Below the pieces are notes generated by a model. The model saw only the letters and a list, made by a program, of their open reading frames with translations, did no database searches and was not told the origin of the DNA. Of a stretch of DNA of 46,007 nt, positions 1 through 46,007 are shown piece after piece. Positions within the stretch are counted from its first letter, which is position 1. Every line of letters begins with the position of its first letter. Source of the DNA: Planctomycetales bacterium 4572_13 (GTDB taxonomy: Bacteria; Planctomycetota; Phycisphaerae; Sedimentisphaerales; Anaerohalosphaeraceae); assembly GCA_002084585.1 (NCBI GenBank), contig NBLM01000008.1, positions 1-46,007 of the forward strand, in the 5' to 3' direction. The translations under genes were made by a program, and so were the position numbers.

Positions 1-28
1 GTTGAATGAATAATGAAGAATAGTGGAG

Positions 29-45
29 GCGGACCTCCGGTCCGC
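29..45. terminator. Short GC hairpin (GCGGACC-TCC-GGTCCGC) upstream of the first CDS
   Basis: Perfect 7-bp stem with 3-nt loop, followed by a pyrimidine-rich stretch. Confidence 0.4.
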
Positions 46-66
46 TTCTGCTTTTTCTGGAGATTG

Positions 67-726
67 ATGATGAATGCGGATGATGTGTTGAGTGTGGTCA
101 AGAACCGGATCGAGGGCGGGGTCGGTGTGCTGAATATCGATGCGGAGTTGGCCGGTGTGCTGAAGGATATTTCGGGGCGGGCGGACTTTTTGACCGATGC
201 GTCGGTAATTGAGACCGTTGCGGAGCAAGCGGAATACGATACGCCGGAGGATGCCAAGGGCATCGATGAGGTGTTCATTGAGGGTGAGGCGGTGCTGGAA
301 AGAATGTCGCAGGACCGGTATTTTACGCTGACGGTCGGGACGGATTGGCCTGCGGATGTGCCGACGCGGTATGTGTTGCGGCATAACAAGCTGGTGCTGT
401 GGCCGGAACCGGATGCGGTGTACGATGTGACGGTGGACTTTGCAAAATATCATCCGGCGGTGTTTACGGATATTCTGTTCGGGGACGAATTTAATGAGGC
501 GATTTATCACGGCGTGCTGAAATCATTATACGAAGGCCAGTTCAAGCGGCAGTTGAAGCTGGCTGAACAGAGCTTTGACGGTGATGAAACGCTGAAGTTC
601 AAATTCTATGAGCAGTTCCCGCAGGCCAAGCTCCACGCGCGGGCGTATGAAGAGAGAATCGCCAAGCTGATCGGGAATTTGCAGACGAATGAAGATGCGG
701 CAGTGGTGGCGTACTGCGATATGTAA
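67..726 (+). CDS. Phage-like virion structural protein (adaptor/neck-like), tentative
   Basis: ORF with GGAG upstream of the ATG at 67/70; layout resembles phage head-tail adaptor proteins (LxLWPEPD, FxEAIYHGVLKSLYE); followed by a small TM/coiled-coil ORF. Confidence 0.45.
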   Translation: MMNADDVLSVVKNRIEGGVGVLNIDAELAGVLKDISGRADFLTDASVIETVAEQAEYDTPEDAKGIDEVFIEGEAVLERMSQDRYFTLTVGTDWPADVPTRYVLRHNKLVLWPEPDAVYDVTVDFAKYHPAVFTDILFGDEFNEAIYHGVLKSLYEGQFKRQLKLAEQSFDGDETLKFKFYEQFPQAKLHARAYEERIAKLIGNLQTNEDAAVVAYCDM

Positions 727-737
727 AGGGAACAGCG

Positions 738-995
738 ATGAACGGGTATTGGAAAACGGTGCTGACATTTTTGGCCGCGGCGGTGATGCTGGTTGGCTGG
801 GGAATGACCTGGGCGAATCAGAGTTCGCGGATTTGTGCGAACCAATCGGAGATCGGGGCGCTGAAGGAAAAGATGGAGTCGGTGGCCGATCAGACGAGCG
901 AAAGCGAGAAGGCCATTGTGCGGATGGAGACGAAAATCGAGTACATTATCAAGGGCGTCGACGAGATCAAGGCCGAGGTCAAATCACGGAAGTAG
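738..995 (+). CDS. Small membrane protein with N-terminal TM and coiled coil, XhlA/holin-associated-like
   Basis: 85 aa, one TM helix then heptad-like helix; placed directly after the phage-like ORF. Confidence 0.4.
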   Translation: MNGYWKTVLTFLAAAVMLVGWGMTWANQSSRICANQSEIGALKEKMESVADQTSESEKAIVRMETKIEYIIKGVDEIKAEVKSRK

Positions 996-1163
996 ATTTT
1001 TTTTGTCCAGTGAATTGTAACTAATCGTGTAACTTTTAGTTGTAAAATGTGAGACAACCTGATACACTTTGAAACAAGTTGAGACGCGTAACCGGTGGGT
1101 TGTAATAAGGTTACAATTGTAAAGTGTTTGTTTTCAATGGTTTAGAAAAGCGGCCAGTCGCCA

Positions 1164-1204
1164 CTCATAATCGATTGGTCGCTGGTTCGAGTCCAGCCGG
1201 GCCC
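1164..1204 (+). tRNA. 3' half of a tRNA (CAU anticodon loop CTCATAA to acceptor 3' strand); probable att remnant
   Basis: CTCATAA-TCGAT-TGGTC-GCTGG-TTCGAGT-CCAGC-CGGGCCC-A fits anticodon loop, 3' anticodon strand, variable loop, T arm and acceptor 3' strand; no matching 5' half upstream. Confidence 0.7.
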
Positions 1205-1212
1205 AAATCTCT

Positions 1213-1247
1213 AACACCTTGTAAGATAACACCTTACAAGGTGTTTT
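1213..1247 (+). terminator. Rho-independent-type terminator
   Basis: AACACCTTGTAAG-N7-CTTACAAGGTGTT followed by TTT. Confidence 0.65.
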
Positions 1248-1315
1248 TACGATTTACGAAACACTAAGTACTGAAAATTGCACTATTTGCAAAAAACTGT
1301 GGATTTCCGTGAGAA

Positions 1316-1355
1316 TTAGGAAACTGGTACTCTGTCCGACTGAGCTACGAGCGCC
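1316..1355 (-). tRNA. 5' half of tRNA-Arg(CCU), truncated in the anticodon loop
   Basis: Minus strand GGCGCTCGTAGCTCAGTCGGACAGAGTACCAGTTTCCTAA: acceptor 5' strand, D arm, anticodon 5' strand and loop; downstream sequence does not form the 3' half. Confidence 0.7.
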
Positions 1356-1448
1356 TGTGCACCACGGCAGAAACATGGTTTATCGAGTCAGTGACAGATT
1401 TTCAAATGTTTATTGCTTTTCGATGTTGGGTCGGGGTATAATCCGGAC

Positions 1449-1991
1449 ATGACGATACGAGATGCGACCATTCAGGATGCTAAGCAAATCCACAAACTGA
1501 TCAACAGCTATGCGGAGACCGAACGGATGCTGTTTGCGTCGTTGACAAGCATCTATGAAAATCTGCAAATTTTTAAGGTGGCCGAACTTAATGGCGAGGT
1601 GGTTGGCTGCTGTGCGCTGAAAGTGCTATGGAAAGACTTGGCGGAAATTAAGTCGTTGGCTGTGGAGGAATCGCAGTTCGGTAAGGGTATCGGCCGGGTA
1701 CTGGTAGCCGGGTGCATGGAAAAAGCGAAAAAACTGGGGCTAAAAAAGGTCTTTACACTAACACTGGAGCCGGAATTTTTTGCCAAAATCGGTTTTGTGA
1801 ATGTCCAAAAAGAATCGCTGCCGATGAAGGTCTGGAGCGATTGTACCGAATGCCCCAAACAGGATCATTGCGATGAAATCGCTTTGGAATGTGAGAATTC
1901 TTGTCCTGCTGGCGGTTATCGGCGCTGGGGGCTTTTTCTGGTTTCATTTTACGACGGACAGGACGATAGAAGAACTGCTCGTCGAAAATGA
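1449..1991 (+). CDS. GNAT N-acetyltransferase (ArgA-like short form)
   Basis: MTIRDATIQDAKQIHKLI..., SLAVEESQFGKGIGRVL acetyl-CoA motif; ends with ECPKQDHCDEIAL then an unusual extension overlapping the next ORF. Confidence 0.8.
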   Translation: MTIRDATIQDAKQIHKLINSYAETERMLFASLTSIYENLQIFKVAELNGEVVGCCALKVLWKDLAEIKSLAVEESQFGKGIGRVLVAGCMEKAKKLGLKKVFTLTLEPEFFAKIGFVNVQKESLPMKVWSDCTECPKQDHCDEIALECENSCPAGGYRRWGLFLVSFYDGQDDRRTARRK

Positions 1992-2538
1992 GGACTTGAA
2001 AACGGCGATCAGTAATCTGAGCGAGGAAAACCAGATCGGCTATGCCAAGGTACTTTCACAAGAAACACGCGACGGGCAGTTGTTTACGAAAATATTGTTT
2101 GTAGAGGCGGACCCAGAAGATTTCACAAAGCACCTCTTGCGAAAAGAATACGAAATCCAGGGGGCCGTCGTCCATTTCGACATGCTGATCGTAACCTTTG
2201 ACGGCGAACTCGTCAAAGACGGAAAAGAGCGGGCGATGTACCTGTGGCGGCGGGTTTACGGCGACAAACAACCCCCCGAACAGGGATTTCCGATTGAAAC
2301 AGCGAGTCAACCCTCGCCGCGATACGCCCAACTCTGTGCAAAACTCTCGATTGAGGATAGCCAACTGTTCTGGGATGAGATATGGCAGCTTTCCAATAAT
2401 CCCAAGCGACTTGAAAAACTCGGCATAAAAGCTGTCTATGGGAATGCCGTCTATCGTCAACTCAAACCCGGCCTGATCTATATCTTCAAAGTCTCCAACA
2501 CCGGCACTCTTCATCCTGAAATCATCCCCGACCTTTAA
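1873..2538 (+). CDS. Hypothetical membrane-anchored protein
   Basis: N-terminal TM segment MKSLWNVRILVLLAVIGAGGFFWF; overlaps the GNAT ORF out of frame. Confidence 0.6.
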   Translation: MKSLWNVRILVLLAVIGAGGFFWFHFTTDRTIEELLVENEDLKTAISNLSEENQIGYAKVLSQETRDGQLFTKILFVEADPEDFTKHLLRKEYEIQGAVVHFDMLIVTFDGELVKDGKERAMYLWRRVYGDKQPPEQGFPIETASQPSPRYAQLCAKLSIEDSQLFWDEIWQLSNNPKRLEKLGIKAVYGNAVYRQLKPGLIYIFKVSNTGTLHPEIIPDL

Positions 2539-2564
2539 GCAATGCAAAGTAGAGAAAATTGAAA

Positions 2565-3212
2565 ATGAATTGCAAAGGTGTCATTTTTGATCTGGACGGA
2601 ACGCTGATTGACACTCTCGAAGACCTGACCGCCTCGATGAATGATGCGCTGGTGAAACTTGGGTGTCCTCGGCGAAATCGCGAAGAGTGCCGCCGGATGA
2701 TCGGCAATGGGTTAGCAAAATTTGCCGAACGCGCATTGCCGGAAAACCGAAAAGATCAGCGTGATGAACTTATGAAGACGATGGTTTCGCATTACCAACA
2801 GCACTGTCTGGTTCAAGCAGTACCGTATGAAAGAATTCAGCATGTTGTTCAGACACTTGGTAACAAAGGAATTCGAATAGCTGTTCTGACCAATAAGAAT
2901 CAAAAGCCCGCTGAAGCGATTGTAAACTATTTCTGGAACAAGGGAGTCTTTGATCCGGTGGTTGGCGTTTGCGACGGACGCAAGGTTAAGCCCGACCCGG
3001 AAAGCACACTGGATATCCTTAAACAATGGAAATTGACCGCATCTGAAGTCATTTTCATCGGGGACAGCGAGGTTGACATCCAAACGGCGAATGCCGCCGG
3101 GGTGGCCTGTGTTGGATGCGAGTGGGGATTTCGAGATAAAAAGCAACTACTGGCCGCCGGAGCTAAAAACCTGATCCAAAAGCCGATACAGATATTGGAT
3201 TTTTTTGACTAA
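2565..3212 (+). CDS. gph: HAD-family hydrolase, phosphoglycolate phosphatase-like
   Basis: DLDGTLIDT, LTNKN and GDSEVDIQTANAAG HAD motifs. Confidence 0.85.
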   Translation: MNCKGVIFDLDGTLIDTLEDLTASMNDALVKLGCPRRNREECRRMIGNGLAKFAERALPENRKDQRDELMKTMVSHYQQHCLVQAVPYERIQHVVQTLGNKGIRIAVLTNKNQKPAEAIVNYFWNKGVFDPVVGVCDGRKVKPDPESTLDILKQWKLTASEVIFIGDSEVDIQTANAAGVACVGCEWGFRDKKQLLAAGAKNLIQKPIQILDFFD

Positions 3213-3512
3213 AGTTCTACCCCAATCAGATTCCGGTAAAGACTTCTGTCACAGGGACGGTAGTCAGCTAAGCCCCATACCCCTATTTTTTTACAAGTAA
3301 TTCCGATCCATTTCATCACTGATTCCGAAATTAGATGTTGTGCGCGACTGCAAGAACCATTTGATCGATTCCGAATCGCCCCATAATTTGGGTATAAAAT
3401 ATGATTGCAAAGCATCTCTAATTCGGTATAATGCGTGGTCTGAAAATGTGAAAAAGACAAATAATGGGCAATAGGGCCTAAAAATGAATGTTGGAAAGGA
3501 TTTTTTGAAGGT

Positions 3513-3779
3513 ATGATAACAAAAGAAAAGAAGCAAAAAGTGATCGCTGAGTACAAAAAAAGCGACAGCGATACTGGCTCGCCGGAGGTTCAGATCGCCA
3601 TTCTCACCAGTCGGGTCAATGAATTGACCGAGCATCTCAAAATGCACAAAAAGGACCACTCATCCCGCCGGGGCCTGTTGAAAATAGTCGGAACCCGCGC
3701 ATCTTTGCTTAAGTATATCAAAGGTAAGGATTTAAGCCGGTATAAGAAGATTATTTCGCGGCTTGGCCTGCGTAAGTAG
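3513..3779 (+). CDS. rpsO: 30S ribosomal protein S15
   Basis: 88 aa, TGSPEVQIA...HSSRRGLL...[12 protein letters not shown]; upstream of pnp. Confidence 0.97.
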
Positions 3780-3870
3780 CATTATCGAAAAATGAACCTG
3801 TTGCCGGACACGGAAATACTCCGCATTAGGCACACAGGGCAATGAAACCTTACAAAAGAAACGAAAAAAT

Positions 3871-5976
3871 ATGTTTAATGTACACAAAGTAGAAACAGAA
3901 ATTGGCGGCAAGCTCCTGACTCTGGAGACCGGCCGCATCGCTCGACAGGCCCACGGTGCCGTCATTGCTCAGATGGGCGAGACGATGGTGCTGGCTGCGG
4001 CCGTCACCGCACCACCGCGTTTTGAAGATATCGATTATTTTCCGCTGAGCGTGGACTATCGTGAAAAGTACAGTGCGGCCGGTAAGTTCCCCGGCGGCTT
4101 CATGAAACGCGAAGGACGACCAACGACAAAGGAAATCCTGACTGCCCGTACGATCGACCGGCCCATTCGGCCGCTGTTCCCGGAAGGGTACTTCGAGGAA
4201 GTGCAGATTATGTGCTCCGTTCTCAGTGCCGATACCGAGAATGATCCCGATGTGCTGGCGATGATTGCCTCCAGCGCGGCGCTGTCGATCAGCAAGATTC
4301 CGTTTTTGGGACCACTGGGCGCCTGCCGTCTGAGCCGTGTTGACGGCGAGTTTGTGCTGTTCCCGTCGTATGAACAACGCGAAGCGGGTGACTTCAACCT
4401 GATTCTGGGCGGCAAAAAAGACGCGATCAACATGATCGAGGTTGATGCCAAGCAGGTTGCAGAGGATGTTACAGCCGATGCGGTCAAGCATGCCCATGGC
4501 GCGATCGGTGATATCTGCGATTTAATCGATGAACTGACTGCAAAATGCGGACAGGAAAAAGTGATTACGCTGAAAGAACTGGACGAAGAATTGCTCGCGA
4601 AGATAGAGAGCGATACATTCGATAAAATGTGTGAGGCCTACCAGATCACGGTTAAGGCGGATCGCTCCGCGGCGATTGGTGAGATGATTGATGCCGCTGC
4701 CGAACAGTATATTACCGAGCCCGAAGAGCCGGCTTGCACGAAAACGCAGCTCAAACGGATGTTTGATAAGATTCAGAAGAAGGCCGTTAAGAAGCTCCTG
4801 CTGGAAGGCAAACGACCGGATGGCCGGGGCTTTAAGGATATTCGTGAGATTGACTGCCAGGTTGGATTCCTGCCTCGCTCGCATGGGTCGGCACTGTTTA
4901 CCCGTGGCGAAACACAGGCATTGATTTCCTGTACGCTGGGAACCGGTCGCGATGAACAAAAGGTCGAAGGGCTGGTCGATGAATTCGGTCAGGACTTTAT
5001 GTTGCATTATACCTTCCCGCCGTATTCGGTTGGTGAGGCGCGAATGATTCGCGGTCCCGGGCGGCGTGAGATCGGGCATGGGGCGCTGGCCGAAAAGGCC
5101 CTGGCGATGATGAAGCCGGACAAGGCGGATTTCCCCTATACCATTAAGATTGTTTCGGACATCACCGAATCCAACGGTTCCAGTTCGATGGCATCCGTTT
5201 GCGGGGGTATGCTGGCGATGATGGATGCCGGCGTTCCGATGAAGGAAGTGGTTGCCGGGATTTCAGTCGGCCTTATTTCCGATGGCGACCGCTATGAGTT
5301 GCTGACCGATATTATTGGCGACGAAGATCATTTTGGCGAGATGGACTTTAAGATCACCGGCACGACCAAGGGTATTACGGCGATCCAGTTGGACATCAAG
5401 GCCGAGGGCCTGCCGCATCATATCATGGTGGCGGCTCTGGAGCAGGCCAAGCAGGCCCGCCTGAAGATTCTGGACATCATGCTGGCAACCATTGCGACGC
5501 CACGAGAAGAACTCAGCGAGCATGCTCCAAAGATCGTAACGATCAAGATCGATCCGGAATATATCGGTAAAGTCATCGGGCCTTCGGGTAAGATGATTCG
5601 CAGCATTCAGGAGCAAACCGGTGCGTCAATCGAGATCGAAGAAGACGGCACCATCAATATCAGTTGTGTCGGTGGGACGGGGCATCTTGAAGCACGCGAT
5701 ATGATCGAAGGGATGACGACGCCGCCGAAGGTTGGGAAAATTTATCCGAATTCACGAGTGGTTTCGGTGAAGGAATTTGGCGCGTTTGTCGAAATCACAC
5801 CGGGCGTCGAAGGCCTGTGCCATGTCAGTGAATTGAGCAATGAATTCGTCAAGGATATCGAGAGTGTCTGCAAGGTCGGCGATACGATCCCGGTCAAGTT
5901 GCTCTTGATTGATGAGCAGGGACGATTCAAGCTCAGCCGCAAGGCCGCCCTGACAGAAATGGAAAAGCAAAAGTAG
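3871..5976 (+). CDS. pnp: Polyribonucleotide nucleotidyltransferase (PNPase)
   Basis: Two RNase PH domains plus KH (KVIGPSGKMIRSIQEQTGASI) and S1 domains. Confidence 0.98.
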   Translation: MFNVHKVETEIGGKLLTLETGRIARQAHGAVIAQMGETMVLAAAVTAPPRFEDIDYFPLSVDYREKYSAAGKFPGGFMKREGRPTTKEILTARTIDRPIRPLFPEGYFEEVQIMCSVLSADTENDPDVLAMIASSAALSISKIPFLGPLGACRLSRVDGEFVLFPSYEQREAGDFNLILGGKKDAINMIEVDAKQVAEDVTADAVKHAHGAIGDICDLIDELTAKCGQEKVITLKELDEELLAKIESDTFDKMCEAYQITVKADRSAAIGEMIDAAAEQYITEPEEPACTKTQLKRMFDKIQKKAVKKLLLEGKRPDGRGFKDIREIDCQVGFLPRSHGSALFTRGETQALISCTLGTGRDEQKVEGLVDEFGQDFMLHYTFPPYSVGEARMIRGPGRREIGHGALAEKALAMMKPDKADFPYTIKIVSDITESNGSSSMASVCGGMLAMMDAGVPMKEVVAGISVGLISDGDRYELLTDIIGDEDHFGEMDFKITGTTKGITAIQLDIKAEGLPHHIMVAALEQAKQARLKILDIMLATIATPREELSEHAPKIVTIKIDPEYIGKVIGPSGKMIRSIQEQTGASIEIEEDGTINISCVGGTGHLEARDMIEGMTTPPKVGKIYPNSRVVSVKEFGAFVEITPGVEGLCHVSELSNEFVKDIESVCKVGDTIPVKLLLIDEQGRFKLSRKAALTEMEKQK

Positions 5977-5987
5977 TTTTTATATCC

Positions 5988-6024
5988 GCCCGGTGAGAAG
6001 ATACTCTCACCGGGCAGATTTTTT
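5988..6024 (+). terminator. Rho-independent terminator after pnp
   Basis: GCCCGGTGAGA-N6-TCTCACCGGGC then AGATTTTTT. Confidence 0.9.
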
Positions 6025-6058
6025 ATAAAATGGCGGTTACTTAGGGTCAGTGTGACGG

Positions 6059-7414
6059 ATGAGGAAAAACGCAGCCATTTTGATTGTGGAGCCGGAAAAA
6101 CCCCTTGCGGCGAGATTGGCGGCGGCGTTCGAGAGCCGGGGGGCCGGCGTTCTGATTGCGCATTCCTTTCAGCAGGCCCGTAACCATATTGAGCAAGGTT
6201 CTCCGGATATTGTACTGTGCGCGACCCATCTGGAAAAAGGCAATGACGGCATTGCGGTGATGGCTGAAGTGCAACGCAAAGGCCCGGCAATCCCGGTTAT
6301 TCTCATCAGTTCAACCGCCGACATCAATGCCTGTAAAGAGGCCATCAAGCTGGGGGCCTATGACTATCTGGTCAAGCCGCTGGCCGTGGACGAATTGGTC
6401 CGCATGGTGGATCAGGCAATTCGGCCGCTAACGGTTTTGCACGAACCGGAAGATTTCGCTTTTTCCGGAGTTCTCAGCCGTAGTCCGGCGATGCTGGGAG
6501 TTTATCGTGTCTTGCGACGAGTGGCTCCGACAAATATGTCGATCCTGATCGAGGGCGAATCGGGGACGGGTAAGGAATTGACCGCCAGAGCCATCCATTT
6601 AAGCTCCAGCCGCGAGAAAAAGGCGTTCTACCCGATTAATTGTGCGGGCTTAGCCGAGACACTACTGGAGAGTGAGTTGTTCGGGCATGTCAAAGGGGCG
6701 TTTACGGGGGCCACGGCGGATCGTAAGGGGATGTTTCAGTTGGCGGACAAAGGAACGCTGTTCTTAGATGAGATCGGCGATATGCCGCTGATAATGCAGG
6801 CCAAATTGCTGCGTGTGCTGGAAGATGGGTTGGTGATGCCGGTTGGGGGAACAAGTCCGGTCAAAGTGGATGTGCGATTTATCAGCGCGACCAATCACGA
6901 CCTGGCTAAGCTGGTAGAGGAAAAGAAATTTCGTCAGGATTTGTATTTTCGCATCAAGGGTGTCAGCGTAACGATACCGCCGCTGCGAAACCGACCGCAG
7001 GATGTGCCGGAGTTGTTCGGGTTTTTCCTGAAAGAAGCGTGTGAGGAACTCAATCGCGATATTCATCGGATTACCGAACCGGCGATGCGGGCGATGGTGG
7101 CATTCCCCTGGCCGGGCAATATCCGTCAGCTGCGAAATGTTGTTCGCTCCATGGTGGTGATGTGCGATAACGATATGCTGGATCTGCGAGACCTGCCGCC
7201 GGAGATATCGTGCGTGCGGCAATTACAGGCGCCGACGGCACTAACGGGCGACTACGCACAGGATGATATGCTGGGACGGCCGCTGGAAGATGTCGAACGC
7301 CGGCACATTCAGCAAACGCTGGAACTAACCAGCCAAAACCGCGCCGAAGCCGCAAAAATCCTCCAAATCGGCGAACGCACGCTCTACCGCAAGATCAAAG
7401 AATACGGGCTGTAA
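6059..7414 (+). CDS. Sigma-54-dependent activator with degenerate receiver domain (NtrC family)
   Basis: GESGTGKE Walker A, GAFTGA loop, FLDEIGD, C-terminal Fis HTH; receiver site reads [10 protein letters not shown]. Confidence 0.93.
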
Positions 7415-7430
7415 AGCCCCAACTGGGAAC

Positions 7431-7447
7431 GCGGGCGTCTCGCCCGC
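7431..7447. repeat. GC hairpin GCGGGCG-TCT-CGCCCGC
   Basis: Perfect 7-bp inverted repeat just after the sigma-54 activator gene. Confidence 0.6.
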
Positions 7448-7557
7448 ACAAAAGCGCGAGGGCGCAAGCTCTCCGATTCTAACGCTTGCGTTTGTTGAAT
7501 ACGCAATCGGACGGCTCTCGCCGCTCCGCTTTTGTTGGCCAAAACGAATGGATTCCA

Positions 7558-7671
7558 AAAGCCCAAAGGGCTTAAAACAACAATAGCCGCGGGTGCAGGC
7601 CGATAGGCCGTAACCCGTGGATAGAGTTCCCAACACACACCGCGACCCTGAAAGGGTCGAACCGCCTACTG
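7558..7671 (-). repeat. Inverted partial copy of the hairpin-block repeat also at 43.8 and 45.9 kb
   Basis: Reverse complement reads GACCCTTTCAGGGTCG...CCACGGGTTACGG...CCTGCACCCGCGGCTA...TTAAGCCCTTTGGGCTTTT, matching the 3' part of the 43.6/45.6 kb blocks. Confidence 0.7.
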
Positions 7672-7921
7672 ATGGATCGAGGTTGCAATGAATTCAGGTA
7701 AAATGGTATTCTCGCAGATAATGGATCATTTGCCTTGGTGGCGGTTTCACTCGATAGTAAAGCTAAGCGGAGGAACCTTTTTTTCGACCTTAAAAATACT
7801 ATACTTTTAGACCCGTAAGCCCCTGTTGCTCCGCCGCACCGGAATCAGCCCTCAACCCAAAGCGGGGTTGGCGAGGATATGTACCAAAGCACTTCCAAAC
7901 TACTTTCCCAGAGACGATCTC

Positions 7922-8887
7922 TCACTGGCAGACGGCTAAGGCCAGTGACGAAGCTCCGATGATTCCAGCATCTTCACCCAGTGTGGCAAAGCATAGTTCA
8001 AGAGATTCTCTGTCGAACAGGTGTCCAAGAGACTGTTTGTAAAACCGGCGTATTTGAGTTAAGAGTACATCACCGGCGGCGATCATACCACCAGCGAAAA
8101 CAATCGACTGAGGATCTGTCACATTCGTCAGTTGGGCACAGACCATGGCAAGAGCCTTGGCTGTCCCCTCAACGATCTCCTTTGCCACCGCATCCCCCTT
8201 GCCTGCGTGCTCGAACACATCTTTGCAGGTGATTTTCCCCTGCTCTTTCAAGCATGCTGCCAGCGATGACGGGGCGCCGTCCTGAATGGCTTCAGTGGCC
8301 CTGGCGGCGGTCGAGTTGGCTGAAGCGTAGGCCTCGACACATCCTTTCTGTCCACAACCACATGTCCGCCCATCGGGGTATATAATGAGATGGCCCAACT
8401 CGGCAGCGCCGCCGGAGGGACCATGAATTAAACGGCCATCACTGATGATTCCTCCTCCGATCCCCGTACCCAGCGTTAGCAGGATCATATGGTCAGACCC
8501 TTTTCCTGCACCGATGGTATGTTCGGCCAAGCAGGCGGCATTGGCGTCATTTTCCAGGATCACCGGTTTACCCAGTCGTTTGGCCACCATGTCTTTGAGG
8601 GGCACATTTTTAAATAACGGCAAATTGGGGGCCGCTCGTACCACCCCCTCGGTCAAATTAATCAAGCCTGGCGACCCGATCCCGACGGCGCAGACATCCG
8701 CCAGCGAAAGATCGTTCTGCTTTAGGAGTTCTTTGGAGGTGGTATAGAATTTATCGACGATAAAGTCCGGTCCCATTTCGGCATCCGTCGGAACCGAAAT
8801 CCTGCCGATAAGCTTGAGCGTGGTATCGAAACAGCCAATCTTGATGTTTGTGCCACCCAGATCAATACCTAAAAGACAGTCTGCCAT
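7922..8887 (-). CDS. ROK family kinase (glucokinase-like)
   Basis: LGIDLGGTNIKIG, GxGTGIGGGII, CGCGQKGCVEAYAS zinc motif. Confidence 0.92.
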   Translation of the reverse strand: MADCLLGIDLGGTNIKIGCFDTTLKLIGRISVPTDAEMGPDFIVDKFYTTSKELLKQNDLSLADVCAVGIGSPGLINLTEGVVRAAPNLPLFKNVPLKDMVAKRLGKPVILENDANAACLAEHTIGAGKGSDHMILLTLGTGIGGGIISDGRLIHGPSGGAAELGHLIIYPDGRTCGCGQKGCVEAYASANSTAARATEAIQDGAPSSLAACLKEQGKITCKDVFEHAGKGDAVAKEIVEGTAKALAMVCAQLTNVTDPQSIVFAGGMIAAGDVLLTQIRRFYKQSLGHLFDRESLELCFATLGEDAGIIGASSLALAVCQ

Positions 8888-8960
8888 ATTTCTGAACCTT
8901 GCTGTTATGTAGCCATGTTTATTTTATCGCCTCTTTCCCGGACACAGCTGACGGTTTTAT

Positions 8961-10229
8961 TTACGCCGATTCTTTTTGTACTTTTCGGGCTTGTTCAAAC
9001 GGGTCCGCTTTCCCCTCGATCACATCCGGCGTGATCGTATATTCACCCGGTTTGGACTCTTCGGGTAACTGGTACATCAAATCGACCATCAACTCTTCCA
9101 TAATCGCTCGCAACGCCCGGGCGCCGGTGTCGCGTTTGATCGCTTTTTGGGCAACCCGTTTCAACGCATCATCGGTAAACCTCAAATCGGCCTCTTCCAT
9201 CTCAAAGAGCTTTTGGTACTGGCGGACGAGTGCGTTCTTCGGCTGGGTCAAAATCTCTACTAACGCCTCTTCATCCAGCGCCGACAAGGTTGTAATAATC
9301 GGAAGCCGCCCCACCATCTCCGGGATCATCCCGTAGGAAATAACATCTTCCGGAGTTACCTGTGCGAGAACTTCGCTGAACTCGGCTTTTTTATTGTGGT
9401 GGACTTCGTGTTCGCTGCCAAAGCCGATCATCCGTTTACCCAGCCGCTTCTTGATGATGTTGTCCAGGCCGACGAATGTCCCGCCGCAAATGAACATAAT
9501 CTGCGAGGTATTGATCTGAATATATTGCTGTTCGGGATGTTTGCGTCCGCCCTGTGGCGGAAGGTTCGCGGTGGTCCCTTCCAGCATTTTCAGCAGCGCC
9601 TGCTGGACGCCTTCGCCGGAAACATCGCGGGTAATCGATACATTCTGACTGGTCTTTCCAATCTTGTCAATCTCATCAACATAGACAATACCGCGCTGGG
9701 CCGCTTCGATATCATAATCCGCCGCCTGCAGCAACCGCAGCAGTAAGTTTTCGACATCCTCGCCCACATAACCCGCCTCGGTCACGGTCGTCGCATCGCA
9801 AATCGCAAACGGCACATGCAGCATCCGTGCCAGCGTTTTTGCCAGAAGCGTCTTGCCGGAACCAGTCGGACCAACCATCAGAATATTCGATTTTTCAATT
9901 TCGACATCCTCGTTTGCGCTGTCGGCATGCACCAGTCGTTTGTAATGATTATGTACCGCGACCGCCAAACCGCGCTTGGCGGTTTCCTGACCGATCACAT
10001 ACTGGTCCAGAAACTCCTTGATTTGGCGGGGTTTGGGCACTTCATTAAACAGCGCGTCGCTGCCCTTGGTCCGGCGCTGTTCCTGCTTGACGATGTTGTA
10101 ACACAGATCAATACACTCCGGACAGATGCAAATTCCCGCCGGACCTTCTACAAAGGCATCCGCCTGCCGTTTGGTGCGGCCGCAAAAACTGCATGAATCC
10201 TTCTTCCTATTTTGGCCCGATTTTGCCAT
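8961..10229 (-). CDS. clpX: ATP-dependent Clp protease ATP-binding subunit ClpX
   Basis: N-terminal CSFCG-N-CPEC zinc domain, [17 protein letters not shown]. Confidence 0.97.
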
Positions 10230-10466
10230 TGTAAAGGGCTCCTTATATCAAAAAGTCAGTGAAATTATTTTTCATACCCAAGAACATATATATACATTTA
10301 GGATTGTAACACATTCTGATGTTTTTCGCAAGAATGGGTTCGCTTAGACACATAAATAAAACTCTCAAGGTCGCTTCGCTGATTCGGAGTGGGTGTACGG
10401 ACGGCCTCCATTGGGTTTGTTTTTACAGGCATCAGTCCTCAGTCTCCAGTCCTTAGTCCATTTGAG

Positions 10467-10487
10467 AAAATCACTTAGCGTGATTTT
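10467..10487. terminator. Hairpin AAAATCAC-TTAGC-GTGATTTT near the exbD 3' end
   Basis: Perfect 8-bp stem. Confidence 0.45.
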
Positions 10488-10542
10488 GGTTGTTTAAAAT
10501 TGGGTTTGTTTTGCGTTTTTTTGTTTTACCAAGCAGTGCGGG

Positions 10543-11031
10543 TTATTCCTCGATGCGGAAGGTGATGTTTTGGAGGCCGAGCGCGTAGAGTACATCATAG
10601 ACCTTGACGACGATGTCCCATGATATGGCATCGTCATAGTACAACTCGACCGGGAGCGGGCCGGTTGTTTCCAATTCCTGCTGGACTTTTCGGGCCAGAA
10701 CCAGTAGTGATTCCTGCGGGTTTTCATCGGAGAGTTTGATCGCGGGACGATTTTCTATTCGAAGCAGGCAACCAGAGGGACTTGGCTCTACGAAAACCTT
10801 CAAGAGAAAGTCCTGTATAACAGCGGTTTGGGGAGATATTTTTCCCACGATCACAGGCAATAGCTGTTCGGGTTCCTGGAATTTGGCCGTCATGACAAAA
10901 AAGGTCAGAAGCAGAAAGATCACATCGATCATCGGCGTCATGCGAAGACCCATCGATAGACGACGCTTTCGCCCGATGAAGCCGGTCATCACCGTTTGAT
11001 GAAAACTTGATGTGTGCTGTTCGCTGGTCAT
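10543..11031 (-). CDS. ExbD/TolR-like biopolymer transport protein
   Basis: MGLRMTPMIDVIFLLLTFFVMTAKF TM motif and C-terminal ExbD fold. Confidence 0.85.
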   Translation of the reverse strand: MTSEQHTSSFHQTVMTGFIGRKRRLSMGLRMTPMIDVIFLLLTFFVMTAKFQEPEQLLPVIVGKISPQTAVIQDFLLKVFVEPSPSGCLLRIENRPAIKLSDENPQESLLVLARKVQQELETTGPLPVELYYDDAISWDIVVKVYDVLYALGLQNITFRIEE

Positions 11032-11056
11032 ATTCTTTCACAATCAGGCAATATCC

Positions 11057-11116
11057 GTAAGAGTTCACGCTTTAGCGTACAATGCCGAAAGGCCAAGCTA
11101 AAGCTTGAACTCTTAC
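11057..11116. repeat. Long stem-loop repeat (20-bp arms) with inner GCC-GAAA-GGC tetraloop hairpin
   Basis: GTAAGAGTTCACGCTTTAGC...GCTAAAGCTTGAACTCTTAC, 19/20 complementary. Confidence 0.85.
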
Positions 11117-11134
11117 AAAAGCCCGGAACTATGT

Positions 11135-11698
11135 TCATCTGACCGGTTGCATGCAGCGGCTGCGTTCGGCGCCGGTGTGCAGGGCTTCTAAGTTAATTTC
11201 GACCAGTTTGGGGTTTTTGCTTGAGAACAGGTCTTTAATGGCTTGTTCAATACTGCTCATCGAAAGTAAATTCGTGTGTTCGATGAACGCACCCACAGAG
11301 ACAATATTGGCTACTCTAAGGTTGCCAACTTTCTGGGCGATCTGCGTAGCGTCCACTTTAATACACTTGAGGTCCGTTCGCTGAGGTCCGCGTTTGATCA
11401 TTGAGGTGTTCATCAGGACCAGACCATCTTTTCCAATTTGTGGCTCAAAACGATCCAATGACGGCTGGTTCAGGATAATCGCCATATCCGGATGCGCCAC
11501 AAAGGGATTGAATATCTCACCATCGCTGATGACCACTGTCGCGTTCGCTGTTCCGCCCCGCATCTCGGCACCATAGGAGACCATACCAACGACATTCTTC
11601 TCTTCAATGACAGCCGCCCGCGCAATGACATTGCCTATCAGAACAATACCCTGGCCGCCAAAGCCGGCAATGATGATCCTCGTTTCGTGTCTGTCCAT
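11135..11698 (-). CDS. 2-oxoacid:ferredoxin oxidoreductase gamma subunit
   Basis: IIIAGFGGQGIVLIGNVIARAA; GAEMRGGTANATV. Confidence 0.93.
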   Translation of the reverse strand: MDRHETRIIIAGFGGQGIVLIGNVIARAAVIEEKNVVGMVSYGAEMRGGTANATVVISDGEIFNPFVAHPDMAIILNQPSLDRFEPQIGKDGLVLMNTSMIKRGPQRTDLKCIKVDATQIAQKVGNLRVANIVSVGAFIEHTNLLSMSSIEQAIKDLFSSKNPKLVEINLEALHTGAERSRCMQPVR

Positions 11699-12432
11699 TA
11701 ACCCTTGTCCTTATAAACGCCCAGCGGAAATGCCTCTTTCATCTCGTTGTTGACAAAATCAACCGATTGCGCCGTGGACAGCTTCCAGTCCGTCGGGCAC
11801 ATCGAAAGTACTTCAACCAGCGAAAAGCCCTTGCCGTCGATCTGATTTTGGAAGGCCTTTTTGATCGCCCGTTTGGCCGCATTGACATCTTTGGGCGTAC
11901 TGACGGCGGTTCGCTCAAGATAACAGACACCGTCAAGGGATCTTAGCAATTCGCACACCTTTAGCGGCGGGCCTTCGCCATGTTTACCCCGGCCGTCTTG
12001 AGAGGTCGTGCTGCGCATTCCGGTCAGCGTGGTCGGCGCCATCTGGCCACCGGTCATCCCGTAAATGGCATTATTGATGAAAATCACGGTAATATTTTCA
12101 CCCCGATTGGCGGCGTGAATCGTTTCGGCCGTTCCAATCGCCGCCAAATCACCATCACCCTGATAAGTGAAAACAATTTTGTCCGGCTGAACGCGTTTGA
12201 TCCCGGTGGCCATCGCAGGCGGTCTTCCGTGGGCGCACTCGGTCATATCGCAATTGAAATAATCATACATAAGGACGGCACAACCCACCGGAGCGATTGC
12301 GATTGTTCTTTCACGAATGCCCAATTCCTCGATCACCTCGGCGACGAGACGATGGGCAATGCCGTGGCCGCACCCCGGGCAGTAATGCGTGCGGACATCG
12401 GTCAGGACTTCGGTTCGTTTCAGTGTCGGCAT
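11698..12432 (-). CDS. 2-oxoacid:ferredoxin oxidoreductase beta (TPP-binding) subunit
   Basis: HYCPGCGHG, GDGDLAAIG..N..VIFINNAIYGMTGGQ TPP motif. Confidence 0.95.
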   Translation of the reverse strand: MPTLKRTEVLTDVRTHYCPGCGHGIAHRLVAEVIEELGIRERTIAIAPVGCAVLMYDYFNCDMTECAHGRPPAMATGIKRVQPDKIVFTYQGDGDLAAIGTAETIHAANRGENITVIFINNAIYGMTGGQMAPTTLTGMRSTTSQDGRGKHGEGPPLKVCELLRSLDGVCYLERTAVSTPKDVNAAKRAIKKAFQNQIDGKGFSLVEVLSMCPTDWKLSTAQSVDFVNNEMKEAFPLGVYKDKG

Positions 12433-12433
12433 A

Positions 12434-13513
12434 TTATAAGTTCCCCTTTGCGGTTGCAGCGGCCATGGATTCTATCTTTTCGAGGATGAGTTCTTCGGTC
12501 GGATACCAACCGCCGCCTTTACCGAGAAACTCGACCGGACAGGCGCCATTAACAGCTAACTTCACATCTTCGATAAACTGGCCGTGGCTCATTTCAACAG
12601 TCAGTATTTGCCCGGTAGTTTGGGCCGCCGTTGCAAATGCATCGCTGGGGAACGGCCAGAGCGTGATCGGGCGGATCAGACCGACCGCGATCCCTTTCTT
12701 TCGGGCCAGAGAAACGGCGCCCTTGGCAATACGGGCGGTAATCCCATAGGCCGCGATAACAATATCAGCGTCCGCTGTTTGGTATTCTTCATAAAGTGAA
12801 AGCTCGTTTTCGATGCGTTTGTATTTTTCCTGCAAGTGTTCATTGTGCGTTACCAAACCGTCGGTCGGTTTGAGTACCAATGTCTTAACAACGCGCGGCT
12901 TGCGACCGGCGCATCCATCGAGGATATAATCCTTAGCGGGCAGATCAACAATTGGTTTATAGGGAAAAATCTCCACGGGTTCGGCCATCTGGCCGGAAAT
13001 GCCATCTCCCAGCAGCATCACCGGATTGCGGTAGTAATCGGCCCAGTCAAATGCGTTCATCGTCAGGTTATAAATTTCCTGCACCGAGGCCGGAGCCAAA
13101 ACGATCACACGATAATCGCCGTGTCCGCCGCCTTTGACGGCCTGAAAATAGTCGGCCTGCGACGCCCGGATATTCCCCAGACCGGGACCGCCGCGTTGGA
13201 CATTGGCAATCAGACATGGAAGTTCGGCGCCAGCGATATAACTGATACCCTCCTGCTTGAGCGATATACCGGGAGAGGACGAACTGGTCATACAACGCAC
13301 CCCGGAAGCCGACGCACCAAAGACCATATTGATCGCAGCCAGTTCGCTTTCGGCCTGAACAAAAACACCGTCCACCTGCGGCATCCGTTTGGACATATAT
13401 TCGGGAACCTCATTTTGCGGCGTGATCGGGTAGCCGGCAAAAAAACGACACCCCGCCTGCACCGCCGCCTCGCACATGACTTCATTTCCCTTGAGCAGTA
13501 TTTTTTTACCCAT
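12434..13513 (-). CDS. vorB: 2-oxoacid:ferredoxin oxidoreductase alpha subunit (VorB-like)
   Basis: GNEVMCEAAVQAGCRFFAGYPITPQNEV; TSSSSPGISLKQEGISY. Confidence 0.9.
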   Translation of the reverse strand: MGKKILLKGNEVMCEAAVQAGCRFFAGYPITPQNEVPEYMSKRMPQVDGVFVQAESELAAINMVFGASASGVRCMTSSSSPGISLKQEGISYIAGAELPCLIANVQRGGPGLGNIRASQADYFQAVKGGGHGDYRVIVLAPASVQEIYNLTMNAFDWADYYRNPVMLLGDGISGQMAEPVEIFPYKPIVDLPAKDYILDGCAGRKPRVVKTLVLKPTDGLVTHNEHLQEKYKRIENELSLYEEYQTADADIVIAAYGITARIAKGAVSLARKKGIAVGLIRPITLWPFPSDAFATAAQTTGQILTVEMSHGQFIEDVKLAVNGACPVEFLGKGGGWYPTEELILEKIESMAAATAKGNL

Positions 13514-13539
13514 ATTCCACTTCCCTGCATCGAATTTAT

Positions 13540-13613
13540 AACCATGAAGAACAGGAAGGACATGAAGAAAAAATAATTAAAAAAACTTCACGCTCTTCAG
13601 TTTCTTCATGGTT
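13540..13613. repeat. Inverted repeat AACCATGAAGAA...TTCTTCATGGTT in the vorB-ferredoxin gap
   Basis: 12-bp perfect arms enclosing CATGAAG-type phrases. Confidence 0.7.
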
Positions 13614-13625
13614 AAAAAAACCGTG

Positions 13626-13877
13626 TTATTTGGCCAAATCCGTGGTTTCTTTTTTATCTGAGATTTTGACACCGTCTTTGTCCACTTCGATCGCGCAATC
13701 TGGACACATCCGAAAACACAGCCCGCACGCCGTACACCGGTCCGGGTCGCTAACCTGGGGATAGGAAAACCCCTGATCATTGAGTTCGTCGGACAGGCGA
13801 AGTATCTTCTGCGGGCAAAACAAGACACACATCCCGCACCCCTTACAGCGATGCTTATCAAAGTGAACTTTATTCAT
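13626..13877 (-). CDS. 4Fe-4S ferredoxin (delta-type) subunit
   Basis: CKGCGMCVLFCP and CTACGLCFRMCPDCAIEV. Confidence 0.93.
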   Translation of the reverse strand: MNKVHFDKHRCKGCGMCVLFCPQKILRLSDELNDQGFSYPQVSDPDRCTACGLCFRMCPDCAIEVDKDGVKISDKKETTDLAK

Positions 13878-13937
13878 CTTGTACCTTACAGTAATACTTT
13901 ATTGACACTTTTATCATACGGGCAACGGCGTTTCGGG

Positions 13938-15095
13938 TCAACCCAATTTGTTAAAAGACACATCCCAGTCTTTCCAGACGGCTTCGTAGCCGTGAGAGCG
14001 GATCATGCGGGCGACTTCTTCCGGGCTTCGGCTGTCGGCGACTTCAAACTGTTCGGCGGCTTCGGTTTCGCTGGCATAGCCGCCGGGATTGGTTTTTGAG
14101 CCGGCGCTGAGACGGGTTACGCACAGGTTTATCAGATTGTCCCGAAATTCGGGCGTTTCTCGTGTGGAGAGTACAATTCCCGCATCCGAAAAGCACAATC
14201 GCAGGGCGAGCATCATCTGCACCATATCTGTATCCGAAACCAAGTGCGGCCACTCGGATTGGACATTGGTCGCCGGACAAATACGGGGGAATGAAAAGGA
14301 TATTTGACTGCGCCAGTATTTTTTTATCAGATACGATGCGTGTTCGGCCAAGGCCAGTGTTTCGATTCGCCAATTGGTCAATCCAAGCAAAAAACCCAAC
14401 CCAATCCGCCGCATTCCGGCGGACGCAAACCGATCCGGGGCGTCAAGACGGCTGTCATAATCGGCTTTGGGACCGGCAGGATGATAATCGGCATAGACAT
14501 CCCGGTCATAGGTTTCCTGATAGAGTGTTACGCCATCGATACCCGCATTGAAAAGCTGCGCGTATTCATCCTGACTCATCGCGTAAATCTCAATCGACAG
14601 CGATGAAAATTGCTGGCGCAGTTTCCCGGCCAACTCGCATAAATAGTCCGGCGACACAAATTTCGTATCCTCACCGCTGACCAGCAGTAAATGCCGAAAG
14701 CCCTCGCCGGCAATCACAGCGGCGTCGGAAACGGCCTGCTCGATAGTCAACCGGGTTCGCTCAATTTGAGTTGTTTGGTTATATCCGCAATACCGGCAAC
14801 TGTTGATACAGACATTTGATACATAGAGCGGAGCATACAGTTGGATGGTTTTTCCAAATCGCTGAATGGTTAAAGCGTGCGCCTGTTGCGCCATCGTTTC
14901 AAGAAACGGCTCGGCCGCGGGTGAAAGGAGCGTTACCAACCGAGCCAAAGAAAATTTGCCCGCGGGATTTGATAGTTCCCGTTTGACCTGATCGGCGGTT
15001 ATGGCTTGTAAACGCTCCGCCCAAGACGCTCGATTATTATCAAGCTGTTTTTCGGCAAGAATGGATTGCATATTTGCACTTACTATCGTCGTCAT
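13938..15095 (-). CDS. thiH: 2-iminoacetate synthase ThiH (radical SAM)
   Basis: CINSCRYCGYN radical SAM motif; adjacent to thiG. Confidence 0.95.
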   Translation of the reverse strand: MTTIVSANMQSILAEKQLDNNRASWAERLQAITADQVKRELSNPAGKFSLARLVTLLSPAAEPFLETMAQQAHALTIQRFGKTIQLYAPLYVSNVCINSCRYCGYNQTTQIERTRLTIEQAVSDAAVIAGEGFRHLLLVSGEDTKFVSPDYLCELAGKLRQQFSSLSIEIYAMSQDEYAQLFNAGIDGVTLYQETYDRDVYADYHPAGPKADYDSRLDAPDRFASAGMRRIGLGFLLGLTNWRIETLALAEHASYLIKKYWRSQISFSFPRICPATNVQSEWPHLVSDTDMVQMMLALRLCFSDAGIVLSTRETPEFRDNLINLCVTRLSAGSKTNPGGYASETEAAEQFEVADSRSPEEVARMIRSHGYEAVWKDWDVSFNKLG

Positions 15096-15100
15096 CTTTC

Positions 15101-15183
15101 GCCCCTTTGGGGCTTTAGAGATTTCCTGTTCGCAACACCGGACGCTTACGCATCCGGCTAACTATCTTTCGGGCCTTCAGCCC
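15101..15183 (+). repeat. Three-hairpin repeat module, copy 1 (thiG-thiH gap)
   Basis: GCCCCTTTGGGGC, CCGGACGCTTACGCATCCGG-CTA, GGGCCTTCAGCCC. Confidence 0.75.
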
Positions 15184-15185
15184 TG

Positions 15186-15980
15186 TCAATTCCGCAAAAA
15201 TCCAGTTAGGGGGCTGGAGGCGTTAGCGGTATTGCTTCTTGGGGCCAAGCCGGTTTCGTAGGCGATGCGTCCGGCTTCGGTGGCCATTTTGAATGCTTTG
15301 GCCATCTGTGCCGGGTCGCTGGCGGCGGCAATCGCGGTATTGACCAGCACCGCATCAGCACCCATTTCCATCGCTTCGACGGCATGGGACGGAGCGCCCA
15401 AACCCGCATCGACCACGACCGGAACCGTTGCCTGTTCGATAATGATCTCAATGGAAGCCTTTGTCTTGATTCCCTGATTGGAGCCAATCGGGCTAGCCAG
15501 CGGCATCACGGTCACACAGCCGATGTCCTGTAATTTTTTGGCGAGAATCGGATCCGCATTGATATAGGGCAGCACAATAAAGCCGTCTTTGACCAGTATC
15601 TCTGCGGCTTTTAATGTCTCTTGCCCGTCCGGCAGGAGATAATATGGATCAGGGGTTACTTCCAGCTTGACCCATGCAATTCCACTGGCGGCCCGTGCCA
15701 GACGGGACAAACGAACCGCTTCGTTTGCATCCCTCGCACCGGAGGTATTGGGCAGCAACTGGTACTTCGTTTGGTCAATCGCCGCGAGCATGTCATCGTT
15801 TTCATTTTCAATATCGACCCGGCGCAATGCGACCGTTACCATCTGCGATCCCGATGCGGCAATGGCGCGAGCCATCAGCGCATTGGACGCAAATTTCCCC
15901 GTACCGACAAACAGTCGGGAATCGAATTCCTTACCTGCAATTTTGCCCCCTTGGGGCTTCTTAGCAGAAAGAATAATCAT
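15186..15980 (-). CDS. thiG: Thiazole synthase ThiG
   Basis: [49 protein letters not shown]. Confidence 0.96.
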
Positions 15981-16024
15981 TTCCGGATGCTCACGCCTCC
16001 GGCTAATTCACTTACGGCCCTTCG
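15945..16024 (+). repeat. Three-hairpin repeat module, copy 2 (thiS-thiG gap, overlapping the thiG 5' end)
   Basis: GCCCCCTTGGGGC, CCGGATGCTCACGCCTCCGG-CTA, GGCCCTTCGGGCC with spacing like copy 1. Confidence 0.75.
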
Positions 16025-16092
16025 GGCCTAAATTTTTGTGATCGTGTCGCTACCGCTCCACGCTTTTGCGTCGGCAGGATGCCGGCGTTATA

Positions 16093-16305
16093 TTATCCGC
16101 CGCCGACGAAGCGGATGAGTTCAATGGCCATTTGGTCTTTCAGTTCGGTCTGCGCAAAGTTTTTTCGCTCAACAATGTCGCCGTTAATTTCGGCGACCAC
16201 CGTAGCGGCGTTGATCTCTAATTGGGCCAACAGCTCAGTCAGCGTTGACGGCAGGCCCTGGTCAAAAGTTTTTTCGGTTCCGTTTATTTTTAATGTCGCA
16301 TTCAT
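16093..16305 (-). CDS. thiS: Sulfur carrier protein ThiS
   Basis: 70 aa, ending ELIRFVGGG (C-terminal GG). Confidence 0.93.
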   Translation of the reverse strand: MNATLKINGTEKTFDQGLPSTLTELLAQLEINAATVVAEINGDIVERKNFAQTELKDQMAIELIRFVGGG

Positions 16306-16319
16306 GGATTTTTTGTTTC

Positions 16320-16931
16320 CTATTCTCGGTTTTTATCGTGCGAAATGCCCGCGTTCCCAATCAACACCTCGGCTATGGCGTTGGCCTGATGATAGGCGGC
16401 GACACCCACACGCGGCGCCGTCAGCGGCACTCCGGGGCCGGCGCCGGACACTGTATCACCGACCAGTATCAGCCGATCCGAAATACGGCGAGTAACAATC
16501 TCGTTACTACGGCCATAACCGGCCAGACCACTCACCGATACTACGACAACGCCTTTGGTCTTTGACAAAACCGTCTCAACCAGCATCTGTTTTTGATCGG
16601 CACGGTCAAAGCATTCGGCAATCACATCACACCCATCGAAAAGCGTCAAAATCTTCTCCGGTGTCAGGCGGACTTTGTGTCCTTCTAAATCCGCTTCGGG
16701 ATTGATTCGACGCAGATTTGTTAACGACGCATCGACCTTGTGCTGTCCGATCTGATCGGGAAAATAGTTCTGGCGATTCAAATTGCTCTCTTCGACGGCA
16801 TCAAAGTCCGCCAAAATCAGCTTGCCGACCTTGAGCCGTGTCAGCGACACCGCCACATTAGACCCCAAACCACCCAGGCCCGCAATGCCAACGACAGCAC
16901 TCTTTAACTCGTGAAATATCTGCGGCATCAT
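16320..16931 (-). CDS. thiF: Sulfur carrier adenylyltransferase ThiF-like
   Basis: VGIAGLGGLGSNVAVSLTRL, DFDAVEESNLNRQNYF; adjacent to thiS. Confidence 0.93.
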   Translation of the reverse strand: MMPQIFHELKSAVVGIAGLGGLGSNVAVSLTRLKVGKLILADFDAVEESNLNRQNYFPDQIGQHKVDASLTNLRRINPEADLEGHKVRLTPEKILTLFDGCDVIAECFDRADQKQMLVETVLSKTKGVVVVSVSGLAGYGRSNEIVTRRISDRLILVGDTVSGAGPGVPLTAPRVGVAAYHQANAIAEVLIGNAGISHDKNRE

Positions 16932-16957
16932 ATTTTTGCCTCAACTGCTTAAGCATC

Positions 16958-16982
16958 CACGGCCAAGCAGAGCTTGACCGTG
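16958..16982. repeat. Hairpin CACGGCCAAGC-AGA-GCTTGACCGTG in the thiF leader
   Basis: 11-bp stem with one mismatch on + (G-U pair on the minus-strand RNA). Confidence 0.8.
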
Positions 16983-17072
16983 CCACCCGTCGGGGGTTTC
17001 ACCCTAGGCTATTGTATATAAAAAGCCCACGCCATTAAACATCAATGAACAGGGGCACAATTATCTATTTTT

Positions 17073-17180
17073 GTGCCTCCCTTCGCCGGAATTAACCGGA
17101 TCAGGTTCAAAGGGTCATGCGGGCAAGATGCCGCTCAACTCTCAGCTTAGGGCCTTTTGACCCATCGCTCCCCTGACACC
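17073..17180 (-). promoter_or_regulatory. TPP riboswitch (THI element) upstream of thiFSGH
   Basis: Minus strand: GGTGTCAGGGGAGC...CTGAGAG...ACCCTTTGAACCTGATCCGGTTAATTCCGGCGAAGGGAGGCAC. Confidence 0.97.
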
Positions 17181-17385
17181 AAACGCTGTACGACCCATCT
17201 TAGAAGGGGGTCGATAAAATGCAAGAAGTTTAGGCAAAAAACAATTGTTTACGCAAAAAAGCAACCTATAAAGCGGGGACATGTCGCTCAAATGTGGATG
17301 TATCGCAGATTTTTTTTGTTCTGATCCAGTTTTTTTTCAACCTGCCTCTATTTTTTGAGTTAGATTTTCTCTATAATCACCCTCT

Positions 17386-18298
17386 ATGACTGATGTACTC
17401 TATCGAATTATTGACGCCAATTTCAATCGCGGGCGCGAGGCCCTGCGGGTGATGGAGGAATACTGCCGCTTTGGACTGAACCACCCCGCCCTCTCGGCGC
17501 AGGCCAACCGCGGCCAAACGAGCCAGCGAGGCATTGCGGGCACTGGCCGAATCGATACAAACCATTGACCCTGCCATTTCGGCCGCCATGGAAAAAATCC
17601 GCTTTGAGGTATATGCCCTTGAGAAAAAGTGCGTTCTTTACGCCTGTTCAAAGCATCAACTCGAATCCGTCCGTCTGTATGTTTTGATCAACGCAACGGC
17701 CCAAACGGACGAACACAAAGTGCTGGACCTGGCGAAAACCTGCATCGACAACGGGGCCGACTGTTTGCAGTTACGGGCCAAAGAATTCTGTGATTCGTCC
17801 CTTCTGGACCTGGCACGGAAATTCACCGCTCTGTGTAAAGAGGCCGGAGCTGTCAGCATCATCAACGACCGGGCCGACATCGCCATACTTTCGGACGCGG
17901 ACGGTGTGCATCTTGGACAGAACGAAATCGGTGTCTCTTGCGTGAGGCAACTTGCCAAACGCCCTCTTATCATTGGTGTCAGCACGCACACTCTCGATGA
18001 ACTCAGTGCCGCGATTGATTCCGGCTGTGATTATGTCGGCATCGGTCCGGCGTTTGCCAGTCCAACAAAGCCAAAGCTCAACCTCGCGGGCATCGGTTAC
18101 ATCCGGCAGGCACTGGCTGTTCTTGAACAAACGGGGATCTTCCATGTCGCTATCGGGGGGATTCATTCACAAAATATACCCGTACTGTTGGATATCGGAG
18201 TCAGGGCCGTTGCCGTCAGTTCAGCCCTGACGCATTCAGGAAATCCCGCCGAGAGCTGTAACACCTTAAAAAACACGCTCTTAAACTCGGAACAATGA
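17386..18298 (+). pseudogene. thiE: ThiD2-ThiE thiamine-phosphate synthase, frameshifted into two ORFs (17386-17568; 17534-18298)
   Basis: N-terminal RIIDANFNRGREALRVMEEYCRF (ThiD2-like) in frame 1; rest plus ThiE domain (QLRAKEF, IINDRADIA, DGVHLGQ) in frame 2; a 10-bp near-duplication lies at the break. Confidence 0.85.
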
Positions 18299-18771
18299 AG
18301 TTATTCGCCAAGTTATCACCAACATTTGAACAGGCCCGACGGTGTTTCTGTAACTAAGAACAAATGCTACAGAAAACAAGTAGACAAATCAACCGATTTG
18401 TACATATTTAGCTGAGGAACAAGCCGCCGCCTCATAACCTCATTGTTTGCAATAATTTAAAAACATATTACGCCATAAAGAACAGAGTCAATCTCTGCAT
18501 GCCCTGCAAAAAACCTCTTTCAAAAGAGATTCTCAAGACCTCTGTCGTCCTTAATTATTCTCTAAGACTGAGTTTTTAACAAATTACCCACAATCCGAGA
18601 CGGCTGTAATGGATGACTCGTGAAATTATTTTCAAAATAGCAGGATCGTGCCAAAAAAAAAAGATTTATAGTGTTATAAAGGCCTGGCTTTCCCTATAAT
18701 TCGGGTGTCATTTTGGATGATTTAAGTGATTAACTCGCTCTATAACCAGTGGATTTCAGGAGACAAAAAAT

Positions 18772-21213
18772 ATGTCGCACCGCCTCAACGATTGCTTAAA
18801 CAGCGGAGAATTCGCCGTTACCGCAGAATTAACAGGTAGCCCCGGATATAATTTTTCTCCCATCGAGAAATTTCTGTCGGCTCATCAGGAAAAGAAAGCT
18901 GCCGTCCCCGGCGGATTTTCTTTTGTCGGGATCACGGTTCCCCAAAATCCCGGCGGTGTCGCTAATATCGATCCTTCAGATGTGCTGGCCGTGATCGAAA
19001 AAAAGAACCTTCTCGGTGATCTGGACTACATCCCGCACCTGAGTTGTAAAGACAACAATGTCGATAGCTTGACCAGTACCCTCGTGGGATACCGGCAACG
19101 ACATATTGAGTCCGTTCTGGCCTTAACCGGTGATAAACCGATCACTTCTCAAGGTGTCTTTGAAGTGGAAAGCATCGGGCTTTTATCACTGATCGGCCAA
19201 TTAAATCATCAATCCATCACCAAAGCCAAGCCCGGCCAGTGGGATCAGGTCCACCAATTCTACGCCGGAGCCGCCGTGTCGCCGTTTAAGTACACCGAAG
19301 CATCGCTGATGCAGCAGTATTACAAAATGGAAAAAAAGATTGCCGAAGGCGCACGGTTTTTGGTTACCCAGGTCGGCTGGGACTGGAAAAAATCACTGGA
19401 ACTGGCTCGCTATTGCAAAGACAACAACATCACAACACCGCTGGTCGGGAATGTGTATTGGTTGACGACCAAAACACCCGCGCCCCGGCTGATGCATGAT
19501 ATTAAACTGCCCGGCTGTTTTGTCAGCGATGACCTGCTGGCCAAATTGCAGGCCGAAACGGTGGATGAACACATCGAGCGGGCGGCTCAACAAGTCGCGA
19601 TGTATCAATCGATGGGCTATGCGGGCGTTGATATCGGCGGCGTGCATGATTACGATGTGTTCCTGAAGATACTCAATCGGGCCACTGAAATTGGCGATGG
19701 TTGGGAGCAATACAAGGACAATCTGTATTGGCCGGCGGAGAAACCCTTCTATCTCTATGATGAGGCGGGCAGGCAGGTTTCGCTTTCTAAACCGAAACGC
19801 AAATGCAACGAGCGATTCTTTGATTTTATGCACCGGGCCATTCTGGATTCGGATTACAAGGGCTTTCATTGTCTCAAATGGGTGCTGAAACTGTTTCGGG
19901 TCAACAAGGAGAGCGGGTTCACCTACAAAGCATTTAATGCCATTGAAAAGAGCTTTAAGTATTGTGCTTTTGACTGCGCCGAATGCGGCGATTGTTACTT
20001 GCCGGAAAACTTTGGATACTGTACAATCGGCGGCTGTGAAAAAGGGATGGACAACGCACCGTGCGGCGACTCGACCGTTGACGGCTACTGCGGCAATAAC
20101 TTAGAACGGCTTTGCATCGGTGAGCGGATTTATGATTCCGCCGCGGCTAAAACCGACGGACGCGAAAAACTGCGAACGATGCTCAACAAGCCGCGCATTG
20201 CGGCGTTGGAACATACCAGCTCGATTGTGAACTACTTATTTGGAAAGGATCATACGATGACAACACCGCTGATCGGGATTGGCGAATCGATTCACGCTTC
20301 AATCCCCAAAACCGGTAAAATAATGAAAGAGCTGCATGATCTGGGAGCGGATGCCTACACGAAAGAAAGCGGGCCTCTGAACTATATCCGCGCACTCGTC
20401 GAAGAGCAGGCCGATGACGACGCTGCTTACATCGCGGTCAATCTGGATGCCTTTGGTGAAAGCGACCCGCAGCAGGCCGTTGGTATGATGGTTGACTACA
20501 CAAAACTCGTTCGCCAATGGAGCAAGGGTGTGCCGATCTGTATTGACAGCAGTAATGACGATGTCCTCATCGCGGGATTGAAAGAATGGTATAACACCGA
20601 TGAAGTCGTTAAGCCGCCGCTGCTGAATTCGATTAAGACCCACACCACAGATAAAATGATGGCGTTGAAGAAGACCTATGACTTCTCATTTATCGGCCTG
20701 CTGGTCAGTGAAGATAAAGCGACCGGCCCGGGGGGTTCGCACTCAGTGGAGGAGTTGTTCGGACTCGCCAAGGAAATCTTCGACAAAGCGATGCAGTATG
20801 GATTTAAGCCCGAAGAAATTTACTTTGACTCGACCGTGTTCCCGATCGCCATCGACATGCCGATGGAACCGGGCGTGCCGGGCTATACCTATCGGGCGTT
20901 TGAGACGATCAAAAAAATCAAGACCGACCCACAAATGAAAAATTGTCATTGTTCACTGGGGCTCAGCAACTCCTGCCGGGACCTGCCCGGACGACGGATC
21001 GGTATCGCCAGAGCATATACCGCCAAGGCGATGGAGTACGGGTTAGATGCGGGAATCGTCAATGTCACACACCGCTTCGGCGAAAAACCAGCAGACCCGG
21101 GATTGGTCGAACTGGTGGATGCCTATGCCAAACTGGACGGCAATATGGACAACCTGACGGTCGCAATGGAACGGATGGGCCAATTCTGCCAATCCTGCAA
21201 AAAACCGAGTTAG
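18772..21213 (+). CDS. Fusion: methylenetetrahydrofolate reductase + MetV-like Cys-rich domain + AcsE/MtrH-like methyl-THF methyltransferase
   Basis: MetF-like N-terminus (AVTAELTG..., LALTGDKP); Cys-rich CAFDCAECGDCYL...CTIGGCEKGMDNAPCG; pterin-binding domain IGESIHASIP...ICIDSSNDDV...SLGLSNSC. Confidence 0.85.
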   Translation: MSHRLNDCLNSGEFAVTAELTGSPGYNFSPIEKFLSAHQEKKAAVPGGFSFVGITVPQNPGGVANIDPSDVLAVIEKKNLLGDLDYIPHLSCKDNNVDSLTSTLVGYRQRHIESVLALTGDKPITSQGVFEVESIGLLSLIGQLNHQSITKAKPGQWDQVHQFYAGAAVSPFKYTEASLMQQYYKMEKKIAEGARFLVTQVGWDWKKSLELARYCKDNNITTPLVGNVYWLTTKTPAPRLMHDIKLPGCFVSDDLLAKLQAETVDEHIERAAQQVAMYQSMGYAGVDIGGVHDYDVFLKILNRATEIGDGWEQYKDNLYWPAEKPFYLYDEAGRQVSLSKPKRKCNERFFDFMHRAILDSDYKGFHCLKWVLKLFRVNKESGFTYKAFNAIEKSFKYCAFDCAECGDCYLPENFGYCTIGGCEKGMDNAPCGDSTVDGYCGNNLERLCIGERIYDSAAAKTDGREKLRTMLNKPRIAALEHTSSIVNYLFGKDHTMTTPLIGIGESIHASIPKTGKIMKELHDLGADAYTKESGPLNYIRALVEEQADDDAAYIAVNLDAFGESDPQQAVGMMVDYTKLVRQWSKGVPICIDSSNDDVLIAGLKEWYNTDEVVKPPLLNSIKTHTTDKMMALKKTYDFSFIGLLVSEDKATGPGGSHSVEELFGLAKEIFDKAMQYGFKPEEIYFDSTVFPIAIDMPMEPGVPGYTYRAFETIKKIKTDPQMKNCHCSLGLSNSCRDLPGRRIGIARAYTAKAMEYGLDAGIVNVTHRFGEKPADPGLVELVDAYAKLDGNMDNLTVAMERMGQFCQSCKKPS

Positions 21214-21239
21214 TTTTCAATTTTGAGTTTTGCGTTAGA

Positions 21240-21264
21240 GCGGCCCTCAGGGGCCGCTTTTTTT
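21240..21264 (+). terminator. Rho-independent terminator
   Basis: GCGGCCC-TCAG-GGGCCGC followed by TTTTTTT. Confidence 0.93.
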
Positions 21265-21367
21265 GTGACGCGATTGTTTTGTTGACAAGTTGGATTTAGT
21301 GTGATAGATTTTATCTTAATAGTGGAGTCTCAAGGGAAGGTTTTTTTAGCATTTAGGAGACAGAAAG

Positions 21368-21829
21368 ATGGATCAGAATATGGACCACCCAAACCCGACC
21401 GATGAAAATCAGCCGCAACCAAACACCCCGCAGGAATCACAACTGGCTACAGAACAACCCCAAACCCCGCCGCAACCAGCAGTACAACCAGCCCCTGAAG
21501 TAATAGCTGTTTCGCAGGACTCTAAAAACATGGGGATGCTGTGCCATTTGTTGGCAATTTTTACCGTGTTTTTCTGTCCCCTGCTTATATGGCTCATCAA
21601 AAAGGATGAGGATAAGTTTGTAGACAGCCAAGGCAAGGAAGCTCTAAATTTCCAAATTACTGTAATGTTAGCAATGATTGCGTCTTGGATACTTATGCCC
21701 GTCCTTATCGGCATCTTCCTTTTCTTCGCAACAATCATTTGCAATATTGTTTTTTGTATTTTAGCTTCTGTCGCTGCCAGCAAAGGAAAAGATTACCGGT
21801 ATCCGGTCAGCATTCGACTGGTTAAGTAG
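21368..21829 (+). CDS. DUF4870-like membrane protein
   Basis: Pro/Gln-rich N-terminus then MGMLCHLLAIFTVFFCPLLIWLIKKDEDKFVDSQGKEALNFQ. Confidence 0.8.
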   Translation: MDQNMDHPNPTDENQPQPNTPQESQLATEQPQTPPQPAVQPAPEVIAVSQDSKNMGMLCHLLAIFTVFFCPLLIWLIKKDEDKFVDSQGKEALNFQITVMLAMIASWILMPVLIGIFLFFATIICNIVFCILASVAASKGKDYRYPVSIRLVK

Positions 21830-21867
21830 CCAAAAAAACTGAGGGCAGGACAATTATTAAGGAAAAT

Positions 21868-22509
21868 ATGATGAACCAAAGAGGCCCAGTAGAACCTATA
21901 TCGAAAGCATTTTATTTTGGTATTTATCTCGGAGGCGCCATTTTGGGTGGAATCCTGATGGCTATTGCAATGTTTGCCATTATCGGTGGAACCGCCGCAT
22001 CAGAAAGTGGAGATTTTGATCCCGCAGCAGGCGGAGCCATTGCTGGTGCGGGAGTTCTTGTGTTACTTTTAGCCATTGCATGTCTTTTAGCAAGTAGTAT
22101 CGTTTTGTTTGTGTTGTATTACAAAATGTGGAATGCTATTCAGGATGGATATGCTCGCACGACCCCCGGCAAGGCGGTTGGCTTTATGTTTATCCCATTC
22201 TTTAACATCTACTGGATGTTCCAGGCAATCTGGGGGTACTCCAAAGATTACAATGAATTCCTCAGACGACATGCTATTGCGGCAAAACCATTATCCGAAG
22301 GGCTTTTTCTTGCCGCCTGTATCGTTCCTTGCTTAGGAATAATCCCGTTTGTGGGCTGGCTGGCAAGTATCGCCAATCTCGTCATATTTATTATCATCGT
22401 AAACGCCATTTGCGACTCCATTAATGCTCTGGCGTATATACAACCGCAGGCGGCAATTTTAGAGCCGGAATATGATGCACAGCAGGAGTTGCCGCATCAG
22501 GAAATGTAA
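21868..22509 (+). CDS. Hypothetical multi-TM membrane protein
   Basis: Several TM helices; GKAVGFMFIPFFNIYWMFQAIWGYSKDYNEF. Confidence 0.7.
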   Translation: MMNQRGPVEPISKAFYFGIYLGGAILGGILMAIAMFAIIGGTAASESGDFDPAAGGAIAGAGVLVLLLAIACLLASSIVLFVLYYKMWNAIQDGYARTTPGKAVGFMFIPFFNIYWMFQAIWGYSKDYNEFLRRHAIAAKPLSEGLFLAACIVPCLGIIPFVGWLASIANLVIFIIIVNAICDSINALAYIQPQAAILEPEYDAQQELPHQEM

Positions 22510-22526
22510 AAGGGACGGAATGAAAT

Positions 22527-23783
22527 ATGAAAAAGAAGAAAAAAATTAAGCGGCGTCAGCGGCCTGTTTGCGGGTTGTGCGGCAACCGCGGTAAACTAAC
22601 AAAAACAGAATGCTGCGGACAGTGGATTTGCGACGATGAGGACCAATATGTAGCTTTTTCTTATGCACGCAACAGTTGTCATCGCAATCACCGCCGCTAC
22701 ACCCTGTGCGGCTATCATGACGCCGAAGGGCATAAAGGCGACTGGAAAGATTGCAAACAATGCAGGGAAGATTTTTCTGACGATCTGGAAATGTATGTCG
22801 AGTATGGGACGAACGAGTACAACTTTGAAAAGCTCCCAAACCCGCCGTCGTTTGAGCCGACATATTGCAGCAAGTGCGGTGAACTCATTGTAAAAGCCAA
22901 CGGCGGCTATTCCGTCCGAAATGGTGTCTATACATGCAATAAATGCGACAGCGGACCACTTGAGCAACTAAACAAGTTCAACCCGCTGGCCGACCTTGAC
23001 CTTGACGATTGGGACGATGATGATGAAGATTGGGATGATGATTTTGAAGATTTTGACGATGACCGATCGGAGCGGCTTAGTTTTGGTAATGTTGAGGATA
23101 TTGCACCAAGCATTCGCCCCAGATTTGATGACATCTCGCTTCTGATTACCCAGTTTTGTGCCGATAGGGAAGCGGTTGTACTTGCTCTGCTGTGTATGGA
23201 TATGAATGTTACACTTTGTGTAGAATTTCCGCAAGTTATCCGCAAATGTAAAGCGGAAAGCTGGGCGTGCGGTATTATCCACGCTCTTGGTATAGTCAAT
23301 TTTCTGTCCGACCCTGAATCCGATCCACATATCAAAAGCTCCGAAATTTATCCGTTTTTCAAAGTCTCACAGGGAACGATGCAGTCCAAGTCATTAAAAA
23401 TCAGGGAGTTGCTTTGCACGGGTCCAATGGACCCAATGTGGTCATTGCCGGATATGCTGTTGAAAGACCCTATGCTGTGGTTCGTTCCAATGGATGGAAT
23501 GATGATCGACATCAGAGATGCCGCACCGGAAATACAGCAGAAGGCACTGGATGATGGACTTATCCCCATACTTCCTGACGAAATGAAACGACAAATCGAC
23601 GAACAAAAGGAAATAATGGAAGAAGCCGCTCGTTCGATGATTTCAGGGATGCCCAAAACCCTTCCTTCAAAATCCAGCGGCCAAAAAACAAACATCAAAA
23701 TCGCCGATTATCTGCCGGACGACTCAAAGCATTCGACACCACCGGAAAAACTACCACTGTTTGACCCGCCTGAAAAAGAGTGA
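22527..23783 (+). CDS. Hypothetical zinc-ribbon protein with Asp-rich linker
   Basis: CGLCGN..CCGQWICD, CSKCGELI..CNKC; DLDLDDWDDDDEDWDDDFEDFDDD. Confidence 0.7.
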   Translation: MKKKKKIKRRQRPVCGLCGNRGKLTKTECCGQWICDDEDQYVAFSYARNSCHRNHRRYTLCGYHDAEGHKGDWKDCKQCREDFSDDLEMYVEYGTNEYNFEKLPNPPSFEPTYCSKCGELIVKANGGYSVRNGVYTCNKCDSGPLEQLNKFNPLADLDLDDWDDDDEDWDDDFEDFDDDRSERLSFGNVEDIAPSIRPRFDDISLLITQFCADREAVVLALLCMDMNVTLCVEFPQVIRKCKAESWACGIIHALGIVNFLSDPESDPHIKSSEIYPFFKVSQGTMQSKSLKIRELLCTGPMDPMWSLPDMLLKDPMLWFVPMDGMMIDIRDAAPEIQQKALDDGLIPILPDEMKRQIDEQKEIMEEAARSMISGMPKTLPSKSSGQKTNIKIADYLPDDSKHSTPPEKLPLFDPPEKE

Positions 23784-23837
23784 GGAACATTCACTGATCA
23801 ATCTCATAAGTTCTTGATAATCCGGCTTTAGGTTGCT

Positions 23838-24326
23838 ATGATGCCGCCAATGGCAAAGGGTAAAAGTGTAAAATCTGATGTGAATCCGGTCATCAAGAAC
23901 AAAAAGGCCTATCATAATTTTGAACTGGTCGAGAAGATCGAGGCAGGGATTTCACTGCTTGGAACCGAGGTCAAGAGCTTGCGGAACAAGCACTGCGACC
24001 TGGATGCCTGCTACGGGCGGATCATCGGCGATGAGGTGTGGCTGGTGGGTTGCAAGATCGCCCAATACGACCGCGGCGGCTATACCAACCATGACCCCCT
24101 GCGGAAACGAAAACTGCTGCTGCATAAATCCCAGATCAAGAAAATCCGCACCAAACTGGAACAGCGGGGGTTTACGCTGGTCCCGACAAAGATTTACTTT
24201 AACTCGCGGGGCATTGCCAAGGTACAACTGGCTCTGGCAACGGGCAAAAAACAGTATGATAAACGCGCCAAAATGATCGATCAACAGCAGAAAAGAGACC
24301 TCAGCCGGAGCATGAAACGATACTGA
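23838..24326 (+). CDS. smpB: SsrA-binding protein SmpB
   Basis: NKKAYHNFELVEKIEAGISLLGTEVKSLR...KRAKMIDQQQKRDLSRSMKRY. Confidence 0.96.
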   Translation: MMPPMAKGKSVKSDVNPVIKNKKAYHNFELVEKIEAGISLLGTEVKSLRNKHCDLDACYGRIIGDEVWLVGCKIAQYDRGGYTNHDPLRKRKLLLHKSQIKKIRTKLEQRGFTLVPTKIYFNSRGIAKVQLALATGKKQYDKRAKMIDQQQKRDLSRSMKRY

Positions 24327-24425
24327 GGGGAATTCTAAATCCGAAACAAATACAAAAAATATAAAATCCTAAACGAATTCTTAAAAATAGTTGGTTTTTG
24401 CATCTGAACTCAGGAGAGTAAAAAA

Positions 24426-24809
24426 ATGGCAGACGACAAAAAGAAAATTATTGTTGATGAGGATTGGAAAGAGCAGGCCCAAAAGGAAAAAGAGGAACTG
24501 AAAGAAAAAGAAAAGGTCGAACACGAAAAAGAGCCGCAACCCCGGCCGCAAATGCCGGAGGCAAATTTTTCGGGGCTGGTCAGTATGCTGGCAACACAGG
24601 CCTTTTATGCACTGGGCTTGATCCGGCCCGAAGGGGACGAGGACAAGAAAGTTGAGCCGGATTGGGATGTCGCGAAATTTAATATCGATATGCTGGGGAT
24701 GCTGGAAGAAAAATGCAAAGGCAATCTGACCGACGAAGAGGCCGGTCTGATCAAATCCTCGTTGGATCAATTGCGAATGCTGTTTGTCCAACTTTCAAAG
24801 AAGGATTGA
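24426..24809 (+). CDS. DUF1844-family protein
   Basis: FSGLVSMLATQAFYALGLI...FNIDMLGMLEEKCKGNLTDEE. Confidence 0.75.
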   Translation: MADDKKKIIVDEDWKEQAQKEKEELKEKEKVEHEKEPQPRPQMPEANFSGLVSMLATQAFYALGLIRPEGDEDKKVEPDWDVAKFNIDMLGMLEEKCKGNLTDEEAGLIKSSLDQLRMLFVQLSKKD

Positions 24810-24813
24810 GCTT

Positions 24814-25629
24814 GTGGCGAGTATTCTTGACAAGATCATCGCGGACAAATGCATTGAGGTTGCCCGCTGTAAAGAACAGCGACCGATTGAACTACTGAAA
24901 GAGCGGATATGCGGACTGAAAAAATGCCGTAACTTTTATGCCGCGGTCAGTAAGCCGAACCCGCGCGGGCTAAATGTCATCGCCGAGGTCAAAAAGGCCT
25001 CGCCCTCGGCGGGGCTGATCCGGGCGGATTTTGATCCCGTGCAGATTGCCAAAACCTACGCCCAATGCGGGGCGGACGCGATCAGTGTATTGACCGATGA
25101 GACATATTTTCAGGGCAAGCTGGACTATCTGACCGCTGTTAAAGAGGCGGTAAGTATTCCTGTTTTGCGAAAAGACTTTATCGTTGATGTGTATCAGATT
25201 TATGAAGCCCGCGCCGCTGGAGCGGATGCGGTCTTGCTGATCGCCGAGGCACTCAAACCCGCAGCGTTGATGGACCTGCTGATATTGGCTAATGAGTTGA
25301 CGCTAACCGCCCTGATCGAGGTTCACGGTGCCGATTCGCTCCTACAGATGCGAAGTCTGATCGGGTTTCCGCAAAAAAATTACAGCGTTCTGGGCATTAA
25401 CAACCGCGATTTAACGACGATGCAGGTGGACATCAATAACACCGCCCGGCTGGCAGAGCTGGTTGACGACCGAAAAGAACTGATCGCCGAAAGCGGCATT
25501 AAAACCCGCGACGATGTCGAAAAATTAATTCGCGTTGGTGTCGGCGGCGTCCTGATCGGACAGACGCTGTGCGAAAGCGAACGCATCGAGGATAAATTCA
25601 ACGAACTGTTCAACCCGGGCGGCCATTAA
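24814..25629 (+). CDS. trpC: Indole-3-glycerol phosphate synthase
   Basis: VIAEVKKASPSAGLIRADFDP, ISVLTDETYFQGKL, LGINNRDL; GTG start. Confidence 0.95.
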   Translation: MASILDKIIADKCIEVARCKEQRPIELLKERICGLKKCRNFYAAVSKPNPRGLNVIAEVKKASPSAGLIRADFDPVQIAKTYAQCGADAISVLTDETYFQGKLDYLTAVKEAVSIPVLRKDFIVDVYQIYEARAAGADAVLLIAEALKPAALMDLLILANELTLTALIEVHGADSLLQMRSLIGFPQKNYSVLGINNRDLTTMQVDINNTARLAELVDDRKELIAESGIKTRDDVEKLIRVGVGGVLIGQTLCESERIEDKFNELFNPGGH

Positions 25630-25631
25630 TC

Positions 25632-26438
25632 GTGGATGTCGCTATTCTTATCATCATCGGTTTAGGCATGGGGGTTATTGGCGGAATGCTGGGTATCGGC
25701 GGCGCTGTGTTTCTCATCCCGGCGTTGACTTTTACGCTCGGTGAAAATCAACATCTGTATCAGGCCGCGGCGATGATTTGCATTTTCTTCGTTTCCGGCT
25801 CTGCTTTGATCGCACACCGTAAAGCCAAAGCTATCTCCAAAGAGGTTCTGATCCGTCTGATTCCGGCGGCGATGCTGGGCATCGTTGGCGGGGTCGCACT
25901 GAGCAATTGCTCATTCTTTGAAGGGGACAGGGACTATCTCCTCGCCCGACTGTTCGGAGGGTTTCTTGTGTATGTGGCATTTTACAACGCCCTTCGCCTG
26001 TATCGCAGTATGAAACAGCACCGGAATCTGGAACGGGATGAGCCGCTACAACGACCGAAAACCGTTCCCGCCGCTTTGTGTGGACTGGCAACAGGGTTAG
26101 CTTCCGGCTTGCTGGGGATCGGGGCCGGAACCGTCTCAACACCGCTGCAGCAGTTCTCCCTGAAACGCCCGTTGCGGGAGGCGATGAGTAATTCAGCGGC
26201 GGCCATCGTCAGCATCTCCTGGCTGGGCGCGATCTACAAAAACGCCACACTGGCCCAACACGGAATCGGTGTTACCGAATCGCTCAGAATCGCCGTCTGC
26301 ATCATCCCCGGCGCGATCATCGGTGGCTACATCGGCGGACACCTTATGCACGCCCTGCCGAAAAACATCGTCCGGGCGGTCTTTATCGCCGTCTGCATCA
26401 TCGCCGCCGTCAAACTGCTGACGGTCTCGCCGAGTTGA
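25632..26438 (+). CDS. TauE/SafE-family permease
   Basis: GMGVIGGMLGIGGAVFLIPAL and second repeat GLATGLASGLLGIGAGTVSTPL. Confidence 0.9.
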   Translation: MDVAILIIIGLGMGVIGGMLGIGGAVFLIPALTFTLGENQHLYQAAAMICIFFVSGSALIAHRKAKAISKEVLIRLIPAAMLGIVGGVALSNCSFFEGDRDYLLARLFGGFLVYVAFYNALRLYRSMKQHRNLERDEPLQRPKTVPAALCGLATGLASGLLGIGAGTVSTPLQQFSLKRPLREAMSNSAAAIVSISWLGAIYKNATLAQHGIGVTESLRIAVCIIPGAIIGGYIGGHLMHALPKNIVRAVFIAVCIIAAVKLLTVSPS

Positions 26439-26635
26439 CCGTTTTAGATTAACGCACGAGACGCAAAATCCACAAAATTACACTGCCCTTTCAGGGCGAA
26501 ACCTTTTCGTTTCCTTGGGCTATGTTAGGCCGGCCTTTCAGGCCGCTATCTACATAAATCCAAGGATACCAACCAAGATTTCCAAGCGGTATCATCGGGC
26601 TTACTTGCGCCGCCTCGCTTTTCTGTCCGGCGTTA

Positions 26636-27136
26636 TTACTCCATCACTTTGAGAGACAGAATTTCGACCGGTTCGGCGGGGACATCGTCGTGGTGGCCGG
26701 CGCGGGTAGTTTTAACTTCGGCGATGGCATCGACAATGTCCATTCCATCGGTTACTTTGCCGAAAACGGCATAGCCGATCTGCGACGGCGACGGGCCGGT
26801 GTAGTTGAGGAAATCGTTGTCGGCATGATTGATGAAGAACTGGTTGGTTGCACTGTCCGGATCACCGGTGCGGGCCATGGCCAGTGTGCCGCGGTCGTTC
26901 TTGAGACCGTTGGCCGCCTCGTTGATGATCGGGGCATTATTGGACTTGGAATTCATCGTTTTGTCCATGCCGCCGCCCTGAACCATAAAGCCCTTGATGA
27001 CGCGATGAAAGATCGTGCCGTCATAAGTCCCGTTGTCCGCGTATTCCAGAAAGTTTTTCACTGTTACCGGCGCCGCTTCGGCATCCAGTTCGATGGTCAT
27101 ATCGCCCAGGGTCGTTTTCATTTGAAGTGTTGTCAT
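26636..27136 (-). CDS. Peptidyl-prolyl cis-trans isomerase (cyclophilin)
   Basis: [31 protein letters not shown]. Confidence 0.95.
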
Positions 27137-27151
27137 AATTTCTCCGTGTTT

Positions 27152-27910
27152 CTAATCGTTATCATTCTTGTCATATTCGCAGTCATGGACATCTTTGTCA
27201 TGACCCTTATGTTCATCGTGTCCTTCGTTGTGGTTTTCGCACCTCGGAACCTTGATCACAGTTACCAATTTGATCGTAACCGGTTCGACCGGTACTGTCC
27301 CATGGGAGCCGACTTTTCTGGTGGGAACGGCCGCAATTGCATCGACCACATCCATCCCTTTGACGACCTTTCCGAATACGGCATAGCCGGGTTTGCTTTT
27401 GCTGCCATTTAGGAAGGCGTTGTCTTTGTGATTGATAAAAAACTGGCTGGTGGCGCTGTCGGGGTCATTCGTTCGAGCCATGGCGAGGGTTCCGCGATTA
27501 TTGCGGAGCCCATTGTCGGATTCATTCTTGATCGGTGGTTTCGTCTCTTTCTTCTGCATATCGGAAGTAAAGCCGCCGCCCTGGATCATAAAATCCTTGA
27601 TCACGCGGTGGAAGATCGTTCCATTGTAGAAATCGGACTCAGCATATTTCAGGAAATTGGCCACCGACATCGGGGCCTTGTCCACGAACAATTCGATTTG
27701 AATCTCACCCTTGTTCGTTACCATTTTAACGACCGGATTGGGAGTTTCTTGCTCCTGTTCGGCAATGGGCGTCTCTTTGACCTCGGCTTTATTGGGGTCT
27801 GCCGCATTGGGATCGGCCGGGATCTTATCTTCTGCCCGGGCAACTGACATAAAAGACACCAAACAACTCAAGGCCAAAATCAATCGCATCTGCTTCATAA
27901 TAACCTCCAC
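27152..27910 (-). CDS. Exported cyclophilin with His/Asp-rich C-terminal tail
   Basis: Signal peptide; [14 protein letters not shown]; tail [29 protein letters not shown]. Confidence 0.93.
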
Positions 27911-27981
27911 TTTAATGTTTCGTCTGATTTACTGAACACCAATAGTGTACAGAAATTCCGGTATAATGTCAAAGGTGAGAC

Positions 27982-28704
27982 TTATTTTTTAGGACGGGTT
28001 ATCGTAAATATTATAAATGTCAGAGGGATCGCCGAGGCCATCCCAAACAGCGCCGCGACCACCTCAGGCCAATCAAACGGGCGGTCAAAAAGCGGGGTTG
28101 TCGCTTTGATCACAATCAGCAACGCTATCGGTGCGGCCAGCGATCGCATCAGCCATGAGCCGAGTCCGATGTGCCAGTTTCCGCGGCGAGCGATGTACCG
28201 AATCCAGATCAGTGTAAAGGCAGTATAGGCGGTGAAATGGAACAGCGTGTCCAAATAGTACTCTGGATACAATGACAGTAGATTTGACATATTGGAAATG
28301 ATGAAAATAAAAACAGCGGATACGGTCAACAAGGCCGACCAAAAACCCAGCATTGATAACACCCCAAGCCCCAGCGCCACACCAAACAGGTTCGCCATAA
28401 AATCCATCACATCCGCCGACCGGCCAACGCGCGACTGTAAATATTCATCGATGACGCCATACCAAACAACCGCAACCAGAACCAGCCAGACTTTTGAACG
28501 GTTCCAACGGACTTTGTGATAGGGACTGACGGCGAACCAAACCAGAAAGGTTAATGCGAAATAAGCCAGGACATGCATGGTTTTGTCGCTCATGCCGCTT
28601 TGCCGCGCAACATCCGGGACGGGGATATGGGTCAGCCAGAAGATGAGCGGCCAGTAAATCCCCAGCACGAGTAAAACGGTCTTATGCCGTCGTAATAGTT
28701 TCAT
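27982..28704 (-). CDS. VanZ-like membrane protein
   Basis: DKTMHVLAYFALTFLVWF...YGVIDEYLQSRVGRSADVMDFMANLFG. Confidence 0.8.
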   Translation of the reverse strand: MKLLRRHKTVLLVLGIYWPLIFWLTHIPVPDVARQSGMSDKTMHVLAYFALTFLVWFAVSPYHKVRWNRSKVWLVLVAVVWYGVIDEYLQSRVGRSADVMDFMANLFGVALGLGVLSMLGFWSALLTVSAVFIFIISNMSNLLSLYPEYYLDTLFHFTAYTAFTLIWIRYIARRGNWHIGLGSWLMRSLAAPIALLIVIKATTPLFDRPFDWPEVVAALFGMASAIPLTFIIFTITRPKK

Positions 28705-28707
28705 CGT

Positions 28708-29709
28708 TTAAGGATTTTGCTCCGGCGGTATCGGTGGAATTGATGCGGTCGGCACAACAACCGGATCCGGGGTGTTCTGAAAAGCATCAAACTGCGGGCC
28801 GAACTGAGCTAGATAGAAAAGCGAATAGGCCCGCCGCCATACCAAAATCGGCAGCATCAGGACGGTTCCTATGTACGGAATCATGAGAAAACACGCTGCA
28901 CAGCAACAGGTTACAAGAACCGCAGTGAGAACGATCATCCCAATCGCCAGCCCGATTACAAATAAAAACAGCAGGTAGAGGGTAAACGGACCTTTATTAG
29001 CCATCAGCAACGACCAGAACTCTTTCCAACCCTCCGTCACTGTACACCGGCGAAGCGACATAATCGGAACCACAAAATCATCTGTTAATAATTTGATTCC
29101 CGAAAGGGTCATCACAACCATAATAATACAAAAAACCAAAAGAAAGCCCCACACCACATTGGCCAATGCGAAACCCGCGAGACCCGTATTCAAAAAGGAA
29201 ATCCCGATCACCACCAGCGGCACAATAAACAGGATGGATACAACGAATCCGGCCAACCCAAGGGCCAATCGAAACAGAAATAAGCTGTTCGCCTGCTGGG
29301 CGTATTGTTTCCAAGGAGCAACAACCTCGCCTTTATTCTGTGCCACACAGTTAAAAAACATGAATTGACCCCGACTCCTGATCCACATAAACACCAGCAA
29401 CAAAACAACGATAATCAGTATCGCAAGAGTACCTATTCTAATGACCATCGGAAGATTTTCAAGAACGGCCTCCTTGGCATTGTGTATTCCCTGCTGAAAA
29501 TCAGGATATTGTTCACGGGAACCCCAATTGCCAAAATTGAAATTCAGATTGCCGCCGCTGCCCAATGCGGCCAGCCATGCACAAAAGCCAATGGCAAACC
29601 ATTTGGCAATATCAAACGGGCGAAAGAGAACTTGCTTTGTTTTTTCGATTGCGGCACCGATGGGTTCTATAACGCTGATTTGACGCGATTGAGTCGTATC
29701 CATCTGCAA
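28708..29709 (-). CDS. Hypothetical multi-TM membrane protein
   Basis: Multiple TM helices; FRPFDIAKWFAIGFCAWLA; abuts the VanZ-like gene. Confidence 0.65.
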   Translation of the reverse strand: MQMDTTQSRQISVIEPIGAAIEKTKQVLFRPFDIAKWFAIGFCAWLAALGSGGNLNFNFGNWGSREQYPDFQQGIHNAKEAVLENLPMVIRIGTLAILIIVVLLLVFMWIRSRGQFMFFNCVAQNKGEVVAPWKQYAQQANSLFLFRLALGLAGFVVSILFIVPLVVIGISFLNTGLAGFALANVVWGFLLVFCIIMVVMTLSGIKLLTDDFVVPIMSLRRCTVTEGWKEFWSLLMANKGPFTLYLLFLFVIGLAIGMIVLTAVLVTCCCAACFLMIPYIGTVLMLPILVWRRAYSLFYLAQFGPQFDAFQNTPDPVVVPTASIPPIPPEQNP

Positions 29710-29744
29710 ACTCCTTACATTAAACCCGAAGTTTCAATTCTTTC

Positions 29745-29827
29745 GCCCCTTCGGGGCTTTGTGTAGCATTAGCCATCTTTCCGGGGGTTTACACCCCCGG
29801 CTATTATACCCTGACCCCTCCGGGGCC
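29745..29827 (+). repeat. Three-hairpin repeat module, copy 3
   Basis: GCCCCTTCGGGGC, CCGGGGGTTTACACCCCCGG-CTA, CCCCTCCGGGG. Confidence 0.75.
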
Positions 29828-29847
29828 TTTTGTTCGGATTTCCCACA

Positions 29848-30615
29848 CTATACAGGACGCACGGGAACGCCGTGCTGTTTCAAAAAATCTTTGGTTTCTT
29901 TGATGGAATAGGTTCCGTAGTGGAAAATCGAGGCGGCCAGAACAGCGTCGGCCTTTCCCTCACCGAGGACTTCGGTCAGTGATTCCAGCGTACCCGCCCC
30001 CCCGGAAGCGATAACGGGGATGTTGACTGCTTCGGCGACCGCACGAGTCAGTTCGATATCATAGCCAGCCTGTGTACCGTCGGCATCCATGCTGGTCAGC
30101 AGGATTTCGCCGGCTCCGAGTTTTTCGGCCCGTATCGCCCACTCAATCGCGTCAATATCCGTCGGCTCCGAGCCGGCCTTGACGGTTACATGCCATTTGC
30201 CGGTTGTGTTCGATGTTCGGCGAGCATCAATCGCCAGTACAACGCATTGGCTGCCAAATCGCTCGGCAGACTCATGTAGAATATCCGGATTTTTCACCGC
30301 GGCAGTATTGATGGAACACTTGTCCGCACCGCTTCGCAACAGCAGACCAATCTCATCGGCCTTGGTAATGCCGCCGCCAACAGTAAACGGAATAAACACA
30401 TTGGCCGCGACTTTTTCGACCAGATCGACAATCGTTTTATTCGACCGCAGCGTCGCTGTGATGTCCAGAAAGACCAACTCATCAGCACCTTCATCGCTGT
30501 ACTTTTTCCCCAGTTCAATCGGATCGCCCGCATCCCGCAGGTTCAGGAAGTTGACACCCTTAACAACACGGTTATCCTTAACATCCAGACAGGGAATGAT
30601 TCGTTTGGTCAACAT
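29848..30615 (-). CDS. hisF: Imidazole glycerol phosphate synthase cyclase subunit
   Basis: [23 protein letters not shown]...[16 protein letters not shown]. Confidence 0.97.
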
Positions 30616-31232
30616 TATTTCGATTCCTCCCGGCAAATGTTGACAAAGTTTTTGAGTACCTGTAACCCATCAGCGGCACTTTTTTCAGGATGGAACTGGC
30701 AACCAAAAATATTGCCCTTTTCTACACCAGCCGTAATCGAAATACCATAGTCAGCCGAAGCGAATTTAGCGTCCGGATCCCCGACCTCGGCACAAAATGA
30801 ATTGGCAAACGCAAAATGCTTTCCATCGCCAAGACCATCGAACAGCCGCATACCTTCGGCAAATTTGACATAGTTCCAACCCATATGAGGAATGGTCAAC
30901 CCCCTATCGGTCGGAATCGGGACGACCTTGCCCTTAATCAATCCTAAGCATTTGTGCGTCCCCATTTCGTAACTGGTCTCGAACAGAAGCTGAAAGCCCA
31001 CACAAATTCCAAGAAGCGGCTTGCCGGTAAGGGCCTGTTCGGTGATAACGCCGGCGATAGGCGAAACTTTCTCCATCGCATAACCGCTGGCCCCAACGCC
31101 CGGTAGAATCAAACCATCCGCCGCCGCGATCACCGCCGGGTCGCAACTTACGGTCACATCCGAACTGATATAACGAAATGCGTTCGTCACGCTCCGCACA
31201 TTTCCAACGCCATAATCAATAATTACCAGCAT
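30615..31232 (-). CDS. hisH: Imidazole glycerol phosphate synthase glutamine amidotransferase subunit
   Basis: [35 protein letters not shown]. Confidence 0.97.
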
Positions 31233-31385
31233 AACCGTCCCAAAATGATTAAATGGACATCTTGTAGTCACAGAGCAGAATTATAACGAATCAGCCGCAA
31301 ATTCTCAATACCGATTCAAAAAATGGTAAAAGATTACAAAAATGTGGGCAGCGGGCTTGTTTTAGGTGCCGTCGCCCTGAGAACC

Positions 31386-32156
31386 CTACCGCTGATTCTG
31401 AGATAATTTCCCCTTACATCGCGGGCAGTTCTGCATGGAAAGGGGTTTTTCGAGGCGGCTTTGAGCCAGCAGGTCGTCATCGGCAAAGATGTCCGCCGTA
31501 GGGCCATCAGCTAATACCCGCCCCCGGCCGAGAACGATTGTTCTCGGGCACAGTTCCAATGCCAAATCCAGATCGTGCGTAGCGATAATCTTGGTATGCT
31601 TAAAGGTTTGCAGCAACTCGATCAATTCCCGCCGGGTTCTGGGGTCCAGACTGGAAGACGGCTCGTCCATAACCAGAATGTCCGGACTCATCGCCAATAC
31701 CGCGGCAATCGCAACGCGGCGTTTTTCCCCCGCCGACAGTTTATATGGCGGGCGATCTTTTAAATGGGTCGCATCGACGCGTTCCAACGCTTGTATAACC
31801 ACCGGCTCAACTTCCTCGGCGCTAAGGCCGAGGTTCATCGGGCCGAACGCCACATCCTCAAACACCGTCGGCATAAACAACTGGTCATCGCTATCCTGAA
31901 ATACCATGCCAATCGAACGGCGAATCGCGGCACAGGTTTTTTTCGTAACTGGCAAATCTCCCACCTGCACCGATCCCCGCATCGTCAATAGACAGCCGTT
32001 CAGGTGCATCAGCAGCGTGGACTTGCCCGCGCCGTTGGCCCCAACCAATGCAACCGACTCGCCATGCGTAATCCGAAAGGACACCCCTGCCAATCCGATG
32101 GTTCCATCCGGATAGGTGAAATGCAAATCATTCGTCTGGACGATGTGATGGCTCAT
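31386..32156 (-). CDS. cbiO: Ni/Co ECF-type ABC transporter ATPase (CbiO/NikO)
   Basis: GANGAGKST, KLSAGEKRRVAIA, LVMDEPSSSLD. Confidence 0.93.
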   Translation of the reverse strand: MSHHIVQTNDLHFTYPDGTIGLAGVSFRITHGESVALVGANGAGKSTLLMHLNGCLLTMRGSVQVGDLPVTKKTCAAIRRSIGMVFQDSDDQLFMPTVFEDVAFGPMNLGLSAEEVEPVVIQALERVDATHLKDRPPYKLSAGEKRRVAIAAVLAMSPDILVMDEPSSSLDPRTRRELIELLQTFKHTKIIATHDLDLALELCPRTIVLGRGRVLADGPTADIFADDDLLAQSRLEKPLSMQNCPRCKGKLSQNQR

Positions 32157-32965
32157 GAAAAAATCTCTGTGATCAACTTGCCTAAAAGAAGGGCTGGATT
32201 TGTAAATCGAAACACCGTGAAAAGCAAACAAAATCCAGTCAGAAAAATCGTGTTGGCCATTGTCCAGTGGAGTTGCTTCGCCGGATGAAGCCGGCCTTCA
32301 AAACCACGGCAGCACATCGCTTGGTAAATCCGCTGAGCCCGACTGGTCGTTCGCAAAAACAAGCTGCCCAGAAGTATCGAAAAGCTCTGGATGCCTATCG
32401 CCTTTTGCAGGGGGGCACGCAATTGCCACGCACGCACCATGCGTCCGCTTTCTTCGGCTAACACAAAAGCATAGCGATATAAAAATAAAAGCTGCATTAC
32501 AAATATATTCGGCACACCAATTTTTTCCAGTGCCAAACAGATCGTATTGAAGCCAGTCGTCGCCACAAGCACAAACGCCGCCAACACTGTTAATAAAGAA
32601 CGCATTAGGATCGAAGCGAACGACACCCACCCACCGGAAATTTCGACTGAACCGATGTGCAACAGAACCTGCCGATCAAGAAAGGGGTTGAAAATCCCGA
32701 CCAATACCGCAAACGGCGTTACCCACAGTACCCGCTTCATCAAATACCCAGCGGGCAAATTCCCCAACACGATCAGCACAATCGGAAATATCGCAAATGG
32801 AAACATCGCCGAGATTTGATATTTGTCGAACGAAACAACCATAACGATAAAAGCGAGAGTCGTCAGGAGTTTGGCCCGTGGATCCAACTGGTGGATGGGG
32901 CTGTCCTGTCGAGCCAACGCATCCAAATAGCCCACATTCGTAATAATTGAACCTGTTTTTGACAT
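32153..32965 (-). CDS. cbiQ: ECF transporter transmembrane protein CbiQ/NikQ
   Basis: HQLDPRAKLLTTLAFI; AMCCRGFEGRL; between cbiO and cbiM. Confidence 0.92.
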   Translation of the reverse strand: MSKTGSIITNVGYLDALARQDSPIHQLDPRAKLLTTLAFIVMVVSFDKYQISAMFPFAIFPIVLIVLGNLPAGYLMKRVLWVTPFAVLVGIFNPFLDRQVLLHIGSVEISGGWVSFASILMRSLLTVLAAFVLVATTGFNTICLALEKIGVPNIFVMQLLFLYRYAFVLAEESGRMVRAWQLRAPLQKAIGIQSFSILLGSLFLRTTSRAQRIYQAMCCRGFEGRLHPAKQLHWTMANTIFLTGFCLLFTVFRFTNPALLLGKLITEIFS

Positions 32966-33051
32966 TTGCCTCTTTGGCCCTAAACGAAAACACCCATCCC
33001 GATTTATCGGGAAAGGTGCCGTTCACTAAATTCTGTTTAAAAAGCACTTTT

Positions 33052-34104
33052 TTATGATACGGCCGGACTCGGTATTTTCCGCTTAAATTTCAACAGAAAC
33101 CCAATTCCAAACGCCAAGGCCAGCGTCAGTAAACCGCCAACTAAGCCGGAAACCGTCGTTCCGACACTCACTGCGGGCCAGCTTTCAGCGGTTTCTTCGG
33201 CCGCAACGGCCACTTCGCTTTCCTTAAAACCATAGTCCGGCAAAAACGCTGTCATTTCCTGCAATCCCGATGATTTATCATACACGGCATTGTCCGGCGT
33301 GTCCAGTTCTTCTGCGCCGGATGTTTTAAACATCGACCATTCCAGCCCATCGGGATGGCCTGAGGCAAACCAGCTTAACGCTCCACCGGTAATTACCGCC
33401 GCAATCAACAGTGAAGCGGCTACAAGTTTAATCGAAACGGGTGATTTGTCAGCCTGCGGAATTGTTATTTCCAAAAGCTGCGGCTGGGCCTTTACAACAA
33501 ACGCCACAACGCCTGCCGTGATAAAGCCCTCCACAATGCCGATGCCCAGATGGATCGGCTGCATCGCCGCCAGAAAACCAGCAAACGGCAATTCAGAAAT
33601 ACCCGACAGAACTGTTTGTAACACCACATTGAATGCCCCCAATTGCAGTCCCACAACCGCCGCAATCATTGAACCCCAAAATAATTTTGATTGCGAGGAA
33701 TGATGTTGCCTAACGATTTTTTTATAAACCAGCGGATACATCACAAAACAGGTCCAAAATCCCATATTGAAGATATTACAGCCCAGCGCAAGAATGCCGC
33801 CGTCGGCAAAGAATAATGCCTGCACGGTCAAAATGGAGGCCATCACAATAAAACCCGCCCACGGCCCCAGCAAAATCGCCAAAATCATCCCCCCGCCCAA
33901 ATGGCCGCTGGAACCGGTGCCGGGAATTGTAAAGTTAATCATCTGTGCCGAAAACACAAAGGCCCCCACAACCCCCATCAGAGGAACCTTGCTGTCGCTC
34001 AGTTCGCTTTTGATTTTTTTGCAGCTATACCCAATCAGCCCCGCCGAGGCCGCCCAAAATGCCCCGCCGACCGCTGGTGAAATTAACGCATCTGCCATAT
34101 GCAT
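33052..34104 (-). CDS. CbiM/NikM fused to NikN-like PDGLE domain (NikMN)
   Basis: MHMADALISPAVGG; ASGHPDGLEWSM followed by C-terminal TM. Confidence 0.92.
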   Translation of the reverse strand: MHMADALISPAVGGAFWAASAGLIGYSCKKIKSELSDSKVPLMGVVGAFVFSAQMINFTIPGTGSSGHLGGGMILAILLGPWAGFIVMASILTVQALFFADGGILALGCNIFNMGFWTCFVMYPLVYKKIVRQHHSSQSKLFWGSMIAAVVGLQLGAFNVVLQTVLSGISELPFAGFLAAMQPIHLGIGIVEGFITAGVVAFVVKAQPQLLEITIPQADKSPVSIKLVAASLLIAAVITGGALSWFASGHPDGLEWSMFKTSGAEELDTPDNAVYDKSSGLQEMTAFLPDYGFKESEVAVAAEETAESWPAVSVGTTVSGLVGGLLTLALAFGIGFLLKFKRKIPSPAVS

Positions 34105-34165
34105 AATAAATACTCCTGTATTTTCTGCCTTAGTGAATATTCTTGTTTTCGGCCTGTATTGTCAA

Positions 34166-35428
34166 TTAAAAAGTGATTAGTGCTCGCACGCCGCAAACGA
34201 CCGCATCGCTGACATCGGCATTGCCGCCAGGATTCGTTACATACTGCACCGAGGGGCTTATGGCCATCCACGGGGTGATTTGAGCATTATAGTACAATTC
34301 CGTAACGCTTTCATAATCTTCTGTATAGGTCGTATCGGCCTTGTCGCTGAAACAGCCGTGTGCATAACCCAACCCCAGCACATCGTCATCCCGACCGTCG
34401 AACAACCCCTGATACTGAACACCAAAGCTGTAGAAATTGGTTAGATCATTGGTTTTGCTGGGAGCATAGCCATAGCGGGCAAACGCCCCAAGGCCCTGTG
34501 TGTCCTCGACATCGTTGTTTTCCTTAGCCAGCATCTGATCACAACTGATGTAAAATCCGGTATCATCGCGGTACAGTTTTGTTGTGTCTGAATGTGACTT
34601 TGGCTGCGGATCATACCAGAAACCCACACGATAAGCACCTTGTAGCGGGCCGTTTACCGAATCCATCCGCGGCGCAATACCCGTCTCCGCCATATACACA
34701 AAATAATCTTCGTCATGGAATGTGGTATTAAAACCGGTTTGCCCCTTCTCCGCCTGGGCATCGGCCGCACCGACAGACAGATACCAATCCTCCACCGGAT
34801 TCCAGTACACCACCGCACCCAACCCATAATCCGGGAAAGGAATCGTCGGGTTGTTCACCAACGCGGCATTGAGAAATTGCTCATTTTCGTCATTGGCATA
34901 CATATTTCCATCAAATGATACGGGGCAGCCCTTGCATTCAAAACCACCGGTCATATCCAATTTACCAATACGAAATCGAAATGTATTATCCAGCAACGCT
35001 TGCTCATACCACACTTCGATGAGATGAAACGCCTCGCGAGGGGCAAAATCAGCGTTCACACCGAAATAGGAACCAACCGATGTGCCGTCAATGTCCTGCC
35101 GGGACCAGGTTCCCTCGGCGTGCATGTAGAAGACCGCATTCTCAATGCCCAGTATCTTCTCTATATCCGCATTCATTTCAAGGTCATAGCTGCCCGACCA
35201 GCGCCCCTGGCGACGGTGGGTGCTGGTTCCGCCCTTTGTGTTGGCCTGATAGATATTGGTAAAACTCAACGCAAAATCAATGCCCGCTGGCTCTAATGCC
35301 TCATTGAGACCCCAAAAACCTCCTGTCAATGTCGATCTCCCTGACATATGCTGTGCTTGATCGGCGACACAAAGCCCCGCAACAGTCAACAAAAACAGCC
35401 CACATGCAATTATCATACTCCTGTTCAT
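34166..35428 (-). CDS. OprB-like carbohydrate-selective porin-family outer membrane protein
   Basis: Signal peptide; GSYDLEMNADIEKILG...GSYFGVNADFAPREAFHLIEVWYEQAL; C-terminal aromatic ending ALITF. Confidence 0.85.
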   Translation of the reverse strand: MNRSMIIACGLFLLTVAGLCVADQAQHMSGRSTLTGGFWGLNEALEPAGIDFALSFTNIYQANTKGGTSTHRRQGRWSGSYDLEMNADIEKILGIENAVFYMHAEGTWSRQDIDGTSVGSYFGVNADFAPREAFHLIEVWYEQALLDNTFRFRIGKLDMTGGFECKGCPVSFDGNMYANDENEQFLNAALVNNPTIPFPDYGLGAVVYWNPVEDWYLSVGAADAQAEKGQTGFNTTFHDEDYFVYMAETGIAPRMDSVNGPLQGAYRVGFWYDPQPKSHSDTTKLYRDDTGFYISCDQMLAKENNDVEDTQGLGAFARYGYAPSKTNDLTNFYSFGVQYQGLFDGRDDDVLGLGYAHGCFSDKADTTYTEDYESVTELYYNAQITPWMAISPSVQYVTNPGGNADVSDAVVCGVRALITF

Positions 35429-35485
35429 CTCAAATTCCTTTCCTAAGTTCTTAGTTTGCATGACAATACAATTCACTTTATCTCT

Positions 35486-35506
35486 ATTTGCAACTGAGTT
35501 GCAAAT
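35486..35506. promoter_or_regulatory. Perfect palindrome ATTTGCAACT-G-AGTTGCAAAT, candidate Fur/Zur-family operator
   Basis: 21-bp perfect odd-length dyad 58 bp upstream of the porin start; inner TGCAACT-N-AGTTGCA has Fur-like 7-1-7 geometry. Confidence 0.6.
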
Positions 35507-35529
35507 ACTTTTTTCTCATTTTTTCAACA

Positions 35530-35579
35530 AACCCAAAAAAAAGAGCGATAGCTGATGCTTAACGCATCTTCTATCGCTC
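35530..35579 (-). terminator. Rho-independent terminator of the feo operon
   Basis: Minus strand GAGCGATAG-N-CTATCGCTC followed by TTTTTTTT. Confidence 0.9.
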
Positions 35580-35627
35580 CCTGGCTGGCTTATGGCTTGC
35601 TGGGTTGCAAGTGATGTAAAAATTCGA

Positions 35628-35798
35628 TTATTTGTTCATAATTAGTTTACCATTCCTTGTTATCCGAAGCCGGTAAACAGCCCCTTCGTGGCGAATCATA
35701 ATTTCATTACTTTTACCAAAAAGCCGCGATGATTCCACTACCGGAACACGCTGAACAAACTTATTCTTGTCTGAATTGTCTTGCTCGTAACCGTTCAT
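35628..35798 (-). CDS. hemP: HemP-like small protein (56 aa), not in the ORF track
   Basis: [56 protein letters not shown]; SRxLFG...YRLRxTRxGKLI signature. Confidence 0.8.
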
Positions 35799-35819
35799 AC
35801 AATCCTTCCATAGGAGGCC

Positions 35820-35972
35820 CTAACGCCCATCATCGCTTTTCTCTGTCCTACTGCACGACTTACAATGTTGGCTGCAGCTACAGCCGCCTTTGCCTTTAAC
35901 GGCCCTGTAAAAGGTCCACACGCCTACCGCTGCGGCCAAGGCAACGATCAATAATACGATTACTGTTTCCAT
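35820..35972 (-). CDS. FeoB-associated Cys-rich membrane protein (50 aa), not in the ORF track
   Basis: METVIVLLIVALAAAVGVWTFYRAVKGKGGCSCSQHCKSCSRTEKSDDGR; one TM plus CxC/CxxC; directly after feoB. Confidence 0.85.
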   Translation of the reverse strand: METVIVLLIVALAAAVGVWTFYRAVKGKGGCSCSQHCKSCSRTEKSDDGR

Positions 35973-35984
35973 AAACTCACCTTC

Positions 35985-38054
35985 CTATCCAACAAACAAA
36001 CTGCCTATTTGGTAAACAGCCAAAGTAATGACATAAGCCAGGGCCGTTAAGCCGAAGAACTGGAAAAACGCCCAGCCCCAGGAGCCCGTTTCTCGTTTAC
36101 AGACCGCCACCGTCGCTACACAAGGGGCACTTATCAAGCAAAACAGCATAATGCAGAATCCCTGAAGCGGTGAATAATTCTCTTTGAGCTTCGCTCTCAA
36201 CGAGTCCGAATCCTCATCCGCTTCACCAATGGAATACACAATGCCCATCTGCGCAACAAAAACCTCCTTCGCGGCCAAAGCCCCAATCAATGCGGTTCCA
36301 ATGCGGCGGTCAAACCCCAACGGCCTGATAGCCGGTTCCATAGCACTACCAATTCTTCCGGCGACAGAATAATTTAATTCGGCTTCCTGTACCTGTCGGG
36401 CATCAAGGCCGGTCAATGCTGACTCATTCGGCTTGGGATAGGTCGTTGCCGCCCAGAGCAAAATCGATATAATCAAAATGACCGTCCCGGCCTTCTTCAA
36501 ATAAAGCCAACTCCGCTCCCACATATGGGTCAAAATACCCCTCAGCGTCGGTACGCGGTACGGCGGCAGTTCCATCACAAACGGAACGGTTTCGCCCTTA
36601 AACAGCGTACTTCGCAGCAGTTTCGCACACATAATCGCCAGTACGACACCAATCATATAGATCAGCCACATCATCAGCCCGTGCCATTTCGCCGCGAAGA
36701 AGGCCGGTATGATGAGTGCGTAAATCGTCAGACGCGCCCCGCAACTCATCAACGGGATAACCATCAGCGTCGTAAATCGACTGCGTCTGTTCTCCAATAT
36801 GCGCGTTCCCATCATCGCCGGGATCGAACAACCAAAACCGATCAGCATCGGGATAAAACTTTTACCGTGCAGACCGATCTTGTGCATAATGCGGTCCATC
36901 AAAAACGCGGCTCTGGCCATATAGCCGGAGTCCTCAAGGATAGCAATCGCCAAAAACAGCAGAATGATATTCGGCAAAAAGATAATTACGCCGCCCACGC
37001 CGCCAATGATGCCGTCAACAATCAGCGATTGCAGCACACTTTCGGTTCCTGCCGGCCAAAATCCGGTTACGACTTCTGCAAGCCATACTTTACCAATTTC
37101 AATCCAATCCATCGGCGGCCCGCCCAGCCAGAAAGTCAGCTTAAAGACCGCATACATCAACACCGCGAAAATCGGCAACCCCAACACACGATTCAAAATA
37201 ATTTTATCCGCAAGATCGCTTGCGGTATGCCTGTTCTCCACAGAGTTTTTGACCGCTTCTTCACAAGCACCCGAGATGAATCCATAGCGCTTGTCCGCAA
37301 CAACAATCTCCGGCTCATCGCCAAAATGTTTTCCAATCCGCTCCACGCTTTGGGCCACCGCCTGAATCACCTCATCAGTATGGCCCTTATCAAGTACCTC
37401 CTTGTCCTGCTCGAGCAGTTTCAGTGCCAGCCATCGCGTACCATACTTTTTAACAAGCTGATGTTCCTGATTGACTAATGCGGCAATTTGTTCCAATTCC
37501 TGCTCAATTTCAGAGCCGTAGTGAATGATACTCCCTGACTCACTCAGAGCCGGCCCGTCAGCGGCGGCGACAATAACCTCCAGCAACTCATCCAATCCCT
37601 TCGCCTTATTGCCCACAGTCGGCACGATGGGACAATGCACCAGCTTGGACAATTTCGCATAGTCAATTTCACAGCCCCGCTGCTTGACCACATCGCTCAT
37701 ATTAAATGCCAGCACCAGCTTTGTGCCCATTTCTATCAATTGCGTCGCCAGATAGAGATTTCGCTCAAGATTGGAACTGTCCACAACATGCACCACAACA
37801 TCGGGATGTTTGTCGAGAATGAAATTGCGTGCGACAATCTCTTCGATGGAATAGGCCGTCAAACTGTAAGTTCCAGGCAGATCCACAAAGTTTATTTCGT
37901 ATCCCTGATAATTCCGGAGGCCCTCTTTCTTTTCAACAGTTACGCCGGGATAGTTCCCAATATGCTGACGAGCGCCGGTGAGAGCATTAAACATTGTCGT
38001 TTTGCCGCTGTTTGGATTTCCGGCCAGTGCTACTGTGATTTGTTTGTTCTTCAC
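35985..38054 (-). CDS. feoB: Ferrous iron transport protein B
   Basis: ALAGNPNSGKTTMFNALTG, VDLPGTYSL, Gate domains. Confidence 0.97.
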   Translation of the reverse strand: MKNKQITVALAGNPNSGKTTMFNALTGARQHIGNYPGVTVEKKEGLRNYQGYEINFVDLPGTYSLTAYSIEEIVARNFILDKHPDVVVHVVDSSNLERNLYLATQLIEMGTKLVLAFNMSDVVKQRGCEIDYAKLSKLVHCPIVPTVGNKAKGLDELLEVIVAAADGPALSESGSIIHYGSEIEQELEQIAALVNQEHQLVKKYGTRWLALKLLEQDKEVLDKGHTDEVIQAVAQSVERIGKHFGDEPEIVVADKRYGFISGACEEAVKNSVENRHTASDLADKIILNRVLGLPIFAVLMYAVFKLTFWLGGPPMDWIEIGKVWLAEVVTGFWPAGTESVLQSLIVDGIIGGVGGVIIFLPNIILLFLAIAILEDSGYMARAAFLMDRIMHKIGLHGKSFIPMLIGFGCSIPAMMGTRILENRRSRFTTLMVIPLMSCGARLTIYALIIPAFFAAKWHGLMMWLIYMIGVVLAIMCAKLLRSTLFKGETVPFVMELPPYRVPTLRGILTHMWERSWLYLKKAGTVILIISILLWAATTYPKPNESALTGLDARQVQEAELNYSVAGRIGSAMEPAIRPLGFDRRIGTALIGALAAKEVFVAQMGIVYSIGEADEDSDSLRAKLKENYSPLQGFCIMLFCLISAPCVATVAVCKRETGSWGWAFFQFFGLTALAYVITLAVYQIGSLFVG

Positions 38055-38106
38055 TCTTGCTTTTCCTTAAAAATTTAGCTACCCCTAACTTTTAATTGAA
38101 AAATTT

Positions 38107-38745
38107 TTACACTGCCGACAGAATAATCGCCGCGGCCTCTTCTTTTCTCAGCGAAAGGTGATACCCTCTGACCTTAATATCAATCGGATCACCCAGAGGA
38201 GCCACCCGCTCGACCTCAATCAAAGCACCGGAGCCAATCCCCATATCCGCAAGCCGTTTGGTTACCGTTCCGCGATGGTTCATCTTCAAAACCGTGCCTT
38301 TTTGCTTGGGTTTCATCTCCGCAAGTGTTACTTCGTTTTTTGAATGAGTCATTATCCGGTCCTTTTTAATACTCTCGACAAACTCCGTTAATCTTTCAAA
38401 AATGACCTTGGGGATGTCGTGTTCCAGTTTACAGGCCCCTTTTTCAGCAATTTCTTCTTCAACACCCAAAACATCGATAAAAAATTCTTTTAAGACTTCA
38501 TGCCGCCTCTTAATCTGGCGGGCTTTTTTCAAACCCTCAGTCGTCATTGTAATTGCCTCGTACGGAGCATAATTGATCAGTTTTTTCTGCGAAAGCGCCT
38601 GTAGTGCGCCCGTTACGGAACCGGCCTTGACACCAAGTCGGACGGCGATATCTTTGGCCCGAACGCCGCCCTTCTCCGAGACAACAACGAAGATCGTCTC
38701 CAGATAGTCTTCCAAACTCGCACTTAGCTGCATTGATTTAACCAT
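38107..38745 (-). CDS. DtxR/MntR-family regulator with C-terminal FeoA domain
   Basis: N-terminal HTH (LEDYLETIFVVVSEKGGVRAKDIA); C-terminal LAEMKPKQKGTVLKM...RLADMGIGSGALIEVERVAPLGDPIDIKVRGYHLSLRKEEA. Confidence 0.92.
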   Translation of the reverse strand: MVKSMQLSASLEDYLETIFVVVSEKGGVRAKDIAVRLGVKAGSVTGALQALSQKKLINYAPYEAITMTTEGLKKARQIKRRHEVLKEFFIDVLGVEEEIAEKGACKLEHDIPKVIFERLTEFVESIKKDRIMTHSKNEVTLAEMKPKQKGTVLKMNHRGTVTKRLADMGIGSGALIEVERVAPLGDPIDIKVRGYHLSLRKEEAAAIILSAV

Positions 38746-38774
38746 ATAGTTTCACTTGAAAATAAGTTTTTCCT

Positions 38775-38800
38775 CAAAATATAAGCCGCGACTTATTTTG
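38775..38800. promoter_or_regulatory. Candidate iron-regulator operator upstream of dtxR-feoB
   Basis: Imperfect dyad CAAAATATAAG-CCGCGA-CTTATTTTG close to the regulator start. Confidence 0.4.
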
Positions 38801-39215
38801 TCAATTTTTTTTTTAGGTTTTTCCCGATTTTTTCATTTTTTCGTAACAATCAAAAAAAAACGCTGTCCCTTGTCAGAAAAGCTTTCGATGTTTCTCTTGA
38901 AACGGAGGCATCAAATCCCTGTAATCAATTGTCCTGCAGGGTTGGAGGTGGCTTTTTCAAATTGGGAGAGGGAAACCGCCGATTCAGAATGCATGGGTGT
39001 GTGTGATGACAGAACAAGGCGTGCGGCATGAACACTAACGGACACTCTCGGCATTCATGCCGAAATAGAACCCTCAACCGACGCGGCCGTCAGTGATTGG
39101 GACTATCTGTTGAAGGCAGGATACCCTAAAACCCTTGCCGCTGCGCAAGCGCGGGCAGGGATGTCTGCGCTCGCATTAACCCTGCGAACGGTTACCTCTA
39201 TTTTTACCCGTGACA

Positions 39216-39692
39216 CTATTTTTCCTCGGTGTTTTTTTGTTCCGTTTTTTCTGCAGGTTTCTTTCGGACCGGTCTCCCTGCCGTCCGTTTCTGGATCTGC
39301 TCAAAGCGTTCACGCCGCTGTCGCTCACCCCGCTCCATTTTCTGCTTGAATTCGGCGTCTTTTCTGTCAATCATCTTCTGGATCGCCTCAGCGGTGCGGG
39401 ACGCTTTCTCTTCTTCTGCTATCTTCTTTATTGCCTCAAGTTCCGCAAGGGCGTCTTTATGTCCGGCCGTCTGTTTAGCCAACCTTTCCTGATAGGCCTG
39501 CCGGCGATTCTCCGGAGTGCCGCGACGGCCCGGAGCGGTTCCGGGGCCTCTCTCTGATCGCTGCCTTGAAACAGAAATATCGGCTTTTTTATCTTTTTGC
39601 CCGGCCTCTTTTTCAGTTGAAGTTTCAGCTATCACCAGAGCCGAAATTAAACAGACCGCCAATACCAACCCTATGGTTTTCTTCGCTTTCAT
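39216..39692 (-). CDS. Hypothetical exported, highly charged helical protein
   Basis: Signal peptide MKAKKTIGLVLAVCLISALVIAE then Lys/Glu/Arg-rich helices. Confidence 0.65.
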   Translation of the reverse strand: MKAKKTIGLVLAVCLISALVIAETSTEKEAGQKDKKADISVSRQRSERGPGTAPGRRGTPENRRQAYQERLAKQTAGHKDALAELEAIKKIAEEEKASRTAEAIQKMIDRKDAEFKQKMERGERQRRERFEQIQKRTAGRPVRKKPAEKTEQKNTEEK

Positions 39693-39736
39693 TTTGGTCT
39701 CCTATTGTCAAAAAAATGAGTCCCCTAAGGGGTTAC

Positions 39737-42274
39737 TTATTGAGCCGGTTCCTCGGCGGACGGCCCTGAATGGACAACCACGCTATCCTCATCAACCGGG
39801 GCCGGGGCGTCCACCCCATCAAATCGCAGGTGATCCTCATCCTGCACAGATATTCGGATCAGCGTTTTGCCCTTAAACTTTCCGCGGAGCAGGTCTTCCG
39901 ACAGCGGATCTTCAATGTACCGTTCAATGGCACGACGCAACGGGCGAGCGCCAAATTCCGGATTGTATCCCTTGTCAATCAGGAATTCCTTGGCACTGCT
40001 CTCTATATCCAGGTGCAGATCGTGCTCAAGGAGCCGCTTAAATACCTTATTGAGTTCGTACTCCACGATCGTGGTCAGGTCGTCACGCGTCAACGAACGG
40101 AAGACGATCTGGGCGTCAAGCCGGTTCAGAAATTCCGGACGGAAATGGCGTTCCATCTCTTTATCCAAAAGTTCTTTCATTTTTTCAAAATTATTTTCTT
40201 CGGTTTGCTTGCCAAAACCAAAACCGGATTGATTCTTAATCAGGTCAGCACCGATATTACTGGTCATAATCAGGATCACATTTTTGAAGTCCACATGTCG
40301 GCCGAACGAATCGGTCAGCCGGCCTTCTTCCATGATCTGCAACAACATATTGTACACATCTGAATGGGCCTTTTCAATCTCGTCTAAAAGAAGAACCGCA
40401 TAGGGACGGCGGCGGATTCGTTCGGTCAATTGACCCCCCTCTTCATAGCCCACATAACCGGGAGGCGCCCCCACCAAGCGGCTGACGGTATGTTTTTCCA
40501 TATATTCACTCATATCAATCTGGATCATCGCATCTGAATCGCCAAACATAAACTCAGCGATGGCCCGAGCCAGCAGGGTCTTGCCAACACCACTGGGGCC
40601 GATGAAGATGAAACTTCCCATTGGACGATTGGGATCTTTCAGACCACTTCGGCTCCGGCGGACCGCCTTGGACAACGCCGTAATCGCTTCGTCCTGCGAA
40701 ACCACCGTCTTGTGCAGTTCACTCTCCATTTCGAGTAATTTCTGGGCCTCTTCTTTTTCCAGACGGGTCAGCGGAACCCCGGTCATCTTGCTGACCACCT
40801 CAGCAATCACTTCGGCGTCCACCTCTCCCACTGTTTCGCTGCTCTTTTCCTGCCACTTCTTCTGAATCTCGGCTTTCTCATCCAAAATTCGCTGGATATC
40901 GTCACGCAATGCAGCCGCTCTCTCATAATCGGCATCGCGGACGGCCTCATCTTTTTCCGCCTGCAATTTTTCTATCTTGGATTCGATCTCTGCCAAATCC
41001 GGCGGAGGCGTCATGTTTTTCAGCCGAACCCGTGCTCCGGCCTCATCGACAACATCAATCGCCTTATCCGGAAGACAGCGGCCTGAAATGTAGCGTGTCG
41101 AAAGTTCCACCGCCTGACGCAGCGACTCATCCGTAAAATGGACCCGGTGATGTTCTTCATAACAATCACGCAATCCCTTGAGGATTTCAACCGTTTCTTC
41201 TTTACTGGGCGGCTCAACGATAATGGTCTGGAATCGCCGTTCCAGAGCCGCATCTTTTTCAATGTACTTACGATACTCATCAAAAGTCGTCGCTCCAATG
41301 CACTGCACCTCACCGCGGGACAGCGCGGGCTTGAGTACATTGGAAGCATCAATCGCTCCTTCAGCGCCGCCGGCACCCACTAAGGTGTGCAGTTCATCGA
41401 CGAACAAAAGGATATTACCCGCTCTGCGAACTTCGTTAATCACCGCCTTGATGCGTTCTTCAAACTGGCCGCGATACTTCGTACCCGCCACCATCATCGC
41501 CAGGTCGAGTACGACCAGCCGTTTTCCCTTTAATATCTCCGGTACTTCGTGGCCAACAATGCTCTGAGCAAGCCCTTCGACGATGGCGGTCTTTCCAACC
41601 CCGGCTTCTCCGAGCAGTACCGGGTTATTTTTAGTCCGGCGGCAAAGAATCTGAACCAGTCGTTCAATTTCCGTCGCGCGTCCGATCACCGGATCCAGTT
41701 CGCCCTTGGTGGCCAGTTCTGTCAAATCTCTGCCAAAACTATCCAGTGCCGGCGTCTTACTCTTGGCGGTTTTGGCGGCCTGTGCGGCGGCCGGATTCAT
41801 CTTCATCCCCATGGACTGATAGGCGTTATCGTCAACACCCGCCCCCAATAGATTCAGCACTTCCTGGCGGACATTTTCCAACTTCAGGCCGAGATTCATC
41901 AGGACCTGAGCCGCAACACCCTCGCTCTCGCGCAGCAGCCCCAAAAGGATATGCTCGGTGCCGACATAATTGTGATTTAAGGAGCGGGCCTCTTCAATCG
42001 CAAACTCGATGACCTTTTTAGCTCGCGGGGTCTGGGGCAATTTACCCATCGTCACCATATCCGGGCCGCTCTTGACGAGCTTTTCGATCTCAAGACGGAG
42101 TTTTTTGACATCCACATCAAGATTTCGCAGAACATTGGCCCCGACGCCGTTGCCCTCTTTCACCAAACCCAATAGAATATGCTCGGTGCCGATATATTCA
42201 TGATTGAATCGTTGGGCCTCTTGATTGGCCAACGCCATGACTTTTCTTGCACGATCTGTAAAACGCTCAAACAT
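39737..42274 (-). CDS. clpC: ATP-dependent Clp protease ATP-binding subunit ClpC
   Basis: [37 protein letters not shown]; two AAA+ modules, UVR motif. Confidence 0.97.
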
Positions 42275-42711
42275 AACTGATCCCTTAATCTTTCAAACAC
42301 CTTATTTCTCAACCACACATTCTAACACAGATGTCCAACCTGTCAATCACCGTTCAATTCACAACCGACACCCTCGCAAATACAAGTATTACGAAAGAAG
42401 AATCAATATGTTCATCATCCGCATTGACCCATATTCGTGTTTTGAGGCCCTTGATTGCTCTGAATATACCCGGATATCGGAAAATTCCACACCCTATCCA
42501 TCGACAAAATATCAAGGGAACTTTCATAGAAAAGGTACAAAATTGCACGGGCTACAAGATGGCAGATGTCCTGAACTTCAAATCAGGTCCATATAAGCTT
42601 TCAGGAAAAATGAGGGCCCAAAAAGAGCCGCCATTGAACGGGTCCGATTTCCCGGACAGATATGCTGCCTCAGTTTTTTTTACAGGAACCTATTTGGCCG
42701 TAACCTTACGG

Positions 42712-43350
42712 TTATTTGAGTACTTTGATGTTTTCCTGGAGAAGGCGGACATTTTCCTGAGCGGCTTCTTCGGGAAGGATTTGCCGATACAATGCCAAGG
42801 CCTCCTCGTTTCGGCCCATCAGGGCCAGGGCCGTGGCCATATTGGAACGATAGCGCGTGTTTTCCGGGACGACCGCCGAGGCGCTTGTAAAGTAATCCAG
42901 TGCATTCTGATATCGTTTTCTGATCAGCCAGCACATGCCGGTGTTATTGAGCAGGATGGGATCGTTGGCTCTTAACTCCAGACCCGCCTGTAATGTTTTC
43001 ATGGCCTCCGGAATTCGCCGCTGCCGCATCAGCAATGATGCCAGGTCATTATAAGCAGGCGAGAAGTCGGGGTATTGGACCAGAATCCTGCGATACAACT
43101 GCTCGGCCTGGGCATCTTTGCCCTGTGTTTGCAGCATATCCGCCATCAAATACAGCGTCTTAGCGGTCGGCGGACGGTCCGGGTCAAACGGATCTTCGAC
43201 CGGGGGCTGATTGGCCGCGGCGTTAGCGCCTGTCGCGTTGGCGTTTGGGGGGAGTTCGCATCCGGCAACAAAGAAGAGAACCGAAACGCAAACGGCTATG
43301 ATGTAGTCATGCTTCAGCGGTTTTTTCTTCATGGGTTTTATTTTAGCCAC
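42712..43350 (-). CDS. TPR-repeat lipoprotein
   Basis: Lipobox-like FFVAGC and tandem TPRs. Confidence 0.8.
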   Translation of the reverse strand: MAKIKPMKKKPLKHDYIIAVCVSVLFFVAGCELPPNANATGANAAANQPPVEDPFDPDRPPTAKTLYLMADMLQTQGKDAQAEQLYRRILVQYPDFSPAYNDLASLLMRQRRIPEAMKTLQAGLELRANDPILLNNTGMCWLIRKRYQNALDYFTSASAVVPENTRYRSNMATALALMGRNEEALALYRQILPEEAAQENVRLLQENIKVLK

Positions 43351-43359
43351 AGATTAACA

Positions 43360-43620
43360 CGGATTGACACTGATTAAAAAAACTGAACCACGAATTAACA
43401 CGGAATAAAAAAACAACTGAAAATTTTGCCACAGAGAACACAGAGATTAAAACCACGAAAAACACGGAATAAAAAAAGAAAACGGGTCCACAGATTTCAC
43501 TGATTGACACCCATTAAAAAAACTAAAGAACCACGAATGGACACGAATTTTGGTTTTTTAACCGCGGATTTCGCGGATTAACGCGGATTATTAAAATAAC
43601 TAAAAAAAACTAATTAAAGA
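43360..43620. repeat. Phrase-repeat array (CACAGATT/CACGGATT/CACGAATT units plus A-tracts), copy 1
   Basis: Repeated phrases such as CACAGATTAACACGGATTGACACTGATTAAAAAAAC and CCACGAATGGACACGAATT, ~10-nt internal period. Confidence 0.8.
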
Positions 43621-43623
43621 ACA

Positions 43624-43923
43624 ACCTTCGTCGAGACCGTCCTGGGACAACTTATGTCTTTCGCCCCTTCGGGGCTGGAGGACTTCGACATCCTTTCCGG
43701 GGGCTTACGCCGCCCGGCTAACAGACTATCGCCCCTTTGGGGCTTTACGAAGAAAACAAACTCTTCTTACCGGGGGTTTGGCCCGATAGCTATTGCCTTA
43801 TAATCCTTTTGGGGCTTCGTTATTCGACCCCTTCAGGGTCGGTTAAACTAATCCACCTCAACCACGGGTTCCGGTCTTCGCCCTGCACCCGCGGCTACCG
43901 TTATTAAAGCCCTGCGGGCTTTT
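43624..43923 (+). repeat. Hairpin-block repeat, copy A (contains three-hairpin module copy 4 at 43663-43742)
   Basis: Near-identical by eye to 45640-45944. Confidence 0.92.
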
Positions 43924-44027
43924 ACCATACCGATTTCTGTGTCAATTACAATTCTTAATTCAAAGACCCAAGGAACGGCGTGGGCACAGCCCACCCTACA
44001 GATTACGCCGCCGCATCGAGAAACCGT

Positions 44028-44528
44028 TTAAAAGGCGACTTCCATGTCAAAGCCCTGGCTCATGTCCGTGGTCTTTTCGGTGGCGAGGATCTCTATGATC
44101 GCATTGGAGGCGATGCCGTCGCCGCCGGGGGCGCCGTCGGCGATACGGATCTTCTCGTCGGGGATTCCGCCGACCAGCAATTTTTCATAGATGGTCTGCG
44201 CACGGGATTGATACAACAGCGATTCGGTGCCGCCCTGCTGGAGGATCAACTGGCCGGGATTGTCTTGGAAATGCTGAACCAGCACGGTCAAATCCCGCTC
44301 ACCCAAGCCGTTTAGCTGTGCGCTGTTATTGACAAAATGATACGGATACAGCGTGTGCTGGGCGATAATCGCATTCTGGATTGCCAGATCCGAATAGGTA
44401 TCGACGATCTTTTTGTTGACCGCATCGGTGTCCAGCGTATTGGTATCGGCCTGCTCTTCCTGACAACCACACAACGACAACGATACAGCGACTATCAAAC
44501 TCAGTACAAACATTCTTTTAAGCTTCAT
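44028..44528 (-). CDS. Lipoprotein with OmpA/CpaD-like region (Tad-associated?)
   Basis: MKLKRMFVLSLIVAVSLSLCGC lipobox; LVQHFQDNPGQLILQQGGTESLLYQSRAQTIYEKLLVGGIPDEKIRIADG; next to a TadC-like gene. Confidence 0.65.
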   Translation of the reverse strand: MKLKRMFVLSLIVAVSLSLCGCQEEQADTNTLDTDAVNKKIVDTYSDLAIQNAIIAQHTLYPYHFVNNSAQLNGLGERDLTVLVQHFQDNPGQLILQQGGTESLLYQSRAQTIYEKLLVGGIPDEKIRIADGAPGGDGIASNAIIEILATEKTTDMSQGFDMEVAF

Positions 44529-44556
44529 GTTAGATTCTCCTATGATTAAAATTTTG

Positions 44557-45474
44557 TTATTGTAGTGCCTCACCGAGTGAAATCACCGCCGGACCGATCA
44601 ACACAATCAGAACCGCCGGGAAAATAAACAAGATCATGGGGAACAGCATTTTGACACTCATTTTTTCCGCCGTTTCCTGAGCGCCAAAACTTCTTTCTTC
44701 GCGAACGGATTCGGCAAAAATCTGGAGGGTTTCGGCGATACTGGTTCCGAACCGATCCGTTTGGATGAGAATCGCCGCCAGCGACTTCAACTCGGCAACC
44801 CCAGTTCGCTCGGCCATGTGCTTCATCGCATCAATGCGGGTTACGCCCAAGTGCATCTCAAAATCGGTCAGCGACATCGCGCCCGCTAAGACCTTGCTGA
44901 CCTGGCGAATTTCATCGGCGACAATGTTCCAGGCCATATCGAGTCCCAAGCCGGACGAGACGCAGATTTCCAGCAAATCCACCGCTTCGGGCAGGTGGCG
45001 GTAAATCTCATCGTGCCGCTTTTTCATCTGAAGTAACAAAAAGAAATTCGGCAGAAAAAAACAAGCTGTCGCCCCCAGAAAAATCGTCGTCATCTTGGAG
45101 CTAAAAATCATCTCCGATGGAATGACGAGAATCGTCGCCAGCAAAAAGCCGATGATAAACAAAAGAATCTTAACGCCTGTATAAATCGCTGGCGCATAGG
45201 GGTGCAGGAATCCGGCCTGGATCATCTGTTCCCACAGCGAAGCAGATGCGCGGCTGTGGGATGCGACATTGCCAATCTTCTCAAGCAGTTTAAGAATTCC
45301 GCCCTGCTTTTCGGTCTTTTCTGAAAACGGATCGTCATCAAAGACGCCCACCATTCGGACCTCGATGGATTTTTTCTCTTTGTACGAACGGTATAAAATG
45401 ATTGAAAATCCAATCAGGAGAACCGCCGCAAATGCGAGAATCGCAATCGCTATTTCAATTCCTAAAAATCCCAT
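44557..45474 (-). CDS. Type II secretion F family protein, TadC-like
   Basis: LPEAVDLLEICVSSGLGLDMAWNIVADEI...LAAILIQTDRFGTSIAETLQIFAES; C-terminal TMs. Confidence 0.9.
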   Translation of the reverse strand: MGFLGIEIAIAILAFAAVLLIGFSIILYRSYKEKKSIEVRMVGVFDDDPFSEKTEKQGGILKLLEKIGNVASHSRASASLWEQMIQAGFLHPYAPAIYTGVKILLFIIGFLLATILVIPSEMIFSSKMTTIFLGATACFFLPNFFLLLQMKKRHDEIYRHLPEAVDLLEICVSSGLGLDMAWNIVADEIRQVSKVLAGAMSLTDFEMHLGVTRIDAMKHMAERTGVAELKSLAAILIQTDRFGTSIAETLQIFAESVREERSFGAQETAEKMSVKMLFPMILFIFPAVLIVLIGPAVISLGEALQ

Positions 45475-45495
45475 TTTATTGTTGTCCTGTTTATG

Positions 45496-45590
45496 TCCAC
45501 AGATTTCACTGATTAACACAGATTAAAAAAACAACTTAAAAAATAAAGAACCACGAATTAACACGAATACACACGAATTAAAAAAAACTA
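45496..45590. repeat. Phrase-repeat array, copy 2
   Basis: CCACAGATTTCACTGATTAACACAGATTAAAAAAAC, CCACGAATTAACACGAATACACACGAATTAAAAAAAAC. Confidence 0.85.
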
Positions 45591-45639
45591 CAAAACTATT
45601 AACTGTTCAAACGACTCAAAACATTCTAATTAAAAAACG

Positions 45640-45944
45640 ACCTTCGTCGAGACCGTCCTGGGACAACCTATGTCTTTCGCCCCTTCGGGGCTTTGGAGGA
45701 CTTCGACATCCTTTCCGGGGGCTTACGCCGCCCGGCTAACAAACTATCGCCCCTTTGGGGCTTTACGAAAAAAACAAACTCTTCTTACCGGGGGTTTGGC
45801 CCGATAGCTATTGCCTTATAACCCTTTTGGGGCTTCGTTATTCGACCCCTACAGGGTCGGTTAAATCGGCTATCACTAACCACGGGTTCCGGTCACGATG
45901 CTCCCTGCACCCGCGGCTACCGTTATTAAAGCCCTTCGGGCTTT
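45640..45944 (+). repeat. Hairpin-block repeat, copy B (contains three-hairpin module copy 5 at 45679-45761)
   Basis: ACCTTCGTCGAGACCGTCCTGGGACAAC...GCGGCTACCGTTATTAAAGCCCTTCGGGCTTT, same order as copy A. Confidence 0.92.
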
Positions 45945-46007
45945 CATTTTACAACGCGCTAAAAATAAACCCTGCTTTCTCTTTACAGGCCCCGCTGGAC
46001 TTCGGTC

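Follow-up and report, generated by a model that had tools for sequence, protein, structure and literature searches.

A three-domain reductase-methyltransferase fusion shared by most Sedimentisphaerales and its probable role in a split methionine synthase

The methionine synthase of Phaeobacter inhibens is split, and its three modules, together with RamA-like and DUF1638 reactivation proteins, are genetically required for methionine (PMC5764234). In Ruegeria, the modules of such a split synthase serve both methionine synthesis and betaine demethylation (PMC12478193). The stretch of DNA analysed here (46,007 nucleotides, hereafter the window) is part of a 1.81-Mb bin of 119 contigs that is 83% complete, and it carries a gene in which a folate module is fused to the domains of a methylenetetrahydrofolate reductase (MTHFR). 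We suggest that the product is probably the folate half of a split methionine synthase joined to a MetVF-type reductase. This reading builds on the domains, their conservation, the co-occurrence of genes, rare operon links and a separate decay of the two halves, from which we infer both activities, the partner proteins, the direction of flux and any channelling.

Domains and surroundings of the fusion gene

The gene is an uninterrupted ORF from an ATG at 18772 to a stop codon that ends at 21213, with zero internal stops, which agrees with the 813-aa ORF given in the initial annotation. That annotation had also placed MetF-like, Cys-rich MetV-like and pterin-binding methyltransferase domains in one polypeptide, and all three were recovered by Pfam above the gathering cut-offs: PF02219 at residues 6-276 (E 3e-15), PF12225/DUF5981 at residues 387-461 (E 3.8e-12) and PF00809 at residues 543-764 (E 7e-8). 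The features are as follows.

18758..18762, + strand: ribosome-binding site AGGAG, 9 nt 5' of the ATG (sequence)
18772..21213, + strand: fusion gene, 813 aa, MTHFR, MetV-type Fe-S domain and methyl-THF:corrinoid methyltransferase (ORF, Pfam, order-wide conservation)
18787..19599, + strand: MTHFR (MetF-like) barrel, residues 6-276, with E19 and D121 invariant (PF02219, conservation, structure match)
19930..20154, + strand: MetV-type (DUF5981) domain, residues 387-461 (PF12225; cysteines invariant in 37/37)
20155..20253, + strand: linker, residues 462-494, helices (secondary structure of the model; remnant in locus L165)
20254..21210, + strand: pterin-binding methyltransferase domain, residues 495-813 (PF00809, AcsE structures 2yci and 2e7f, MetH/AcsE fold match)
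20398-21063, + strand: PF00809 core, residues 543-764

Sequence matches in the PDB were MTHFRs for the N-terminal part of the fusion, and for the C-terminal part AcsE-type methyltransferases (2yci, 2e7f) came first and MetH after. An AlphaFold model, for which a 37-row alignment was the input, had a mean pLDDT of 85.9 and a pTM of 0.87. In Foldseek comparisons its N-terminal end resembled the MTHFRs of Thermus and E. coli (TM about 0.7), and its C-terminal end resembled the folate domains of MetH as well as AcsE (TM by target up to about 0.8). The catalytic Glu (E19) and the flavin-site Asp (D121) of MTHFR were identical in 37/37 aligned proteins. The same was true of eight cysteines in the MetV-type domain (402, 405, 408, 417, 422, 431, 440 and 448), which are predicted to be sufficient for two [4Fe-4S] clusters. 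In the methyltransferase domain, the pterin-site residues are D592, N619, D686 and N733. Compared with the single chain of MetH, which has homocysteine, folate, B12 and activation modules, the fusion has the folate module only, as judged by Pfam. We rejected an artefact of chance or assembly, considering the full-length homologous ORFs with identities down to 49% and the invariance of E19, D121 and the eight cysteines in 37/37 proteins.

In the window, the fusion gene lies outside any operon with its proposed partners. A thiE-like gene (+ strand) is upstream and is the most conserved neighbour, and DUF4870-like, smpB and trpC genes are downstream. These neighbours are conserved in position but uninformative, and an assignment of function from the operon context was rejected. 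The initial annotation had remarked that other pathway genes were missing, and indeed none was found among the ORFs of 10000-30000. Neither a SAM nor a cobalamin riboswitch was found near the fusion; the only riboswitch there was a TPP riboswitch for thi genes. It lies at 17061-17184, with thiG, thiH and a thiF-like gene at 13938-17184 (- strand). A four-gene cluster resembling 2-oxoacid:ferredoxin oxidoreductase is located at 11135-13877 (- strand) and is a possible source of reduced ferredoxin.

Distribution and the question of acetyl-CoA synthase

The named relatives with the fusion are bins of Planctomycetota/Phycisphaerae/Sedimentisphaerales, and most relatives of the window genome are metagenome bins. 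We recovered 93 full-length homologous ORFs among the fetched loci, some of which are duplicates of one contig. A MetV domain was located inside a long fusion ORF in 80 of the 118 genomes of the order, although contig ends truncate some of these ORFs. Close homologues of the methyltransferase domain were found in 110 of the 118. In 30 of these 110 genomes the methyltransferase was found only as a free protein of ~320 aa, or the fusion was not demonstrated. In L164 (7950-16845, - strand), a metF-metV-hdrB-hdrC-mvhD-hdrA-like cluster, which is a type IV MTHFR arrangement, is followed directly 3' by a free methyltransferase gene. The fusion is no one-off: most members of this order of anaerobic, planctomycete-type bacteria have it. 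Across 294 sampled genomes of the phylum, proteins with all three domains were confined to the window's order; two fusion loci, L059 and L085, are from records titled Kiritimatiellales, as judged by the record titles only. Elsewhere among the planctomycetes there are MetF-MetV proteins that usually measure about 540-600 aa and share 33-37% identity with the fusion, and in two loci (L167 and L168) an AcsE-like gene adjoins the MetF-MetV gene. The initial annotation had stated that its reading would fall if many identical fusions were already described. Such fusions turned out to be numerous, but no published description was found in the open-licence literature.

It was also proposed in the initial annotation that the C-terminal domain is AcsE-like and that the protein belongs to the methyl branch of the Wood-Ljungdahl pathway. 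If so, the fusion would feed the corrinoid iron-sulfur protein and acetyl-CoA synthase (ACS). The catalytic domains belong to the right families, and 10 ACS-positive genomes carry a fusion. One fusion of the divergent group (L089) shares its operon with genes for Fhs, AcsE and an AcsD-like protein, and another (L235) is only a few kb from ACS genes. However, both of these fusions, in G321 (contig of L089) and G336 (L235), are without some of the pterin-site residues. CdhC/AcsB (PF03598), the single marker by which the presence of ACS was scored, was absent from 10/10 sampled genomes of the window's genus, including those that are 99% and 96% complete. In the whole order it was found in 29 of the 118 genomes and was absent from 89. 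The fusion was present in 70 of the 89 ACS-lacking genomes and in only 10 of the 29 ACS-positive ones (p 2e-5; because related genomes are not independent, this and the other p values of genome co-occurrence are a guide only), whereas the free form of the methyltransferase was enriched in ACS-positive genomes. When all forms were counted, the methyltransferase domain was independent of ACS (27/29 ACS-positive vs 83/89 ACS-lacking genomes, p 1.0).

The ACS-positive relatives normally carry a separate and distinct AcsE within the ACS operon. These operons (L216-L219, L234) contain AcsB, AcsC, a RACo protein, CooC, AcsD and AcsE, and in many cases Fhs, FolD, MetV or MetF as well, the genes being named by sequence and gene order, with a family search for some only. 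In a tree of 41 PF00809 domains, the fusion and free proteins formed a clade of 23 rows (support 100/99), apart from the AcsE clade of 7 rows (100/99) and the MetH clade of 5 rows (98/99). With AcsE models the fusion scored 83 against 259 bits and 54 against 370 bits, far under the NCBIfam cut-offs. The name AcsE is not supported for this domain. A function in the Wood-Ljungdahl pathway is very unlikely for the fusion and has been largely disproved for the genus of the window, in which we rejected it in view of the absent CdhC/AcsB, the enrichment of the fusion in ACS-lacking genomes, the separate clade and the AcsE found elsewhere in ACS-positive relatives.

Partner proteins and separate decay of the two halves

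Candidates for the other parts of a split methionine synthase are encoded elsewhere in the window's own genome. They are a corrinoid protein of 208 aa with PF02607 and PF02310 (G000:C80, L150:9042-9668), a PF02574 homocysteine methyltransferase of 300 aa (G000:C73, L151:8621-9523) and a RamA-like DUF4445 activase (G000:C59, L233:4521-6329). The best PDB match of the homocysteine methyltransferase was T. maritima MetH (E 5e-48); the GGCC motif lines up between the two. In the order, the corrinoid-domain (cap domain) family was present in 115, PF02574 in 111 and the RACo/RamA C-terminal domain in 104 of the 118 genomes. Full-length MetH with its activation domain was found in 3/118 and full-length MetE in 12/118, and four further genomes appear to have a two-gene MetH. 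In two loci of this last type (L207 and L208), a homocysteine methyltransferase of ~300 aa is followed by a separate folate/B12/activation protein, which is about 815 aa in L208 and is truncated in L207, where the contig ends.

In 99 genomes neither MetH nor MetE was recognised; the methyltransferase domain occurs in 94 of these, and the complete set of four parts in 79. The three genomes with full-length MetH are all without RamA, and two of them are without the methyltransferase domain (p 0.006 with all forms counted, again as a guide). This exclusion is partial, because one of the three keeps the domain, and we rejected a clean mutual exclusion. The domain is likewise kept in MetE-bearing genomes and in three genomes with split MetH. 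PF02574 was lacking in seven genomes, five of which (G321, G324, G333, G337 and G341) are ACS-positive and have the methyltransferase domain. PF02574, MetH and MetE were not found in these five, and therefore methionine is not the only role of the domain there.

Gene order links the parts in a few relatives, rarely but consistently; the operon of L059 described below, which unites the fusion with corrinoid, RACo and DUF1638 genes, is one such link. The corrinoid gene is immediately upstream of a free methyltransferase in L158, and the order is corrinoid-Fhs-fusion in L155. Fhs (formate-THF ligase) was recognised by family search in the neighbour cluster of L155, L036 and L059. In L156 and L157, a free methyltransferase adjoins a gene for a bifunctional homocysteine methyltransferase/MTHFR (Hcy-MT/MTHFR) of the PRK08645/YitJ type.

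We propose that the MTHFR barrel would reduce methylene-THF to methyl-THF, with electrons that arrive via the MetV-type Fe-S domain and its two expected [4Fe-4S] clusters; NAD(P)H would not be expected as the direct donor. The C-terminal barrel would then use methyl-THF to methylate the cob(I)alamin bound by a separate MtgC/MtbC-type corrinoid protein of ~208 aa, which the RamA-like activase would keep reduced, and the MetH-like homocysteine methyltransferase would form methionine. The fusion would be bifunctional, with catalysis in both barrels and with the reductase joined to the module that uses its product. It is plausible, as the initial annotation had suggested, that the fusion passes the carbon of methylene-THF to a corrinoid.

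The same enzymes might work in the reverse direction. Methylated compounds would supply a corrinoid protein, the C-terminal domain would transfer the methyl group to THF as in MtvA/MtgA, and the MTHFR half would oxidise methyl-THF to methylene-THF for energy or C1 units. One operon points to this.

6914-18432 of L059: FolD, fusion, Fhs, corrinoid protein, RACo, DUF1638, MtaA/CmuA-like (URO-D) methyltransferase with a thioredoxin domain, CobW

The corrinoid genes of L174 and L176 also adjoin URO-D methyltransferase-like genes and PocR-like regulators, the corrinoid protein comes closest to NCBIfam models of methylamine/betaine types, and the double use of the modules in Ruegeria is a precedent. 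However, substrate methyltransferases of the MttB family were found in only 32/118 genomes, whereas almost every genome has the fusion or its methyltransferase domain, and in most genomes the neighbours of the corrinoid gene are no substrate methyltransferases. In the window's genus, MttB, the one type of substrate methyltransferase covered by the genome-wide search, was found in 0/10 genomes. We consider methyl oxidation unlikely as the main function of the fusion, while it is a possible role in some genomes.

The condition of the pterin site bears on whether the C-terminal domain is catalytic at all. The four pterin-site residues are intact in the window protein and in 66/66 close fusions, and also in 28/28 free proteins inspected, two of which are true AcsE/MtgA-type proteins. 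Among the fusions with less than 60% identity in the methyltransferase domain, 13 of 15 have lost at least one of these residues (L235, L237-L242, L236, L166, L082, L084, L087 and L093). The losses affect one or more of N619, D686 and N733, and D592 is replaced in one protein. All divergent fusions keep E19, D121 and the eight cysteines. Such proteins would fit an MTHFR of ordinary folate metabolism, whose C-terminal domain is merely structural or regulatory, and a second MTHFR in the window's genus, an Hcy-MT/MTHFR protein of 620 aa, may be counted on the same side. We regard this explanation as very unlikely, because the window protein and its close relatives retain the whole site, and intact free methyltransferases survive the loss of the N-terminal half.

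Degenerate fusions tend to occur together with ACS. Of those with known ACS state, 6 of 9 are in ACS-positive genomes, compared to 4 of 71 other fusion genomes, most of which were counted without a residue-by-residue check (p 5e-5, with the same reservation). A free copy is also present in 7/9 of these genomes, and a second, closer fusion in one. The opposite loss was observed in an ACS-positive genome (G222:C52, L165, about 9260-9515, - strand), where a fossil of the fusion is just before the free methyltransferase gene. It comprises residues 1-36, a frame change and then residues 466-512; some 430 codons of MTHFR-MetV have been deleted, leaving a remnant of the linker. This genome kept the free methyltransferase despite its own AcsE and MetVF (L217). 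These sequences are most simply read as showing two active enzymes whose uses can be separated: the reductase half would be dispensable in the presence of MetVF, and the methyltransferase half in the presence of another methyltransferase. Both halves are intact in the window protein.

To return to methionine, a broader proposal, for which we see about an even chance, is that the order as a whole uses a methionine synthase whose folate-demethylating module is covalently attached to the reductase, with methylene-THF converted to methyl-corrinoid on one Fe-S polypeptide. The decay of each half where a Wood-Ljungdahl enzyme (MetVF or AcsE) can substitute would then be a natural experiment, showing the methyl branch in the service of methionine without acetyl-CoA synthase. 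If true, this would explain methionine synthesis in a large, mostly uncultured anaerobic group that is mostly without MetH and MetE, and the known split methionine synthases would gain a member with a fused reductase-transferase. It would also be a caution that a set of MetF-, MetV- and AcsE-like domains is no proof of the Wood-Ljungdahl pathway unless acetyl-CoA synthase is checked. Whether such a two-barrel Fe-S enzyme channels its substrate could be tested directly.

Comparison with known systems

The split methionine synthase of Phaeobacter inhibens and MtgCDE of Ruegeria pomeroyi likewise consist of separate PF00809, PF02607/PF02310 and PF02574 proteins (PMC5764234, PMC12478193), with a RamA-like DUF4445 activase and no MetH activation domain. 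DUF1638 is also shared with the Phaeobacter system at L059, the sole locus examined for it. In contrast, the PF00809 part is fused here to MTHFR and a MetV domain, and the planctomycete set is order-wide in Planctomycetota and is known from sequence alone, whereas that of Phaeobacter is known by genetics.

The MetVF-type (type II) methylenetetrahydrofolate reductase of acetogens has the same MetF barrel and MetV-type Cys-rich domain (PMC8760232), and by this likeness flavin and two [4Fe-4S] clusters may be expected in the fusion also. Unlike the acetogen enzyme, the fusion is one chain with an added methyltransferase, and only the C-terminal MetV domain is recognisable in it. With AcsE/MeTr, the methyl-THF:corrinoid iron-sulfur protein methyltransferase (2yci, 2e7f), it has the fold, the type of reaction and the pterin-site residues in common, but its clade and its set of partners differ, and the genus is without ACS. 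The Hcy-MT/MTHFR of the PRK08645/YitJ type also combines MTHFR with one module of methionine synthase; that module is the homocysteine one, and MetV and PF00809 are lacking. The two-domain MetF-MetV proteins of other planctomycetes share the N-terminal two-thirds of the fusion, whereas their methyltransferase is unfused.
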